From Terrimicrobium sacchariphilum (GTDB taxonomy: Bacteria; Verrucomicrobiota; Verrucomicrobiia; Chthoniobacterales; Terrimicrobiaceae): DNA of 64,000 bases. Below the pieces are notes generated by a model. It searched no databases and was not told the origin of the DNA. It was given only the letters and a program-made list of their open reading frames with translations. The position numbers and the translations under genes are program-made. The stretch is from the NCBI RefSeq assembly GCF_001613545.1, contig NZ_BDCO01000002.1, positions 2,790,001 through 2,854,000 on the forward strand, read 5' to 3'. The stretch's first letter is position 1. Each line of letters starts with the position of its first letter. Positions 1 through 64,000 of this stretch are shown in pieces.

Positions 1-171
1 ATCCCGGGGATCGAGAGGGATATGGCGCGATGCGTGGAAGATTTCCTCACGCCTGGCGAGGCCGGTCTGGCCTGGGCCGCCGACGCCGGGGAAACCATGG
101 TTTCGGAAGGGCTGGAGGCGGAAATGCTGCACGGCCTGGGAACAGGAGCGGGGCTTTCCGTCCCCGCATAG
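1..171 (+). CDS. 3' end of an unidentified gene (partial)
   Basis: An open frame enters from the left edge and ends at a TAG at 169-171, giving 56 C-terminal residues. Its last residues read AGLSVPA and it contains no motif I recognise. Third codon positions are mostly G or C, as expected for coding sequence in this genome, but the piece is short. A strong hairpin lies about 60 bases downstream, which fits the end of a transcription unit. A longer frame that overlaps it at 30-341 has no coding character. Confidence 0.35.
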   Translation: MPGIERDMARCVEDFLTPGEAGLAWAADAGETMVSEGLEAEMLHGLGTGAGLSVPA

Positions 172-233
172 CCTGCCGGGTCCGAGGCGCGCCCGGTCTT
201 GGGGGATCGAGCGCGAGCGGATACCGGGGCGCT

Positions 234-261
234 CCCGCCCGTTCCGTCGTGAACGGGCGGG
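234..261. terminator. Perfect 11-bp inverted repeat (hairpin)
   Basis: CCCGCCCGTTC at 234-244 is followed by a 6-base loop and its exact complement at 251-261. It sits between the partial upstream gene and the LacI regulator gene. There is no long T run after it, so it could end the upstream transcript or act as an operator for the regulator's own promoter. Confidence 0.45.
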
Positions 262-277
262 AAGGGCTGCGCCATTT

Positions 278-1459
278 GTGCTTTATCCGGGGATTTCATC
301 CTGCGAGGTTGCTCCATCGTCCAGCCCCTCCCCGATCGTGAAAAGCAGCAAGAAAAAAGGCGCGCCTGATCCTCCGCCGGAGGAGCCGCGCATCGTTCCC
401 GGCCGGGTCTCGATCCGGGACCTCGCAGCCATCGCATGCGTGAGCCGCACGACGGTCTCGCTCGCCCTGAGAGATAGCCACAGGGTCAGCGCCCAGGTAC
501 GCCAGGAGATTCAAAAGCTGGCGGCGGAGCACAACTACCGCAGCAACCCGATGGTAACAGCGCTCATGCAGCAGGTGCGCTCAAAGCGGGCGATCAAGGA
601 CAGCGCGACGATTGCATTTGTCACCTCGAGCCATACCCGCGAGGAGTGGAAGAACTATTCCTTCAATCGCCAGATCTGGGAGGGAGCACTGGCCGAGGCC
701 ACGCGGCTCGGCTTCCGGCTGGAGGAGTTCTGGGCGGGGCCGGGAGCGCGGGATATCCCGGCGCTCGCAGGCATGCTGTACCATCGCGGGATTCGCGCGC
801 TGTGCTTTGCCCCGATGGCGTGGCCACACCCTCGCTTTGAGCTGCCGTGGGAGCGATTCGTGGCGATCGCCTGCACGGCGTCGACGGGCATCGCGGAGCT
901 GCCGGTGGTACGAAGCGATCATACCCACGGCATGCACACGCTGCTCTCCCGGCTTCGCGGCCTGGGGGCGCAGTCAATCGGCGTGGCCATCTCGCTGGAG
1001 GATGACGAGCGCATCGCCCACGCGTGGTCGGCCGGAGTCCATACCTTTTGCCTCACCTCTCCGGACACCGCAGTCCATCTGCTTCGTCTGAAGGACTACA
1101 ACGACTTCGAAGGCTTTGCCGCCTGGTTCCAGAAGACGCGCCCCCAGGTCATGGTCGGCCTACAGTCGACCGTTCCGGCCTTCCTCGACCGCCTGGGCAT
1201 GGACGGAAAGATCGCCTATGCCTCGCTGGACGTGCTGACTGAGGAACTGGACGAAATCGCGGGCATCTTCCAGGACCCGCTTTATCTCGGTCGGCGAGGC
1301 GTGGAGTATGTCAGCAAGGCAATTTATGACCAGGTCTTTGGCCTGCCCACGCACCCCGAGTCCATCGTGGTCCGTGGGCGCTTCGTCGATGGGCGCTCTC
1401 TTGCGCCTTTGCTGAAAGCCCCCGGGCGCCGCAAAACGAAAACCGCCTCGCGCCGCTAG
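278..1459 (+). CDS. LacI-family transcriptional regulator
   Basis: A DNA-binding repressor or activator that probably controls the neighbouring carbohydrate genes. A LacI-type helix-turn-helix lies at about residues 43-92 (VSIRDLAAIACVSRTTVSLA, then RVSAQVRQEI), followed by a region of periplasmic-binding-protein type that would bind a sugar effector. Length (393 residues) is slightly above the usual 330-350 because of an extended N-terminus. The start is uncertain: GTG at 278 is the longest option, and GTG at 338 would remove 20 unremarkable residues. Its TAG stop shares a CTAG tetranucleotide with the TAG of the convergent SGNH hydrolase gene. Two CG-centred palindromes at 7.9 kb, in the promoter of the flanking sugar operons, are natural target candidates. 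Confidence 0.9.
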   Translation: MLYPGISSCEVAPSSSPSPIVKSSKKKGAPDPPPEEPRIVPGRVSIRDLAAIACVSRTTVSLALRDSHRVSAQVRQEIQKLAAEHNYRSNPMVTALMQQVRSKRAIKDSATIAFVTSSHTREEWKNYSFNRQIWEGALAEATRLGFRLEEFWAGPGARDIPALAGMLYHRGIRALCFAPMAWPHPRFELPWERFVAIACTASTGIAELPVVRSDHTHGMHTLLSRLRGLGAQSIGVAISLEDDERIAHAWSAGVHTFCLTSPDTAVHLLRLKDYNDFEGFAAWFQKTRPQVMVGLQSTVPAFLDRLGMDGKIAYASLDVLTEELDEIAGIFQDPLYLGRRGVEYVSKAIYDQVFGLPTHPESIVVRGRFVDGRSLAPLLKAPGRRKTKTASRR

Positions 1460-2715
1460 TTCGCCGCCGGGCTGGCGGGAGCCTTCCGGCACCAGGGATT
1501 GCGGAATCGCAGCACGGCATTGCCTTGTCCCAGGACGCGGGCGCCGAGGACGAACTTCACGCTTTTAACCTCCCGGCCCTCTCCGACGAGGTTGACCGGG
1601 GATTGCAACGTCAGCACGAGCGGGCCGCCCGCATCGATGGCGGAGATGGTATCGCGCTTCTGGGTGCCGTCGAAATCATAGGCCACGGCGAAGGTGCCGT
1701 CGGTGAAGACGAGCGTAACCTCGGCCCGAACGTCGGCGAGATTTACCGAGCCGGGATCAATCTCGACCTGCACTCCGGCCTGGAATCCCCCGGCTTTTTC
1801 GGCGACCGGGATCACCTGGGAGACGCGCATGCCGCCGAGGCCGTTCTGGGCGGTGGTCTTGAGGTCGACGACGAGTTCATTCGTTCCGTCGGGGCGGGCG
1901 TTCACGGAAAAGGCGGACGAGCAGTTTGCATTGTCCCGTCCCCCGGTGAAGAGATCGGGCAGCACGCCGGTATTGCCCTCTCCGAGTTTTCCTGCCGTGC
2001 CGGTGAAGCCCGGGTTGCCAAGGATGTTCCCGGCGAGGCCCGGGAAGTCCGGGGCGGAGGCCCCGAGGCTGTCGAGCAGCGCGGCGAGGGCGACGCCCAC
2101 CTTGTACGCGCCGAGGGTCTGGAGATGAATGCCGTCGTAGAACCATCCCGGCTGCAGGATGATGGAGGGCGCTCGCTGCGTGGAGGCGAGCGCGGCGATA
2201 TCGAAAAGCACCGCGCCCTTGGTCCGAGTGCAATAATCGGCGATGCGGGAGTTCAGATCGTTGATGAAAGCGACGTGCGCGGGGAGGTAATGCTCCGAGC
2301 CGGGATCAGTACAGACGATGGGAGTGATGCCCCGGGCAAGGGCCATGTCAGCAGCCTTGGCGATATTGGCCATTGTGTGGTCCGAGCTGAAGCCGGGGGA
2401 GCGCACATCATTGACGCCCATCAGGATGACGAGGAACCTCGGGTTGGAGGCGAGAGCCGGGTCCAGCATCGTCGAGATGATCGTGTCCGACGTCGCGCCA
2501 GAGATGCCGAAGACGCCGGTGCAGGGGTACTTCTGCTGGTTCAGCGCATTGGCCCAGTTGAAATGGCAGAGCGTGGTGCGGTTCAGCCCGGCCTTGTCAA
2601 AGGCGATGATGGCGGTGCGGCTGTCGCCGAGCGGAGCCAGGGTGGCGGGTGCGTCCTTGGCCGGAGCGATATGGGCCAGGGCGAGAGCGAGGATGGTGAA
2701 CAGGATGGGTCTCAT
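1456..2715 (-). CDS. Secreted SGNH/GDSL hydrolase
   Basis: Predicted exported esterase of the SGNH superfamily, likely deacylating polysaccharide (inference from the neighbours). A signal peptide covers about residues 1-19. Block I reads PLGDSR with the nucleophile Ser, the block III region has GVNDV, and block V has DGIHL with the Asp-x-x-His pair. The hydrolase domain ends near residue 215; the remaining 200 residues look like a beta-rich accessory domain that could bind carbohydrate. ATG at 2715 overlaps the TGA of the upstream glycosidase gene (ATGA), so translation is probably coupled. It is the last gene of a three-gene operon. Confidence 0.8.
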   Translation of the reverse strand: MRPILFTILALALAHIAPAKDAPATLAPLGDSRTAIIAFDKAGLNRTTLCHFNWANALNQQKYPCTGVFGISGATSDTIISTMLDPALASNPRFLVILMGVNDVRSPGFSSDHTMANIAKAADMALARGITPIVCTDPGSEHYLPAHVAFINDLNSRIADYCTRTKGAVLFDIAALASTQRAPSIILQPGWFYDGIHLQTLGAYKVGVALAALLDSLGASAPDFPGLAGNILGNPGFTGTAGKLGEGNTGVLPDLFTGGRDNANCSSAFSVNARPDGTNELVVDLKTTAQNGLGGMRVSQVIPVAEKAGGFQAGVQVEIDPGSVNLADVRAEVTLVFTDGTFAVAYDFDGTQKRDTISAIDAGGPLVLTLQSPVNLVGEGREVKSVKFVLGARVLGQGNAVLRFRNPWCRKAPASPAAN

Positions 2716-4685
2716 GGTTGTGAAGGGGGCGGAGCCGCGACATCGAGCGTGGCGGAGGCGGTGTTGTTGAGTTCGTCGGATTCGATCAGGCGGTTCACGT
2801 CGTCGACCTGAGCAGTGAGCGTGTGCGACCCTGGGACGGCTTTCCAGGTGGAGCGGCCCTGCGGTCCGTTGTTCGCGCTCACCTCGACTTTCCGGCCCGG
2901 CGCGAGCGGGCCGCGCAGCGCGTCATTCCAGCACACGGTCTTTCCGTCGATGGAGAACTTCACCCCGATGGTGACGCCCTCCCCGGTCGGCGCGGAGCCG
3001 GTGTTTTCCACCGTCGCGAGGAAGCGCACCTCCTCGCCAGGACGCGGATTTGCCGGAGCAGTCTTTACGTCGCGAATGACCAGATCGGGAAAGGCGTCGA
3101 TGGTGGCAACCGCGATCCGCGCAGGATCGGATACCCGGCCATCCCGGGACGCAGCGATGATCTCCAGCGGATAGGTGGTGGCGGGCAGGAGGTCGCGCAG
3201 CGTGAAGTGCAGCCGTCCATCGGTGCCGGGCGCGGCCTGCCCGAGCTTGCGGCCATGCAGGTAAACCCACCATGCATCTGGACCGGGATACGCAGGCCAG
3301 TCGAGCGTGATGGAGGTGGGCGAGGCCTGGGACGCGACGTCCCCGGCCAGCGGGAGGCCGCCGGACGGAATGGGCGCGGCGGGTTTGATCGTCACGACGA
3401 GCACTTCGTCGGGTACCTGGAGGTCGATGGTGGAAACATCCGTGAATCGCGCGCAGGGCGCAGCCTGCCCGCCCGGCGTCACCACCGTCACCTCGGCGGC
3501 CTTTTGCGCAAGAACGAGCCGCACGGGCACAGGGGCATTCGCGATATCCTTCCGCGCTTTCCGGTCAAAGCCCGGCACCTCGTTCCAGAGCAGGAGCAGG
3601 AAAGACCCGTCCGAGCGCTGGAGCAGGGTATGGTGAACGGAGGGCGGAGCACCGCGCAGGGTGAACGCGAGGGCTCCGGTGCGGTACGGGGCCGGGCGCA
3701 CCCACTGGCGGGCGGAGGCGTCCCAGCGGGACTCCGCCACCGAGGCGATAAGGTCGCGCAGGGCAAAGTAGGCGGGCTTTGGACTGGCATCCGGCATGAG
3801 CAGGCCAAAGGCGGCCTCGGGGTCCTCCTGCTCCGCCTTGCGCGGACGGCCCGCGCCGAGTTCGTACAAGACCGTCCAGCGGAAGCCAGCGTCGAAATAC
3901 TCGGCGAGGAGGCGCGGCAGGTACTTGCGCTGCGCCTCGTGCGACACTCCGGCCTGCGTGCCCGCGATGACCTGGCTGCTGGCGAGGCAGGTGTGATAGC
4001 CCGTCTCGGTGGCCGCGAGCGGCGGCAGGATCGCGCCGCGCCCGAGCAGGAGATACGGGTCGCGAAAGTCGAGGCTCTCCGACGGCATGGCCCCGGCGGG
4101 ATAGCTATGGGTATTGGCGATGTCAAAGCTCCGGAGAGGAGCCAACCGCGAGCCGTCGCCCTTGTACGCGGTGCTGGCGGCGATGACGGGGATGTCCTTC
4201 AGCGCGGCATCGGCCTTGATGGCGCTGTAGAGATCGTCCTGGAACTCCCGGGGACCCTCCGGCCAGCCTCGACCGTGATAGGTTTTGCCGAGCTTCTTCC
4301 ATCCGCCGTTGACCTCGTTGGGACCCTCGATGGCAGCGAGGAGATGGCGCTTCTCCCGCCACTGGCGAAGCTTTTGCTCCCAGGGCGTGGCCGGGTCGTC
4401 ATCGATGGCGATCACGCGGATGCCGTATTTTTCCCAGAGTTCGTCATGCCTCGGGGAAAGGTCGTCGCGGATCGTGCGCACGCCGAGGCCGCCGAGGAGA
4501 TCCCGCACGGCCTCCCAACGCCCGTCGTACATGGTGTCGCGGTAATTGAAATGCGTCGCCACCCCGATCATCTGGACGAAGCTGTCGGCGGGCCGGGCGG
4601 GCTCGGGAACAGGCAATTCCTCCCCTGCCCGCACGACCTGGGCGAGCAGGACGGTTGCCAAGACGGCGCACCGACATCCGTTCAT
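2712..4685 (-). CDS. Secreted glycosidase-like protein with FN3 and CARDB domains
   Basis: Signal peptide MNGCRCAVLATVLLAQVVRA, then a TIM-barrel glycoside-hydrolase-like domain to about residue 330. EGPNEVNG carries the putative acid/base Glu and ATETGYHT the putative nucleophile Glu, as in clan GH-A; I cannot name the family. A fibronectin type III-like segment follows around residues 440-530 and a CARDB adhesion-type domain around 535-645 (FPDLVIRDV ... SDELNNTAS). I place the start at the ATG at 4685 rather than 16 codons upstream because it overlaps the TGA of the preceding gene as ATGA, the same arrangement as at the next junction, and puts the signal peptide at the N-terminus. Substrate unknown. 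Confidence 0.75.
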   Translation of the reverse strand: MNGCRCAVLATVLLAQVVRAGEELPVPEPARPADSFVQMIGVATHFNYRDTMYDGRWEAVRDLLGGLGVRTIRDDLSPRHDELWEKYGIRVIAIDDDPATPWEQKLRQWREKRHLLAAIEGPNEVNGGWKKLGKTYHGRGWPEGPREFQDDLYSAIKADAALKDIPVIAASTAYKGDGSRLAPLRSFDIANTHSYPAGAMPSESLDFRDPYLLLGRGAILPPLAATETGYHTCLASSQVIAGTQAGVSHEAQRKYLPRLLAEYFDAGFRWTVLYELGAGRPRKAEQEDPEAAFGLLMPDASPKPAYFALRDLIASVAESRWDASARQWVRPAPYRTGALAFTLRGAPPSVHHTLLQRSDGSFLLLLWNEVPGFDRKARKDIANAPVPVRLVLAQKAAEVTVVTPGGQAAPCARFTDVSTIDLQVPDEVLVVTIKPAAPIPSGGLPLAGDVASQASPTSITLDWPAYPGPDAWWVYLHGRKLGQAAPGTDGRLHFTLRDLLPATTYPLEIIAASRDGRVSDPARIAVATIDAFPDLVIRDVKTAPANPRPGEEVRFLATVENTGSAPTGEGVTIGVKFSIDGKTVCWNDALRGPLAPGRKVEVSANNGPQGRSTWKAVPGSHTLTAQVDDVNRLIESDELNNTASATLDVAAPPPSQP

Positions 4686-7600
4686 GGCCGGCCTCCTGGT
4701 TTCATAGGTTCCGCGAGAATGACATTTTTCCACAAAGCCGGATCGACCGTCTCCCCCAGCCCGCCGGTCCAGGAGATGAACTGCTTGCTGTAGCCTGCAT
4801 CGTTGTCATTGGCGGCGATGTTCAGGCGGAAGACCCCGTCTCCGACGAGCCGCCGGTCGAGGGTGATGCGGTAGACGGTCGCACCCGAGGTACGCTCCAC
4901 CGTGGCCGCGATGCCGTCGGCAGACGACCCGGGGCTCTCTGGAGCAACCACGGTTTTCTCCCCGACGCGCCCGACACGATACATCCCGACGGCCTCGCCA
5001 CGGGCCACGGCGAGGAGGAGCGAGTCCGACTCCGCGAGTTGCGCCGTCTCCGTCGCGGGGCGGTCCTCACTGTCACGCACCTGGACAAGAAGATACAAAT
5101 GCAGGTCATCGCCTCCCAGCCAGCCCTCCGCCGAGAGGTCGTCCGGTCCCTGCCAGAACTTTGTGCTGTCGGGGAGCTTGTCGAAGTGATTCGTCACATG
5201 GGCGCTCTCCAGCGAGAAAACCGGCGGGCCGTCCGGCAGGACGGGGAAAGCCCCCTGCCCTGCCACGCGGGAAACACGGAGCACGGGTTCGATGGCCAGG
5301 CGCTCGCGGGCGATCTCCTTCCCGGCCTCGTCGGCGAGCGACAGGTCGACGAAGTCCCCGGAGCGGCGCGGATCGAGCAGGGCGGGGAGCGCGGCGGGCG
5401 GAGGCAGGGTCACACTCCATCCGCCCTTGCCGCCCAGCACCTTGATGGCGATGAGGTTGTCGCCTTTCTTGAGGGGCAGATCGAGGATGCGCTCAGTCAA
5501 TACCCGCCCTTCATTCCCGCTCTCCATCGTGCTGCAGATGAGCGCTCCATTCAGGCGAAACTCCATCCACCAGTCGGCATTGCACGCGACCCGGACGGTC
5601 TCGTCGCGCTCCGCGTGCACGGTACCGAGGATGTATCCGGCGCGCTTCTCGCGAGGAGCCTCGCCGGGCGGGAGCAGATTGATCAAGCCGCCCGGGGTTG
5701 CCTTCACCAAGCGACCGGATTGATCGCCGAGGCGGTCTGGTTCTGAGCGCAACTCCGACAGGTCGATATCGGGGGCGGGATCGTTCGTGAAGACCCGCCA
5801 GGTCTCCGGCCACTGATAATGCAGCGCGGCGGGGTTCCACGTCACCCCGAGACGCACCGGCAGCGAGTCCCGGGCGGGGACAGCGACCGACTGCCGCACG
5901 GGCGAGACCACGGTCTGCTCCGGATCGCTCGTCGTCGCGGAGAGCGTGGCCTGGAGAGGCCGGTCGGCGGGATTGCGGATCGCGAGATCGAGCGCGCTTT
6001 CCCGGCCCGGCACCACGACCGCCATGTCGGGCGTTTCCAGGATCGACCGCGCCACCACGGCCTGAAAGGCCGGGTCGACCGCATCCCACAGCAGGTAGAC
6101 CGGCGTCTCCGTGACCTCGACCCGCACCACGCCCTCCGGCGAGGCCACGGCAGGAGACGTGTTTCCGTAAAGGTCCATGAAGCGGAGATTCCTCGCGCCG
6201 TCCGCCGATTCCGCGACCTTCACATAGACATTGTAAAACGCGGGCTGATTGGCCCAGAGCAGGCAGGCGCGCCGGGCATCATTGCGCGAGGCAAAGGAGT
6301 AGCCTTCGGCATGAGCCTTGCCCGTCACGAGCTGGCTCTGAAAGGACAGCCCCTTCAGGTGCTCGGTCATGGTCCGGTACGCGAGGAAGGCGGGCAGCGG
6401 CTCCTGGTCCGAGCGCAGCATGCCATAGCCGACATCGCCGCGCCGGAAGGCATGCAGGCGGAAGGTCATGAGGTACTCGATGCCTGTGGCCTGCGCGTAA
6501 GCCTGCTTTTGCAGCACGGTGGCGGCCTGCACGTCCTCCTGCCGACGGGACCCCACGAACATGCCGGACTCCGTGTCGATGAGCGGCTTGTCCCCCATGC
6601 CGGCTGCCTGCGCCGTCCGGCGCACCTGGGCGGCGATGTTCTCCTCCGCGAGCGAACCCGGGCCGTGGGCGTGAAAGGCGATGGCGTCGAGGAACTCCGG
6701 CTTCACCCGCTCAAGGAAGCGGCGGGAGTTCGGCCTGCCCGCCGCTCCGAAAAAGGTAATACCGCCGTTCATCACCACCGCGCGTGGATTGCCGCGTTTG
6801 ATCGCCTGGCAGGTTGCCTCGTAGATCTTCGTATAGGCGTCGATGTCGGGATAGCCGAGGTCGGGTTCGTTGCCGACCTCCCAGTAGACGACCTCGGGCG
6901 CTCTGCGGGCGGCGGATTCCGCCAGCGCCAGCCAGGAGGTCCAGACCGCTTCAGAAAACGCGCCGCTCTTTCCCTCCACGGTCACATCGGGAGACGGCGG
7001 CCACGCCATGCCCACGACCTCAAGGCCATGCCGGGAAAGGATGGCGAGGTCGCGCGTGTCGTCCGACCACGCGCCCGGCCCGATGCCAAATCCCGCCGTG
7101 CGCAGGATGTCTGCGCCGGAGGCCAGCACCCAGCCGAGGAGGTCGCACTGGCCCTGCTCAGCCTTCCGACCCGGCGCGGCCGGCTGCGGCGAACGAGCCT
7201 TGACGCCGCCATAGTTCGGATCGAGCCCATAGAGAAAGTCGCCTTTCGCCGCGCGGGGGATCTCCGCGGACGAAATGACACCCACGTAATAATCCCGCTC
7301 CGCCAGGGTCGCGCCGCCCGCCTGCACGGTGAGGATGAGGTCGTAGACGCCGTATTTCAGCCCGTCCGTATCGAGGGTCGCGGTGACGGAAGCCTCGCCG
7401 CACGCGGGCAAATCGAGCGCTCCGGATTTCTCAAAGATCTGCGTTCCCTGCCGGTCGAGAAACCGCAGCGTGTACCGCGCCGCGATTGCCTCCGCGCGAT
7501 CATTTCGCACCGGCAGCTCGACGACTGGCCTCGCACCCCGCGCAAACAGGAGCCTGCCGCCCGGTGTCACCGCCGCCTTGCAACGCACATCGGGAAATGC

Positions 7601-7759
7601 CGTACCAGGAGGCAGATAGTGATTGCAGATGATCGACTCGTGATCTGGCGGTGGCGAGGGGGCCGGATTTTCCCCGGCGAGCGCCTGAGCGCGAACCGCC
7701 ATCAGCGCGAGGCCAATGGCGGAGACCCGGAAGAACGAACCGGCGGCAGATCGGAACAT
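4682..7759 (-). CDS. Large secreted glycosidase-like protein with CBM9-like C-terminus
   Basis: First gene of the minus-strand sugar operon, 1,025 residues from ATG 7759, where a signal peptide begins (MFRSAAGSFFRV ... AQALA); an ATG at 7831 would add 24 residues before it. The middle is a clan GH-A-type barrel: EVGNEPDLGYPD carries the putative acid/base and PLIDTESGMF the putative nucleophile. Beta-sandwich segments follow, and the last 200 residues resemble a family-9-like carbohydrate-binding domain (FSLESAHVTNHFD ... GWLGGDDLHLYLLVQVRD). Expression is probably set by the divergent promoter with two LacI-type palindromes about 110-160 bases upstream. The polysaccharide target cannot be read from the sequence. 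Confidence 0.75.
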   Translation of the reverse strand: MFRSAAGSFFRVSAIGLALMAVRAQALAGENPAPSPPPDHESIICNHYLPPGTAFPDVRCKAAVTPGGRLLFARGARPVVELPVRNDRAEAIAARYTLRFLDRQGTQIFEKSGALDLPACGEASVTATLDTDGLKYGVYDLILTVQAGGATLAERDYYVGVISSAEIPRAAKGDFLYGLDPNYGGVKARSPQPAAPGRKAEQGQCDLLGWVLASGADILRTAGFGIGPGAWSDDTRDLAILSRHGLEVVGMAWPPSPDVTVEGKSGAFSEAVWTSWLALAESAARRAPEVVYWEVGNEPDLGYPDIDAYTKIYEATCQAIKRGNPRAVVMNGGITFFGAAGRPNSRRFLERVKPEFLDAIAFHAHGPGSLAEENIAAQVRRTAQAAGMGDKPLIDTESGMFVGSRRQEDVQAATVLQKQAYAQATGIEYLMTFRLHAFRRGDVGYGMLRSDQEPLPAFLAYRTMTEHLKGLSFQSQLVTGKAHAEGYSFASRNDARRACLLWANQPAFYNVYVKVAESADGARNLRFMDLYGNTSPAVASPEGVVRVEVTETPVYLLWDAVDPAFQAVVARSILETPDMAVVVPGRESALDLAIRNPADRPLQATLSATTSDPEQTVVSPVRQSVAVPARDSLPVRLGVTWNPAALHYQWPETWRVFTNDPAPDIDLSELRSEPDRLGDQSGRLVKATPGGLINLLPPGEAPREKRAGYILGTVHAERDETVRVACNADWWMEFRLNGALICSTMESGNEGRVLTERILDLPLKKGDNLIAIKVLGGKGGWSVTLPPPAALPALLDPRRSGDFVDLSLADEAGKEIARERLAIEPVLRVSRVAGQGAFPVLPDGPPVFSLESAHVTNHFDKLPDSTKFWQGPDDLSAEGWLGGDDLHLYLLVQVRDSEDRPATETAQLAESDSLLLAVARGEAVGMYRVGRVGEKTVVAPESPGSSADGIAATVERTSGATVYRITLDRRLVGDGVFRLNIAANDNDAGYSKQFISWTGGLGETVDPALWKNVILAEPMKPGGRP

Positions 7760-7870
7760 GGAAGATGAAAGCAGCAAAATCGTAAGGTGATGGGAGGGGA
7801 CGCCGGAGCAGCGCCCCGGCCATGCCCGCAAGAATCCGCCGCCCCGCGCAAAATCTCAAGGCCACGAAAT

Positions 7871-7918
7871 GCTGACGCGTCAACCAAAGCCGTCCACACC
7901 TCACGCTGACGTGTCAAC
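7871..7918. promoter_or_regulatory. Tandem CG-centred palindromes, candidate LacI-family operators
   Basis: GCTGACGCGTCAAC (7871-7884) and GCTGACGTGTCAAC (7905-7918) differ at one base and have starts 34 bp apart. The core TGACGCGTCA is a perfect palindrome and TGACGTGTCA has one asymmetric pair. A central CG flanked by symmetric arms is typical of LacI-family sites. They lie in the divergent promoter between the glycosidase operon (start 7759) and the plus-strand operon (start 7984), so one regulator could control both; the LacI gene at 278-1459 is the obvious candidate. Confidence 0.65.
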
Positions 7919-7983
7919 TTGATTGCCAATTGTCATTCCGGGGCCATGGGAACATTGTACCTCCAGCACCCCGCTCCCCTCCC

Positions 7984-8739
7984 ATGACCAGACTGTTTCC
8001 CATCCTCATCACCGCCGCCCTGGCGATGCTGCCGCAACTCCCGGCCGGGGTGATTCTTTCCACGGATTTCAAAGACGCCGAGGTTCGCTCCTATACGAAC
8101 GCGGACACCATTGGCTCGGGCGAGGCCCAGATGTCGACGCGACTGGAGATCCCCAACGTCGAGATCCTCGTGGCCGAGGCCGACGGTGCGCATGTGCTGG
8201 AGTTTATCAACAACGGCACGGAGTGGGGCCAGGCGGGAGCAGTCAAAACAATCGCGCCCGAGGTCGCCGCGGAGAAGGCGCTTGTCCTGAAGGGCGCCGT
8301 GGTCTTCACGCCGCTCACGGTCTCCGGCGGTCGGGGGATCTTTCAGGTCGCGATCAACAGCGGTGACTGGCTCACCACCAGCAAGACCGTGACCGCCGTA
8401 CATATCACACTCGAGAGCAACCTCGGCCTGAAATACGTCTCCGACGCCGGATCGAAGCCCGCCGCGAAGCTCCTGGCCGACACGCGGTACCGGCTCGAGT
8501 TTTCCGTCGATTTCAGCAACCCGCAGCAGAACACCTGGGAGTTCTCGGTGTACCTCGACGATGACGCGGCGGGCAAGGAACCGATCTTCTCCTCCGGGCC
8601 GCTCAATACCCGCGCGCCGCATATCACGCCCGGCATCTTCGCCCTCGGCTGCGGCGTGGGCGGCGGGGCCAGTTCCGATCCCTTTGTCAGGATTCATCGC
8701 GTGAGCCTCACCCAGGCCGCCGCCAGCACTTCCCGGTGA
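7984..8739 (+). CDS. Secreted protein of unknown function
   Basis: A 251-residue protein with a clear signal peptide (MTRLFPILITAALAMLPQLPAG) and a beta-rich body that could be a concanavalin-like sandwich (LEFSVDFSNPQQNTWEFSVY, then a segment ending DPFVRIHRVSLTQ). I see no catalytic motif. The ATG at 7984 is preferred over one at 7930 because the signal peptide then begins at once. It is first in a three-gene operon with a pseudopilin-like protein and a PL22-like protein; its TGA overlaps the ATG of the next gene (TGATG). A role in binding or processing the operon's polysaccharide substrate is inferred from context only. Confidence 0.6.
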   Translation: MTRLFPILITAALAMLPQLPAGVILSTDFKDAEVRSYTNADTIGSGEAQMSTRLEIPNVEILVAEADGAHVLEFINNGTEWGQAGAVKTIAPEVAAEKALVLKGAVVFTPLTVSGGRGIFQVAINSGDWLTTSKTVTAVHITLESNLGLKYVSDAGSKPAAKLLADTRYRLEFSVDFSNPQQNTWEFSVYLDDDAAGKEPIFSSGPLNTRAPHITPGIFALGCGVGGGASSDPFVRIHRVSLTQAAASTSR

Positions 8740-9449
8740 TGAAGATCGTCGTACTCCATCGTGGCCCAGGCTCCAGGCGCTCCGCCTTCACCCTGATCGA
8801 ACTGCTCAGCGTGATCGCCGTCACCGCGATCCTGCTCGTGCTCCTTTTTCCCGTGGCTGGAAAGGTGAAGGACAACGCCAACGCCTCCCGGTGCGCGTCC
8901 AACCTGCGCCAGCTCGGCATCGCCGCCATGACCTGGTCGGCGGAGAATGATAACTACATCGTCCCCTGCGACCAGGGCAGCGATGGCGCGGCCCTCTGGC
9001 CCTCGCTCCTCGCCCCGTATGTCGGGATGGAGTACGAACTCAACAATCCCGCGCGGCAGCCCTCGCTCTACCATTGCCCGGCCTCGGTGAGCGACTTTAC
9101 GCCCACCGAACGCGGAGCGTATTTCGTCAGCTACCGCGCTGCCATCACCGGACCCGCGAAGGGCGCAAACTCCTATCATCCAAAATACACCATGCTCAGG
9201 GCCTCTGCCGTGAACCCCTCGGGCTTCGTCCTCCTGGCCGACGGCAAACCCCGCAAGCCCACGAACTGGCGCGGATGGTTCGGCACCAGCTCGGGGGACA
9301 AGGACCTGCTCGGCTTTTACCACGGCGACCGGGCCAACCGCCTCTACCTCGACGGACACGTGGACTCGCAGGAACTCACCGGCTGGACCCCGATGACGCA
9401 GGAAAACTGGACCCAGCTCGGGTACTCGGGCAACGTGCGCACGTATTGA
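8739..9449 (+). CDS. Pseudopilin-like protein with prepilin N-terminus (DUF1559-type)
   Basis: The N-terminus carries a type IV prepilin cleavage/methylation motif, SAFTLIELLSVIAVTA, followed by a hydrophobic helix and the CASNLRQLGIAAMTWSAEND stretch common to the DUF1559-type pseudopilins of Planctomycetes and Verrucomicrobia. Near the C-terminus there is a LYLDGHVDS motif of the H-x9-DG type seen in these proteins. Such proteins occur in large numbers beside sugar-degradation genes; their exact role, perhaps in a secretion pseudopilus or surface assembly, is not settled. Start ATG 8739 overlaps the preceding TGA; GTG at 8736 would add one residue. Confidence 0.85.
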   Translation: MKIVVLHRGPGSRRSAFTLIELLSVIAVTAILLVLLFPVAGKVKDNANASRCASNLRQLGIAAMTWSAENDNYIVPCDQGSDGAALWPSLLAPYVGMEYELNNPARQPSLYHCPASVSDFTPTERGAYFVSYRAAITGPAKGANSYHPKYTMLRASAVNPSGFVLLADGKPRKPTNWRGWFGTSSGDKDLLGFYHGDRANRLYLDGHVDSQELTGWTPMTQENWTQLGYSGNVRTY

Positions 9450-9465
9450 CCTTCCCTCAACCAGA

Positions 9466-10575
9466 ATGACCACGGTCGAGAATTCCCGGCTTTTCGTCCC
9501 CTGGCAGGACCCCGTCTCGGGCGTGACCAGCCACCTGCTGCGGGAGCGCGTCGCCCCCATCCAGCAATCCTTTTACTTTACCAACCGGAGCTTCTCGCTC
9601 GATGGGCGGTACCATTGGTTCTACTGCGCCTTTCCTCCCGGAGGGGATGCCTACCAGGGCCGCTCGCTGGGCGTGACCGACTTCGCCACGCAGGAGGTGC
9701 GCTGGTTTCCCGAGACGCAGTTCGCGGATGCGTCTCCCTGTGTGGATGAGAGGACGGGCGAGGCCTATTGGACGACAGGGCTGGAGGTATGGAGTCGCGG
9801 TCCGGGGTTGAACGACACCGCCCGGCGCGTGGGGGAGTTCCCCGCCGGGCTGGCGCGTGGGCGGAGGCCGCTCCGGCTCGCAACCCACCTGGGATTCACC
9901 GCCGACCGCTCTTCACTCATCATCGACGCGCAGATCGGCGACGAATGGTTCGCGGGCGACCTGCCGCTCGATGGGTCGGGCTTCCGGCTGTGGCAGAGAT
10001 TTGACCGCTGCTACAACCACGCGCAATTCAGCCCGACTGATCCCGGCCTCATGCTCATCGCCCAGGATACCTGGACCGGTGCCTCCACGGGTGCGCCGGG
10101 CGGCATCGACGACCGGCTCTGGCTCCTGCGGCGCGGCGAGATCGCGCGGCCCGTATATCCCGACGATCCCTCGCCGCTCCGGGGACACGAATGGTGGGAC
10201 CCCGACGGCGAGCACATCTGGTACGTGCGCTACCACGAGGGCACGGAGCGGGTGAACATCCGCACCGGCCAGCGCACGCTCTTCCCCGGCGACTGCATCC
10301 ACTCGCACGCCGACAGGACCGGTCAATACATCGCAAGCGACATGGCGCTGTCGCCCGAGGAGTGGACGGTGACCTTTACGAATACGGCGACCCGCCGGAC
10401 CGTCGCCATCGCGTCGCACCTCCCGGCTCCGGCCCTGCCCCGCCGCCGATACCACGTGCACCCGCATCCCCAGTTCTGCCTGGAGGACCGCTATATCTGC
10501 TACACGACCAATGTCCTCGGCGCGGTGGATGTGGCCTTTGCCTCCGTGGCGGAGCTGATCGAGCGAACGTCGTGA
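9466..10575 (+). CDS. PL22 oligogalacturonate-lyase-like beta-propeller protein
   Basis: A 369-residue cytoplasmic protein (no signal peptide) with the layout of PL22 oligogalacturonate lyases, seven-bladed propellers that split unsaturated digalacturonate. Matching landmarks are YNHAQFSPTDPGLMLI, GHEWWDPDGEHIWYVRY, DCIHSHADRTGQYI and a C-terminal HPHPQF, corresponding to the HPHPSF segment that supplies metal-binding histidines in known enzymes. The blocks align in order, but overall similarity is moderate, so the substrate may differ. It ends an operon with the secreted protein and the pseudopilin, which points to pectin-like or other uronic-acid material as the locus substrate (inference). 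Confidence 0.65.
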   Translation: MTTVENSRLFVPWQDPVSGVTSHLLRERVAPIQQSFYFTNRSFSLDGRYHWFYCAFPPGGDAYQGRSLGVTDFATQEVRWFPETQFADASPCVDERTGEAYWTTGLEVWSRGPGLNDTARRVGEFPAGLARGRRPLRLATHLGFTADRSSLIIDAQIGDEWFAGDLPLDGSGFRLWQRFDRCYNHAQFSPTDPGLMLIAQDTWTGASTGAPGGIDDRLWLLRRGEIARPVYPDDPSPLRGHEWWDPDGEHIWYVRYHEGTERVNIRTGQRTLFPGDCIHSHADRTGQYIASDMALSPEEWTVTFTNTATRRTVAIASHLPAPALPRRRYHVHPHPQFCLEDRYICYTTNVLGAVDVAFASVAELIERTS

Positions 10576-10937
10576 CGGAATATCGGAAGCGAGACCACGG
10601 TCCCGAACGAAAGGGCTGGAATCGGCGGCACGTCCTCGAGGCCGAGCATCTCTGGGGAAGCTAGCTCCCGCCGTGCGGGTTTGGGCCTGTGGTGTCCGAA
10701 AGTCTGTGTTTGGCGTCGATCTGGCACCATCTCCCCATGAGGTCGGGGAGCGTATCCTCCAATGGGGCCGGAGTGGAGGGCGTCGGAAAGCGCAACCGGG
10801 CGCGAATTTCTCGCGTGGAATTTCTCCACTCCCATCGTGAAATTCCGTTTGACGGGACGCATTGACCAGAGTCAATTCTCGGGCATCTGGCGGTCACGTT
10901 CGGAGTCGATTGCTATACCTGAATTTTCATTTCCACC
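10576..10937. promoter_or_regulatory. Intergenic region with inverted repeats upstream of the giant repeat protein
   Basis: There is no supportable gene in these 362 bases. GGAATTTC (10817-10824) pairs with GAAATTCC (10839-10846); CGCGA pairs with TCGCG at 10801-10815; ATTGAC CAGA GTCAAT lies at 10861-10876. These dyads occur 60-120 bases upstream of the ATG at 10938 and probably hold the promoter and operator of that gene. I could not place -35 and -10 boxes with confidence. Confidence 0.4.
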
Positions 10938-13900
10938 ATGGTCAGCAGGGTCAAAAGATTCAAAATGGGTTTGGGTAATCGCTTCCCAAGATATGTGGCG
11001 AGCGCCCTGGCCTCTGCTGCTGTGCTCAACTGGGGGTTCGCCGCGACGACGGAATCCACGCCCGGCTTCACGGTGACGCCTGCCGTCGGGAATGACATCA
11101 CGGCCACCTTTGATCCCGCCGCGCCCGGGGTCACCTACCCGGGCTATGTCAAGCTGATCCGCGAATCTGGAGACTCCCAGGCATATACGCTGACATCCAA
11201 TATCATCGGACCCGTCAGCGTCAGCGATCCGAACGCCTACGGGCTCTTCTTCATCTCTTCCGACAGCGGGGATCTCACGGTCAATACCGATGGCGACATC
11301 GTTTTCAGCGACGCCAAGGCGTTCAACAATCTCGCGGGCGCCCTCGGCAATGCCGCTGTCTTTGCCCTGGGCGAATCCACCGCCTCCAATGTAGGCGCCG
11401 GTATCACCTTCAACCACTCGGGCAACCTGACTGTCAATGGCACCGGGCGGGGACCTCTGGCCAATCCGATCGAACTGCTCCCCACGGCATTCCGCACAGC
11501 GGAACTCAGCGGAATCCAAGCCGTCTCCACCGGAGATAACAATGTCACCACCGGACAGACCTGGGCCGGCGGCAACATCCAGGTCACGACCGACAATGGC
11601 TCCACCATCACGATGACGCAGTCGGACGCATCGGTCATTACCGCGGGTATTTCCGCCTCTTCGGCTGCGGGTCCTGGCACCAGTTTTGGCAGCAACCCGA
11701 CGCTCAACCAGGTGGGCGTCAGTCACACGAGCAAGATCGATGTCACCGCCAACCTCGGGGCCGGTATCTTCGTCACCACCACCGGAGCCCAACTGAACAG
11801 CCCGCTCGCGACAGGGGGAACGATTGAGGTTCACCTCTACGAGAGCGTCGGCGGAACTTCGATCCGGGTGAATGATCACGACGGCGACACCGGCCAGACC
11901 GGGGTGGGAATTTACGCCGTCAGCGAAGCCTATACCCCTGACGAGCCGAACATGGGATCGAATGTCTCCGGCGGCCAGACGGAGGTCGACCTCGACCGCA
12001 ACACCAGCGTCTCGGTGGGCAATGCCGACTCGCTCCTTTCCATCGGCGTGCTCGCCGTCAGCGCTGGCACGAACGCGCTGATCAACCCCTACACCTCGCA
12101 GACCGTCAACAAGGGCGGCAGCGGCTACGGGGGTACTGCCGCCGTGACGAATGACGGCACAGTCTCAACCCGAGGGAAGGTTTCCGTCGGTATTGCCGCG
12201 CTCAGCCTGGGAGGCGCCGCCCAGGTGACATCCGTCTCGGGCTCGAGCGGACAAAGCAGCTATCTCGGAAGCGCAGGATCGACAGACGGAGGCGGCGGCA
12301 CCGTCTCGGTCACCAACGGAGTTTACGGCCAGATCCTCACCCTCGGAGAGGGCGCACATGCCATCCTCGCCATCAGCTCGGCCAGTGGCGGACTCGTGAA
12401 CAACGACCTCGCCGCCGCGGGCACTCTGGCCCCACCCGGCTCTCCGATCAATCAACTCACCGGAACCTGGGAGGACAACAACACCGGCCTGATACTGGGA
12501 AACAACTCCAGCAGTTCCACCGGCCATGACGGAGGGTCTGTCACAGTCAATAACTGGGGATTGATCACCACCGGCGACGGAATAGTCCCCTCGGCGGCCT
12601 CGATCGGCATTCTCGCCCAGAGCCTGGGAGGTGGCGGAGGAAACGCCGGAGGCGATCAGGCGGCGTTATTCATCGGTGACAAGGGCGGCAAAGGCGGCAA
12701 TGGAGGACTCGTCCACGTAAACACCTACGCCGGGAGCACGCTGGAAACCTTTGACGTCAACTCTGTCGGCGTCCTGGCCCAAAGCATCGGCGGAGGCGGC
12801 GGCAACGGAGCCAATGCCAAGGGCATCTTTGTCGCGGTGGGCGGTCGCGGCGGCCAGGGCGGCTCGGGCGGCGTCGTGAATATCGATCACGCGGGCAGCG
12901 TCACGACATTGGCGGATCATTCGTCGGGTATCATCGCCCAAAGCATCGGTGGCGGCGGCGGACACGGGGGCGCGGCGACCACGATCTCGCCGGTCTTCTC
13001 GGCTGGCATCGGCGGCAAAGGTGGCAGCGGTGGTGCCGGTGGCACGGTCTCGGCCACGCTCGAAGCGACTTCTTCCGTCCATACTTACGGGAACAACTCC
13101 GCAGCGGTGCATCTGCAATCTGTCGGCGGCGGGGGCGGAACCGGCGGGGCCGCCATGTCGGACTCCGCAGGGGGTCTCGCCATCAGCATCGCCGTGGGCG
13201 GGCACGGAGGAACCGGAGGCAATGGCGGGGAGGTCAGTGGAACCAACCTGGGCACCATCACGACAGGAACCGGTATCAGCACGGGAGCGCCGTCGATCGA
13301 TGGCAGCGACTCCTACGGCCTTTTTGCTCAAAGCGTGGGCGGTGGCGGCGGCCATGGCGGATCGGCGATCGCCAAGTCGCTCACCTCCGGTCTTGGCGAG
13401 TATCCGTCGATCGGGATCGATCTCGCGCTCGGCGGTTTTGGCGGCACAGCCGGAAATGGCAGCACGGTCGGCCTGCAGAATGAGGGTTCCGTCACCACCT
13501 GGGGAGACGGCTCCCACGCGGTCTTTGCCCAAAGCGTAGGCGGAGGCGGCGGCTCGGGTGGCGACTCGACCGCGATGGCGGCCGTCATTGACTCCGGCGT
13601 CCCCGAGGTTCCCATCACGATCGCCCACGGCGGCAATGGCGGAGGCGGCGGCAACGGCGGAGACGTGACCCTCTCGAACGAGACCGGAACCGCATCGATC
13701 ACCACCCACGGCCAAAATGCGGCGGGACTTTTTGCCCAGTCGATCGGCGGCGGCGGCGGCAATGGCGGCATCGGCAACGCCGTGGCCAAGACACCCAACC
13801 TGGGTCCCGATACCACAAACATCGTGGTCAATCTCGGCCTGGGCGGGAAGGCGGGCGGCGGCGGGGATGCGGGGTTTATCAATCTGTCCAATGACGGGAC

Positions 13901-16880
13901 CATCCAGACATCAGGCTCCGGCTCACAGGGCATCCTCGCCCAGGCCATCGGCGGCGGCGGCGGCAACTCCGGGGGAGGCAGCGCCTCTGGCGGAAATAAC
14001 AGCTACGAATTTGACCTCGCCATCGGTGCGACGGGCCCCCACGGCGGCTCCGCGACGGTAGGCTCCGGCGTCAACGACGGCTACTCGGTGCTCGTCACCA
14101 ACAGCGGCTCGATCTCCACCACGGCGGGCGATGCCACAGGCATCCATGCCCAGTCGATCGGCGGCGGCGGCGGCAATGGCGGCACATCCGATATCGAGGC
14201 CTCCACCGGCCCGCTTGCCAATCTCGCCAATCTTCTTGCTCCCGCCACCACCTATGCTTCGACCATCGCTGTCGGCGGCAAAGGCGGCACCGGCGGACAG
14301 GGTGGCGCAGTCAAGGTGGACAACACGAGCGGCAGTTCGATCGCCACCACGGGAACACGCTCGCACGGCGTCTTTGCCCAGTCGATCAGCGGTGGCGGCG
14401 GCACCGGCGGAGCTGCCAATGCGACCTCCAACTCCGCCGTCATCGACCCCTTCACCTATCAGGACCCCCCGCCCCCCGACCCGGAGCACCCGAACGATCC
14501 TCCTGATCCCCCGGAACGGAATAACAACTACAGCATCAACGCGTCCGTCGGCGGCGCTGGAGGCGACTCCCACGCGGGCGGCCAGATCGATCTCACCAAC
14601 GAGGGTTCGATCTCGACCTCCGGCTACAGTTCTCAGGGGCTTTTCGCCCAGTCCATCGGCGGCGGCGGCGGCGTGGCGGCCGACGGCTCGCTCGATACCC
14701 GCACGACCCTCAGCCTCGGCGTCCGGATCAATGGTGCCAGCGGCGAGTCGGGCTCGGGGGGCGCCGTCACTATTTCCAATACCGGCTCGATTACTACCTC
14801 GCAGAATGACGCCTACGGTGTCTTCGCCCAGTCCATTGGCGGAGGCGGCGGACTCGCCACCTCGGGTTCCGACATTCCCTTTGTCGTCAGCCCGACCTTC
14901 GGCGTCTATCCGAACCTGCATGTCGGAGTAAACCTCGGCATCAACCTGAACAACAACACAGCTGTCGATGGCGGAAAGGTCGCGGTCACCAACGGCGGCG
15001 CGACCTCCGGGCAGGGAATCGTCCATACTCAGGGCGACCTCTCCATGGGCCTCGTCGCCCAGTCGGTGGGAGGAGGCGGCGGCAAGGCGGGAACCATCTT
15101 TGGCACCAACAGCATCGCCCTCCCCGACCTCGATGTGCGGCTCGGTGCGGACAAGGGCTATGGCAACGGAGATACCGTGACCATCACCCTCGCGCCCTCC
15201 TCGGATATTCGTACGGGCAACGCGGGTGACGGGCGCGGCTTCGCGGCCTACGGCATCGTGGCGCAAAGCATCGGCGGCGGCGGCGGACTCTCGACGGACG
15301 GCTCGGCAGCCGCCACCGGCACGATCGCCCTCGGCGGATCAAGCAGCGATGCCAAGGGCGATGGCAATACGGTGACGCTCCAGGGAACCGGTCTCGTGTC
15401 CACGCAGGGCGAGGCGGCGCATGGTGTCGTCCTGCAATCGATCGGCGGCGGCGGTGGCATCGCGGTAACAGGAAGCAGCCTCGCGTATCAAGGCAGCCTC
15501 GACGGAGTCACGCCCCCTGCCCTCACGCTCGGCGGCACCCACTCGTATGGCCATGGCGGAACCGTGAGCGTCGACAACGCCCTGCTCAATGTGAGCACCG
15601 CAGGCGACAACGCCTTTGGTGTGGTCCTCCAGTCGATCGGCGGTGGCGGCGGCATTGCCACGTCGAAACAAACCGGCGGCGACATGACCCTCGGGCGGAC
15701 GGGAACCAACGACGACCAGCAGGAAGGCGGCGCGATCAACGCGACCTTCGCCCAGGGGACCACCATCACGACCACCGGCGACGGCGCTCACGCGATCGTC
15801 GTCCAGTCGATCGGGGGCGGCGGCGGAATCGCGAACCCCGAGGCCGGTCAAGGCACCCTCATCAATGTCTTTGACCAGGAAGATCAATCCCATGGCTATG
15901 GCGGCGAGACCCATGTCTCCGTGAACGGGACCGTTTCGACCTCGGGAGTCGGGGCCAACGGCATCCTCGCGCAGGTCATTGGCGGCGGCGGCGGCCTCCA
16001 GGGCAGCTGGGCAGGCAGCACCGGCGGCACCAATTCCTCCACCGATGGCAGCAAAAATGGAACCCTCACGATCACCCAGACGGGCACGATCTCGGCCACG
16101 GGCACGCACTCGATCGGTATCTTCGCACAAAATGTCGCCGGAAACGGCAGCGCGGGCAATGACATCACCATCACCGTGAACGGTTCCGTATCCGGGACCG
16201 ACTACGGCATCCGGGTCGATGGCGGGAAAACCAACCACATCCAGGTCAACGGCAGTGTTTCCGGCGGGATATATTACACCACGGGCAACAACCTGAACGT
16301 CACCAATGCGGGCACGGTCACCGGCAACATCTCGCTCAATGAGGATGCCACCGGCACGTTCACGAATGAAGACACCGGCATCTTCAATACCGGAACGTCG
16401 ATCGTTGCCACGGTCAGCAACATGGGAACGCTCCTCGTTGGCGGCGATGGCTCGGTAACCGACACCTACATGACCGGCCACTATACGCAGAGTCAATACG
16501 CCCTCATGCAGTTCGACGTCCTCTCCAGCCAGAGCTTCGACCAGTTTATATTTTCCAGCGATGGCCATGGGACATTTGATGGCGCGCTTTACGTCATGGT
16601 GGCCAACAACGGCTGGGATCTCCGCGCAGGCGACACCCTCACCCTCATCGGCGCGGCCGCGACCGGCACGAATACCTTCACCGCAGGATTCCTCGACGAC
16701 ATGGCCATTTACGGCCTCGGAGTCGGGGTCGATGCCTACCTCTTTGAGGACACGGACCACTCGATCAAAATGAGTGTCACCGCCGTTCCCGAACCTGCGA
16801 CCACTTTCCTCATGCTGGCCGGAGGAGCGGTCGTGTTCCTGCTACGTCGTCGTATGAGCCGACGGCAGGCTCCCCGGTAA
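10938..16880 (+). CDS. Giant glycine-rich beta-repeat protein with PEP-CTERM anchor
   Basis: A 1,980-residue exported surface protein. The N-terminus has a basic stretch and a hydrophobic signal segment (YVASALASAAVLNWGFA). From residue 560 on it repeats a block containing AQSIGGGGGxGG, 18 clear copies, separated by 45-110 residues rich in Gly, Ser, Thr and Asn. This repeat is known from large autotransporter-type adhesins, but there is no C-terminal beta-barrel. The protein ends with a PEP-CTERM signal instead: AVPEPATTFLMLAGGAVV, then an arginine cluster. This implies sorting by an exosortase, which is not in this window. Start ATG 10938; ATG 10965 is an alternative. A likely role is a cell-surface fibre or matrix component. 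Confidence 0.85.
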   Translation: MVSRVKRFKMGLGNRFPRYVASALASAAVLNWGFAATTESTPGFTVTPAVGNDITATFDPAAPGVTYPGYVKLIRESGDSQAYTLTSNIIGPVSVSDPNAYGLFFISSDSGDLTVNTDGDIVFSDAKAFNNLAGALGNAAVFALGESTASNVGAGITFNHSGNLTVNGTGRGPLANPIELLPTAFRTAELSGIQAVSTGDNNVTTGQTWAGGNIQVTTDNGSTITMTQSDASVITAGISASSAAGPGTSFGSNPTLNQVGVSHTSKIDVTANLGAGIFVTTTGAQLNSPLATGGTIEVHLYESVGGTSIRVNDHDGDTGQTGVGIYAVSEAYTPDEPNMGSNVSGGQTEVDLDRNTSVSVGNADSLLSIGVLAVSAGTNALINPYTSQTVNKGGSGYGGTAAVTNDGTVSTRGKVSVGIAALSLGGAAQVTSVSGSSGQSSYLGSAGSTDGGGGTVSVTNGVYGQILTLGEGAHAILAISSASGGLVNNDLAAAGTLAPPGSPINQLTGTWEDNNTGLILGNNSSSSTGHDGGSVTVNNWGLITTGDGIVPSAASIGILAQSLGGGGGNAGGDQAALFIGDKGGKGGNGGLVHVNTYAGSTLETFDVNSVGVLAQSIGGGGGNGANAKGIFVAVGGRGGQGGSGGVVNIDHAGSVTTLADHSSGIIAQSIGGGGGHGGAATTISPVFSAGIGGKGGSGGAGGTVSATLEATSSVHTYGNNSAAVHLQSVGGGGGTGGAAMSDSAGGLAISIAVGGHGGTGGNGGEVSGTNLGTITTGTGISTGAPSIDGSDSYGLFAQSVGGGGGHGGSAIAKSLTSGLGEYPSIGIDLALGGFGGTAGNGSTVGLQNEGSVTTWGDGSHAVFAQSVGGGGGSGGDSTAMAAVIDSGVPEVPITIAHGGNGGGGGNGGDVTLSNETGTASITTHGQNAAGLFAQSIGGGGGNGGIGNAVAKTPNLGPDTTNIVVNLGLGGKAGGGGDAGFINLSNDGTIQTSGSGSQGILAQAIGGGGGNSGGGSASGGNNSYEFDLAIGATGPHGGSATVGSGVNDGYSVLVTNSGSISTTAGDATGIHAQSIGGGGGNGGTSDIEASTGPLANLANLLAPATTYASTIAVGGKGGTGGQGGAVKVDNTSGSSIATTGTRSHGVFAQSISGGGGTGGAANATSNSAVIDPFTYQDPPPPDPEHPNDPPDPPERNNNYSINASVGGAGGDSHAGGQIDLTNEGSISTSGYSSQGLFAQSIGGGGGVAADGSLDTRTTLSLGVRINGASGESGSGGAVTISNTGSITTSQNDAYGVFAQSIGGGGGLATSGSDIPFVVSPTFGVYPNLHVGVNLGINLNNNTAVDGGKVAVTNGGATSGQGIVHTQGDLSMGLVAQSVGGGGGKAGTIFGTNSIALPDLDVRLGADKGYGNGDTVTITLAPSSDIRTGNAGDGRGFAAYGIVAQSIGGGGGLSTDGSAAATGTIALGGSSSDAKGDGNTVTLQGTGLVSTQGEAAHGVVLQSIGGGGGIAVTGSSLAYQGSLDGVTPPALTLGGTHSYGHGGTVSVDNALLNVSTAGDNAFGVVLQSIGGGGGIATSKQTGGDMTLGRTGTNDDQQEGGAINATFAQGTTITTTGDGAHAIVVQSIGGGGGIANPEAGQGTLINVFDQEDQSHGYGGETHVSVNGTVSTSGVGANGILAQVIGGGGGLQGSWAGSTGGTNSSTDGSKNGTLTITQTGTISATGTHSIGIFAQNVAGNGSAGNDITITVNGSVSGTDYGIRVDGGKTNHIQVNGSVSGGIYYTTGNNLNVTNAGTVTGNISLNEDATGTFTNEDTGIFNTGTSIVATVSNMGTLLVGGDGSVTDTYMTGHYTQSQYALMQFDVLSSQSFDQFIFSSDGHGTFDGALYVMVANNGWDLRAGDTLTLIGAAATGTNTFTAGFLDDMAIYGLGVGVDAYLFEDTDHSIKMSVTAVPEPATTFLMLAGGAVVFLLRRRMSRRQAPR
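12615..16004 (+). repeat. Eighteen degenerate (A/L/V)QxxGGGGG coding repeats
   Basis: Each copy encodes Gln-Ser-(Ile/Val/Leu)-Gly followed by four or five glycines, preceded by a short strand such as SHGVFA. The first copy starts at 12615 and the last ends near 16004; a decayed copy (AQNVAGNGS) follows. One copy has SISGGGG. Spacing is irregular, so these are diverged domain repeats, not a microsatellite. Confidence 0.85.
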
Positions 16881-16955
16881 GCCCGGCCAGCGCGATCACG
16901 AGCCACACCAGACTCGGATTCCCTCAATGCACGCGGGGCCGACCCGGACCGCTGC

Positions 16956-16978
16956 CCCGGGGTGCTGTTCCCCCCGGG
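16956..16978 (+). terminator. GC-rich hairpin downstream of the giant gene
   Basis: CCCGGGG at 16956-16962 pairs with CCCCGGG at 16972-16978 across a 9-base loop; AGGTTTATT follows, a weak U-rich tail. It lies 75 bases after the stop of the PEP-CTERM protein, with the next gene starting at 17138. Confidence 0.45.
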
Positions 16979-17137
16979 AGGTTTATTGAATCCTCGCCCG
17001 GGTCCGCATATAAGTACCTGCCTGCATATGGTGGGAACGCGCAAAAGGACTTCAGGAACGCCGCCGCGAGGTTCGTCGGCTCGCCTGCCCGCCGCCTCGG
17101 TTGCCCGCCAGGAATGCGCTGTCCAGTGAACCCTATC

Positions 17138-17632
17138 ATGAAAACCCGACTCCTTTCCGCCCTGCTCGCCGCGATCGCCTTCGCGGGCTGCTCGACACCG
17201 TTGTACTATGGACCGAAGCGCGACATCGGCGGCTGGGAGGTGGACCGTCTCGCGGCGGATTCGTTCCGCGTGAACTTCCGGGCCAGCAGTTACGCTGCCG
17301 ACAAGATCGTCGATGACTATGCGCTGCTGAAAGCGGCCGACACGGCACAGGAGTATGGTTTCCGCTATTTCTCGGTCGTGAACAAACAGGACATCGGCCG
17401 CACGACAGAGGTCGATCAATGGGCCAACTCGTATGCCACCGGGACCTATGGGCCGACCGGCGGGATGACATCGAGCACGCAATCCTACAACCAGACCGCC
17501 TCCGTCTACCGGCCGGGCTCCTCGCTCAAGATCATCTGTTTCAAGAACCCGCCCGCCAATCATCCCGGCACGGTTTATGACGCAAAGGAAGTCTCCGAGC
17601 GCCTGCGCGCCAGATACCAGATCGCAGGATAA
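17138..17632 (+). CDS. Lipoprotein resembling the CC0125/CC1285 family
   Basis: A 164-residue lipoprotein. MKTRLLSALLAAIAFAGC is a lipoprotein signal ending in lipobox AFAGC, so Cys18 would be acylated. The mature part (GGWEVDRLAADSFRVNFRAS, then DYALLKAADTAQEYGFRYF) matches the pattern of the CC0125/CC1285 lipoproteins of unknown function, in which a short beta strand is followed by an ALLRAAE-type helix and a GYRYF segment. I chose ATG 17138 because a start eight codons upstream puts a non-signal stretch before the basic residue. It is probably monocistronic. Confidence 0.75.
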   Translation: MKTRLLSALLAAIAFAGCSTPLYYGPKRDIGGWEVDRLAADSFRVNFRASSYAADKIVDDYALLKAADTAQEYGFRYFSVVNKQDIGRTTEVDQWANSYATGTYGPTGGMTSSTQSYNQTASVYRPGSSLKIICFKNPPANHPGTVYDAKEVSERLRARYQIAG

Positions 17633-17895
17633 CGGGCGGGCGCACCGCCAGCGCGCCGTATTTCCTGCGCCCAGAGCTGGACGGCCATGCCAGCCTCATT
17701 GGTGAAAGACACCCGCAGGGAGCGCCATTGGGTGGACCGTGCCCGATAGCCCGCCTGGCGCAATTTGCCGACCAGGAGCGGGCGGCCCGACCCTCCGCCA
17801 GACTCCCCGCGCGTCCGGAGAAAACCCAAGACTCGCGGAATCGCCCGGGGCGCGGAGAGCCGGGCAAGCCTCAGCCGAATGAGAAGCAACAGGAC

Positions 17896-17917
17896 GCCCG
17901 ACGCCGAAGCGCCGGGC
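17896..17917 (-). terminator. UUCG-loop hairpin after the glycine-zipper stress gene
   Basis: Read on the minus strand, GCCCGGCGC, TTCG and GCGTCGGGC form a 9-bp stem (one G-U pair) closed by a stable UUCG tetraloop, 7 bases past the stop codon at 17925. The tail after it is only moderately U-rich. The 290 bases between 17633 and 17924 contain no gene I can support. Confidence 0.65.
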
Positions 17918-17924
17918 GGGTGGG

Positions 17925-18440
17925 TTACTTCTCCTCGGAAACCGCCGAGATGTCCTCGAGCTTGTTCGCCTTGAAGATGTCGCGCACGCTGTGTGCGGAC
18001 TCGTGCGAGGGCGTGTGCACGGCGATAAGGTAGCCGCCGTTTTTGATATGCGTCTCGTACGTCTTCGCCTCGTACTCGGGAATCCCGAGACCGACGAGAG
18101 CGCCGACCACGCCTCCCGCCGTCGCACCAGCCGCCACGCCGCTCAGCGCGGCCATGATCGGACCCGCCGCGACGAGGGCGCCGAGACCCGGGATGGCCAG
18201 CGTGCCGATGCCTGCGAGCAGGCCCAGCGTGCCGCCGATCGCGCCTCCGGCGACCGCACCGGTGGTCGCGCCTTCCGGGGCCTTCGACGCCTTCACGGCA
18301 CCCAGTTCCGGCGTGCTGCCGGAGTCGGGCATGAGCACGGAAATGTTCGCGGCCGGGATGGCGGCGGTATTCTGGAGATCAAGGAGGGTTCGTTCCACCT
18401 GCGGGGCGGACTTGGCAATACCAACAATGGCTTTGGACAT
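17925..18440 (-). CDS. Glycine-zipper stress protein (YflT/GSP17M-like N-terminus)
   Basis: A 171-residue protein. The N-terminal 50 residues (SKAIVGIAKSAPQVERTLLD ... ISVLMPD) resemble the general stress protein 17M/YflT fold. A long glycine/alanine zipper at about 58-120 (TGAVAGGAIGGTLGLL, then GGVVGALVGLGIP) would insert into or span a membrane. The C-terminal 50 residues (YEAKTYETHIKNGGYLIAVH) complete a small alpha-beta domain. It lies 13 bases after the BON-domain gene and the two likely form an envelope-stress operon. Its leader holds a CCCTAAC motif also seen before katG and oprB. Confidence 0.7.
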   Translation of the reverse strand: MSKAIVGIAKSAPQVERTLLDLQNTAAIPAANISVLMPDSGSTPELGAVKASKAPEGATTGAVAGGAIGGTLGLLAGIGTLAIPGLGALVAAGPIMAALSGVAAGATAGGVVGALVGLGIPEYEAKTYETHIKNGGYLIAVHTPSHESAHSVRDIFKANKLEDISAVSEEK

Positions 18441-18453
18441 AGTTAAGGGAGAG

Positions 18454-18810
18454 TTAGGGTTGTTTGATTTCGAGGAGGTTGACGACCTTGGAGGCGCCCG
18501 CGTGTTTTGCGTGCGTTTCCAGGAGGACCTTTTCTTTTTCCGTCTCGACGGGGCCGCGCAATGTCACGACCTGGTCGATGGTGATGATCTTCGCGTTCTT
18601 GGCCAGGGCGGAGAGCGCCTCGTCGGCGATGACCATCTTGCGGATCTCGGCGGTCATTTTCACGTCCGCCGGGGCATTGGATTGTTGTTCGGAGGTGGGA
18701 GTGCCGCTGTGCTGGTCGCGGGCATTGGTCCCGGTATTATCCGGAGCCTGCGCCCGAGCGGCCGACACAGCGGTAAACGCTGCGAGACAGAGTACGACAG
18801 GGAGTTTCAT
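18454..18810 (-). CDS. Exported BON-domain protein
   Basis: A 118-residue protein with a signal peptide (MKLPVVLCLAAFTAVSAARA), a polar linker rich in Gln, Thr and Ser, and one BON domain: TAEIRKMVIADEALSALAKN, then IITIDQVVTLRGPVETEKEK and ASKVVNLLEI. BON domains, as in OsmY, bind phospholipid and occur in proteins that protect the envelope under osmotic or other stress. It is probably the first gene of an operon with the glycine-zipper protein. OsmY has two BON domains; this has one. Confidence 0.8.
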   Translation of the reverse strand: MKLPVVLCLAAFTAVSAARAQAPDNTGTNARDQHSGTPTSEQQSNAPADVKMTAEIRKMVIADEALSALAKNAKIITIDQVVTLRGPVETEKEKVLLETHAKHAGASKVVNLLEIKQP

Positions 18811-18976
18811 AAGGTGTCGGTTGACACAGGGAAATCGTCCCCCGCTCCAGCGCCGGGCGTGACCCTAGGATTCGCTCAGGGGCGCGACTCATTTTCAGCA
18901 AACGCGCACCTCATCGCAGCCCACCCATTTTCTCGCCGCCAACATCCACTCCCCGGCACGAAGGCGATTCCCTTCC

Positions 18977-19270
18977 GTGGCACAGCTCACGAAACGGCAC
19001 GAAGATAAACGCCCCGCCACCTCCGAGGCGAACCCCATCCCTGCCGCTGATACCTCCCTGAGCCCGCGCGGCGGAGCGAAGCACCGGAGAATGAAAGAAT
19101 CCATCCTCGCGTGTCTGCGGGAAGCGGGAGGAGCAGGCAAAACACCCGCAGAGATCGCCAGGGAGCTGGGCGTGTTAAAATCGCGCGTCCAGTCCTGGTT
19201 CAGCAGCACCGGGAAGAAATGCCCCGGGGTGCGCAAGGTCGGCACGGGCCGCTGGCGCTTCGTCGATTGA
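18977..19270 (+). CDS. Small helix-turn-helix protein
   Basis: A 97-residue basic protein. The first 37 residues are polar and probably disordered. From MKESILACLREAGG on there is a compact helix-turn-helix domain (KTPAEIARELGVLKSRVQSW) followed by a small strand pair (VRKVGTGRWRFVD), like a winged helix. The start is GTG at 18977; ATG at 19091 would leave only the domain. It could be a regulator of a neighbour; no partner is obvious. Confidence 0.55.
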   Translation: MAQLTKRHEDKRPATSEANPIPAADTSLSPRGGAKHRRMKESILACLREAGGAGKTPAEIARELGVLKSRVQSWFSSTGKKCPGVRKVGTGRWRFVD

Positions 19271-19397
19271 CGGTCCCTGCGGACGATGTATTGAAATCGG
19301 CAGAAAGACTCGAGTATCAGCGAGGAGCAGTCAAAGCATGGGAGGCTTGTCGACTTCTGGCTTTTCAGATCCCGGATCATCAGCCTACGATCCCGCG

Positions 19398-20324
19398 ATG
19401 GCCGCGCTACCCGCGATTCTCGTCACAGGAGCTTCCTCAGGGATCGGCTTGGCAACTGCCCAGTTGCTGAGCAAATCGGGGTACCGTGTTTTTGCGGGAG
19501 TTCGCACACTTTCCGATCGATCCATTCAGGAAAACCTGAGCGAGATCGAGCTCGACGTCAGTGATGAGGCATCCATTCGTGCCGCCGTGCAGAAGATGGA
19601 GCACGAACTTGAAGGAGCCGGTCTTGCCGGGCTCATTAATAACGCAGGTATCGCGGACGTCGCTCCGATTGAATTCCATCCTGTTAGAAATTTCCGCGCA
19701 GTTTTTGAGGTCAATGTCTTCGGCCTGGTGGCTGTCACGCAGGCCTTCCTGCCTCTTCTCCATCGTGCTCAAGGCCGGATCGTCAACATGGGATCCATCG
19801 GAGGATTAATCACGATACCCTTCGGGGCCACGCTCTGTGCCTCGAAGCACGCCGTCGAGGCCATCAGTGATTGCATGCGGCTGGAGCTTTATCCCGCTGG
19901 TATTCATGTGACATGCCTGCAACCGGCCTCCATCAACTCAGGCTCCGCCGAGAAGCTCGCCGCCAAAAATGAACAGACTATCGCTTCTCTATCCCCAGAG
20001 GGGCAACGACGCTACGCCGATATGCTCAGGCGGTTTATGAAGGTTACCATGGAGTCCGAGACCAAAGGGAGTCCTCCCTCGCTTGTGGCCCACGCCGTAC
20101 TTGATGTCCTGCGGAGCGAGGCTCCTCCCGCCAGGAAGCTCGTGGGCAAAGATCATCTTCTGTTGAAACTCGCCGCGAAAGCCCTTCCCGACTCCATTCG
20201 AGATCGGTTGTTTCGGAGGCTCTTTTTCGGCAGCCCATCCTTTGGTTCCTGCCCGGCCTCTCAGGACCAGGAAACGGAGCATCATTCTGATCTTTCCGTG
20301 CGCCCTTCTGCCTCGAAAGATTAA
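19398..20324 (+). CDS. Short-chain dehydrogenase-like protein lacking the catalytic tyrosine
   Basis: A 308-residue member of the SDR superfamily. The cofactor motif TGASSGIG (near residue 11), the structural NNAG and the MGSIGG serine are present. The usual Tyr-x-x-x-Lys is replaced: the segment is ATLCASKHAVEA, with Leu where Tyr is expected and the Lys kept. The protein may therefore be inactive as an oxidoreductase, have a regulatory role, or use another residue. GC content is somewhat lower than in flanking genes. Start ATG 19398 was chosen because the Rossmann motif begins about 10 residues later; a start at 19338 adds 20 residues unlike SDRs. Confidence 0.75.
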   Translation: MAALPAILVTGASSGIGLATAQLLSKSGYRVFAGVRTLSDRSIQENLSEIELDVSDEASIRAAVQKMEHELEGAGLAGLINNAGIADVAPIEFHPVRNFRAVFEVNVFGLVAVTQAFLPLLHRAQGRIVNMGSIGGLITIPFGATLCASKHAVEAISDCMRLELYPAGIHVTCLQPASINSGSAEKLAAKNEQTIASLSPEGQRRYADMLRRFMKVTMESETKGSPPSLVAHAVLDVLRSEAPPARKLVGKDHLLLKLAAKALPDSIRDRLFRRLFFGSPSFGSCPASQDQETEHHSDLSVRPSASKD

Positions 20325-20649
20325 AGCCATTGCCATTGCCGAATCAGGCCGCAGACGCGTATGTCGTAGCCGCCCTCCTCCGTCGCGCGCAGGAACACCA
20401 GGATTTCTCCCGCTGCATCCTATCGAGCAGCAAGTCGTGATCCTAATAGACGGCAGTCATCGCACCACCGGCCCGCGAGGACGGGAGAAAGGCGCGTTTT
20501 CTCTGCTCCCCGGGAGAAGCGGGGCACATTCTTACGCACAAATACGCAAATTGCCCCGCCTCGCGCACCGGCGCTTGGGGGGGAATCGAGGGAGTTCCGC
20601 GAATCATCCCGTTGCGAAGAGCGATTATCGCAATATTATTACCACTCGC
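20325..20649. promoter_or_regulatory. Intergenic region with dyads before the histidine kinase gene
   Basis: There is no credible gene here. GCGGGGCA (20519-20526) pairs with TGCCCCGC (20552-20559) around TACGCACAAA and TACGCAAATT, a near-direct repeat. GCGATTATCGC at 20621-20631 is a perfect 5+1+5 palindrome 19 bases before the ATG of the kinase gene and could be an operator. The open frame reads back through this region from 20650, but its composition there is not protein-like. Confidence 0.4.
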
Positions 20650-21336
20650 ATGGATGTCCGAATGATCGCGCATGATATGCGCACCCCCCTGAGTGCGCTC
20701 ATGTTCAGCCTGAGAAACGCGAAAGCGGCGACAGGCAACCCGGACGCTTTGCATCGGGCCCTGGACGTCGCTGAGCGAAACACCGTAGCGCTCGCCTCGA
20801 TCGTGGAAGCGCTCCTCGACACCTCCCCCGATGGGCACGGTCGGGTTTCCCACGCCGAGTGCCTACCCGCCGACCTCATCGCCTCGGCCATCGACCAGAT
20901 CGCGCCGCAGTCGGAGCACAAGCGGCAGACCATCACGATCGGCGAAACCTTTCCCCAGCCCGTCCTGGCCGACCCCACCCGCATCATCCGCGTCCTGGTC
21001 AATCTCCTCTCCAACGCCATCCGCTTCAGCGCCGAGGGCGGAGAGATCCGCGTGGACGCCCGCCTGCGCCTGAATGACGGCCATCCCTGCGTCGTTTTTT
21101 CCGTCAGCGACAATGGCCCCGGCGTGCCGATCAGCGACATCACAAAGATCTTCGGCGAGGGTGTCAGCATCGCCAAGGGCGGCAAATACTCCTCCGGCCT
21201 CGGCCTCGCCGTGTGCAAGGAACTCGTCGAGGCCCACGGCGGCCGCATCTGGGTCGAGACCGACCGCACCGACGGCGCGACCTTTTCCTTTTCCATTCCC
21301 CTCGACTGGGAGAATCCCGAGGCCCACCGCGCCTGA
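20650..21336 (+). CDS. Soluble histidine kinase without sensor domain
   Basis: A 228-residue protein made only of the two kinase parts. The H-box is IAHDMRTPLSALMFSLRNA (His at about residue 8), with a HisKA dimerisation helix pair to residue 75. A HATPase domain follows with N-box NLLSNAIRFS, G1 SDNGPGVP and G2 GLGLAVCKELVEAHGG. No transmembrane or input domain precedes it: ATG 20650 leaves seven residues before the H-box. No response regulator is encoded nearby. It could be fed by a separate sensor or act in a phosphorelay. Codons upstream of 20650 in the same frame do not look like coding sequence. Confidence 0.8.
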   Translation: MDVRMIAHDMRTPLSALMFSLRNAKAATGNPDALHRALDVAERNTVALASIVEALLDTSPDGHGRVSHAECLPADLIASAIDQIAPQSEHKRQTITIGETFPQPVLADPTRIIRVLVNLLSNAIRFSAEGGEIRVDARLRLNDGHPCVVFSVSDNGPGVPISDITKIFGEGVSIAKGGKYSSGLGLAVCKELVEAHGGRIWVETDRTDGATFSFSIPLDWENPEAHRA

Positions 21337-21381
21337 CCGCATCCCGCAGGAGGGGGAAACGCCCCCGCCTTCGCTCAGGAC

Positions 21382-21837
21382 CTAAAGCCGCTGCCCGGCA
21401 GGCACCTTGGCCGCAGCCACGGCGGCATTGATGTCGCCGCTCCGCTCGTCCCCCACCCGCAGGTAGAGCACGCGACTGGCGGCCGCATCGTAGGCGACCT
21501 GCCACTCCTGGCGGACCATCAGGCCCGCGCCGTTCGGCGCGACGACCGTGCCCCGGGAAATAAACACGCGGTTGCCGAGATCGGACGCCCAGGTCTCCCC
21601 CTCTCCCGGCGTGGAAAATCTCGCCACCTCCGGAGATGACAGATGATCGCGCACGCTGGCGAGCGAACGATCAAACGCCGCCCGCTGCTGCTGGGTCATC
21701 GGCACCATGTGCCCAAAGGCATTGCGCACCGCCAGCGCCCCGCCGATCACGCCCAGGCCGATCACTCCTGTCGCGAGGCTTAGCCAGAAGACACTCCGCC
21801 CGCGCGGCTTGGGCTCCTCACTGGCCTGATTCCTCAT
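21382..21837 (-). CDS. Single-pass membrane protein of unknown function
   Basis: A 151-residue protein with one membrane helix (VFWLSLATGVIGLGVIGGAL, about residues 16-38) after a short charged N-terminus. The C-terminal 110 residues would face the periplasm; they include QQQRAAFDRSLASVRDHL and a beta-rich segment (NRVFISRGTVVAPNGAGL). I do not recognise a family. Start ATG 21837 was chosen; a start at 21990 would add 51 low-complexity residues. Confidence 0.55.
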   Translation of the reverse strand: MRNQASEEPKPRGRSVFWLSLATGVIGLGVIGGALAVRNAFGHMVPMTQQQRAAFDRSLASVRDHLSSPEVARFSTPGEGETWASDLGNRVFISRGTVVAPNGAGLMVRQEWQVAYDAAASRVLYLRVGDERSGDINAAVAAAKVPAGQRL

Positions 21838-22144
21838 GCCTGAACTCGCAGGCGTGGTGACGGTCGCGGAAACTCGGGGGCGCATACCTGCCGAGGCTGC
21901 CTTTTTCTCCGCCTCGGAGCAAGCCCCGACTGTCCCGGCAGCCCGCCCGCTCGCTCGCGGCAGGCGCGGTAGACCGCACGGCGTGCACACGTCGCACCGG
22001 AGCGGGAACTAACACCATACGTCCCGGTCTCCATGGAAATACCGCGCATTGGGATAGCCTCCCTCCGCGCGAGAAGCCAAGCGGAAGCGACCCGCGCGAC
22101 ATGATCGTCTTCCACGCCTCACTCGAGGGCGACGCTGCGGCTTC

Positions 22145-23266
22145 GTGAAAGCCTGCGCGGGCCGGGCCTCGTCCTTGCTTCCAGAATATTACCGACAATA
22201 TTATCCGAAATTGCATAGATTCTCGGCTCTCGCAGTGAAAGCTGATCACCCCCTCGCCCAGAATCTCTTCGACCGCCTATCTCGATTCACTCCTCGGCAG
22301 GGAGAAAAGCAAAAGCGAGAGCCTTTGGAAGACTATATCACGGAATCCCTCGCCTACCTGCTCCTGGCATCTGCGGAATTCCGAAAGGGATTCCTTAGCA
22401 ATATCCTTTCGCTGCCTGAAACCAATGCAGCCGTGTTCATCGCCACCCAGTCCGTTGACAACGGCTTTGATGGCAGGGCGGACATGGTGATTATCACCTC
22501 CATTCCCGGGCATGAGCGCATAGGCATTGAAGTGAAGCGGTATGCGAAATTCCAGACAGAGGAAGACGGCAAATTCCAGCGCCACCAGTTGGATAGACTC
22601 AAGGCTGGCTTCGCCGACAACGCATTCCTTCTCGCCCCGGAAAGCTACCTCCGGAAAGAACGCGCCACGATTGACAGTGCGAAGGTGGCGGAAGCCGCTT
22701 TGGAGGATGTTCACCAGCTTTGCAGCAAAGTCGCGGAGGTCGAGCCGGAGCCGTTGAAATCGCTGTTCCGCCAGTTTTCAGAGTTTCTGGAATCCAAAGG
22801 ACATGCCCGCGTCAAAGTCACCCACCATCCTATGAAAACACAGTTCCTGCCCGATTGCGCCAAGCTCATGGACGATTGGACCCGGTTTTTATACAAAATC
22901 CGCGCGGACCTCGGCATAGACAGCTCTCCCAGCCAAAAGGCTCCCAAATGGGAGGAAGACCAAAAGAAATGGCCCGACATCTCGTTCTATGGAGTTTATG
23001 GTTCGGGCGAAAGCTACATCGGATTCAAGATTAATCACAAAGACGGTATCGACTGTTTCTACCAAGAGACTCGGCCCTTGGGAGACCCGCATATTCCATT
23101 GCTCGATCAGATGGAAAGAGGCGATCAGGGACAGGTGTACTATTCCCTCACCGCCCCCTATCCCTCTCCGGAGTCCGAAGATCAATCCGCGGAACTGACC
23201 CGCATCTTCAAAGATCTTCAGGCCAAGGTTCGTCAGGCATTCAGCGAACTGGAAAAGCCAGCCTGA
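22145..23266 (+). CDS. PD-(D/E)XK nuclease-like protein
   Basis: A 373-residue protein whose core reads GFDGRADMVIITSI, then RIGIEVKRYAKF: Asp113 and the Glu129-x-Lys131 pair form a PD-(D/E)XK active site. An acidic helix (PLEDYITESLAYLL) supplies a possible first carboxylate. The C-terminal 180 residues are not recognised. Base composition is clearly lower in GC than the neighbours, suggesting recent transfer. The start is uncertain: GTG at 22145 is the longest, and TTG at about 22175 is possible. Such single-gene nucleases occur in defence or repair contexts, but no partner is seen here. Confidence 0.6.
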   Translation: MKACAGRASSLLPEYYRQYYPKLHRFSALAVKADHPLAQNLFDRLSRFTPRQGEKQKREPLEDYITESLAYLLLASAEFRKGFLSNILSLPETNAAVFIATQSVDNGFDGRADMVIITSIPGHERIGIEVKRYAKFQTEEDGKFQRHQLDRLKAGFADNAFLLAPESYLRKERATIDSAKVAEAALEDVHQLCSKVAEVEPEPLKSLFRQFSEFLESKGHARVKVTHHPMKTQFLPDCAKLMDDWTRFLYKIRADLGIDSSPSQKAPKWEEDQKKWPDISFYGVYGSGESYIGFKINHKDGIDCFYQETRPLGDPHIPLLDQMERGDQGQVYYSLTAPYPSPESEDQSAELTRIFKDLQAKVRQAFSELEKPA

Positions 23267-23319
23267 AAAGGGCGCAAATCCCACGGATAACGCCTCGCCC
23301 TCTTCCGCCAAAAACACCA

Positions 23320-23352
23320 TCGGCCGACCTCCATTTTCTGAAGGTCGGCCGA
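23320..23352. terminator. Bidirectional terminator between convergent genes
   Basis: TCGGCCGACCT (23320-23330) pairs exactly with AGGTCGGCCGA (23342-23352) over an 11-base loop. It lies between the convergent stops of the nuclease-like gene (23266) and katG (23410) and is well placed to end both transcripts. Confidence 0.75.
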
Positions 23353-23409
23353 CATTGGGGTCTTTGGGGGAACCGTCTTAGCTAATACCTGCGCCTGACG
23401 GGCTAATGC

Positions 23410-25683
<2,274 letters not shown>

Positions 25684-25698
25684 TTAATGCTTAGAGTC

Positions 25699-26205
25699 TC
25701 TCAAAAAATCACGCGCCGCAATCCCGCGCTTGCGCCAGGCGCTTCCAGGCCACGCGCCATCCGCTCCGCGCGAACGCCCGCCCTGGGCCGAGGTTCGTTC
25801 CGTCCTCGGGAAAAAATCGCCGCCCGCCGCATCCTCGCGCACTGCAATGCCACGCCACGCTGGGCGCATCGCTCGCCATCCGGCTTCCGACATTCGCTCA
25901 TGGCACGGCCCTCGCTCCCGGCTCGCTGATGCCCGGCAGTCGCCACGGCCTCCGCACCCGGATCGCCGCCAAACGCCGGGGGAATTCCCGGCTCGTTCGC
26001 ACTCGGAAACACCGGGCGAAAAATCGCCATCCTTCGCGCCTCGCGCCGCCGGGGAACTCGCCGCGCCCGGCTCATGGTGCAGCCCGCCCGCGCTCGTCCA
26101 CTCCCCTCGCCTCGGATCAGGCCGCCGGAGAATGCGCCTCCGCGCTCGGGGAAAAAGTCACCGCGTGCCACCGCATCCGCGCACACCGAAAGGCCACGCT
26201 CAGCG
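25699..26205. repeat. Four degenerate copies of a ~55-bp repeat in the katG-oxyR gap
   Basis: The 739-base gap between katG and oxyR has no convincing gene. It holds four diverged units starting near 25699, 25805, 26011 and 26145. Each begins with (C)TCGGG(G)AAAAA(A)TC, then a CGCGC/CGCAT stretch, and three end in GGCCACGC or similar. Open frames across it on both strands have the odd composition expected of such repeats (repeated GKKSP or DFFPER peptides). Confidence 0.55.
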
Positions 26206-26361
26206 CCACGCAGGCCGCCCGGCTCGCCCCGGAACCAGCCGACCCTTTCGGCCCCGCTCATTCCGGCTTCGCCAGTCCCGGCTAGGCCGTACCGCGAGTT
26301 TGTTACGTAACCGCCTGCGTCATCCATGCGTGCCGGGAGTAAACCAGCCCGCGAGGTATTG

Positions 26362-26390
26362 TTGAAATACTTTGTTCCTTGGTCAATGAT
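26362..26390 (+). promoter_or_regulatory. Predicted sigma70-type promoter of oxyR
   Basis: TTGAAA (26362-26367), a 17-base spacer and AATGAT (26385-26390) match 5/6 and 4/6 of the consensus. The -10 box ends 11 bases before the ATG at 26402, so the transcript would be nearly leaderless. The -35 overlaps GTATT GTTGA AATAC (26356-26370), a small dyad of the LysR-box type that could allow autoregulation. Confidence 0.5.
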
Positions 26391-26401
26391 AGGCCGCACC
26401 T

Positions 26402-27292
26402 ATGGAAATGCACCAGCTCCGCTACGTCGTCGCCGTGGCGCGCACCGGGACCTTCTCCCGCGCCGCCGAGGAGTGCCGCGTCGCGCAACCCTCCCTCAGC
26501 CAGCAGATCCAGAAGCTCGAGGACGAGCTCGGCGAACGCCTCTTCGACCGCCTGCGCCGGGGCGCGAAACTCACCGCCCACGGCGAGGCCTTCCTCCCCC
26601 GCGCCGTCCGCATCCTCGAGGAGGTCGAGGCCGCCCGGCACGAGGCTCGCGAGGCCAATGCCCTCCTGCGCGGCACCCTCTCCCTCGGCGTGCTCCCCAC
26701 CATCGCCCCCTACCTGCTGCGCGACGTCCTCGTGCGCTTCGCCGCCAGCTACCCCGACGTGCAGGTCGTCATTCACGAGGACACCACCGCCGCCCTCCTG
26801 CGCCAGCTCCACTCCTGCGAGATCGACCTCGCCCTCGCCAGCCGTCCGCTCGACGACGCCACGCTCACCATCCGCGACCTCTTCAGCGAAGAGCTCAAGC
26901 TCGCCCTGCCCCCCGGCCACCGCCTCGCCCGCCGCCGCCAGCCCATCACGCTCGACGACCTCCGCGAGGAACAACTCATCGTCATGAAGCCCGGCCACTG
27001 CCTGGGCGAGCAAGTCCTCGGCTTCTGCCAGCGCGGCGACACCGCCCCGCGAATCGCCTTCCGGGGCGCGCAGTTGGAGACGATCCAATCCCTCGTCCAC
27101 GCCGGCATCGGCCTCTCGCTCATCCCCGCGATGGCCGCCCGCCCCGACCACCCCGCCGCCCCCGTCTACCGTTCCCTGAACCACCCCCGCCCCCAACGCA
27201 CCATCTCCGCCCTCTGGACCAAAAACCGCCCGCCCACACGTGCCGCCGGGGAGTTTTTGAGGATTGTGGAGGCTGGATCAATGAAAGACTAG
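26402..27292 (+). CDS. oxyR: OxyR-type LysR-family peroxide sensor
   Basis: A 296-residue LysR-type regulator. The N-terminal winged helix-turn-helix reads MEMHQLRYVVAVARTGTFSR, then AEECRVAQPSLSQQIQKLE. The effector domain has GHCLGEQVLGFC with Cys200 and Cys209, the same nine-residue spacing as the redox pair Cys199/Cys208 of E. coli OxyR. The protein therefore should be switched by disulfide formation under peroxide stress. It lies divergent to katG, its probable main target, though 740 bases of repeats separate them. ATG at 26408 is a close alternative start. Confidence 0.9.
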   Translation: MEMHQLRYVVAVARTGTFSRAAEECRVAQPSLSQQIQKLEDELGERLFDRLRRGAKLTAHGEAFLPRAVRILEEVEAARHEAREANALLRGTLSLGVLPTIAPYLLRDVLVRFAASYPDVQVVIHEDTTAALLRQLHSCEIDLALASRPLDDATLTIRDLFSEELKLALPPGHRLARRRQPITLDDLREEQLIVMKPGHCLGEQVLGFCQRGDTAPRIAFRGAQLETIQSLVHAGIGLSLIPAMAARPDHPAAPVYRSLNHPRPQRTISALWTKNRPPTRAAGEFLRIVEAGSMKD

Positions 27293-27307
27293 CCGCCCGC
27301 AAAATCC

Positions 27308-27326
27308 AAAAGAGAGTTTCTCTTTT
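27308..27326 (+). terminator. Hairpin with T tract after oxyR
   Basis: AAAAGAGA (27308-27315), GTT, TCTCTTTT (27319-27326): an 8-bp perfect stem with a U-rich 3' arm, 16 bases after the oxyR stop. It separates oxyR from the restriction-modification operon, and GC content drops from here on. Just past it, AACGT GGAAAT ACGTT (27336-27351) is a dyad before the methyltransferase start that could be an operator. Confidence 0.6.
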
Positions 27327-27364
27327 CCAAAACCAAACGTGGAAATACGTTATCGATTCACTCG

Positions 27365-28714
27365 ATGTTGAAACCACCGACCAAAGGGTACGCCGCCGTT
27401 ATTGAAGAAGCTGAGTCTCAAGGCCTAGTGACTCCGCCCTCCAAGGGAACGCTTCATTGCATTGACCTCTTCGCAGGATGCGGAGGTTTGTCTCTCGGCC
27501 TTGAGGAGTCAGGATTTAAGCCATTGTTATTCAGTGAATTAAATCACTCCGCTGCCGAAACCTACATTGCCAACCGCGTTGGTCAGGGCATCATTCCATA
27601 CGGCGACATCTATCAGCTTACGGACGAAAATCTGGAGATGCTTCAGGTTAATTGGAAGTATCTGGGAATAAACGAGATCGACCTCGTTTGCGGAGGTCCT
27701 CCCTGTCAGGGGTATAGCGGAATTGGTCACCGCCGCACCTTCAAGCTCGATAAAAAAGATATCCCATCAAATCACCTGTACCAAGAAATGGCGCGTGTGA
27801 TTCGGTGTGTACGCCCAAGGGCCTTTCTATTCGAGAATGTCCGTGGACTCCTCACCTCGAAGTGGTCTGCATCGGGAAAAAACGGCGAAGTCTTCAAGGC
27901 CGTGTTGGAGGAATTCAAGAGCATCCCGGATTACTGCATTCGCTGGCAATTGGTCCACGCGAAAGACTATGGCGTGCCTCAAAACCGTCCACGGGTGCTG
28001 ATGGTCGGCATTCGCAGGGATCTAGTGGAGCCGCGCTTTCAGACTCGACTCTTTGACGAGCCCGTCACCATAGATCGACCTACAGCAGTAAAGGACGGAT
28101 TCCTGCCTGCACCTTCAGGCACAGCACCGACCTTGGTTGAGCTGCTGTCTGATCTAGAAGATCCGGGCTACCTAAGCAAGCGAGCGACAGAGTTCTACGT
28201 TAACAATCCCAAGAATGCACTCCAGCGATCACTCCGGACAAAACCAGATGGAACCCTCTTGGCAAAAGGTGATGAACTGACAGAGCAGGAATACTCGGAA
28301 CACGCCGACTATATCCGCGAGAAATTCGCCTACATGATCGCGAACAACGGCGAAATTCCTGAGAAGTACAAAACCAAGAAATTTGCTCAACGGGTTTTCC
28401 CGCGAGAATGGACTGTTTCCGGCCCAAACATCACCGCTACATCGCTCCCCGAGGATTACGTGCATTATTCCCAGCCGCGAGGCCCGACGGTTCGCGAATG
28501 GGCTCGTATCCAAACCTTTCCTGACTGGTACATCTTCCGGGGACCGAGAACTACCGGAGGTCGTCGCCGTGCCGGTGATCCCGACGCTGGCATCTGGGAT
28601 CGAGACGTTCCCAGGTATACGCAAATCGGAAACGCTGTACCCGTTCAGCTTGCGCAAAAGGTTGGCGCACACCTAGCTGGCATTTTAAGAGGATCAATTA
28701 AAGTCACTCCGTGA
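27365..28714 (+). CDS. DNA (cytosine-5) methyltransferase
   Basis: The modification subunit of a type II restriction system. Conserved C5-methyltransferase motifs appear in order: motif I DLFAGCGGLSLGLE, motif IV GGPPCQGYS with catalytic Cys114, motif VI ENVRGL (157-162), motif VIII QNRPRV (206-211) and motif X QIGNAVPVQLA. The target-recognition region lies between VIII and X, from about 220 to 400. Its stop overlaps the GTG start of the endonuclease gene (GTGA). GC content is well below that of oxyR, indicating acquisition. By analogy with the partner endonuclease family the target is probably a CCNGG-type site, which is inference. Confidence 0.95.
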   Translation: MLKPPTKGYAAVIEEAESQGLVTPPSKGTLHCIDLFAGCGGLSLGLEESGFKPLLFSELNHSAAETYIANRVGQGIIPYGDIYQLTDENLEMLQVNWKYLGINEIDLVCGGPPCQGYSGIGHRRTFKLDKKDIPSNHLYQEMARVIRCVRPRAFLFENVRGLLTSKWSASGKNGEVFKAVLEEFKSIPDYCIRWQLVHAKDYGVPQNRPRVLMVGIRRDLVEPRFQTRLFDEPVTIDRPTAVKDGFLPAPSGTAPTLVELLSDLEDPGYLSKRATEFYVNNPKNALQRSLRTKPDGTLLAKGDELTEQEYSEHADYIREKFAYMIANNGEIPEKYKTKKFAQRVFPREWTVSGPNITATSLPEDYVHYSQPRGPTVREWARIQTFPDWYIFRGPRTTGGRRRAGDPDAGIWDRDVPRYTQIGNAVPVQLAQKVGAHLAGILRGSIKVTP

Positions 28715-29898
28715 ATATACGGCCCCTGTCACATAGCGAATCGGCCAATCTTGCTGCACTCAATGAAGCGGGGGTGAAGAGCGTTTCGCTATTTGTCACT
28801 GCGACGGGCTTGCATAAGTCTATTTTTGATGCAACAGAGCCCATGCGCGCATTGTTCATTGAAGAAAAATTCCACGACTATGCACAACAAGGCCGAGGCG
28901 AACGATGCAAGGCAGTTAGGACTGCTTATGTCCATGAGGCGTCAGGAACACGCCCTGTCTCGGTATCGTTGTATCGACCCAAGACCAAGGATGGCGATCC
29001 TCGTTTTTGGATTTATGGATTTCGTCGACATGCCGCCCATGACGACGTTGTCGCCATCTTCATCCTCAACGGCGCACTTCATGCGATCAACTTAACAAAG
29101 ACGAATGTTGCAGAAGCTGTGCCCGGGTCTGAACTGGACATCTTCCTCGCCAATCTTCGGATGGCTTCCTACTCCGTCGCGAACGAGTTGCTCAAGATGC
29201 TGCGCGATATTGCCTCCAAGGGGCCAATTCTCGCCGCTTGCGCTGGATCAACCTCCGTTGGACGAAGCGTTGAATCAGCTCTCGGCATAAAAGCCAATTC
29301 AAGTCGCGATCCAGATTACAAGGGGATTGAGCTAAAGTCAGGACGCAGCCAGCTATCCGCTCGTGAAACTCGAGCGACATTGTTCGCGTGTGTTCCAGAT
29401 TGGGAGATGAGCCAATTAAAAAGCAGCGCTGAAATCCTCCATCATTTCGGATATTATCGGGGAACAACTTTCAAGCTTTACTGCACAGTTACAACGAAGG
29501 GCCCAAACCCTCAGGGGCTTCAGCTGACCGTTGACGAAGCGGCTCGATTGCTCAAGGAAGTTTCCAACAAACCCGATGCCCCAAAAGTGGCAATTTGGAA
29601 ACTTTCCAAGCTCGAGCAGCGACTGTCTGAAAAGCATCGCGAAACCTTCTGGATCAAGGTGAAGACAGAAAAAGTCTGCGGACAGGAGATGTTCCACCTA
29701 CACTCAATCACTCATACCCGTTCCCCGAACATTCCGCAGTTGGAGCGAATGCTTGTCGACGGAACAGTCACACTTGATCACCTGATAAAAAGAGTTTCCC
29801 CGACCAGAGCCAACGAAAAAGGGCCTCTATTTAAGATCGTCCGCGCTAAGATTCCTGAGCTATTCCTAGGCAAGCCGAGAACGTACGCATTGTCGTAA
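28711..29898 (+). CDS. MvaI/BcnI-family type II restriction endonuclease
   Basis: A 395-residue endonuclease. The segment TSVGRSVESALGIKANSSRD, then PDYKGIELKSGRS carries the active site of the MvaI/BcnI family (Asp202, Glu207, Lys209) with the characteristic motif around it. Members of this family cut CCWGG or CCSGG as monomers. It begins with GTG at 28711, overlapping the methyltransferase stop, and its TAA overlaps the ATG of vsr (TAATG), so the three proteins are made from one message in the order modification, restriction, repair. The first 150 residues are poorly conserved relative to what I know of the family. Confidence 0.85.
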   Translation: MNIRPLSHSESANLAALNEAGVKSVSLFVTATGLHKSIFDATEPMRALFIEEKFHDYAQQGRGERCKAVRTAYVHEASGTRPVSVSLYRPKTKDGDPRFWIYGFRRHAAHDDVVAIFILNGALHAINLTKTNVAEAVPGSELDIFLANLRMASYSVANELLKMLRDIASKGPILAACAGSTSVGRSVESALGIKANSSRDPDYKGIELKSGRSQLSARETRATLFACVPDWEMSQLKSSAEILHHFGYYRGTTFKLYCTVTTKGPNPQGLQLTVDEAARLLKEVSNKPDAPKVAIWKLSKLEQRLSEKHRETFWIKVKTEKVCGQEMFHLHSITHTRSPNIPQLERMLVDGTVTLDHLIKRVSPTRANEKGPLFKIVRAKIPELFLGKPRTYALS

Positions 29899-30362
29899 TG
29901 GTTGATGATCTTTCTCGATTTCACGGGCTGACAAGGCCACAACTGATGTCGCGGATTCGGTCACGCGGAAACAAGAAGACCGAAATTGCTCTTCTCAAGA
30001 TTCTTCGGGAGCAGAAATTCACCGGTTGGAGAAGACACGCAAAGCTGCCCGGGAAACCAGACTTTGCTTTTCCAAGATTGAAAGTTGCAATCTTTGTAGA
30101 CGGTTGCTTCTGGCACGGATGCCCACGCCATTACAAGCCACCGACCACACGGGGCGCTTTTTGGGAACAGAAGATCCTGACGAACAGGAAACGTGATCGC
30201 CGGGTGTCCCGCGAACTCAGGGCCAAGGGCTGGCAAGTAGTCCGAATATGGGAATGCGCACTGGTAGGAACTCGCCGCCCGGCCACAATCCAACGACTCC
30301 AGCGTTATCTTGCACCGTGTCCAGCAGACGCAGGCGATCTCCCCCCCGCGCAACATCACTAG
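29898..30362 (+). CDS. vsr: Very short patch repair endonuclease Vsr
   Basis: Nicks DNA 5' of the T in T:G mismatches that arise when 5-methylcytosine is deaminated, counteracting mutation at the sites methylated by the operon's own methyltransferase. Typical Vsr landmarks are MSRIRSRGNKKTE near the start, KPDFAFPRLKVAIFVDGCFW with catalytic Asp55, and HGCPRHYKPP, which supplies the histidine and zinc-binding residues. The length, 154 residues, is normal. It is translated from an ATG overlapping the endonuclease stop. The C-terminal 15 residues look like extension. Confidence 0.93.
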   Translation: MVDDLSRFHGLTRPQLMSRIRSRGNKKTEIALLKILREQKFTGWRRHAKLPGKPDFAFPRLKVAIFVDGCFWHGCPRHYKPPTTRGAFWEQKILTNRKRDRRVSRELRAKGWQVVRIWECALVGTRRPATIQRLQRYLAPCPADAGDLPPAQHH

Positions 30363-30387
30363 TCACCTCTTCCTTTAGGAAAAAGCC

Positions 30388-31281
30388 TCAATCCTTCACA
30401 TCGCGGCAGCGGGAGTCTAGCTGGCGGGCGATGAGGTCGACTTGTTGGGGGTCGAGGATGCAGAGGCCTTTGCCGAGGATGTGGGTGGGGAGGTTTTTGG
30501 GGTTCTGGACGGCGACAGGGCCGGGGGTGCGGGTTTCCACCCACCAGCCGGGGAGCGCGAGCACGGGGCGGGCGGCGATGTCGAGGCCGGTCATTTGCCG
30601 AATCCACTTGGTGAGCCATTCCGCCTCGTTCGTGGCCTGCTGGAGGCCGTAGGTATCCTCCGCCCAGGGCCAGATGAGTTGCCGTCCGTCGTAGAAGACC
30701 TTGTGATCCGCGAAGCCCTCCCGCGCGCGCCCTTTGCGCCGCGTCTTGGTCTCGATGGCAAAGAGCCCCGTCGGCCCGACCACGACATGATCGAGGTTGA
30801 ACGCCCCCTTGCCCTCATCCACCGGCACGTCGTGAAAGACCCGGTATTCGCGCGGCAGCGTGGCGAGCCATTCCCCCACCGCCCGCTCGCCCATGTAGCC
30901 GAGGAGGTAATCGCGCCGCTTGATAAAACTCCCGTACACCCACCTGCAGCTCACCACGAGGCCCACAATCAGGACGAGGGCCGCGAGGATAAGGGACGGC
31001 CAGACGAACACCTTCCCGAGCTTCGGTAGCCCCCACAGAATCAGCCAAGCGATAACCCAGGGCACAAAAACGAAGAGAAAAGCGTTTTGCGGGACATTCT
31101 CGTCCATCTGAAAAATCTTCCGCCGCAGCGTCTCCCCGGGCGCCCGCAGCAGCTTAAAATCCTCAGGCCACCTCTCTTTCGACCGTTTGCCTTTGATCAC
31201 CAAAAGGAGGAGCCCCACCGCATACGGCGCGAGTGCACACACCACGAACAACACCATACCCACGATGAAAGACTTATCCAC
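30388..31281 (-). CDS. Membrane protein with NERD nuclease-related domain
   Basis: A 297-residue protein with three hydrophobic segments (about 5-29, 66-84 and 92-111) and a cytoplasmic NERD domain from about 125. The domain has GERAVGEWLATLP, FNLDHVVVGPTGLFAIETKT with Asp164, Glu177 and Lys179, the PD-(D/E)XK-like triad of NERD proteins, and a C-terminal beta region. The start is GTG at 31281; ATG at 31257 is possible. It faces the vsr gene with 25 bases between stops, and its 5' end overlaps a TTATCCACA DnaA-type box. NERD proteins have roles in DNA processing and some are linked to plasmids. Confidence 0.8.
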   Translation of the reverse strand: MDKSFIVGMVLFVVCALAPYAVGLLLLVIKGKRSKERWPEDFKLLRAPGETLRRKIFQMDENVPQNAFLFVFVPWVIAWLILWGLPKLGKVFVWPSLILAALVLIVGLVVSCRWVYGSFIKRRDYLLGYMGERAVGEWLATLPREYRVFHDVPVDEGKGAFNLDHVVVGPTGLFAIETKTRRKGRAREGFADHKVFYDGRQLIWPWAEDTYGLQQATNEAEWLTKWIRQMTGLDIAARPVLALPGWWVETRTPGPVAVQNPKNLPTHILGKGLCILDPQQVDLIARQLDSRCRDVKD

Positions 31282-31282
31282 A
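31274..31282. promoter_or_regulatory. Perfect DnaA-box match TTATCCACA
   Basis: TTATCCACA matches the E. coli consensus TTATNCACA exactly. A single box in 64 kb can arise by chance, but it lies at the edge of the repeat-rich region of a replication-type module. I saw no other perfect copy nearby. Confidence 0.35.
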
Positions 31283-31707
31283 CGCTAAGCCTCAATTTTC
31301 CGAGCCATATGCCAAGCCGATTTTGCCGCGCTTGCTTAGCGCCCGTCCTCGCGCTAAACCTCAGCCGACCGGAAGCCCCCGCTGGGGCGTATGCCGAGGG
31401 GTTGCTTTTCGCAGCCATGAGGCCGGGCTTCCGGTTCTTTCTTCGCCCCGGCGCTCCCCTGCCCCTTGGCCGGGCGCAAGCCGCAAATCGGGAGCGGACC
31501 CTCCTCCCAGCCCTCAGACCGAACTGAACGAAGCCGGGATGCTTTCTCTGTTTTTCACGGGAATCGCCGATCCGGTTCGTTCAGCTCATCCTCGAGGGAA
31601 AACGCGTTTCGTTTCCGGCTCGTTTAGCGTTTCGTTCACCTTCGTTCAGGAAATTCTCTCCTAGGGGGCTGAACGAAGAAACGAACGAGGACTGCGCGGC
31701 AGGAGGG
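31282..31707. other. Non-coding, repeat-rich region (origin candidate, left part)
   Basis: There is no supportable gene in 426 bases. Dyads: TTAGCGC/GCGCTAA at 31336-31357; CCGGAAGCCC (31369-31378) with GGGCTTCCGG (31425-31434). From 31521 on it carries copies of CTTCGTTCAG or its complement CTGAACGAAG (31524-31533, a 9/10 copy near 31576, 31640-31649, 31669-31678). The last two form a hairpin just downstream of the nuclease-like gene that ends at 31708. It contains the first copy of the 77-bp direct repeat. Confidence 0.6.
31573..31649. repeat. 77-bp direct repeat, copy 1
   Basis: Matches 33250-33326 at 73 of 77 positions; the last 56 bases (31594-31649) are identical to 33271-33326. The unit is itself built of TTCGTT-type steps and ends in CTTCGTTCAG. 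The two copies flank the RecB/Cas4-like nuclease gene. Confidence 0.9.
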
Positions 31708-33123
31708 TCAGAACAAATTCTTTTGCACCATCGGCTGCTCCAAGGCGACCAGAGACGGCTCGAAGGTAAAGGCATTGCTCTCGTCGAAGTACCCGCAGCG
31801 GAATCTCTCGAGCGGGATGCCCGTACGCACGGACAGCATCACGGCGTAGCTGTAAATCTGCCCGGCGGCGTAGCGTTCCGCGTAGGCGTTGGGCTTGTAG
31901 TCCCAAATCCAGATGGTGCCATCCGCCTCGCACCGCAGCAGATCGATGTGGCCGGTGAGCACTCCACCCTCAGGGAAGATGGCCTCGTAGCCGTCGTACT
32001 CCTCTGCGTCCAGCCAGATCGGTATCTCCACCGCGATGGATGTCGGGTCATTTTGGAGAAAATAGCATTGGAGATTCTCATGAGCGCTCTTGTAGAGCCC
32101 TGCGCCATAGCACGCATTGGCCAAGCCGATGATTTGATGGTCGCGGTGCCGTGTGATGTTGTCTTTGATCTTTAACCTCAGCCCGGACGATGTAGGCGGC
32201 TCGGTGAAAAAGTGGTTGGGACAATCTCCATCTCTCAGCATTTGAAAGAAGTCCTGCAACTCCGGAGCGGTGCTCTTGGCTTTCCCGGTATCCACGCGAA
32301 AGCGATAGAAATTGCCATGTGCGAAGCTGATGGTGATGAGTCCCTCCTTTTGCTCCTTTTCCTTGAAGGGAATGAAATGCCCGTGGGCGCGAAGGTTGAA
32401 GCGGCTGACCTTCGCCGTCTTGCTCGGTTTATAGAGAACCTTCTTTAGGCAATCCCGCATGGCCTCTGTGCCTCCGGTATCGACCACGAAGGCGGCAATA
32501 GACACCGTGGGAACAAAAGCGCTGGCATCACTCAACCCCAGCTCGTGCGGGCTGAAGATTTGCTCGCGCAGGTCCGGGTAGTGGGAGAGGCAGCGCCGAA
32601 TTTGCGATAGCTTGGCCTTGGAGACCTGATTGCAGGGATCGAAGGCCATGAGAAATGCGTGAGGCTTTTTAAGGCCATCGTAGAGCGAATGCAGGGCATC
32701 CCGCCCGACCTGCTCGAGGCACTTGGCCGCGTCGGCCACCAGCAACGGAATGAGCGGCTCCGGGCTGGATGCATCAAGGTGGGCAAAGTCGCCCGTTTGC
32801 AAAAATTTGTATAACCGCCCTTGGGTTGTGGTGATCGTCTCGACTCGCGAGCCTTCCCGGTAGTGGGTCAGTTCGAACGTCACGGGGGATGTCCAGTTGC
32901 GCAGGAACTGGCTGCCCTCATCCTCCTTGAGCGGCGGCGCTATGGCCCGGCTCGGCGACTTTACCTGAATGGACCATTGCAAGAGCTGGACAGCCTCATC
33001 CCATGGCTTGTACCCATCGGGAGAGCTATAGAGAATATCCCCCTGCTCAAAGCGGCAAAAGCCAAGGGGGTCCGTAAATGGCGTCGGTAACGCCCACGAG
33101 AATCCGGGGAAGAACGACTTCAT
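31708..33123 (-). CDS. RecB/Cas4-like PD-(D/E)XK nuclease
   Basis: A 471-residue protein. The C-terminal third has the RecB-type nuclease core: TGHIDLLRCE with Asp394, WIWDYKPNA with Asp408 and Lys410, then AAGQIYSYAVML with Gln422 as in the QxxxY motif. An upstream acidic strand (AVEIPIWLDAEEYDGYEAIF) may supply the first carboxylate. The first 250 residues, unrecognised, include mixed alpha/beta segments and a DAAKCLEQVGRDALHSLYDG helix. It lies between two 77-bp direct repeats and before the RepA-like operon, on the same strand, so it is probably part of the replication module. Confidence 0.7.
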   Translation of the reverse strand: MKSFFPGFSWALPTPFTDPLGFCRFEQGDILYSSPDGYKPWDEAVQLLQWSIQVKSPSRAIAPPLKEDEGSQFLRNWTSPVTFELTHYREGSRVETITTTQGRLYKFLQTGDFAHLDASSPEPLIPLLVADAAKCLEQVGRDALHSLYDGLKKPHAFLMAFDPCNQVSKAKLSQIRRCLSHYPDLREQIFSPHELGLSDASAFVPTVSIAAFVVDTGGTEAMRDCLKKVLYKPSKTAKVSRFNLRAHGHFIPFKEKEQKEGLITISFAHGNFYRFRVDTGKAKSTAPELQDFFQMLRDGDCPNHFFTEPPTSSGLRLKIKDNITRHRDHQIIGLANACYGAGLYKSAHENLQCYFLQNDPTSIAVEIPIWLDAEEYDGYEAIFPEGGVLTGHIDLLRCEADGTIWIWDYKPNAYAERYAAGQIYSYAVMLSVRTGIPLERFRCGYFDESNAFTFEPSLVALEQPMVQKNLF

Positions 33124-33393
33124 GCGTTAGCGACGCTATCACGGGAGGCTGAGCGTTCAAGAAATCAAAGACGGCTTCGCTTAGAGACTCAGATAACGGG
33201 GCTGGCAAATCTTTCGCAAAAGAGCGCTTTCGTTCAGATGGTTCGTTTTCGGTTCGTTTAGCTCATTCCAGAGGGAAAACGCGTTTCGTTTCCGGCTCGT
33301 TTAGCGTTTCGTTCACCTTCGTTCAGCTTTTCCCCCTCCCCAGAGAGAAAAAACTGAACGAAGGATTTTGAACGACCCGGAGCGCCTGCGGAC
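33124..33393. other. Non-coding, repeat-rich region (origin candidate, right part)
   Basis: Holds the second copy of the 77-bp repeat and further CTTCGTTCAG-type elements at 33228-33237 (9/10), 33317-33326 and, inverted, 33354-33363; the last two can pair as a hairpin with a 27-base loop. No gene is apparent. The arrangement of short repeats beside a RepA-like gene recalls plasmid iterons. Confidence 0.55.
33250..33326. repeat. 77-bp direct repeat, copy 2
   Basis: See copy 1 at 31573-31649: same orientation, four mismatches, all within the first 21 bases. It lies between the start of the nuclease-like gene (33123) and the stop of the RepA-like gene (33394). Confidence 0.9.
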
Positions 33394-34473
33394 TTAGCGG
33401 AGGGCGTATTCGCGACCTCGCTTCACGAGCCACCCGGCCTCGATGCCGATCTTGGCCAGGCGGGAGATGGCTCCCTTGGTCAGGCCCATTTCATGCGCGA
33501 TATCCTCGGCGCTGGTGAGGCCGTCTGCGACCCATTGGCGGAAGGTGTCGAGGCTGCTGGCGGGCTTGGTCTGGATGGTGATCGAACCGTCCTCCGAGCT
33601 GTGGAAGGTCCACTCGATATTGGGCTGTTCCGTGCGGCTGTTGCGATCCTTGGTGAACATCGAGCGGAAGGTGGTTCCCTTGCGGCTGACTTCCCCCCGC
33701 AGGGTCTCATCCAGCCGGATGACCCAGAAGGCGGCGTCCTCGCGGCGGGAGGTGCCTCGCATGGTTTCCTTGTTGCGGCCCGAGTGGTGGACGACGACCA
33801 CGGCGATGCGGTGGCGGCGCAGGGTGAGGAGCCAGCCGAGGACGGATTCCCAGTCGTCGGCGTCGTTTTCCTTCATGCCGGAGAAGAGGCACGAGAGGTT
33901 GTCGAGGAAGACGATGGTGATGCCCTGGGCGAGGAGGAGCTCCGTGAGTTCGTGCTGGGCGGTGGGGCTGGCGAAATTCAGCACGCCGCCCTCGAGGTGA
34001 AAGTACGCCTCGTGGTTGAGCACGACGAAGCCCTCGCCCGCCCCCATGCCGCTCACCCGCGCCCGCAGCGCCTGGCACGGCATCTCGCCGTCGACGTACA
34101 GGATGCTCCGCCGCGCCGCCGCCTGCCAGGGGCCAAAGGCGGTGCCGTTGGTGATGGCCGTGGCCATGCCGAGGGCGAACCACGTCTTGCCTAATCCACG
34201 CGGGGCGTAGATGAACCCGAGGTCGCCCTCCATGAACCAATCGCCGAGCACGGGCTGGCGCTCGGGAATGTCGAGCGAGCCGAGCGCGGGGACGGTGCGC
34301 AGGGTGCGTGCCATGGAGCCGGGCGCGGGCGCGAGGGGTGCGGCGGGCGCCACGTCGCGCAGGAATTCGGGGACGGGCTCGGCGGGTGGTTCCCCGGCGG
34401 CGCGGGCGGAGTCGGAGGCTTGCTGGGATTTCAGGTAGTCGGAGAAGAGGCTCCAGTTTTTGGCGAAGTTCAT
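33394..34473 (-). CDS. RepA-like AAA ATPase/helicase
   Basis: A 359-residue protein of the RecA-like RepA/AAA_25 type that provides helicase activity in plasmid and phage replication. Walker A is YAPRGLGKTWF (89-99), DGEM at 128-131 is typical of this group, and Walker B is ITIVFLDNLS with Asp191. VVVHHSGRNKETMRGTS supplies the sensor region. The C-terminal 60 residues form a winged helix-turn-helix (TSAEDIAHEMGLTKGAISRL) that may bind origin DNA. The first 60 residues are a Pro/Ala-rich linker. Its ATG overlaps the TGA of the small upstream gene (ATGA). It is the last gene of a coupled four-gene operon. Confidence 0.82.
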   Translation of the reverse strand: MNFAKNWSLFSDYLKSQQASDSARAAGEPPAEPVPEFLRDVAPAAPLAPAPGSMARTLRTVPALGSLDIPERQPVLGDWFMEGDLGFIYAPRGLGKTWFALGMATAITNGTAFGPWQAAARRSILYVDGEMPCQALRARVSGMGAGEGFVVLNHEAYFHLEGGVLNFASPTAQHELTELLLAQGITIVFLDNLSCLFSGMKENDADDWESVLGWLLTLRRHRIAVVVVHHSGRNKETMRGTSRREDAAFWVIRLDETLRGEVSRKGTTFRSMFTKDRNSRTEQPNIEWTFHSSEDGSITIQTKPASSLDTFRQWVADGLTSAEDIAHEMGLTKGAISRLAKIGIEAGWLVKRGREYALR

Positions 34474-34757
34474 AGGGTGTCGAGTCGTGGTGTTAGGGTT
34501 TGGTGGGTGGAGAGGATGAGTTTTCCGTGGTTCAGTTTTTCAGACGTGGCGCGGTGGGTTGGAATGGTCGGCTCCGCGTTGCGCGGGGTCGCTATTTGCT
34601 CATGGTGGACATACCGCCTCCGGCTGACCTTGGGAGACGGCGCGGGGAGGTGGTCCGCCTGCGAAGGAAGCTCCGCCTCGCGGGCGACATTCGCGGCGGG
34701 AGACGGCTCGCTATCGGCGAAGGACGGCGCGGGGTCGAGGGTGGCGTGTGGGTTCAT
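34470..34757 (-). CDS. Small polar protein in the replication operon
   Basis: A 95-residue, probably disordered protein rich in Pro, Ala, Ser and Thr, with a basic patch (SPKVSRRRYVHHEQ). No family recognised. The support for it is positional: its ATG overlaps the stop of the primase-like gene and its TGA overlaps the ATG of the RepA-like gene, so all three form an unbroken chain of ATGA junctions. It could be a linker or accessory replication factor. The alternative is a read-through spacer with no stable product. Confidence 0.5.
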   Translation of the reverse strand: MNPHATLDPAPSFADSEPSPAANVAREAELPSQADHLPAPSPKVSRRRYVHHEQIATPRNAEPTIPTHRATSEKLNHGKLILSTHQTLTPRLDTL

Positions 34758-35965
34758 AGCGTCGGGGCTGAGGTTGGAGGTTGGGACGAATAGAGGGTGT
34801 ATTGCCTCCGCTGGTTGTCGCGGGGTCGGGCGCTGTTGGGTTCCGGCGGGGCCGCCGGGGTGAGGGTTGCGCGGGTGCCGGTGTGGCGGCGCACGTCTGC
34901 GCTGACCTCCGGAGGGACGGTGGCGGCGCTATCGCTGCCCGCGTCCATTTTCGAACAAGCCTCGGGGTTCAAAGAAGCCTCGGGGTTCAAAGAAGCCTCA
35001 GGGTTCAAAGCGGCGTCGGGGTTCAAAGCAGCCTCCGGGTTGAGGCTGAGGTCGGGGGTTGGGTCGAGGTAGAGGACGTATTGACGCTGCCCGTTGTCGC
35101 GGAGGCCGTCGGGGATGCGGACAAATTGCGACCGCGTCCAGGTGGCGCGATCCGCGCCGAGCACGCAGGCGTAGCGCATGAGGGCGCGGGCCTCGCGCTC
35201 GGGATCGCTCCCGCAGCGGAACCACCCGTGGAGCGACCGCCTGCCGCTGTGGACGACGAGCGCGAGCGGGGCGAAAAGCCCGAGGTGCGCGAGGATGGCG
35301 GCCTGTTCGTCGGGCGTGCCGCCGTCCTGCTCGATGATGAGGTGGCGGCGCGGGCCGGTATTTTCCAGCGTGTGCTGGCTCACGCGGCCATCGCGGGTGC
35401 GCCCGGTGCGGCTCGTCATGGGCGATGGCACCATGAGCGCCAGCCCGGCCAGCCTGCCGCGCCAGCGGGACCGCCGCCGCGTGGCAAAGACCGCGCTGCT
35501 CTGCCCGCAACACAGCAGCGGATCGCCGGGAAAGAGCGCGTCGACCACGGCCTCGGCTTGCGGCTCGTCATCGGCCAGGCGCACCGGGGAGGAGTCCCAC
35601 AGGTCGGTCAGGGTGAAGCCGTCATTCTGCGCCAGCACGGCGCGGCGTCGCTCGGGATCGGGCGGCGGCCACAGGGACGAAGCAGGACGCGCGGGGGCAT
35701 TCGCAGCGCCGGGCTGCCACGCGACCCGGCGGGAATTCTCCACCGCACGCTGTATCTCCTGCTCCCCGACCACGCGCCCGCATCCGGCGACGGAGGCGCG
35801 GAGCATCTCGAGGATCTCGCGCTCCGTGCGGTAGGCGTGGAGCACGCGGGCGAGGCGGAAGAGGTAGAGATTCACCCCCTGCCCCGCGCGGGGCGGAGCC
35901 GAGAGGAGGTCGCGCACGAAGCGCGGGAGTTGTTCCTCCGCCGTCCTTGGCGAACGGCCCGTCAT
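34754..35965 (-). CDS. Primase-like replication protein with hexapeptide repeat tail
   Basis: A 403-residue protein. The N-terminal 90 residues are helical (EEQLPRFVRDLLSAPPRAGQ). The middle has the layout of archaeo-eukaryotic-type primases of mobile elements: HLIIEQDGGTPDEQAAILAH, then LALVVHSGRRSLHGWFRCG, an SGRxSLHGW block, and TRSQFVRIPDGLRDNGQRQ. The C-terminal 110 residues carry five or six LNPEA(A/S) hexapeptides and a Pro-rich end. I place the start at ATG 35965 because it overlaps the TGA of the zinc-motif gene upstream; the open frame continues 73 codons further but without protein-like sequence. It likely primes replication initiated with the RepA-like ATPase. Confidence 0.65.
   Translation of the reverse strand: MTGRSPRTAEEQLPRFVRDLLSAPPRAGQGVNLYLFRLARVLHAYRTEREILEMLRASVAGCGRVVGEQEIQRAVENSRRVAWQPGAANAPARPASSLWPPPDPERRRAVLAQNDGFTLTDLWDSSPVRLADDEPQAEAVVDALFPGDPLLCCGQSSAVFATRRRSRWRGRLAGLALMVPSPMTSRTGRTRDGRVSQHTLENTGPRRHLIIEQDGGTPDEQAAILAHLGLFAPLALVVHSGRRSLHGWFRCGSDPEREARALMRYACVLGADRATWTRSQFVRIPDGLRDNGQRQYVLYLDPTPDLSLNPEAALNPDAALNPEASLNPEASLNPEACSKMDAGSDSAATVPPEVSADVRRHTGTRATLTPAAPPEPNSARPRDNQRRQYTLYSSQPPTSAPTL
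34959..35048 (-). repeat. Five 18-bp tandem units coding for LNPEAS-type hexapeptides
   Basis: Units of GCCTCGGGGTTCAAAGAA (plus strand) start at 34959, 34977, 34995, 35013 and 35031; the first two are identical and the rest differ at a few bases. They are in frame and encode Leu-Asn-Pro-Glu-Ala-Ser or Ala. Tandem copies of this kind readily change number by slippage. Confidence 0.9.
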
Positions 35966-36201
35966 TCGCGCCCCGCCTCCGCGTGGAGCATGCCGCCCAC
36001 GTGCCGGGCAAAGGCCAGCCGGTGCTCCGGGCGGCCCGTGGCGAGGTACTGCGCCGCCAGCCGCGCGGCTTCGCGCTGCCACGGGTCCCGCCGCCCGGGT
36101 TGAAAAAGCACCTCCTGGTACACCGTCGCCAGCACCGCGCGACCCGCCTCCCTCGCTCGCGGACACCGCCCGCAAGACTTGCATTTCTCCTTATATGCCA
36201 T
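35962..36201 (-). CDS. Small protein with CxxCxxC motif, first gene of the replication operon
   Basis: A 79-residue basic protein. MAYKEKCKSCGRCPRARE carries a CxxCxxC cluster that may bind zinc or nucleic acid; the rest is helical (WQREAARLAAQYLATGRPEH). Its TGA overlaps the ATG of the primase-like gene. ATG 36201 places the cysteine motif near the start; an ATG at 36225 would add eight residues. The family is not recognised. It is the promoter-proximal gene after the nested dyad at 36245-36321. Confidence 0.55.
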   Translation of the reverse strand: MAYKEKCKSCGRCPRAREAGRAVLATVYQEVLFQPGRRDPWQREAARLAAQYLATGRPEHRLAFARHVGGMLHAEAGRE

Positions 36202-36244
36202 GGGGCGATAAATAAGCAGAAACATGGGTCATTTGCGATCTCCA

Positions 36245-36321
36245 TTTTCTAAGCGAAGGGGAAAACTGCTAACAACCCTGCAAGGGTTGCAACACATGCT
36301 AGTTTTCCAGCTTTAGGAAAA
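36245..36321. promoter_or_regulatory. Nested dyad upstream of the replication operon
   Basis: Three concentric inverted repeats share one centre. Inner: CAACCCT GCA AGGGTTG at 36273-36289. Middle: GGAAAACT (36260-36267) with AGTTTTCC (36301-36308). Outer, imperfect: TTTTCTAAGC (36245-36254) with GCTTTAGGAAAA (36310-36321). Its left end is 20-45 bases upstream of the possible starts at 36225 and 36201. It could be a regulatory RNA structure, an operator for copy control, or part of an origin. Confidence 0.55.
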
Positions 36322-36441
36322 GCGCCGCCGGATTCGCGCTTTGCGAAAGGATGGAGGAAAGCGCCCGATAGGCCTCACGACCGGGGACACACCAACCCTG
36401 CGGCGAAGGCATTCGCGGAGCGGGAGCAATGCTCGATCCGC

Positions 36442-36648
36442 TCAATCGCGGAACACGAAGAGCGCAGCCGTCAATAGCGCGCCGATGAGGAAAATGAGCA
36501 AGCTGCTTTCCACGAAGTACGGGTAGGCCATCAGCGCGATGCCGATGATCACGGGTTTCAACGAACCCGACTTTTTGCCGTAAACGAACGCGCCCATTCC
36601 GATCCCTCCGAAAAGGATCATTCCGAAAAGCGCCTCAGGCGTTGGCAT
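36442..36648 (-). CDS. Small two-helix membrane protein
   Basis: A 68-residue protein with two hydrophobic segments around a basic YGKKSG turn: ALFGMILFGGIGMGAFVYGK and PVIIGIALMAYPYFV, then LLIFLIGALLTAALFVF. The YGKK ... MAYPYFV pattern is common to a widespread family of small inner-membrane proteins of unknown function, sometimes annotated as amino-acid transport proteins without evidence. Start ATG 36648; an ATG twelve codons upstream adds non-hydrophobic residues. Confidence 0.65.
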   Translation of the reverse strand: MPTPEALFGMILFGGIGMGAFVYGKKSGSLKPVIIGIALMAYPYFVESSLLIFLIGALLTAALFVFRD

Positions 36649-36731
36649 CCCCGGAAAGGTAGCGGAGGATCGGGCGCAATGCAATCCGGCTCGAGGCCCC
36701 AGCGAATCCTACCGGTTTCCCTGAAAACCGC

Positions 36732-37073
36732 TTAACGATAATAACACACCGCCAGCGCCGCGCCGAGGAGGACGAGGAAGGCGACGATGCCGGGCGCGAG
36801 GCGCAGGCTGCCACGGAAGGCCGCGATGGCAAAGCCGATGGCGACGACGGTCAGGAGCATGATGATCGCAAAGCCGTCGAGGAAGGTCGGCGTAGCGTGG
36901 GCAGCGGCGGGCGCGTGCGGTTTGCCCGTCACGGAGGTCAGGCTATTGAGCCACAGGGCGAGCAGGGCAAAGACGATCCCACCGCCGATCTTTACTATTC
37001 GGCGGTTGCGGAAGAATAACGGGGAGTCTTCCTCCTCCGATTCCTCGCGGGGTCGTGGCTCGTCGGGGTTCAC
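36732..37073 (-). CDS. Two- to three-helix membrane protein of unknown function
   Basis: A 113-residue protein: an acidic, polar N-terminus (PREESEEEDSP), then membrane helices at about 30-47, 67-85 and 91-110. Nothing identifies a function. It lies 83 bases upstream of the other small membrane protein gene on the same strand and may be co-transcribed with it. Confidence 0.55.
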   Translation of the reverse strand: MNPDEPRPREESEEEDSPLFFRNRRIVKIGGGIVFALLALWLNSLTSVTGKPHAPAAAHATPTFLDGFAIIMLLTVVAIGFAIAAFRGSLRLAPGIVAFLVLLGAALAVCYYR

Positions 37074-37173
37074 TTAAGCGCGGAGCCAAGCATAATTCCC
37101 CCGTCCTGGGCAGGAAAAAAACACCGGCTCGCCCGCGGTGGCGGAGGGCGGCGGGCTCTGCTACAGTGCGCGC

Positions 37174-37632
37174 ATGTGCAATCGCTACCGCACCGTGAGC
37201 GCCGAGTGGCGGGCCGGACAGGAGTTGGAACTCGAGGTCGTCGGCGGGGATTTTTACCGGCCCAAATGGGCGGGCAGCGCGACGGTGGAGAAGCTGAAGC
37301 GGTATTGGCTGCGCGAACCCGGCAGCGAACTCGCCCAGACGCGCGAGGACGTGACAGAGGTCTCCGAGACGGCGGAGGACGACGGCGAACTCCAGTGGTG
37401 CGCGGCCCCGGCGGGAGCCCGGCTGCTCTTTGTCATCGCCGCCCCGCCCCCGGGCAAGACCTACCGCCTCGCGAAGCTCATCACCACCGCCGCCACGCCG
37501 GACCAGGCCGCGTATTTCCGCCGCGACCGCTTCCCGCTGCTGGGCCGCCTCACCCCCTCGGGCGAGATCGCCATCATCCCCCCACTCCCCGCCCCGCCGC
37601 CCAAACCGAAGCCGCAGGGCGAGCTTTTTTAA
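37174..37632 (+). CDS. Unidentified protein beginning MCNRYR
   Basis: A 152-residue protein. The first residues, MCNRYR, recall SRAP/HMCES proteins, whose Cys2 crosslinks to abasic sites in single-stranded DNA, but the rest does not show the SRAP pattern that I know and the length is well short of that family (about 200-250). A Pro/Lys-rich tail (PAPPPKPKPQGELF) ends the protein. I use the ATG at 37174 so that Cys is residue 2; an upstream start at 37138 would add 12 residues and hide it. Confidence 0.5.
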   Translation: MCNRYRTVSAEWRAGQELELEVVGGDFYRPKWAGSATVEKLKRYWLREPGSELAQTREDVTEVSETAEDDGELQWCAAPAGARLLFVIAAPPPGKTYRLAKLITTAATPDQAAYFRRDRFPLLGRLTPSGEIAIIPPLPAPPPKPKPQGELF

Positions 37633-37670
37633 AGACGGCAGGCGGGAAGCGGATCGCGCGGATATTAAAT

Positions 37671-37690
37671 TGACTAATCAGTCAGTCATT
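37671..37690. promoter_or_regulatory. TetR operator candidate, box 1
   Basis: TGACTAATCAGTCAGTCATT lies 15 bases before the TetR start. TGACT and AGTCA form a dyad. 17 of 20 bases recur at 38292-38311 before the downstream dehydrogenase gene, pointing to one regulator for both. Confidence 0.65.
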
Positions 37691-37705
37691 CCTAGGTTGC
37701 CACTC

Positions 37706-38272
37706 ATGGCGCGACCGAAGAGCAATGACAAGCGCAGGGCGATCCTGGACGCGGCGACGCGCGTGATCGTGGCGCAGGGCCTGAGCGCGCCGACGGCGAC
37801 GATCGCCCGCGAGGCGGGGATTTCCACCGGGTCGCTCTTCACCTACTTTGAGACAAAGACCGACCTGCTCAACCAGCTTTACCTGGAGCTGAAGGGCGAG
37901 ATGACGGCCGCCGCGCTGGCGGACTTCCCGGAAAAGGCGGCGCTTCGCAAACAGGCCGCCCATGTGTGGTCGGGCTGGATGAAGTGGGCCGCCGCGCATC
38001 CCGACAAACGCCGTGCCCTCGCCGTGCTGGGTGTCGCCGACGAGATCACGCCGCAAACCCGCGCCGCCACGCAAAAGCTCATCGCCCGCCCGGCGGCATT
38101 GATCGAGCAACTGCGGGGCAAGGGAAGGCTGAGCGACGCGCCCATGAGCTTCGTCGGGCCCATCATCACGTCGCTGGCCGAGACGACGATGGATGTGATG
38201 ATCAGCGATCCCGCCCGCGCCGAGGAGCACTGCACGGCGGGATTTGAGACCTTCTGGCGCGTGCTGGCCTGA
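37706..38272 (+). CDS. TetR-family transcriptional regulator
   Basis: A 188-residue repressor. The N-terminal helix-turn-helix reads KRRAILDAATRVIVAQGL, then TIAREAGISTGSLFTYFETK, standard for TetR proteins. The C-terminal helical domain would bind a small ligand and dimerise. The start is ATG 37706, where the family-typical sequence begins; the open frame extends much further upstream without meaning. It is followed by an SDR gene, and matching boxes stand before each gene, so it likely represses itself and the dehydrogenase. Confidence 0.9.
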   Translation: MARPKSNDKRRAILDAATRVIVAQGLSAPTATIAREAGISTGSLFTYFETKTDLLNQLYLELKGEMTAAALADFPEKAALRKQAAHVWSGWMKWAAAHPDKRRALAVLGVADEITPQTRAATQKLIARPAALIEQLRGKGRLSDAPMSFVGPIITSLAETTMDVMISDPARAEEHCTAGFETFWRVLA

Positions 38273-38291
38273 GTTTTTTTTGCAATATTAT

Positions 38292-38311
38292 TGAGTGAGC
38301 AGTCAGTCATT
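38292..38311. promoter_or_regulatory. TetR operator candidate, box 2
   Basis: TGAGTGAGCAGTCAGTCATT, 15 bases before the dehydrogenase start at 38327. See box 1. The same spacing to the start codon in both genes supports function. Confidence 0.65.
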
Positions 38312-38326
38312 ACAAAGAAGAAAACC

Positions 38327-39289
38327 ATGAGCAAGGAATCATCAAAGATAGAGGTCGCGCGCGGCTGGAGCGTGGCGGATATCCCGTCGCAGGCGGGGCG
38401 CACGGCGGTCGTCACGGGAGCGGGCGGCATCGGGTACGAGATCGCGCGTGCGCTGGCGGGAGCCGGGGCCGAGGTCATCATCGCAAGCCGGAATGCGGAG
38501 CGTGGTGAGGCGGCGATCGCGGCGCTGCGTCGTGAGATGCCCCGGGCGGCGGTGCGATTCGAACTCCTCGACCTGGCGAGCCTGCGGTCGGTGGCGGATT
38601 TTTCCGCGCGTCTGCTGGCGGGCCGGGCCCGGCTCGACCTGCTGGTGAACAACGCCGCCGTGATGAACCCGCCGACCCGGCAGGTGACGGAGGATGGCTA
38701 CGAGGTGCAGTTCGGCGCGAACTACCTCGGCCACTTTGCCCTCACGCTCTGGCTGATGCCGCTGCTGGCGGCAGGCAATACGGCGCGGGTGGTCACGCTC
38801 TCAAGCATCGCGGCGCGGCAGGGGCGCATCGCCTTTGGCGATCTCCAGTCGGAGCGCAGCTATCGCCCGATGAAGGCCTACAGCCAGTCCAAGCTGGCCT
38901 GCCTGATGTTTGCCCTCGAGCTGCAGCGCCGCAGCGAGGCCGGGTGCTGGGGCGTGACGAGCCTCGCGGCGCATCCCGGCGTCGCGCGCACCAATCTCAT
39001 TTACAACACCTCCGGACCGCGCAGCCTCTTCGGTCTGATGCGCACCGCGCTGTGGTTCCTCTTTCAGCCTGCACCCGCCGGGGCGCTGCCCGCGCTCTAT
39101 GCTGCTACGTCGCCCGACGCAGCGGGAGGAGCCTACTACGGCCCCGCCGGGCTCGCCGAGCTCCGGGGTGAACCCGCCAGCGCGATGATCCCGGCCCCGG
39201 CGCTCGATGTGGAAACCTCCGCGCGGCTCTGGGAAATCTCCGAGCGCCTAAGCGGGGCGTTCATCCCCTCGCCCGCCGCCGCACGATGA
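38327..39289 (+). CDS. Short-chain dehydrogenase/reductase
   Basis: A 320-residue NAD(P)-dependent oxidoreductase of the SDR superfamily, of the longer retinol-dehydrogenase-like type. TGAGGIGYEIA binds cofactor, NNAAV is the structural motif, and the catalytic Ser is in TLSSIAARQG and Tyr-x-x-x-Lys in KAYSQSKLACL. The substrate is unknown; probably a small carbonyl or alcohol compound that also acts as inducer for the TetR protein. I use ATG 38327; a TTG at 38291 would overlap the operator. Confidence 0.88.
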   Translation: MSKESSKIEVARGWSVADIPSQAGRTAVVTGAGGIGYEIARALAGAGAEVIIASRNAERGEAAIAALRREMPRAAVRFELLDLASLRSVADFSARLLAGRARLDLLVNNAAVMNPPTRQVTEDGYEVQFGANYLGHFALTLWLMPLLAAGNTARVVTLSSIAARQGRIAFGDLQSERSYRPMKAYSQSKLACLMFALELQRRSEAGCWGVTSLAAHPGVARTNLIYNTSGPRSLFGLMRTALWFLFQPAPAGALPALYAATSPDAAGGAYYGPAGLAELRGEPASAMIPAPALDVETSARLWEISERLSGAFIPSPAAAR

Positions 39290-39329
39290 GGGCCGGGGTT
39301 TCCGCCCGATCCTCCACGCTACGACGCAC

Positions 39330-39536
39330 CTAAGTCTCCACCACGATCTCCTCCGTCACGCCGTCACCGTCGTGGAGGACGACCGTTTGCAGGCCGCGCT
39401 CGCGGGCGAGGTCCCTGGCGCGGGCGATGGCGGCCTCCTTGTCGGAGTCGCGGGTGAGCAGTGCGCCGTCCTGATCCTCCACGTCCCAGCGCCCGTCCTC
39501 GGGCATCACGTGAATCTTGTCGGTCGTGTGGTCCAT
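39330..39536 (-). CDS. DUF2188-type small protein
   Basis: A 68-residue protein, KIHVMPEDGRWDVEDQDGAL, then DSDKEAAIARARDLARERGL and a final strand TVVLHDGDGVTEEI. This is the DUF2188 pattern: a strand with WxV, an alpha helix of A-x2-A-x2-LA type, and a closing strand. Function unknown. The ATG at 39536 gives the full domain; longer open frames upstream have no such pattern. Confidence 0.75.
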   Translation of the reverse strand: MDHTTDKIHVMPEDGRWDVEDQDGALLTRDSDKEAAIARARDLARERGLQTVVLHDGDGVTEEIVVET

Positions 39537-39767
39537 GGCCGGGTATCGCGCGGCCCCGGCGGGGTGGATGCGGATGTGCGGTGAAATCCGCCGCTCGCGT
39601 CGCGATGGTCGGCGAAACAGGAAAATTTCCGCAACGCGCCGGGCTGGCGGCTGGTTGTGCAAACTATTACCAGTTGCGCGAGTCCTTGCGGGGCGATATT
39701 CGCACACTTCCCCTTGCGCGGAGGCCGGAGTGATGCCACTGAGTATCGCCCGATACGCCCGTACCTC

Positions 39768-40349
39768 ATGAGAAAACACCTCGCCCAGCACCTCCTCGCC
39801 GCCCTCGTCTGCCTGCTCGGGTCGCTCGGGGTTGCCCAGGCGCAGACGGGGCTGACCCTGCGCGGCGATGCCGTGACGGGCGCAGCGGGCGACGAGGTGA
39901 CGGTGGTTTTTCGCACGGTGGGCTTCTGGCAGATCACAGAGGGAATGGGCACGATCCAATGGACGCCGACGGTGATGGATTACGTCCACGCGGGCGACTT
40001 TGGCATTCCCGAGATCACGAACGGGACGTTTTCCCTCATCCCGACGGGCAGGCTGATCTTTCAATGGAGCAGCGACAACGTCACCGGCAACACGCTCGAT
40101 GATGGCACGGTGCTTTTCTCGCTCACCTTTGGCCTGCACGGCAGCCCGGGCGCGAGCACGACCGTCGCGTTTACGGATGGCTGGACGGAGTTGCACTTTC
40201 AATCCGCGGAAAATATCAACCTCCCCTTCTCCTCCGATCCCGCGAATGTCTCGATCGTACCCGAGCCCGCGAGCGGGTTCCTCGTCCTGGCCGGGCTGGC
40301 GGGTTGCCTGCTGTGGTATCGGCGGCGCAGGCTGCGCGGCCCCTGTTAG
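39768..40349 (+). CDS. PEP-CTERM protein with cohesin-like domain
   Basis: A 193-residue exported protein. Signal peptide MRKHLAQHLLAALVCLLGSLGVAQA, then a beta sandwich of cohesin-like type (GAAGDEVTVVFRTVGF ... MGTIQWTPTVMDYV ... DGTVLFSLTFGLHG), then a PEP-CTERM anchor: VPEPASGFLVLAGLAGCLLW with RRRR. Proteins with this layout are delivered to the cell surface or matrix through an exosortase. The upstream frame to 39657 is not protein-like, so ATG 39768 is used. Confidence 0.82.
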   Translation: MRKHLAQHLLAALVCLLGSLGVAQAQTGLTLRGDAVTGAAGDEVTVVFRTVGFWQITEGMGTIQWTPTVMDYVHAGDFGIPEITNGTFSLIPTGRLIFQWSSDNVTGNTLDDGTVLFSLTFGLHGSPGASTTVAFTDGWTELHFQSAENINLPFSSDPANVSIVPEPASGFLVLAGLAGCLLWYRRRRLRGPC

Positions 40350-40866
40350 CCATCCCTCTGCGGCGGAGGCTAACTCGCTTTCCTAACACCCCCCAACGCC
40401 CGCGCCCGGGCGCCCTCTCCGGAAGCGGAGGCCGCCGGCGGGTGGGACGTCCTCCCGCGGGACGAAGAGGCGGCTTCTCCCTCGCCGATGTGCACCAGCA
40501 TCCTTACGGCGGCAGGAGGAAAATCCGCGCTTCGGGCATGGAGCGGTCGGCGCACTCGCAGGAGGTGCGACCCGGCGTTCTCACGAGGCTGCCGGGGCAG
40601 ATCACGCGCCGCTTTTTGGGATGAGCTTCCGACCCCGACCGCGCGGGCCGGGGGGCACTCGCGCCATTTCCGCACCTCGGGAAAATCACACCTGCCCTCC
40701 GGAAAGAGGCCCGGCCCTCGCCAGATCCTGCCTCCCCGTGAGGAACATCGAGCAGCAGTGAACGCGCAGCGCGGGAGTGGAGGACATCATTTAATCAAAC
40801 GATTGACACGCATGATCGCGACATGGCAGATGTATCCCGGGCCGGGCCCTGCCCCGCCATGCCCCC
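40350..40866. other. Gene-free interval before the C25-like protein
   Basis: 517 bases with no gene I can support. CGTCC TCCCGCG GGACG around 40449-40465 is a small hairpin. Open frames on both strands show only GC-driven low-complexity sequence (Arg/Ala/Pro/Gly). The promoter of the gene at 40867 should lie at its right end, where AATCAAACGATTGACACG near 40792-40809 offers a plausible -35 (TTGACA), but no clear -10 follows. Confidence 0.3.
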
Positions 40867-43800
40867 ATGAAAGCTCCCTGTATTTTTCTCCGGGCCATTC
40901 TGCTGGTCCTGCTCGCAACATCCGATCCCCTCTGGTCCTACACGCAGGCACACCTGCAAACGGCCCAGGATGGCACGATCGAGACGATCCCGCTGGAGGC
41001 GACCGTGCAGGAGACGCCGCCGCAGATCCGGATCAAGACCTACGCGCCGGGCACCTTCACCATCTATCGCAAGTCGCCCTCCGCGCAGGACTGGGGCACG
41101 CCGGTGGCCTCGGGCGTTTCACTCTCGGCGGAGAGCGTGTGGACGGATGCCTCCGTCACTGTCGGCACGCTTTACGAATATCGCTTCGTCAACACAGCCG
41201 CCACCTCGCTCAGCTACATCCTCCCCACCGGCTACATCCTTTGCGGGATCAAGGTGGACGGCACGCAGTCGCGCGGCCGCATGGCCGTGCTCGTCGCCTC
41301 CGACGTCCCGGCCGCGTTGCCGACCGAGTTTGCCCAGTACAGGGCCGATCTGGCGGCCGACGGGTGGACGGTGCATGAGATCGGAGTGCCTCGCGCGGCA
41401 AACTACACCGGCCTCGGCAATGGCACGATCCTGACTCTCAAGGTGAACTCCGGCGGAACCGGCTATACAAATGGCGCTTACGTCCGGCTGACCAATGGCT
41501 CGGGCAGGATCGCGCGCGGCAAGATCACCACCTCGAGCGGCGCGATCACCGCCATCAGCATCCCCAATGGCGGCGGCGGCGCAGGGTTCTCCGTCAACGA
41601 GACGCTCACGGTCTCGGGAGGTTCCAACACCGGGACGGGGGCCACCCTCATCGGTCATGTGAATCTGTCGCAGCAGGTCCTCAAGTACCCCGCCGACAGC
41701 GCTGGCGGCACCGGCTATACCTCGGGCGAGAGCGTCACGCTCACCGGCGTGACCAGCGGCCGGACCGCGCAGGCCAGCATCTACACCCTTTCGTCGGATG
41801 CGATCTACTGGCTCATCATCAGCTCCAGCCAGACCGGGTTCCTCCAGGGGGAACGTCTCATCATGTCGGGCAACACGACGGGCTCCGGCGTGGGCGTGAT
41901 CCTGGTGGATACCGTGGACGAGCAGGGAAAGCTGACCAAGGCGGGCCTCTACCCCGCAGGCCTCGGCTACATCAATGGAGAGGCCGTCACCATCACGGGC
42001 AAGAGCAGCGGCAAAAAAGCCCAGGGCTCCCTGCTAACGAACGCCGAGGGGGTGATCCTCTCCATCGATATTATCTCCAGCGAGGCGGGATTCCTCGCGG
42101 GCGAGTCCCTCGCGATCTCGGGAACCACCGCAGGCTCTGGCATGGGGGCATTCACCGCCGCAGTCGGCGGGCCGCTGGCCTCGGTCGAGGTCGTCACCGG
42201 CGGCTCGGGATACTCCGATGGCAATGTGGTGACGTTTGATACCGGGACCACCCGAGCCCAGGGCGTCCTCCACACGACCAATGGCGTCATCACCTCGGTC
42301 ACCGTCACCGCGGGCGGCACCGGCTTCAGCGATGGCGGCTACGTTTACCCCCTCGGGCTGATGTCCACCTCCGGCGGCGCGACGGCCACCGTGCTGACCG
42401 TGGACAACTCCGGCACGGGGCGAAAGGTGAACGTCACCTCCGGCGGCTCCGGCTACCGCGACAACGACCGCGTGACCATCTCCGGAGCTGGCGGGACCAT
42501 CACCGGCTCGATCATTGCGCCCGCAGGCACGATCACCGGCATTTCCGCCGTCCTGCCCGGCACCTTCGCGGCCGGGGAGACGCTCACCATCACGCCCTCC
42601 TCGGGCGGCAGCGGAGCCACCGCCAGCGCGGACGCCACGCTGACGAGCTGCCACCTGCTCATTCGCAGCGCCATCCAGGCGGTGAATACCGCCTACCCCG
42701 GTGAGCTGAAAAATCTCGCCATCATCGGCAAGGTGCCGGTCTGCCGCAGCGGACTCAACGACGGAGCCGGAGCCGATGGCCACGGCAACGTAGCGCCCTA
42801 CGGCACCGATGCCTTCTACGCCGACATGGATGGCGTGATCGGCACGGACTGGACCGATATCAACGACAACCCGACCTACAGCGCCACCGCGAATGTTCCC
42901 GGCGACGGCCAGTTTGACCAGGAGAAGATCTCGCAAGTCGGCGGCGGCGGCCGCGTGGAGCTGGGCTTTGGACGTATCGACCTCTCCCTCGGCATCCAGA
43001 CCGAGACCGAGGCGCTGCGGACGTATTTCAACAAGCTCCACCGCTACAAGACGGCTGCGGCGGACTTCCGCCCCGGTCGCCGCGTGGCGGACCGCTGGAT
43101 GTACCCCAACGAACGCGAGGCCGAGTTGCAATCCATGCCCGGCGTCGTCGGCATGGCCAATGTGGAGTTTACCACCAACGCGATGCTGCCCGTCGTGAAA
43201 AGCGGGCAGGATGCCGATCAGCTCTACACCACGCAAAACGGCCCGTACCTTTTCTATTTCAAAGGCAGCAACAGTCCGGCCAGCGGCGTCGGCGGACGGG
43301 CGGTTTTCTGGACCGGCATGCAAAGCCATTGGGGCTACTGGTACGAGTCCAGCCTGCTCACCTCGGGGTCCAACCTCATGCAAAAAGCGCTGGCCGAGGA
43401 CAGCTACACCCTCAGCTATACCTGGAACATCTGGGGCCTGCGCTACATCTACCATCGCCTGGGCATGGGCCTCGACGCGGGCGACATGATGCGCCAGAGC
43501 ATCAACAACCGTGGGTGGACCCTGGGAGGCACCTACACCTACAAGTTTTATAACCAGAACAACGGCGACTACCACGGCTCGCTCTACATGAACCACATGG
43601 GCGATCCCGCGCTGCGGCTCTTCATGTTTGAACCGCCCTCGGCGCTCAGCGTGGTCAAAACCGGCGGCGTGCCCGTTCTCACCTGGACAGCCTCGCCCGA
43701 CGCGGGCGTGATCGGGTACCACATCTATCGCGCGTCGCATGCGGGTGCTCCGTTCACCCGGCTCACCTCCGTCCCGGTGCCGGGCACGACGTACACCGAT

Positions 43801-46593
43801 GCGTCGGCCACCTCCGGCAGTGCCATTTACATGGTGCGCGCCGTCCGACTCGAAACCACCGGCGGCGGGACCTTTTACAATGCCAGCCTCGGCATTACCC
43901 AGGTCGTCAATCTCGATGTCGCACCGTCACCAGTCGCGATCACCACCTCCGCGATTTCCCCGCTCAGTTGGAACACTCCCGTCTCCCTCACGCTCTCCGC
44001 GACCTCCGGCGTGCCGCAATACACCTGGACTCTCGACTCCGGCACCCTGCCCGCCGGGCTCGCACTTTCCCCGACGGGCGTGATTTCCGGCACTCCCGCC
44101 ATGCCGGGCGTCTACGCCTTCGCCGTCCGTGTGACCGACCAGATCAACCAGACCGCCGCCCGCACCTACTCCGTCACGGTCACGTCCAACAGCGCCAATG
44201 TCCTCTACCCCGAGGCGACCACGTACACGGACAAGGCCCGGCCCACCACGTCCTTTGGCACCGACGAGGCCAGCTATATCTCCGGCGTCGCCGCCAACCA
44301 GTACGAGACCTTCCAGCGCTACGATCTTTCGGGCCTCGCGCGGAACAACAGCTTTGTCCGCGCCACCCTGTACCTCTACGTGACGAGCGGCACGACGTCC
44401 GGCACCGTCGCCAACGTCCAGGCCAATCTGATCGCCGACGCGCAGGATGGGTGGATCGATCGCGGCATCTCGCAGCCCTTCACCGGGGCGGCCAGCAACG
44501 GCTCCGGCAAGTCTCGTATTACCTGCCCCAACCATGGCTTTGCCAACGGCATCCAGGTTTCCCTCGCGGGCCTGACCGGCACGGGCGCGCCCTCCTCGGG
44601 ACCCTATGTGATCACGGTGGTGGATGCGGACCATTTCGATCTGCTCACGGTTCCCTTCGGATCGTGGACCTATGATCCCGCCCTCGCCTACGTCTCGACG
44701 GCGAGCATGACGTACAACACACGCCCCACCTCCTACAACACCACCGTGCCCACGATCGCCGGCGCGGGGGTGAACACACCCGGCACGCTCCTGAGGTTCG
44801 ACGTCACTCCGTACGTTCGCGAGACGCTCGCCAATGATCCGCTCAAGAAGCTCAGCCTGCGCTTCTTTACCGCCACCCCGCAAACCGTCGCCGTCGGCTC
44901 GGCCAATGCGTACGGCGACGCGCGGCCTTACATCGTCCTGGAAACCACCGACGGCCCCGACATCGCGGTCAACCGGCCCACGGCCAGCCCGGCGTACATT
45001 TCCCTCGGCGCGGGCCTGCTGCTCGACACGACCGTGACGCCGCTGGCGGGACGCAGCGGCGCTCTCTCCCTCGCCTGGACGAAACTCTCGGGCCCGGGCA
45101 CGGTCACCTTCTCGCGCCCGACCTCGGCAGCGACGGCAGCCTCGTTCTCCGCCATCGGCGAATATGTCGTCCGCCTGACCGCGAGTGACGGCGTGGCCTC
45201 GGCCTACCGCGACTTCACGGTCCGCGTCATCGACCGGCCCGTCACCGGTCCCGTCGACAGCAGCCTGCTTCTTTACCTGCCCTTTGATGAGGGAACCGGC
45301 ACCACGGCGGCGGACATCATGACACCCGGCGGCAAGGCCACCTTCACCGGAGGAGCCCTTTGGTCCAGCTCCGGACGCATCGGCAACGCGGCGGCCTTCG
45401 CCGGGACGGGGCAATACGCGGTCGTTCCCGACTCCGCGACGAAGCCGCTCGACGGCATGCAGCAGCTCACGGTGTCGCTTTGGATCAACCAAAAGGTTTC
45501 GGAGACCGACAGCGCCACCTACCGCACCGTCGTCTCCAAGAGCAACGGCCAATACAGCCCGATCGTCTACGAGATCAAGCTGCGCGGCGGAGCGGGCGGG
45601 AAGAACACCGTCTACGTGAGCGTGAACGGCTCGCGGCCCACCTTTTACGGCGCGACCCAGATCGGAACGAATGAGTGGAACCACCTCGTGCTCGTCTTTG
45701 ACGGCACCCAGGCGTCGGACAACGTCAGGTACTACCTGAACGGCAACCCGGAGCGGTTTTTCACCATCTCCGGCGCCACCAGCGTAGCCCGCAACGCCGC
45801 CTGCAACCTCTACGTCGGAGCCCATGACAGCGGGGATACGAAGACCTTCAATGGCATCATCGACGAGGTGCGGGTCTACAACCGCGCTCTCTCGGGCGAT
45901 GAAATCCGCGATCTGGCCCAGGCCGTTCCGAGCCGCATCGGCCCCGCCGTCAGCGTGAGCGGACCCATCTCCGGCACCACCGGCAGCGCCCTGCCCGTGA
46001 CGGGCACAGCCAGCAGCACCGCCGGGCCGGTCACGCTGCAATGGAGCGCCCCGCAGGCCTCCGCAGCCGCCACCTTTGCCAACCCGGCGGCAGCCTCGAC
46101 GACAGTGAGTTTCAACCAGCCCGGGACCTACACCGTGCGACTTACCGCCGACGATGGCAGCATCTCGACCTGGGCTGAAACCAGCGCATCCATCACCCCC
46201 GCGCCCGGCATGTCCTCGTGGCTGCAGCAGCACTTTGGCACCACCGATGCCACCGGCTCACGCGCCCCGACGGCCAACCCGGCAGGCGATGGCCTGGCAA
46301 ACCTGATGAAATACGCCCTGGGTCTCGATCCTAATACCGCCTACTCCGCAGCCGACGCGGGACTCGCTCTCGGCCAGACGACCGTCTCGGGCCAGGAGTA
46401 TCTCACCTACACCTTCACCGGCACCGCCGCCGATGTGACCTACATCGTCGAGGCGGCAAACGGTCTCGGCGAGCCGTGGACCACCATCTACTCACACAGC
46501 GGCTCGGCCCCGGGCACCGTGACCGTGAATGACACCCAGCCGATCCAGGCCGCGACCAAGCGCTTCCTGCGCCTCCGCGTCGTCAAGCCCTGA
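40867..46593 (+). CDS. Very large modular secreted protein with C25-peptidase-like core
   Basis: 1,908 residues with a signal peptide (1-24). A C25 (gingipain)-like core starts near 137 (RMAVLVASDVPAALPTEFAQ), is interrupted by five GGTGYTNG-type repeats (about 187-590), and resumes at CHLLIRSAIQAVN with GTDAFYADMDGV and VELGFGRIDLS. The usual GHG and catalytic Cys are not evident, so it may not be a protease. Then come an FN3-like segment (about 922-1015), a He_PIG-type Ig domain (about 1020-1108), a DNRLRE-like domain (about 1110-1355), an Ig/PKD domain, LamG (about 1460-1685, LLLYLPFDEGTGTT), another PKD, and a Verrucomicrobia-type C-terminal domain (MSSWLQQHFGTTDATGS ... DGLANLMKYALGLDP) that may direct secretion. 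Surface-bound or extracellular. Confidence 0.8.
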   Translation: MKAPCIFLRAILLVLLATSDPLWSYTQAHLQTAQDGTIETIPLEATVQETPPQIRIKTYAPGTFTIYRKSPSAQDWGTPVASGVSLSAESVWTDASVTVGTLYEYRFVNTAATSLSYILPTGYILCGIKVDGTQSRGRMAVLVASDVPAALPTEFAQYRADLAADGWTVHEIGVPRAANYTGLGNGTILTLKVNSGGTGYTNGAYVRLTNGSGRIARGKITTSSGAITAISIPNGGGGAGFSVNETLTVSGGSNTGTGATLIGHVNLSQQVLKYPADSAGGTGYTSGESVTLTGVTSGRTAQASIYTLSSDAIYWLIISSSQTGFLQGERLIMSGNTTGSGVGVILVDTVDEQGKLTKAGLYPAGLGYINGEAVTITGKSSGKKAQGSLLTNAEGVILSIDIISSEAGFLAGESLAISGTTAGSGMGAFTAAVGGPLASVEVVTGGSGYSDGNVVTFDTGTTRAQGVLHTTNGVITSVTVTAGGTGFSDGGYVYPLGLMSTSGGATATVLTVDNSGTGRKVNVTSGGSGYRDNDRVTISGAGGTITGSIIAPAGTITGISAVLPGTFAAGETLTITPSSGGSGATASADATLTSCHLLIRSAIQAVNTAYPGELKNLAIIGKVPVCRSGLNDGAGADGHGNVAPYGTDAFYADMDGVIGTDWTDINDNPTYSATANVPGDGQFDQEKISQVGGGGRVELGFGRIDLSLGIQTETEALRTYFNKLHRYKTAAADFRPGRRVADRWMYPNEREAELQSMPGVVGMANVEFTTNAMLPVVKSGQDADQLYTTQNGPYLFYFKGSNSPASGVGGRAVFWTGMQSHWGYWYESSLLTSGSNLMQKALAEDSYTLSYTWNIWGLRYIYHRLGMGLDAGDMMRQSINNRGWTLGGTYTYKFYNQNNGDYHGSLYMNHMGDPALRLFMFEPPSALSVVKTGGVPVLTWTASPDAGVIGYHIYRASHAGAPFTRLTSVPVPGTTYTDASATSGSAIYMVRAVRLETTGGGTFYNASLGITQVVNLDVAPSPVAITTSAISPLSWNTPVSLTLSATSGVPQYTWTLDSGTLPAGLALSPTGVISGTPAMPGVYAFAVRVTDQINQTAARTYSVTVTSNSANVLYPEATTYTDKARPTTSFGTDEASYISGVAANQYETFQRYDLSGLARNNSFVRATLYLYVTSGTTSGTVANVQANLIADAQDGWIDRGISQPFTGAASNGSGKSRITCPNHGFANGIQVSLAGLTGTGAPSSGPYVITVVDADHFDLLTVPFGSWTYDPALAYVSTASMTYNTRPTSYNTTVPTIAGAGVNTPGTLLRFDVTPYVRETLANDPLKKLSLRFFTATPQTVAVGSANAYGDARPYIVLETTDGPDIAVNRPTASPAYISLGAGLLLDTTVTPLAGRSGALSLAWTKLSGPGTVTFSRPTSAATAASFSAIGEYVVRLTASDGVASAYRDFTVRVIDRPVTGPVDSSLLLYLPFDEGTGTTAADIMTPGGKATFTGGALWSSSGRIGNAAAFAGTGQYAVVPDSATKPLDGMQQLTVSLWINQKVSETDSATYRTVVSKSNGQYSPIVYEIKLRGGAGGKNTVYVSVNGSRPTFYGATQIGTNEWNHLVLVFDGTQASDNVRYYLNGNPERFFTISGATSVARNAACNLYVGAHDSGDTKTFNGIIDEVRVYNRALSGDEIRDLAQAVPSRIGPAVSVSGPISGTTGSALPVTGTASSTAGPVTLQWSAPQASAAATFANPAAASTTVSFNQPGTYTVRLTADDGSISTWAETSASITPAPGMSSWLQQHFGTTDATGSRAPTANPAGDGLANLMKYALGLDPNTAYSAADAGLALGQTTVSGQEYLTYTFTGTAADVTYIVEAANGLGEPWTTIYSHSGSAPGTVTVNDTQPIQAATKRFLRLRVVKP
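41427..42648 (+). repeat. Five GG(T/S)GY-type repeats within the C25-like core
   Basis: About 75-85 codons each, with the pattern VxxGGTGYxxGxxVxLTG, a glycosylation-prone Ser/Thr stretch, then IxSxxxGFxxGExLxxSG and NTxGxGxxx. They sit inside the C25-like fold between its first strand pair and the CHLLIRSAI helix, so they form one large inserted beta domain. Confidence 0.75.
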
Positions 46594-46781
46594 GGAAGCC
46601 CTGGCCGCAGACCATGAAAACCCGGCTCTAGCCCCTTGCAACATTGCCCCCGATGCCAACACGTTCCATCCCACATTCCAGGGAGCGCCAAGGTTCCAAA
46701 TTCATTAGCGCAGACCGCGTCTGCCTAACGAAATTGCCTTGCGCATCGGAGTTTCAGCGATATATCAATGGTTTGATCCCC

Positions 46782-47846
46782 ATGAGCAACCCTTCACTCT
46801 GCGCAGCGATTGGTCTCGCCCTCGTCGCCCCGCTAGCCGATTTGCCCGCTCAATCGGTCGCGGTCGCTCCGTCCGGAGTGGTCAGCACCACCATTACGGC
46901 TGGGACGGGAGCGGTCAAAAAGATGTCTCTCATTTCCCTGCCTTTGCTTGAGACGGCTACATTAAGCGGAAAATCGGTCGGGAGATTCTCCAGCGTGACA
47001 TCAACGACCTTCACGGACACCTCGTCCGGATGGACCCCCGGAGAGCTCTCCACCGCTGCCACCCCCAAGCTCCTCCTCATTACCAGCGGCGCGGCGGAAG
47101 GGTACATGTTCCTCATTTCCACCGCGACCCAAAACACAGCCACCACCGCAACCATTTCCGCCTCCGATTCAGCTGTCGCAGATCTCACTACCCTCGGGAT
47201 CGCCACGGGCGCAAATGGAGATACCTACAGGATTCTGAATTGCGATACCCTTGCATCACTTTTCGGAACGCCAGAGTCCACAGGAGTTTTGGGGGGAGCA
47301 ACTGCCGCCACCGCCGACACCCTCGTCCTTGTGGTGAACGGGGCTTCAAACACTTATTTTTACAAGACTGATGTAACTCCCAACCGATGGACAAAATCGG
47401 CCTTGGGAAATCCTGACGCATCCTCAACTCCGGTATTACCCTATTATGGGATTCAATACAGTCGGCTGGGAACATCTCCCATCACTTTGACAGTTACGGG
47501 AGATGTTCCGGCTAATCTCCGAAAGACCTTTGTAAAAAACTCGGGAACCACCTTCCTTGCACAATTCTGGCCAGTTGATACGTCGCTCGCTTCCACGGCG
47601 ATTTCCTCTCTGCCGGGATGGGCATCCGGGGCAACGGCAAACGTCTCGGACACCATATTGATCATGTCGAATGGGATAAGTTCCACCTTCTGGTTCGACG
47701 GAACAGACTGGCGCAAATCGGCCTTGGGAACTCCAATTAGCAACTCGGTTGTAATTCCCGCCGGGTCGACAGTTTCGCTAGTGAAGAAGGGAACTGCCTC
47801 GGGCTTCTCCCTTTTAAGCCAAAATATTCCGTACACGCTCCAATAA
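46782..47846 (+). CDS. Secreted protein resembling the TIGR02597 family
   Basis: A 354-residue protein with signal peptide MSNPSLCAAIGLALVAPLADLPAQS. Two similar halves contain a TFWFDGTDWRKSALGTPISN or TYFYKTDVTPNRWTKSALGN element, each followed by an I(P/x)x(G/x)-type strand. The layout resembles TIGR02597, a family known mainly from Verrucomicrobia and often found beside PEP-CTERM genes, as here. GC content is clearly lower than in the gene before it, suggesting separate ancestry. I use ATG 46782; upstream codons do not form a signal peptide. Function unknown. Confidence 0.65.
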   Translation: MSNPSLCAAIGLALVAPLADLPAQSVAVAPSGVVSTTITAGTGAVKKMSLISLPLLETATLSGKSVGRFSSVTSTTFTDTSSGWTPGELSTAATPKLLLITSGAAEGYMFLISTATQNTATTATISASDSAVADLTTLGIATGANGDTYRILNCDTLASLFGTPESTGVLGGATAATADTLVLVVNGASNTYFYKTDVTPNRWTKSALGNPDASSTPVLPYYGIQYSRLGTSPITLTVTGDVPANLRKTFVKNSGTTFLAQFWPVDTSLASTAISSLPGWASGATANVSDTILIMSNGISSTFWFDGTDWRKSALGTPISNSVVIPAGSTVSLVKKGTASGFSLLSQNIPYTLQ

Positions 47847-47873
47847 CCGCAGCATAAATCAAAGTTTCTTAAA

Positions 47874-48434
47874 ATGAAGTCCGCCAAGATTGCCCTCGCC
47901 TTCCTTCTTGCTTTCGCTTGCGTGAGTTCCGCCCAGGTTTTGGTATCCCTTGGCTCGAGTGGATTTACCGTCGACCCACAGTCGTTAACACCTTATTCCC
48001 AAACTGCAACGACGCTCACATTTAATACCCCGGTCACGACCGGAGATAATATATACGGGGTATGGAACACGACCTATAATTGGTCGTCTTACATAACGTT
48101 TGGATTACAGTTTAGTGTCTCTGGCACCAATCCCAATCTACCAGCTTCCGTATATTTCTACGATACGAACTACAACGTCATCAATACTTACAGCTTAACA
48201 ACGAACGGCGTAGGATCCACTCAAACAGTGGTCCCCTTGACTCTGTTTGCTGCTGGCACGGGAAATCTGAGTGCTGTTGCCGGGTTCCAGCTTAATTGGG
48301 ACGGCGGCGGCACAGTTAACGCCACCTTCACGAACGTCGTCGCCGTTCCGGAACCTTCGACCTGGGCTTTGCTCGCTGGCGGGCTGATGACCATTGTCGT
48401 ACTCCGTCTGCACCACACCCGGGGCACCGCCTGA
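47874..48434 (+). CDS. PEP-CTERM exported protein
   Basis: A 186-residue protein with signal peptide MKSAKIALAFLLAFACVSSAQ, a beta-rich body rich in Thr, Ser and Asn, and a PEP-CTERM tail: VPEPSTWALLAGGLMTIVV with a basic end. It lies 27 bases after the TIGR02597-like gene and shares its low GC content, so the pair is probably one operon and one acquisition. Two hairpins follow at 48487-48543. Confidence 0.8.
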   Translation: MKSAKIALAFLLAFACVSSAQVLVSLGSSGFTVDPQSLTPYSQTATTLTFNTPVTTGDNIYGVWNTTYNWSSYITFGLQFSVSGTNPNLPASVYFYDTNYNVINTYSLTTNGVGSTQTVVPLTLFAAGTGNLSAVAGFQLNWDGGGTVNATFTNVVAVPEPSTWALLAGGLMTIVVLRLHHTRGTA

Positions 48435-48486
48435 TCCACGATCAGCGGCTCCTGATTTCGCTAGCCTCTTGAAGCGAGACGCTTTC

Positions 48487-48543
48487 TCCGTGGGGGAGGA
48501 AAGCCACGGAGCCCGGGCTTGTCCTTTTGGGGAAAGCCCGGGC
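48487..48543. terminator. Two tandem hairpins between convergent operons
   Basis: TCCGTGG (48487-48493) pairs with CCACGGA (48504-48510); directly after, GCCCGGGCTT (48511-48520) pairs with AAGCCCGGGC (48534-48543) over a loop containing TCCTTTT. They sit between the PEP-CTERM gene (stop 48434) and the oprB gene (stop 48585, other strand). Confidence 0.7.
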
Positions 48544-48584
48544 CCGGGTGCTCGCTACGAGCGTTTGGGGGGAAATCGTTTTGC

Positions 48585-49985
48585 CTAAAACTTCACGCCG
48601 AATTGCGCGCCGAGGACGAGGCCGTTGGGGATGTCGCCGGTGCCGCCGGGCTGGATGACCCACTGCACGTCGGGCTGGATGTAGGCCCACTTGTTGAGCT
48701 GCACGCGGTAGCCTGCCTCAAAGACGAGTTCATAGCTCGGCGACCCGCCGCCCTGCGCGGAGACGCTGTTGGCGTAGTCATTACTAAACTGCCCGTAGAT
48801 CACGCCGAGGATGGTGCGGTCGTTGTCGCGGCCCGGGATGAGCCCCTGGTAGATCGCGCCGCCGTTGACCTGGAAGGGCACGATCGCGACATTCTGCTGC
48901 GGCGACAGCGTGAACGTGGTGAAGAGCGTCAGCCCCTGGTCGCTGTCGAGATTCTCGCGATACACCATCTGGTCGCCGTGCAGGTAAAACCCATAGCTGG
49001 CGGGCGTGGTCGAGGCCTGGCCAAACTGCGGGTAATCCCACGACGACCAATAGCCGCCGAAGAAATAGTGGCCCGGCAGCCCCTTTGCCGTCGTGCTGAT
49101 CGCCGGGGCGACCGCCTTTTTATCCGCCACCACGGCCTTGCCATCGGAGACCGGCGCGGGAGCCTCGCGCTTGAAGAACTCCGGCGTCCAGCCCACCTGG
49201 CCGATGAGCATGAACCCGTCGCCGCTCTGGATGCTCATGTCGACGCCGTGATAGGCACGGTCGAACATGCGGCTGGAGACCTGGTAGATGCCGACCATGG
49301 CGTTGAACTCCGGCGTGGGATCAATGCGCAGCCGGGCGCCCCACGAGGCGAAGGGATAGGCCGAGAAGCGGGTATTGAAAAGCACCGCGCGGATGTTGCC
49401 GTCGATGCCGTTGTTCAGGTAGTAGCCATACAGCGGCGAGGTGGCAAAGTCGTCACTCGCGCCGAGGCGGCCCAGCTTGATCGAGAGCTTGTCGTCGAGG
49501 AGCTTTTGCTCGAGGAACAGCCCATACAAAAAGATAGCCTGCCCGCCGACGAGCTGCATCGGGTCGTACTGGCTGCCCAGCGCGCCCTGGATGCTGTTGC
49601 CGTCGCGATTCACCCCGGTGATGGTGAAGGTCGCGCCCTGCCAGCCGACGAGCTTTTCCAGGTCGGTCTTCAGGCCGAAGTAGAAGTCATCGGCATACGA
49701 GGCCGACTGGTTTCGCCCGCCGACGGGATTCCCCGCCACGATGGCATTGTAATAGGCGAAGAAATCCAAGCCGTGATCACTGAGCCTGGGCCGCAGGCCG
49801 AACCAGTCGCCGGTGGCGTAATCACCCTGCCACCAGGGGACGGAGGCAGGCTCCGGAGTGGCGCGGGGAAAGTCACGGTCCTCCGCCGGGAGGCCACGGG
49901 TGTTATTGGCGGTCTGGGTAAACGCGGTTATAGGTAATACAGACGAGAACAAAGCCGCATATACGGCAGGATTGCGAGGGAACAT
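48585..49985 (-). CDS. oprB: OprB-type carbohydrate-selective porin
   Basis: A 466-residue outer-membrane porin. A signal peptide (MFPRNPAVYAALFSSVLPIT) is followed by GDYATGDWFGLRPRLSDHGL, the hallmark N-terminal segment of OprB porins, and then many amphipathic strands of a 16-stranded barrel ending in an aromatic C-terminal strand (LVLGAQFGVKF). It lets sugars pass the outer membrane. It is the last gene of the fructose operon, 16 bases after fruK, so it probably serves fructose or a fructose-containing sugar. ATG 49985 starts the signal peptide. The leader holds a CTAACCTAA motif. Confidence 0.88.
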   Translation of the reverse strand: MFPRNPAVYAALFSSVLPITAFTQTANNTRGLPAEDRDFPRATPEPASVPWWQGDYATGDWFGLRPRLSDHGLDFFAYYNAIVAGNPVGGRNQSASYADDFYFGLKTDLEKLVGWQGATFTITGVNRDGNSIQGALGSQYDPMQLVGGQAIFLYGLFLEQKLLDDKLSIKLGRLGASDDFATSPLYGYYLNNGIDGNIRAVLFNTRFSAYPFASWGARLRIDPTPEFNAMVGIYQVSSRMFDRAYHGVDMSIQSGDGFMLIGQVGWTPEFFKREAPAPVSDGKAVVADKKAVAPAISTTAKGLPGHYFFGGYWSSWDYPQFGQASTTPASYGFYLHGDQMVYRENLDSDQGLTLFTTFTLSPQQNVAIVPFQVNGGAIYQGLIPGRDNDRTILGVIYGQFSNDYANSVSAQGGGSPSYELVFEAGYRVQLNKWAYIQPDVQWVIQPGGTGDIPNGLVLGAQFGVKF

Positions 49986-50001
49986 AGGGGGTGTTTTTAG
50001 G

Positions 50002-50928
50002 TTAGAGTTTGGTGATCTGGATGCAGGGGAAATAGCTGCGAGGCTCGGGACGCGGATTGACGTCGATCGCGGTGAGCGAAAAGGCGGTGGCGAGACGGGC
50101 GGCCTTTTCCAGGTCGAGACCGCGCAGGCTGGCGGTGATCCAACCGGCGACCATGGCGTCGCCCGCGCCCACGGTGGTGCGAATGAGCAGTTGCGGCGGC
50201 ACAGCCAGCAGCGCCTCCGAGGCGGTGACAAAGAGAGCACCCTCCGCGCCCATCGAGACGATGACGCACTCGATCCCGCCCTCCACGAGTTCCCGCGCGG
50301 TCCTCAAGACGGCGGCCTGGGACTTCAGGGCGCGGCCCGTGATGGCCTCGAGCTCATGGATGTTGGGCTTGATCACGCTCGGCTTCGCCGCCAGGGCAAA
50401 CTGCAGCGGGCGGTCGCTCGTATCGACTGCCACCCGTATACCGCGCCGGATCAGGTCGGCGGTGAGTTCCTCGTAAATGGAAATCGGGACGCCCGGCGGC
50501 AGACTGCCGGCCAACACCGCCCACCGGGCGTCAAGCTTCGCGATTCTTTCCCGCAGCTCGGCCACGTTGGCGGCGGTCGGCTCCGCGCCGGGAAAGTTGA
50601 TGTCCGTCGTGGTCTGGCTCGCGGGATCGGTGATCTTGATCCCCGTGCGCGTGGACCCGGCGATGCGCACGCACTCGTCCACCACGGCGTATTTGCGGAA
50701 GAGGCTCTCGAACGACCCCGCATTGTCCTCGCCCAGGAACCCGGAGACGGCCACGCGGAATCCCGCCCGGGCCACAGCCACGCCGACATTCACACCCTTC
50801 CCCGCCGCCCGGCTCTCCTCGGCGGCGACGCGATTGACTTTTCCCGCCGCGAAATGCGGGATGGAAAGCGAGTGGTCGATCGCCGGATTGAGGGCGATGG
50901 AGAGGCAGTCAAAAACGGCTTGATTCAT
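50002..50928 (-). CDS. fruK: 1-phosphofructokinase FruK
   Basis: A PfkB-family sugar kinase that converts fructose 1-phosphate to fructose 1,6-bisphosphate, the step after PTS uptake of fructose. LNPAIDHSL near the N-terminus and AAGKGVNVGVAVARAG are family signatures; the catalytic Asp is in TTVGAGDAMVAGW. Full length (308 residues). It starts 4 bases after the stop of the EIIA-HPr-EI gene. Confidence 0.9.
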   Translation of the reverse strand: MNQAVFDCLSIALNPAIDHSLSIPHFAAGKVNRVAAEESRAAGKGVNVGVAVARAGFRVAVSGFLGEDNAGSFESLFRKYAVVDECVRIAGSTRTGIKITDPASQTTTDINFPGAEPTAANVAELRERIAKLDARWAVLAGSLPPGVPISIYEELTADLIRRGIRVAVDTSDRPLQFALAAKPSVIKPNIHELEAITGRALKSQAAVLRTARELVEGGIECVIVSMGAEGALFVTASEALLAVPPQLLIRTTVGAGDAMVAGWITASLRGLDLEKAARLATAFSLTAIDVNPRPEPRSYFPCIQITKL

Positions 50929-50932
50929 GAGA

Positions 50933-53389
50933 TTATCTTCCCAGGTTGCGCACCTCGGCGGCGGTTGCGCAGGCCAGGGCGAGGCGGGCCATGTCCTGGG
51001 CCTCGGTGAAGCGCAGCTTGCGCAGGTGAGCCTTCACGGCGGGCACGCTGGGCAGGCTCATGCTGAGTTCCTCCACGCCGAGGCCCGTGAGCAGGGCGGC
51101 GCCGAGAGGCTCCCCGGCAATGCCTCCGCAGACCCCCACCCACTTGCCCGCGGCCTTCGCGGCCCGCACGGTCATGTCGATGAGCCGCAGCACGGCGGGG
51201 TGCAGGCCGTCGACGTTCTTGCCCAGGGTCGGGTGCAGCCGGTCCATGGCGAGGGCGTATTGCGTGAGGTCGTTGGTGCCGATGGAAAAGAAGTCGACCT
51301 CGCGGGCCAGCTCCGGCGCCATGATGACGCTGGACGGCACCTCGATCATGATGCCGATCTCGACCGGGGGCGCTCCGACCTGGGCGCGCACGGTTTCGGC
51401 GAGTTCCTTGGCAGCGCGCAGATCCTCGAGGGTCGAGATCATGGGAAACATGATGCGCACCGGGCCAGTCAATGCCGCGCGGTAGATGGCGCGGAGCTGC
51501 GGGAGGAAAAGATCGGGCTGCTGGAGGCAGAGCCGGATGCCGCGCACGCCGAGGAAGGGGTTTTCCTCCTTGGGCAGCGTGATGTAGGAGGCGAGCTTGT
51601 CGCCGCCGATGTCGAGGGTGCGCAGGATGAGCGGCAGGCCGTTGAGCGCCCGGATCATGCCACAGTAAATCTCCGTCTGCTCGTCCTCCGAGGCGGGTTC
51701 GTCGCGATCGAGGAAGAGGAATTCCGTACGCATCAGCCCGACGCCCTCCGCGCCCGCCTCCACGGCAGCCGCCGCCTCGGAGAGTTTCCCGATGTTGGCC
51801 ACCACCTCGACGCGATGACCGTCGAGCATCAGCGCCGGGGCGAACCGGCTGGCATTTGCCTCGTCATTGCGCTCGGCCAGGGTCTGCTGGAATTTCCGCG
51901 CGGACTCCAGGTCGTCCGTCCTCGGCGCGGTGTAGAGCCGCCCGGCGGCGCCATCCGCGATGCAAACCGTCCCGGCCGGGATGTCGTGCACCGCCGCGCC
52001 GAGGCCGACGATGGCGGGAATGTCGAGCGAGCGGGCGATGATCGCCGTGTGTGCGGTCGGTCCCCCGCCCGCCGTGCAGATCGCGAGAATGAGCTCGGGA
52101 TCGAGCCGCGCGGTGTCGGAGGGCGCGAGATCCTCGGCCACCAAAATGCTCGGCGCGGAAGGCAATACCGGCCCTTCGTTTTTCACCCCGACAAGGAGCC
52201 GCAGAACCCGGCGGCCCACGTCGTTCCAGTCCGCCGCACGCTCGGCCAGCCGTTCGTTCTCGATCTGGCGAAACTCCGCCACGCGGCGCTCGATGGCCTG
52301 CTGCCACGACCAGGCGGCGGATTTGCCGCTGTCGATTTTCAGGTAAACCTCGTCGAGCAGTTCGGCGTCGTTGAGCAGCGCGAGGTGAGCGCGAAAGATG
52401 GCTGCCTGCCCTTTCCCGCTGCGCTGCTCAACGTCCGCCTGGATCGCCTGCAGCTCCGCCGCCGCATCGGCCAGCGCGTGCCGCAAGGTCGCCGACTCCA
52501 CATCCGCGCCGCGCGATTCCTCCGAGGTCTCGATCCGCTCGACGCCATAATGAAAGACCGGGCCGATGCCCACTCCCGGCGCACCCGACACGCCCTCCAG
52601 CGAAGGAATCTCGCCACCCGGTTCCCAATGCGCCGCCGGGATGATGGCCGCCTCGGTCTCCTCATTCTCGCCCAGTCCGTCGGCCACCGCCGCCGCGAGC
52701 GCACGAAGAGCCTCCGGGGCATCCGGTCCGCTGGCAAGCAGGCGGATCGTCGCACCGCCATGGACACCGAGCTTTAGCAGCGAAGCCATCGACTTGCCAT
52801 TGGCCGCCTTGTCCTTGAATCGCACCTGGATCGTGCTGGCAAAAGTATTGGCTAGTTCCGCGAAATGCGTGGCGGGCCGCGCGTGCAGCCCGGCCTTGCC
52901 TGCGACGAAGACATCGATGAAATCCGCTCCCGCCAGTTCCTCGACCACCGCCCCCGCCTGCTGGCGGGCCGTGAGGCCGAGAATGATCTCTGCCGCGCTG
53001 CTGGTCTGGGCGAGCCGGGCGGCCATGGAGTCGTTGTCGAGCACGTCGGTGAGCGCAGCCAGCACCTCGATGTGCTCGTCGGATTTTGCCGCGATGCCGA
53101 TGATGACGTGCACGACCTGGCCGGGGTTCCACTCGACGCCGAGCGGCACCTGCACGACCGCCACTCCGGTGCGATGGATCAACTCGCGATCTTTTTGCAG
53201 CCCGTGCGGAATGGCGATGCCGTTGCCGAGAAAGGTATTCGCCTGCTGCTCGCGGGCCAGCATGCTCTCGATGTAGCCGGGGTCGATGCAGCCCAGCTCG
53301 ACGAGCAGGCGGCCTGCCTCGCGGATGGCCTCTTCCTTGTTCCCGGCTCGCGCGTGGAGCTGGATGTTCTTGGGCGTCAGCTCGATCAT
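50933..53389 (-). CDS. Fructose PTS EIIA-HPr-Enzyme I fusion
   Basis: An 818-residue phosphotransferase that joins three steps of the phosphoenolpyruvate relay. EIIA-Fru: residues 1-150, phospho-His62 in GIAIPHGLQ. HPr: about 157-245, phospho-His169 in GLHARPATHF. Enzyme I: from about 262, phospho-His447 in GGGPTAHTAIIAR, PEP-binding domain with GLMRTEFLFLDR and VGVCGGIAGEP. It is the FPr-EI type known in Pseudomonas and Xanthomonas, so it alone can pass phosphate to FruA. It lies 10 bases after fruA. Confidence 0.95.
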   Translation of the reverse strand: MIELTPKNIQLHARAGNKEEAIREAGRLLVELGCIDPGYIESMLAREQQANTFLGNGIAIPHGLQKDRELIHRTGVAVVQVPLGVEWNPGQVVHVIIGIAAKSDEHIEVLAALTDVLDNDSMAARLAQTSSAAEIILGLTARQQAGAVVEELAGADFIDVFVAGKAGLHARPATHFAELANTFASTIQVRFKDKAANGKSMASLLKLGVHGGATIRLLASGPDAPEALRALAAAVADGLGENEETEAAIIPAAHWEPGGEIPSLEGVSGAPGVGIGPVFHYGVERIETSEESRGADVESATLRHALADAAAELQAIQADVEQRSGKGQAAIFRAHLALLNDAELLDEVYLKIDSGKSAAWSWQQAIERRVAEFRQIENERLAERAADWNDVGRRVLRLLVGVKNEGPVLPSAPSILVAEDLAPSDTARLDPELILAICTAGGGPTAHTAIIARSLDIPAIVGLGAAVHDIPAGTVCIADGAAGRLYTAPRTDDLESARKFQQTLAERNDEANASRFAPALMLDGHRVEVVANIGKLSEAAAAVEAGAEGVGLMRTEFLFLDRDEPASEDEQTEIYCGMIRALNGLPLILRTLDIGGDKLASYITLPKEENPFLGVRGIRLCLQQPDLFLPQLRAIYRAALTGPVRIMFPMISTLEDLRAAKELAETVRAQVGAPPVEIGIMIEVPSSVIMAPELAREVDFFSIGTNDLTQYALAMDRLHPTLGKNVDGLHPAVLRLIDMTVRAAKAAGKWVGVCGGIAGEPLGAALLTGLGVEELSMSLPSVPAVKAHLRKLRFTEAQDMARLALACATAAEVRNLGR

Positions 53390-53399
53390 GGGATGGTCC

Positions 53400-55136
53400 T
53401 CAGGCCTGGGCGGCGACGGGTTTCTTGACGACGAAGAGCGCAGCCACGGTCACCAGCGTACCGGCGACCAGGGCGATGAAGAAGGCTCCCAGGTGCTGCA
53501 CGGCACCGGGAATGATGGCGGCAAAGATCCCTCCATGCGGCACGAGGAAAAGCACGCCGCTCCACATCGCGAGCGCCCCGCCCACGGCGGAACCCGCGAT
53601 GAGCGCCGGGATCACGCGCACCGGGTCTTTCGCCGCAAAGGGAATCGCGCCTTCCGTGATGAATGACAGCCCGAGCACGAAGGCCGGTCCCGCCGCCTCG
53701 CGCTCCTCGACATCGAAGCGATTGCGAAACAGCCACGCCGCCACCGCCACGCCGAGCGCCGGGGTCATGCCTGCCACGATCACCGCGCCCATCGGCGCGT
53801 AGACCTTGCTGGCCAGCAGCCCAACGGCAAAGGTGTAGGCGGCTTTATTGACTGGCCCGCCCATGTCAAAGGCCATCATGCCGCCGAGGATCACGCCGAG
53901 CAGGATGGCATTCGCACCCTGCATGCCCTGGAGCCAGATCGTCAGGGCCGAGAGGATGACCTGCACGGGCGGCGCGATGACATAGATCATGGCGAGGCCG
54001 ACGATGATGGAACTGAGAAAGGGCAGGATGAGCACGGGCTTCAGCCCCTCCAGCGTGGCGGGGAGCTTGATCTTCTCGGCCAGGAACTTCGTCAGGTAGC
54101 CCGCGAGGAAACCCGCCGCGATGCCGCCGAGGAAGCCCGCGCCGAGGTTCTGCGCCAGCATGCCGCCGATGAGTCCGGGCGTGATGCCAGGCCGGTCGGC
54201 GATGGAAAAGGCAATAAATCCCGCGAAGACCGCGACGAAGAGATGAAACGCCACGTCGCCGCCGATGAGGGTGAGCGCCGCCGCGAGAGTCCCCTCCTGC
54301 TTGCCCGCATAGATGCCGCCAAAGGCGAAGGCGAGCGCGATGGACAGGCCGCCCGCGATGACGACGGGCAGCATGTAGGACACGCCCGTCATGAGGTGCT
54401 TGTACGGGCCGGTGCGCGACTTGGACCGTTCGGCTTTCAGCTTCTCAACCGAGCTGGCGAGGGATTCGCTCTTCGGCTGTTCCAGCGCGGTCTGGAGCAC
54501 CTTCTGCCCGGCGTGGATGGCTTCCTTCGTGCCGGTCGAGTAGATGGGTTTCCCGGCGAAGCGCGAAAGATCGACCTTCGTTTCCGCCGCGATCACCACC
54601 GCATCGGCAGCGGCGACATCCTCGGCGGTGAGCGTGTTCTTGGCCCCGACGGAACCCTGCGTCTCGACCTTGATCTGGTAGCCGAGCGCCTTGGCCGCCT
54701 TTTGCAGCGCCTCGGCCGCCATGAAGGTATGGGCGATGCCCGTGGGACAGGAGGTGATGGCGACGAGCTTCTTCACTTCCTGTGGAGTCGCAGGCGAGGA
54801 CGGGGCGACGGAAGTGGAAACCGGCGTGGCCGCCGGGACGGTGGCGAGCTGGAGTGCGGCCTCCAGAATGGCCCGCGTATCGCGAATGGCCTCGCTCACC
54901 CGCGTGCCGTAGACCTGCTTGCCCGCAAAGCGCGAGGCGTCGACTTTCGCATCCGAGGCGAGGATCACCGCCTCGGCGGCAGCGATCTGGCCGGCGGTGA
55001 GCGGCGCGGATTGGTTGGGGATTTCCACCGCGACCTCATACCCCATCGCCGCGCCCACGGAGCGGAGCGCCTCGGAAGCGAGTTGGGAATGAGCCGGGGC
55101 GGCCTGGGACGATACGACTGCGACGAGATGTTTCAT
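53400..55136 (-). CDS. fruA: Fructose PTS EIIB'BC permease FruA
   Basis: A 578-residue inner-membrane transporter that takes up fructose and phosphorylates it at C1. There are two IIB-type domains. The first (1-100, KHLVAVVSSQAAPAHSQLAS) lacks the active cysteine and corresponds to the regulatory IIB' of E. coli FruA; the second has Cys130 in ITSCPTGIAHTFMAAEAL. A IIC membrane domain begins near 245. I use ATG 55136, where IIB' begins; an upstream ATG at 55205 would put 23 extra residues ahead and overlap the promoter. It is the first gene of the operon. Confidence 0.93.
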   Translation of the reverse strand: MKHLVAVVSSQAAPAHSQLASEALRSVGAAMGYEVAVEIPNQSAPLTAGQIAAAEAVILASDAKVDASRFAGKQVYGTRVSEAIRDTRAILEAALQLATVPAATPVSTSVAPSSPATPQEVKKLVAITSCPTGIAHTFMAAEALQKAAKALGYQIKVETQGSVGAKNTLTAEDVAAADAVVIAAETKVDLSRFAGKPIYSTGTKEAIHAGQKVLQTALEQPKSESLASSVEKLKAERSKSRTGPYKHLMTGVSYMLPVVIAGGLSIALAFAFGGIYAGKQEGTLAAALTLIGGDVAFHLFVAVFAGFIAFSIADRPGITPGLIGGMLAQNLGAGFLGGIAAGFLAGYLTKFLAEKIKLPATLEGLKPVLILPFLSSIIVGLAMIYVIAPPVQVILSALTIWLQGMQGANAILLGVILGGMMAFDMGGPVNKAAYTFAVGLLASKVYAPMGAVIVAGMTPALGVAVAAWLFRNRFDVEEREAAGPAFVLGLSFITEGAIPFAAKDPVRVIPALIAGSAVGGALAMWSGVLFLVPHGGIFAAIIPGAVQHLGAFFIALVAGTLVTVAALFVVKKPVAAQA

Positions 55137-55179
55137 GGGGGAGATGGAAACGGGTACTTCGGGGGAACTTGGGCGCATA

Positions 55180-55274
55180 CTTTCATTTGCTTTCGTTTTG
55201 CGCAAGAAAAATAAATGTTTGTGCGAATTTCTTTCTCATTTCCCCTCGCTTTTGATTTCTCTATCTTTCGTTTG
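55180..55274. promoter_or_regulatory. CTTTCRTTT boxes, candidate DeoR/FruR operators
   Basis: CTTTCATTTG (55180-55189) and CTTTCGTTTT (55190-55199) are direct repeats in phase at 10 bp, and CTTTCGTTTG recurs at 55265-55274, three bases before the regulator's ATG. DeoR-family proteins such as AgaR use repeated CTTTC elements. The position between fruA and its divergent regulator makes control of both promoters likely. Confidence 0.6.
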
Positions 55275-55277
55275 AGC

Positions 55278-56075
55278 ATGCCTACCCCACTCCCCCAAGA
55301 TCTCTCGACCACCCAGCGCCGCGACGCCATCCTGGAGCAACTCCAGCGGCAGGGCGTGGTACGCGTCCGCGATCTGGCGAAGCACTTCGCCGTCTCCACC
55401 GTCACCGTGCGGGCCGATCTCGCCGCCATGGAGGAGGAGGGTCTCCTGCGCCGCGAGCATGGCGGAGCCGTGCGCACCCTGCCCGGACGCACCCTGCTCA
55501 CCTCGCTCTCCGGCATGGAGGAGAGGCAGGGGCTGAACTCGACGCAAAAGCGCGCCATCGCCGCCGCCGCCTCCCGCCACGTCCGCCCGCGCGACATCAT
55601 CCTCATCGACGCCGGAACGACCGCCGTGGAGATGGTCCCCTTTCTCACCGAGGTCGAGGACATCACGATCGTCACCAACGCCCTCAACGTCGCCGCCGCC
55701 GTCGGCGCTCACCTGCGCTGCCGCCTCATTCTCCTGGGCGGAACCTACAGCCGCACTTCCTCGAGCACGCTCGGCCCGCAGGCGCTGCATGCGTTGTCGG
55801 AGTTTAACATCTCGCGGCTTTTCCTCGGCACGCAGGCCTTCGATGCCGCCAGCGGCCTCACCGATACCACGACCGAGATCGCCCAGATGAAGCGCGCCAT
55901 GATCGACGCCTCGCGCGAGGTCTATCTCCTGGCCGACTCCAGCAAGTGGGAGAAGGCGGGCTTCATCAAGGTCGCTCCCCTGAACAAAGTCCACCACGTC
56001 ATCTCCGACGACGCCCTGTCCGCCTGCGCCATCCGCGCCATCAAGGAAGCCGGACCGCGCTGCGAGATCGTGTAG
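55278..56075 (+). CDS. DeoR-family regulator of the fructose operon
   Basis: A 265-residue repressor. N-terminal helix-turn-helix TQRRDAILEQLQRQGVVRVR, then AVSTVTVRADLAAMEEEGLL, is typical of DeoR proteins, and IDAGTTAVEMVPFL, VTNALNVAAAV and LLADSSKWEKAGF mark the sugar-phosphate-sensing domain. Fructose 1-phosphate is the expected effector by analogy with FruR of Gram-positives (inference). It is divergent from fruA with shared boxes between. ATG 55278; an ATG 21 codons earlier would cover the operator region. Confidence 0.9.
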   Translation: MPTPLPQDLSTTQRRDAILEQLQRQGVVRVRDLAKHFAVSTVTVRADLAAMEEEGLLRREHGGAVRTLPGRTLLTSLSGMEERQGLNSTQKRAIAAAASRHVRPRDIILIDAGTTAVEMVPFLTEVEDITIVTNALNVAAAVGAHLRCRLILLGGTYSRTSSSTLGPQALHALSEFNISRLFLGTQAFDAASGLTDTTTEIAQMKRAMIDASREVYLLADSSKWEKAGFIKVAPLNKVHHVISDDALSACAIRAIKEAGPRCEIV

Positions 56076-56140
56076 CAGGCACGGTATCACGCGGAATTGA
56101 CGCACGCCGCGCCCGGCTGTATTCTCAGCCCGAACTCAAG

Positions 56141-56197
56141 CTGCCTTGGGTGCAGGGGCATCCTTCCCTATGCGGAGGGGTAGCGGCCCTGCCTTGG
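56141..56197 (+). other. Possible structured leader of the GTPase/ATPase cluster
   Basis: CTGCCTTGG occurs twice (56141-56149 and 56189-56197). GCAGGG (56152-56157) pairs with CCCTGC (56187-56192) across a 29-base insert. This is 25-80 bases before the ATG at 56222. It could be an RNA structure or paired protein sites. It fits no riboswitch consensus I know. Confidence 0.3.
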
Positions 56198-56221
56198 TGG
56201 GAAGTGCATCACACTACCGCC

Positions 56222-57244
56222 ATGCCCACACCCATCGCCGACATCGACCCGCAGGAGGAGATTCCCTCCTTTCCCGAAACCTATGGCGCGAAGCCGCGTG
56301 CCCTCGACTATCTGGGCTACGCCCCCTGCCCGATCCGGCAGGAGATGCAGCGCCAGCTCCACCAGCACTTCCGCCGCCACGAGGCGGAGTTTGGCCCCGT
56401 CGAGTGGTTCTCGCCCAATGGCTGCGGCGGCGATGATCCCTACGACCTCGTCTGGCAGGACGGCACGGAGGAGTCCCTGCCGGGCCTGATCAGCGATGGC
56501 GGGAACAGCGATTTCTTCAAACCCGAGGCCCATCGCCGCTGGATCGAAAGCGGCATCCTCTCACCCATCCCGACCGATGGCCTGGAGATTCGCCCCGAGC
56601 TGGCCGAGGCGGGAATCGTCGACCCGTGCGGCGGCATCACGATCTACGGCGCGTTTCCCTCGGTCCTCCTCGTCGATCACGACAAGCTGAAGGGCCGCCC
56701 CGCCCCGCGCTCGTGGCAGGATCTCCTCGATCCCATTTACCAGGGCGACGTCACCATCGCGGGCCACCATGGCCGCGCTCCCGACGTGCTGCTTTTCAAC
56801 TATTGGAAAAACCACGGCGACGAGGGCGTGAAGGCGCTGGCCCGCAACGTGGCGGAGTTCTCGCCCCCGGCCCGCATGGCGAAGATCGCCGGGCTGGGCA
56901 GTCCGCAGGGCACGGCCGTCTTTGTGCTCAACGGCTTCTTTGCCAAGGCCGTGCGCGGCCCCGCCGCCGAGGTCATCTGGCCAGCGGAAGGCGCGTGGTT
57001 CAATCCGCTCATGCTCCTCGCCAAGCGCAGCCGCCGTCCCGCCAGCGACCTCGCGCTGCGCTATCTCCTCGGCTCCGAGTGGGCGGCCTACATCGAGTCC
57101 GTCGGTATTCCCTTCGCCTACCGGCAACCCGGCCAGCAGCCGCTCCCGGGCAGGCTCTCGTGGATGGGGTGGGATTTCATCCGTTCGCACGACCTCGACG
57201 CGCTACGCGAGGAGCTGCTTGCGATCTTCAACTCCGCCCGCTGA
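56222..57244 (+). CDS. Solute-binding-protein-like protein without signal peptide
   Basis: A 340-residue protein with the two-lobe layout of extracellular solute-binding proteins: LPGLISDGGNSDFFKPEA, IVDPCGGITIYGAFPSVLLV, RSWQDLLDPIYQGDVTIAGH, LNGFFAKAVRG and SRRPASDLALRYLLGSEWAA. The N-terminus (MPTPIADIDPQEEIPSFPET) has no signal peptide or lipobox, so as written it is cytoplasmic. Two Cys-containing segments, YAPCPIRQEM and SPNGCGGDDPYD, could bind a metal or cofactor. It is 6 bases from the GTPase gene. With no permease gene nearby it may be a carrier or a chaperone-like subunit instead of an importer component. Confidence 0.6.
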   Translation: MPTPIADIDPQEEIPSFPETYGAKPRALDYLGYAPCPIRQEMQRQLHQHFRRHEAEFGPVEWFSPNGCGGDDPYDLVWQDGTEESLPGLISDGGNSDFFKPEAHRRWIESGILSPIPTDGLEIRPELAEAGIVDPCGGITIYGAFPSVLLVDHDKLKGRPAPRSWQDLLDPIYQGDVTIAGHHGRAPDVLLFNYWKNHGDEGVKALARNVAEFSPPARMAKIAGLGSPQGTAVFVLNGFFAKAVRGPAAEVIWPAEGAWFNPLMLLAKRSRRPASDLALRYLLGSEWAAYIESVGIPFAYRQPGQQPLPGRLSWMGWDFIRSHDLDALREELLAIFNSAR

Positions 57245-57250
57245 CACGCC

Positions 57251-57940
57251 ATGCGTCTCGTCACCGTCGCCGGGCCGCCCTCCAGCGGAAAGACCAGCCT
57301 CATCGTGCGCACGCTCCTCGCCCTGCGCGACGACGGGCTGCGCGTGGGCGTGGTGAAGTTTGACTGCCTGAGCACGCAGGATGCCGCCGTCTTTGAGCGG
57401 CACGACCTTCCCGCGCTGGTCGGCATCTCCTCGGGCTTCTGCCCCGACCATTACTTCATCTCCAACATTGAGGACTGTGCCGCCTGGGGCGAGCGGCTGG
57501 GCCTTGATCTCCTCGTGACCGAGAGCGCGGGGCTGTGCAACCGCTGCGCCCCGCACATCCGGGGCTTCCTCGCCGTCTGCGTGCTCGACGCGCTCTCGGG
57601 AGTCAATACCCCGCGCAAGGTCGGCCCGATGCTGAAGACCGCCGACCTCGTCGTCATCACCAAGGGCGACATCGTCAGCCAGGCCGAGCGCGAGGTCTTC
57701 GCCTTCCGCGTGCGGCAGGTGAATCCCCGCGCCCGCATCCTCTTTGTCAACGGGATCACCGGCCAGGGCGCCTGGGAGGCCGCGCGCATCTGGCGGAGCG
57801 CACCCGAGGATGGCGTCCTACAGGGCGGGCGTCTGCGCTTTTCCGTGCCCACCGCCGTCTGCTCGTACTGCCTCGGCGAGACGCGCATCGGGTCCGACCA
57901 CCAGCACGGCACCGTGCGCAAAATCCCCATCCCGTCATGA
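57251..57940 (+). CDS. HypB/UreG-like P-loop GTPase
   Basis: A 229-residue NTPase of the SIMIBI/G3E type used in metal insertion. The P-loop is GPPSSGKTS (8-16); the switch region VTESAGLCNRCAPH replaces the ENVGNLVCP of HypB and keeps a metal-capable Cys pair (CNRC); TKGD near residue 134 is the guanine-specificity motif. A second CxxC (CSYC) near 209 and DHQHG follow, and GFCPDHYF adds further Cys and His. These residues suggest metal binding coupled to GTP hydrolysis. Its TGA overlaps the ATG of the ATPase gene (ATGA), so the two are made together. Confidence 0.75.
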   Translation: MRLVTVAGPPSSGKTSLIVRTLLALRDDGLRVGVVKFDCLSTQDAAVFERHDLPALVGISSGFCPDHYFISNIEDCAAWGERLGLDLLVTESAGLCNRCAPHIRGFLAVCVLDALSGVNTPRKVGPMLKTADLVVITKGDIVSQAEREVFAFRVRQVNPRARILFVNGITGQGAWEAARIWRSAPEDGVLQGGRLRFSVPTAVCSYCLGETRIGSDHQHGTVRKIPIPS

Positions 57941-58920
57941 CCGCCGCTCATTCGCCCCATCCCTTTGACGCGGCGCGATTTGCCGAGTTCCTGCGCCTGC
58001 ACCATCTCCCCGCCCGCGCCGAGGTGCGTTCGCTCGACGATTACTGGGCCGCGCTCACGTGGGAGGAACGTGAAGACACCGGACTCGAGCCGGAGACGCT
58101 GGCTGCGCGGTATGCGGAGTTTCTTGCCCTCGACGGCCAGCCTGACGGGGAAAGAGCGCTGCTTTCGCTCGACGTGCTGCGCGGACGCGACAAGAGCGGC
58201 GCGCCCGAACGGTACGACCTGCGATTCGTCCCCGGCGACGTTGTCTGCCTCGTCGGCCCGACCGGAGCCGGAAAAAGCCGCCTGCTGGCCGACATCGAGT
58301 GCCTCGCCCAAGGCGACACGCCGACGGGCCGTCAGGTCCTCATCAATGGCGTGCCGCCCGGCGACGCCGAGCGCTTCTCGGGCGAGAGCGGGCTGGTCGC
58401 GCAGATTTCGCAGAATATGAACTTCGTCATCGACCTGCCCGTCGGCGAATTTCTCCACATGCACGCCGAGAGCCGGGCATTGACCGATCCCGCGCCGGTC
58501 GTCGATCAGGTTCTCCGCGCCGCCGTGGCCATGGCGGGCGAACCCTTCGATGCCGACACCCAGGTGACGCAGCTCAGCGGCGGTCAGTCCCGCGCCCTCA
58601 TGATCGCCGACGCCGCCTTTCTCAGCCCGAAGCCCGTCGTGCTCATCGACGAAATCGAGAATGCCGGAGTCGACCGCCGCGCCGCCCTCGATCTCTTCGT
58701 GCGCAAAGGCAAGATCGTCCTCCTCTCCACCCACGACCCGCTGCTCGCCCTCTCGGGTTCCCGCCGCCTCGTCATTCGTCACGGCGCGGTGCAGGACGTC
58801 ATCACCCCCGGCCCCGAGGAGCAGACCATGATCGCCCACCTCGTGGAGATCGACGCCCGGCTGGCCGACCTCCGCGCCCGGCTGCGCAATGGGGAGCGGA
58901 TTTCCTCCTTTCCCGCCTGA
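57937..58920 (+). CDS. ABC-type ATPase without permease partner
   Basis: A 327-residue ATPase. Walker A GPTGAGKSRLL, signature LSGGQSRAL, Walker B PVVLIDEIEN and switch His in LLSTHDPLLAL are all present. An N-terminal extension of about 90 residues (FAEFLRLHHLPARAEVRSLD) precedes the nucleotide-binding domain and is not typical of importer ATPases. No membrane protein gene is next to it, so it is probably a soluble ABC ATPase that works with the GTPase and the solute-binding-like protein. Start ATG 57937 overlaps the GTPase stop. Confidence 0.78.
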   Translation: MTAAHSPHPFDAARFAEFLRLHHLPARAEVRSLDDYWAALTWEEREDTGLEPETLAARYAEFLALDGQPDGERALLSLDVLRGRDKSGAPERYDLRFVPGDVVCLVGPTGAGKSRLLADIECLAQGDTPTGRQVLINGVPPGDAERFSGESGLVAQISQNMNFVIDLPVGEFLHMHAESRALTDPAPVVDQVLRAAVAMAGEPFDADTQVTQLSGGQSRALMIADAAFLSPKPVVLIDEIENAGVDRRAALDLFVRKGKIVLLSTHDPLLALSGSRRLVIRHGAVQDVITPGPEEQTMIAHLVEIDARLADLRARLRNGERISSFPA

Positions 58921-59018
58921 CCGGCGACGGGCGGCGAACATCGTTTTCTTGCCTCCCCCGGCGTGCTCTCTAAGCTTCCGGGACGCGGGGAGCCTATCCC
59001 CGTGCCGACACCATTTTC

Positions 59019-59816
59019 ATGAAAGCCGCCGGTACCCTCGTCATCATCGTCCTGATCATCGCCGCCATTGTGCTGATGAATTCCTTTTACGTGGTCAATC
59101 CCGGCCTCGCCGGGGTGAAAATCACCATGGGCAAGGTCGATCCCACCCCGCTCGCGAGCGGCACCGGGCTCCGCACTCCCTTCGTCACCCGCATCGTCGA
59201 CATGCCCGTGAAGGTGCAAACTCTGAAGTTTCCCACCCAGTGCTTCAGCTCCGACCTGCAGACCGTCACGGCCACGATCACGGTGAATTACCAGTTCCCG
59301 CTCAACCAGGTCGTGAAACTGTATGTCGACTACGGCGGCAACGTGGAAAACTCCATCCTCAAGCCGCGCACGCAGGAAGCCATTAAAGAGGTCACCGCCC
59401 AGCGCACCGCCGAGAAGATCGTAAAGGAGCGCGAGCAGGTGAAACGCGCCGCCCTTGACCTCCTCCGCGAAAAGCTCGGCGACATCGTCACCATCGACGA
59501 CCTCGTGCTCGAGGACATCGCTCTTTCCTCGGAACTCGAGAAGGCCATCGAACAAAAGATGGTCAGCGAGCAAAAGGCCGCCCAGGCCCGCTTCACCCAG
59601 GACCAGACCCGCATCGAGGCCGAGACAGCCATCATCAAGGCCGAGGGCGAGGCCAAGTCGATCAAGGTCATCGCTGACGCCCTCTCGCAAAATCCGAAAA
59701 TCCTCGAGCTCCGCGCCGTCGACAAATGGAACGGCGTCGCTCCGACCACCGTCGTCACAGGTGGAGCCAATACCGTCCTGCCCATCGCCAGCGGCGTCCT
59801 CAAGCCGTCGAACTAA
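59019..59816 (+). CDS. SPFH/Band 7 (prohibitin-like) membrane protein
   Basis: A 265-residue protein: an N-terminal membrane anchor (VIIVLIIAAIVLMNSFYVV), a Band 7 domain (about 25-190) with NPGLAGVKITMGKVDP, and a long alanine/glutamate-rich coiled coil (SEQKAAQARFTQDQTRIEAE). It would assemble into large rings on the membrane and scaffold proteases or other complexes. CGGGGA GCCTA TCCCCG at 58986-59002 forms a small hairpin just ahead of the start. The gene lies 98 bases after the ATPase gene and 34 before larC, on the same strand. Confidence 0.88.
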   Translation: MKAAGTLVIIVLIIAAIVLMNSFYVVNPGLAGVKITMGKVDPTPLASGTGLRTPFVTRIVDMPVKVQTLKFPTQCFSSDLQTVTATITVNYQFPLNQVVKLYVDYGGNVENSILKPRTQEAIKEVTAQRTAEKIVKEREQVKRAALDLLREKLGDIVTIDDLVLEDIALSSELEKAIEQKMVSEQKAAQARFTQDQTRIEAETAIIKAEGEAKSIKVIADALSQNPKILELRAVDKWNGVAPTTVVTGGANTVLPIASGVLKPSN

Positions 59817-59850
59817 GGCTCCTTAACTTCCGCACATTCTCTCTCCCGCC

Positions 59851-61209
59851 ATGCGCACTCTTTATCTCGATTGTTTCTCCGGCATCAGCGGCGACATGAC
59901 TGTTGGCGCTCTGCGCGACCTCGGCGTGCCGGAGGAGATTTTCCAGCAGGCCATTTCTGCGCTCGGGCTCACGGATGAGTTTCACATCCACTTCCGGCGC
60001 GGCCACAAGCAGAACATCGCCGGGTGGAAATTCGATGTCCACGCCGCCCACGATCACGGGCACTCCCACGAGGAGCATGGCCACGCGCATGAGCATGGGG
60101 AACACCATCACGAGCACGGCCATTCGCACGGCGAACACGGCCACTCTCACGCCCATCCCCACGCCGAGCACTCTCATTCTCACCCCCATGAGCACGAGCA
60201 TCATCCCGAGCATGACGATCATGTCCATGGCCGCAGCTACCGGGAAATCCGCGCCCTGCTCGAGGCCAGCACACTCGCCGAAACGCCTAAGGCGCGCGCC
60301 CTCGCCGTCTTTCACCGCATCGCCATCGCGGAAGGGAAGATTCACGGCATCGACCCGGAGGAGATTTCATTTCACGAGGTCGGCGCGATTGATTCCATCG
60401 CCGACATCGTGGCGGCCTGCGCCGGTATTGACGCCCTCGGCATCGAGTGTGTCCTCGCCTCGCGGCTGGTCGAGGGTTCCGGCTGGATCACGTGCGCCCA
60501 CGGTCGCTTCCCCCTACCCGCCCCCGCTACACTGGAGATCCTCGCCGGCATCCCGCTGAAGCAGGTCGAGGAATCCACCGAGTACATCACTCCCACCGGC
60601 GCTGCCCTGCTCGCCGAGTATTGCTCTGCCTACGGCCCGATGCCCGAGATGCGCATCGAAAAGGTCGGCTACGGCCTCGGCACCCGCGACACCTATCCGC
60701 GACCGAACGTCCTTCGCGCCACCCTGGGCGAAACCACCAGCAACTCCAGCGCGGAGACCGACGAGATCGTAAAGATCGAGACGAACATCGACGACCTCAC
60801 GCCCGAGCTGGCCGGGGCCACGATGGAACGCCTCTTCGCCGCCGGGGCGCTCGACGTCTTTTACACCGCCGCGCAGATGAAGAAGAACCGGCCCGGCTTT
60901 CTGCTGACGGTGCTGGTGCAACCCGAGAAGGTCGACGAGATCGCGACGATCATCCTGCGCGAAACGAGCGCCTTTGGCATTCGCCTCGACCGCATGCAGC
61001 GCATGAAGCTGCGCCGCGAATTCCGCGACGTCGAGACACCCTACGGCACCGTGCGCATCAAGGTCGGCTTCCTTGGTGACGAGATCGTCCAGGCCGCGCC
61101 GGAGTACGAATCCTGCCGCGAGGTCGCCCAGCGCGCCGGAGTCAGCGTGCGCGACGTGCATCTCGCCGCCTGGATCGGCAGCGTGCCGTCCCCCACTGCC
61201 GGCAGCTAA
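59851..61209 (+). CDS. larC: LarC, nickel insertion protein for the nickel-pincer cofactor
   Basis: LarC inserts nickel, using CTP, to complete the pincer nucleotide of lactate racemase and related enzymes. The N-terminus YLDCFSGISGDMTVGALRDL is diagnostic. Residues 64-127 form a His-rich loop with about 30 histidines, fit to store or deliver Ni. ISFHEVGAIDSIADIVAACA and EYITPTGAALLAEY follow, and the C-terminal domain has KIETNIDDLTPELAGATMER. In Lactobacillus it is split into larC1 and larC2 by a programmed frameshift; here it is one continuous 452-residue frame. LarB, LarE and a LarA-type enzyme are not in this window. Confidence 0.93.
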   Translation: MRTLYLDCFSGISGDMTVGALRDLGVPEEIFQQAISALGLTDEFHIHFRRGHKQNIAGWKFDVHAAHDHGHSHEEHGHAHEHGEHHHEHGHSHGEHGHSHAHPHAEHSHSHPHEHEHHPEHDDHVHGRSYREIRALLEASTLAETPKARALAVFHRIAIAEGKIHGIDPEEISFHEVGAIDSIADIVAACAGIDALGIECVLASRLVEGSGWITCAHGRFPLPAPATLEILAGIPLKQVEESTEYITPTGAALLAEYCSAYGPMPEMRIEKVGYGLGTRDTYPRPNVLRATLGETTSNSSAETDEIVKIETNIDDLTPELAGATMERLFAAGALDVFYTAAQMKKNRPGFLLTVLVQPEKVDEIATIILRETSAFGIRLDRMQRMKLRREFRDVETPYGTVRIKVGFLGDEIVQAAPEYESCREVAQRAGVSVRDVHLAAWIGSVPSPTAGS

Positions 61210-61230
61210 CAGAAAGTCCCGCCGAGGCCT

Positions 61231-62046
61231 TTAGTCAATACTCTCGCCGCCCTCGTCGCGGTCGCCCTTGCGCTGGTTCGCCGGGCAGATGCCGCGTTTG
61301 GATTCGCGCACGAAGTCAAAAAACGCCGTGGCCTCGGGTCCCCACTGCATGGTCGCCGCCTGCTCGACCGCCTGCGAGACATTCAGCCCGGAGCGAAAGA
61401 GGAGCTTGAAGGCGCGGCGGATCTCCTGCCGCGTCTCGGACTTCATCCCGGAGCGGCGCAGGCCGATCACGTTGATGCCCGAGAGAAAGTTATCCGCATC
61501 GGCCATGGCATAGGGAACGATGTCCTTGCCGAAGCGCGTACCGCCGCGCACCATGGCCTGACGTCCGACGCGCATGAACTGGTGAAACACCGTGCCGCCG
61601 CCGAGTACCGCGCCCTCCTGCACCTCGACGTAGCCCGCGAGATGACAGGCATTGGCGATGATGACGCGGTTGGCGATGCGCACGTTGTGGCCCAGATGCG
61701 AGCCGACCATGAGATAACACCCGTCGCCGACCTCGGTGGCCGAGCCTTCCTTCGTGCCGCGATGAATGGTCACGTACTCGCGCAGTGTATTGCCATTTCC
61801 GATCCGCACCTCGCTGACGGTTTCCTTCTTGAAGGCAAAGTCCTGCGGCTCGGTGCCGATGATGGAGCCGTAGCCGACAAGGTTCCCCGTGCCGAGCGTG
61901 GTCTTGCCCTCGATGATGGCATGGGCCTGCACGACGCAGCCCGCGCCGAGAGTGACTTCGTCGCCGATGATCACACCGGGGCCGATTTCCACATCATCGG
62001 CGAGGACAGCTTTGGGAGAGACAATGGCAGTGGGATGAATCTTCAT
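61231..62046 (-). CDS. lpxA: UDP-N-acetylglucosamine acyltransferase LpxA
   Basis: Catalyses the first step of lipid A synthesis: transfer of a 3-hydroxyacyl chain from ACP to UDP-GlcNAc. A left-handed beta-helix of hexapeptide repeats starts with MKIHPTAIVSPKAVLADDVE; the catalytic His is in MVGSHLGHNVRIANR; the C-terminal helical domain contains the usual SGINVIGLRRSG (acyl-chain ruler region). ATG 62046 overlaps the stop of radC as ATGA. The product implies an LPS-bearing outer membrane. The last 30 residues (CPANQRKGDRDEGGESID) are an unusual charged tail. Confidence 0.93.
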   Translation of the reverse strand: MKIHPTAIVSPKAVLADDVEIGPGVIIGDEVTLGAGCVVQAHAIIEGKTTLGTGNLVGYGSIIGTEPQDFAFKKETVSEVRIGNGNTLREYVTIHRGTKEGSATEVGDGCYLMVGSHLGHNVRIANRVIIANACHLAGYVEVQEGAVLGGGTVFHQFMRVGRQAMVRGGTRFGKDIVPYAMADADNFLSGINVIGLRRSGMKSETRQEIRRAFKLLFRSGLNVSQAVEQAATMQWGPEATAFFDFVRESKRGICPANQRKGDRDEGGESID

Positions 62047-62732
62047 AGGAGACCGGAATCGCGAAAACTGAAATAGGGTGAGCGGCCGCCATCGGACGTG
62101 CCGCAAATGACATGGTCGAGGAGCGTGATCTGCATGATCCGCGATGCCTCGGCGAGCTGGACGGTAAGGCGGCGGTCCGCCTGACTGGGCGACGGATCGC
62201 CCGAGGGGTGATTGTGCACCAGCACCACCGCGTAGGCCGAGTGCAGCAGCGCGGGGCGAAGGATTTCGCGCGGATGCGCCACGCTTTCATTGATGGACCC
62301 GAGCGAGATGTCCTCCACGCGGATGAGGCGCAGCTTCGTGTCGAGCAGGATGACCTTCACCGTCTCGCGATTCATCGCCTGGAGATCGGCCCCGACGTAG
62401 GAAAAGATGGCTTCCGCGCTGTCGAGGACCGGGCGCTCGATGCCGCCGCGGGCGAGGCGCTTGCCGAGTTCAAAGGCGGCGGCGAGCTCCGCAGCCTTGG
62501 CCGGGCCGACGCCGCAGGTGCCGCGCGAGAGTTCCGATGCGGTCGAGCGGGAAAGCCCGATCAAGCCGCCCTTTTGCTGGAGCAGGTCGGCGGCGACGCT
62601 GATGGCGCTCTTGCCGCGAATGCCCGTGCGTAGAAAGATTGCGAGCAGTTCGGCATCGGTGAGAGATCCCGCGCCGCGCTCGGTGAGTTTCTCACGAGGG
62701 CGGTCGGATTTCGGGATCTCCCGGATGCGCAT
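62043..62732 (-). CDS. radC: RadC-like JAB/MPN protein
   Basis: A 229-residue protein with an N-terminal helix-hairpin-helix region (LTDAELLAIFLRTGIRG ... GTCGVGPAKAAELAAAFEL) and a C-terminal JAMM metalloprotease-type domain: VHNHPSGDPSPSQAD with His173, His175 and Asp186 as zinc ligands. The role in DNA repair once proposed is unproven. It sits between the polyprenyl synthase gene (7 bases upstream) and lpxA (overlapping), so it seems to be an operon passenger. Confidence 0.93.
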   Translation of the reverse strand: MRIREIPKSDRPREKLTERGAGSLTDAELLAIFLRTGIRGKSAISVAADLLQQKGGLIGLSRSTASELSRGTCGVGPAKAAELAAAFELGKRLARGGIERPVLDSAEAIFSYVGADLQAMNRETVKVILLDTKLRLIRVEDISLGSINESVAHPREILRPALLHSAYAVVLVHNHPSGDPSPSQADRRLTVQLAEASRIMQITLLDHVICGTSDGGRSPYFSFRDSGLL

Positions 62733-62739
62733 TGCCGGG

Positions 62740-63804
62740 TCAGGCGAGAAGGGCCTTGATCAACACGCCGACGTGGTTGGCGATGGCCTGCAGCCCCTCG
62801 ACGTAACGATTCGACGGGATGGAGGCGAGTTCCTGCGAGGCTTCAGCGATGAGCTTCTCGGCCACCTGCGCGGCGGCAGTCACAGAGCCGCTCTGTCGGA
62901 TCATCTCGCGGAGTTCCGCCTCGCCGCCCTCTTCGCCGCTGACGAGCAGGGCGCGGAGGCGTTCGAGATCGGCACCCTCCGGCCCCTGCAGCATGAGCAG
63001 GATCGGCAGGGTGAACTTGCCCTTGCGGATGTCCGTCCCGAGCGTCTTGCCAAACTCCTCCTCCGTACCGGCGAGGTCGAGGCAGTCGTCGTAGATTTGA
63101 TAGGCGACGCCGATCTTTGAGCCAAAGGCCTTGAGCGCATCGATGACCTTCCGGTCGGCCTTGCTGATATAGGCTCCGAGTTCGCAGGCCACGGCAAAGA
63201 GCGCCGCCGTCTTCATCTCGATGACGCGGTAGTATTCCGCCGTGCTCAGATTCAGGTCATAGCGACGCTGGGTCTGGATGATCTCGCCCGAGCAGACCTC
63301 GGCGGAGGCATCGGCGATGCGCAGGCAGATGGTCGGGTCGCCATAGGCGGCTGCGAGCCGGAGCGCGTGGGCAAAGAGACAATCGCCGAGCAGCACGCTG
63401 AGCGAGTTGCCCCACTTCGCGTTGGCCGTGGGCTGGTCGCGGCGGATATCCGCGCCGTCCATGATGTCGTCGTGCACCAGCGTGGCGACATGGATCAACT
63501 CCACCACCACCGCGAGGTCGACATGCCCGGAGGTGATCTCCCCGGAGGCTCCGCCCGCCAGCAGCGCGAGGACCGGACGCAGGCGCTTGCCGCCCTTGTT
63601 GCTCACATAGGAGACATACCCTTCTATGGCCGGGTCAAATTCCAGCGCCTGGGCGCGGATTCGCTCCTCGACCGAGATCAGATGCGGATTGATCAGCTCG
63701 AGCGCGTCGGCAAAACGCGCCAGCCCGGGAACAGCCTTGGCCACCTCATGCACAAACGAGGACGGGGACTGGTCGACGGAGGTATCCTTATCGGTTGGTT
63801 TCAC
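62740..63804 (-). CDS. ispB: Polyprenyl (octaprenyl-type) diphosphate synthase
   Basis: Elongates farnesyl or geranylgeranyl diphosphate to the long isoprenoid tail of respiratory quinones. First Asp-rich motif LVHDDIMDGADIRRD with Asp112, Asp113 and Asp116, second YQIYDDCLDLAG with Asp239, Asp240 and Asp243; GGKRLRPVL binds diphosphate. 354 residues, slightly longer than usual because of a polar N-terminus. Start is GTG at 63804, overlapping the TGA of the preceding gene (GTGA). The chain length cannot be read with confidence. Confidence 0.9.
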   Translation of the reverse strand: MKPTDKDTSVDQSPSSFVHEVAKAVPGLARFADALELINPHLISVEERIRAQALEFDPAIEGYVSYVSNKGGKRLRPVLALLAGGASGEITSGHVDLAVVVELIHVATLVHDDIMDGADIRRDQPTANAKWGNSLSVLLGDCLFAHALRLAAAYGDPTICLRIADASAEVCSGEIIQTQRRYDLNLSTAEYYRVIEMKTAALFAVACELGAYISKADRKVIDALKAFGSKIGVAYQIYDDCLDLAGTEEEFGKTLGTDIRKGKFTLPILLMLQGPEGADLERLRALLVSGEEGGEAELREMIRQSGSVTAAAQVAEKLIAEASQELASIPSNRYVEGLQAIANHVGVLIKALLA

Positions 63805-64000
63805 AGCTTTTTGGAAAAGAGACGAAGAATTTCACGTGTGACGAAGAACGGAACCACGAGGGCCACGCCGACCGAGACGGCCAGCAGCAACCCCGGCACC
63901 ACGCGGGCGCGATCCCTGGCGACCGCATCCAGTCCGGTACGGACGGCTACGGCGGGAGTCACGACCACGGGACCCATGGTTTCGTAATGAGCCGTGGCAT
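63801..64000 (-). CDS. 3' end of a membrane protein gene (partial)
   Basis: An open frame runs in from the right edge and ends at TGA 63803-63801. The 65 residues include a predicted membrane helix near the C-terminus (GLLLAVSVGVALVVPFFVT) followed by a basic end (REILRLFSKKL). A TAHYETMGPVVVTPAVAV stretch precedes it. Its stop overlaps the GTG start of the polyprenyl synthase gene, so it is upstream in that operon. I cannot name it. Confidence 0.6.
   Translation of the reverse strand, partial: ATAHYETMGPVVVTPAVAVRTGLDAVARDRARVVPGLLLAVSVGVALVVPFFVTREILRLFSKKL

Follow-up and report, generated by a model that had tools for sequence, protein, structure and literature searches.

A chromosomal RepA-primase module with origin-like units in Terrimicrobium sacchariphilum, probably a resident derivative of PICI-like satellites

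A plasmid-like replication module in the chromosome of Terrimicrobium sacchariphilum raises the question of what it belongs to: an integrated plasmid or satellite-type element, as proposed in an earlier note on this DNA, or a stable core locus, the alternative named there. The window analysed was a stretch of 64,000 nucleotides (contig NZ_BDCO01000002.1, positions 2,790,001 to 2,854,000), and coordinates below are positions within it. The locus probably descends from small PICI-like satellites that form a family in Verrucomicrobiota, and is resident, with no integrase recognised.

The module is one minus-strand operon of four genes, encoding in order a small CxxCxxC protein (35962..36201, 79 aa, ATG at 36201), an archaeo-eukaryotic-type primase (34754..35965, 403 aa), a small polar protein (34470..34757, 95 aa) and a RepA-like hexameric-helicase-type ATPase (33394..34473, 359 aa); the chain with ATGA junctions described previously was confirmed, 4-base overlaps being present at all three junctions (35962-35965, 34754-34757 and 34470-34473). 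The C-terminal WQREAARL...H region of the CxxCxxC protein is common to a small protein that is encoded immediately before RepA in a relative of satellite type (L116; 39% over 76 aa, pairwise E 2e-10). No family match was obtained for the polar protein in Pfam or PHROGs, and a partial homologue was located in a congeneric stretch (L014; 50% over 74). An 18-bp tandem repeat within the primase gene (34950-35059) is coding. Upstream of the operon, a 17-bp palindrome (36273..36289) is a possible operator, but it is only partly conserved, being imperfect in both congeneric relatives.

RepA matched AAA_25 with E 1.8e-25, and its residues 320-352 gave a weak match to a MarR-type winged helix (E 0.0049, under the Pfam cut-off), in line with the ATPase and C-terminal winged helix first noted. 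Searching PDB sequences with a profile of RepA returned nothing at E 0.01, and fold comparison was therefore used; for RepA and primase alike, the rankings are a re-ranking of Foldseek's top 1000 chains. The predicted RepA model (pLDDT 84.4) was placed best on RSF1010 RepA (1g8y, Z 21.9, rmsd 2.9, 219 aligned, about 19% identity in the structural alignment), and three RSF1010 RepA entries ranked first (Z 21.4-21.9), with RadA next (19.4). The primase carries conserved E/D-x-D, SGxxSLHxW and R-x-P blocks; family matches were weak only (PHROG primase, E 0.00094), and the predicted fold was best on RSF1010 RepB' (3h20, Z 9.9, rmsd 3.4, 145 aligned, about 9% identity in the structural alignment), followed by a second RepB' entry (3h25, Z 9.2) and S-2L PrimPol (8.4). 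Its RepB'-like catalytic domain is at about 131-305, its tail consists of repeats modelled at low confidence, and the model as a whole is only moderate (mean pLDDT 62.7). At fold level, RepA is thus predicted to be an RSF1010 RepA-type hexameric helicase and the primase-like protein, on its moderate model, a RepB'-type AEP primase.

The paired direct repeats seen earlier are real (77 nt, 95% identical, 31573-31649 and 33250-33326) and are the cores of two larger origin-like units of 129 and 139 bp, the extents of which were taken from a unit model with both units among its training members. Unit A (33227..33365, plus strand) consists of TTCGTT(C/T)-type iterons and a dyad ending 28 bp from the repA stop; the dyad of unit B (31560..31688, plus strand) ends 19 bp from the 3' end of a nuclease gene. 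DNA folding gave z -3.8 for unit A and z -1.7 for unit B. Across RepA loci, an over-represented heptamer was found within 350 bp 3' of repA in 49 of 91, compared with 5 of 90 for upstream stretches and 1 of 91 for random ones (three genomes counted twice, single-base shuffles), and 42 of the 91 had no significant iteron word 3' of repA. No convincing link was seen between the iteron word and the recognition helix of RepA, both helix forms occurring at CGTTTCC loci. The perfect DnaA box of the earlier note occurs once in the window (TTATCCACA, 31274-31282), but it overlaps the start codon of a NERD-domain gene, and neither congeneric locus has it in its 20-kb stretch; it looks like a coincidence.

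Unit model R1 gave matches in 14 of 384 class genomes and RepA was found in 17; the two occurred together in 12 (P 3e-17), and after removal of five training-unit genomes 7 were common to the 9 with a unit and the 12 with RepA among 379 (P 1e-10). The unit is beside repA in 11 of the 12 genomes with both, the eleven gaps measuring -6 to 52 bp. No R1 unit reached the cut-off in five RepA-bearing genomes (G039, G056, G203, G248 and G319). In one congener (G002), all R1 matches at E 1e-5 are at a second site, the short units beside repA reaching only E 0.003, and the RepA genes that stand alone at the second site (L015, L016) are preceded, not followed, by a hairpin. By sequence, unit and repA are closely associated. 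It is present away from RepA too in the genus of the window, with unit arrays at two other conserved chromosomal sites that lack RepA, and several units just 3' of host genes at a common site (L047-L049) and dyads near an HU-like gene (L174) are what might be expected if the units were ordinary REP-like or terminator-like intergenic repeats with no role in replication. That explanation is highly improbable: outside the genus the unit adjoins RepA, or a RepA remnant in one genome (G409), with a single genome (G127) showing no RepA; terminator-like sites in the window region were at shuffle level (7 versus 6.2), with none at the units; and no Rfam match was obtained at E 0.1.

Some unit copies in the genus are closer to units at another site than to their positional counterparts. 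For CGTTTCC dyads, the number of matches was 4 in G000, 13 in G001 and 14 in G002 (overlaps counted apart; reversed-pattern control 1, 0 and 0) and ranged from 0 to 7 in the remaining 94 genomes (0-4 in the control); the count is weak evidence, since most single matches outside the genus look like chance. At the HU-like site, insertion of one gene as a clean cassette was not borne out, G001 having different DNA between the dyads and G002 being colinear with G000. A further proposal, itself quite unlikely, is that the origin unit of the genus is an exchangeable element: RepA and primase from the resident locus would work on such units in trans, and gene cassettes flanked by origins would be amplified, excised or exchanged. 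If true, this would be comparable to an integron array or to the satellite plasmids of IncQ, but based on origins.

Elsewhere in the phylum, primase, in part the polar protein, RepA and an origin-like unit, in that order, form the core of small tRNA-integrated elements. A tyrosine integrase is encoded in the same stretch at 43 of 93 RepA loci, and at six of the 14 integrase loci tested, direct repeats of 21-70 bp overlap a tRNA gene and enclose 5.1-14.5 kb, no tRNA att repeat being found in the other 8; these six relatives thus hold the core within integrase elements of 5-14.5 kb flanked by tRNA att repeats, and read, from their gene content, as putative PICI-like satellites. A terminase small subunit is encoded in two relatives and HTH_17 was above cut-off in three: L017 has both, L021 the terminase alone, and L022 and L116 HTH_17 alone. 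No RepA match at E 1e-5 was found in 72,556 plasmid records, from which the same genome and very close ones may have been left out, or in 50,697 phage records; the plasmid homologues that the earlier note had looked to for support did not appear. With viral contigs, a single-protein query gave no confirmed match, versus 46 loci with an alignment query. Among the matches listed in the open-licence literature, judged by titles and abstract openings, no satellites of Verrucomicrobiota are described. Of the original proposal, an integrated replication module stands and a satellite-type element fits best (six tRNA-att relatives, two with a small terminase), and the plasmid is not supported.

Within the genus of the window, the module is at one site in three of three genomes (G000, G001 and G002; in G001 a contig end lies on one side), with no empty site among them, and is therefore a resident locus there; for a second RepA locus, a candidate empty site was rejected, G000 carrying other genes at that position. 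An oxyR-like gene adjoining the module's site ends at 27.3 kb. The core-locus alternative accordingly holds for the genus but not beyond it, because RepA is present in only 17 of 384 class genomes and all six relatives outside the genus whose stretches were examined are linked to an integrase. The earlier statement that no integrase is present and that the ends are undefined agrees with our searches: no integrase-model match was obtained in the window, no att repeats were found at its edges and no repeats of at least 10 bp between the two edges, and among window proteins scanned around the module there was no match to an HTH regulator, an AlpA/MerR-type regulator or a terminase (terS). In the genus comparison omega was 0.19-0.58, and RepA and primase had dN 7-10 times the flank median with dS only 1.4-1.7 times (G000 versus G001 and G002). 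In the three species the module remains intact at one site, under purifying selection but with fast protein evolution. An intact operon under purifying selection would also suit an element that is still mobile, satellite or integrated plasmid, excised by a recombinase acting in trans, and the duplicated units could permit excision via homologous recombination; the lack of edge repeats, the shared site in all three genomes and the failure to find a relative in plasmid or phage records at E 1e-5 make this very unlikely.

The cargo varies. Units A and B bracket an exonuclease-like PD-(D/E)XK nuclease gene (31708..33123, minus strand), the RecB/Cas4-like gene of the earlier note, which matched PDDEXK_1 and has no match in the congeneric stretches L013 and L014; the same stretches lack a match to the restriction-modification cassette (27365..30362, plus strand; C5 DNA methylase, MvaI/BcnI endonuclease and Vsr), a variable cargo. 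The NERD-domain protein (30388..31281, minus strand) is kept with the module in the genus at 75-82% identity. Defence genes beside the module change between genus genomes, and restriction, methyl-directed restriction, HNH and Abi_alpha genes are found at the genus loci. Such cargo, together with the shared site and the absence of a recognised integrase, fits a domesticated chromosomal locus in which the helicase-primase pair serves the host, for example in defence, and no element is replicated; this would explain the fast protein evolution (raised dN at modestly raised dS) as well as the position of the pair among defence genes. It is nevertheless unlikely, PADLOC giving no match for RepA, the NERD protein or the PD-(D/E)XK protein, and the origin-like unit kept beside repA being needless for a non-replicating enzyme.

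As a derivative of satellites, the locus would have descended from an element excised by its own integrase and packaged by a helper phage. The winged helix of RepA would bind the iterons lying 3' of repA; the protein would load as a hexamer and open the dyad, and the RepB'-like primase may start synthesis on the exposed hairpin, as RSF1010 does at ssi sites; the iteron-binding role would be fused to the helicase, unlike in RSF1010. The locus would persist as a site of defence and nuclease gene turnover, some of it between duplicated origin units. The findings point to small elements of satellite type in Verrucomicrobiota whose helicase-primase pair resembles that of RSF1010 and whose short predicted origin is locatable from sequence. 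They also suggest a way for an element to give up mobility while retaining its replicon, over roughly the age of a genus, at a site where defence genes accumulate.

Among known systems, SCCmec with CCPol-MP-Cch2 is likewise a chromosomal cassette with a primase-helicase operon, but its primase is an A-family polymerase with MP and its helicase is 3'-5'; SCCmec uses serine recombinases. The pRN1-type archaeal plasmids combine an AEP primase with a winged helix and have a stem-loop origin on the 3' side of their replication gene (PMC4234260); pRN1 differs in being a plasmid with one fused protein that includes an SF3 helicase. For PICIs, PMC6092414 gives the order pri-rep-ori-(terS), that is, primase, rep and ori followed by phage-interference or terS genes. 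The E. coli PICI ori, as published, has two sets of iterons flanking an AT-rich stretch, in contrast to the iteron block and dyad here. The window has the primase-rep order with unit A, a predicted origin, directly 3' of repA; among relatives of the module there are an integrase, an HTH_17 regulator, a small terminase and tRNA att sites, though a single locus seldom has them all, but at the window locus no integrase, att sites, AlpA/MerR-type regulator or terS were found. In RSF1010/IncQ, RepA and RepB' act at ssi sites (PMC6925257). No match resembling RepC, the separate iteron-binding protein of that replicon, was found among the operon proteins (Pfam, PHROGs), and the module differs from RSF1010 in having no recognised repC or mobilisation gene, in the fusion of the winged helix to RepA, in the position of the unit 3' of repA and in its chromosomal location; the likeness lies in the best structural matches of its two modelled enzymes, RSF1010 RepA and RepB', and in the presence of iterons with a foldable dyad, a candidate counterpart of an oriV with ssi hairpins.

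The window corresponds to G000:C2:2790001-2854000 (genome G000: 4,751,807 bases, three contigs). On re-examination of the sequence, the repeats, the nuclease gene and the operon of four genes overlapping at ATGA were all present as the earlier note had stated. Each repeat forms the core of an origin-like unit. The two units, A and B, share one design, in which direct iterons of a single word lead into a palindrome centre with inverted iterons, and in both the dyad end points to the 3' end of a gene, at a distance of 28 bp (repA, unit A) or 19 bp (PD-(D/E)XK nuclease gene, unit B). Folding of the unit A dyad was better than that of 200 out of 200 shuffles (z -3.8), and that of the unit B dyad was weaker (z -1.7, with 12 of 200 shuffles equally good). 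The DnaA box reported beside them exists, but it overlaps the start codon of the NERD gene and is absent from L013 and L014, the stretches carrying the counterpart modules of the congeneric genomes G002 and G001. The primase gene holds an 18-bp tandem repeat (34950-35059) encoding a repeated hexapeptide, which falls in the low-confidence C-terminal tail of the protein. Two very large proteins of 1908 and 1980 aa are also predicted in the window (40867-46593 and 10938-16880). The gene names katG, oxyR, aminotransferase-like, HU-like and IS3-type are presumptive and were assigned from the appearance of the proteins.

In G002 the block is flanked by katG-oxyR and the gene at 37.2 kb, as in the window; in G001 the order is the same, beside the genes at 36.7 and 48.6-59.0 kb, and the other side is a contig end. 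In these comparisons flanking proteins are 89-100% identical, with two exceptions: in G002 the 1908-aa protein (75%) and in G001 a fragment of 53 aa (62%). Module proteins are 63-89% identical. Median dS of the flanks was 0.26 against G002 (15 genes, range 0.07-0.58) and 0.28 against G001 (8 genes, 0.21-0.39), with median dN of 0.023-0.024 and omega of 0.09; RepA, primase and NERD gave dS 0.33-0.51, dN 0.11-0.23 and omega 0.26-0.58, and the small protein of the module gave dS 0.17-0.38 and omega 0.19-0.41. By these values the module is no more than somewhat older than the DNA around it and is kept intact by selection while its proteins change fast; it may have exchanged with related elements.

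The cargo beside the module differs from genome to genome and comprises, in the window, a C5 methylase, MvaI/BcnI and Vsr genes plus the PD-(D/E)XK gene and, in G002, Abi_alpha, DUF3825, a match to a methyl-directed restriction enzyme and an HNH gene. The latter is interrupted by transposase-like genes (L013:4504-5721, IS3-type by eye), and it is unbroken in G001 (L014:18660-19640). The units closest to repA enclose the PD-(D/E)XK gene in the window, an ORF of 158 aa in G001 and no gene in G002.

For the wider search, a unit model without base pairs (R1) was trained on 16 units from five genomes, including both window units, and 384 genomes of the class, an even draw from a larger group, were scanned. 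With a limited number of candidates scored per genome, R1 matched in 14 of the 384 at E 1e-5; RepA matched in 17 at E 1e-40, and both were found in 12 (7 once the five training genomes were left out). In 11 of these 12 the gap from the unit to the end of the repA match was -6 to 52 bp. In the twelfth, G002, the R1 matches sit at another site, and its repA is accompanied by shorter units, seen by eye and as dyads, which R1 scored only at E 0.003. Where R1 matched without RepA, G409 encodes a 32-aa RepA C-terminus within the unit's own 2.1-kb stretch, and G127, alone among the unit genomes outside the genus, showed neither RepA nor a remnant of it, in a stretch of 1,982 bp close to the end of a contig. 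An over-represented heptamer, its word varying from element to element, was found 3' of repA in 49 of 91 RepA loci versus 5 of 90 upstream regions and 1 of 91 random windows (2 of 93 loci dropped because the downstream DNA was too short; three genomes counted twice). Four viral contigs of 8-56 kb (L065-L068) carry RepA relatives of 39-43% identity with TCTTGCA iteron arrays 3' of repA.

Within the genus, strong units also occur without RepA at a second, conserved site, with an aminotransferase-like gene on one side and rhaA on the other (L047:8060-10075, L048:9540-11740, L049:8700-11330), four in G000, four in G001 and three in G002; the iteron words at one position vary by species, and in G000 three of the four units stand 6-39 bp past the 3' end of a gene. 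All three genomes also have three or four CGTTTCC dyads downstream of an HU-like gene (L174:4870-5910, L175:4966-6901, L222:4618-5666), and the DNA between them in G001 is unlike that of the others. In a tree of 17 units, in which several supports are low, the G000 unit after a 140-aa gene clusters with the rhaA copies (85% to its own rhaA copy), apart from the units at the equivalent position in G001 and G002 (58-65%). The unit most similar to window unit B is the first one at the second site (78-80%). These groupings suggest that units have been converted or moved between chromosomal sites. A lone RepA gene with a long hairpin upstream (folding z -9.9 in L016) lies at another site common to G001 and G002 (L015:9256-10272, L016:9232-10248), where G000 has two other genes. 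Its dS is 0.95, where two genes flanking it give 0.23 and 0.30, which points to replacement or separate gains.

Alignment-based RepA scans found loci on viral contigs (46) and on genome contigs (43); going by record titles, 36 of those on genome contigs belong to Verrucomicrobiota. A tyrosine integrase was present in 43 of 93 RepA loci, many of them cut by contig ends, and was upstream on the same strand in 37 of the 43; none was found in the window or in L013-L016. Among 14 integrase loci examined for att sites, six had direct repeats overlapping a tRNA gene: L017 (49 bp enclosing 5.1 kb, tRNA-Arg), L021 (34 bp, 9.2 kb, tRNA-Gly), L022 (70 bp, 6.0 kb, tRNA-Ser), L128 (34 bp, 5.9 kb, tRNA-Gly), L116 (21 bp, 9.7 kb, tRNA-Glu) and L020 (40 bp, 14.5 kb, tRNA-Thr); the remaining eight had no such repeat. 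L017 encodes integrase, HTH_17, RepA and Terminase_2, and L021 has a small-terminase match in PHROG. By gene content and att repeats, the RepA-bearing relatives are probably satellites. L116 encodes a homologue of the small CxxC protein immediately upstream of its RepA gene (39%, pairwise E 2e-10), and weaker homologues occur in L120 and L020. In 10 of 93 loci, the window among them, a gene of the primase family lies no more than 300 bp upstream of RepA; an eleventh, weak match (L071) is on the opposite side of RepA, and L020 has a Toprim primase in place of the window type. In L019 the putative origin is followed by type I restriction genes.

The primase family alignment contains conserved E/D-x-D and SGxxSLHxW blocks and an R-x-P block further downstream, which we take to be AEP motifs. 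AlphaFold models of RepA (pLDDT 84.4) and primase (pLDDT 62.7) were compared with known folds by ranking anew among Foldseek's best 1000 chains. The RepA model was nearest to RSF1010 RepA (1g8y, Z 21.9, rmsd 2.9, 219 aligned, 19% identity), followed by RadA, KaiC and DnaB-type folds (Z <= 19.4), and the primase model was nearest to RSF1010 RepB' (3h20, Z 9.9, rmsd 3.4, 145 aligned), followed by S-2L PrimPol (8.4) and then cellular primases (about 7).
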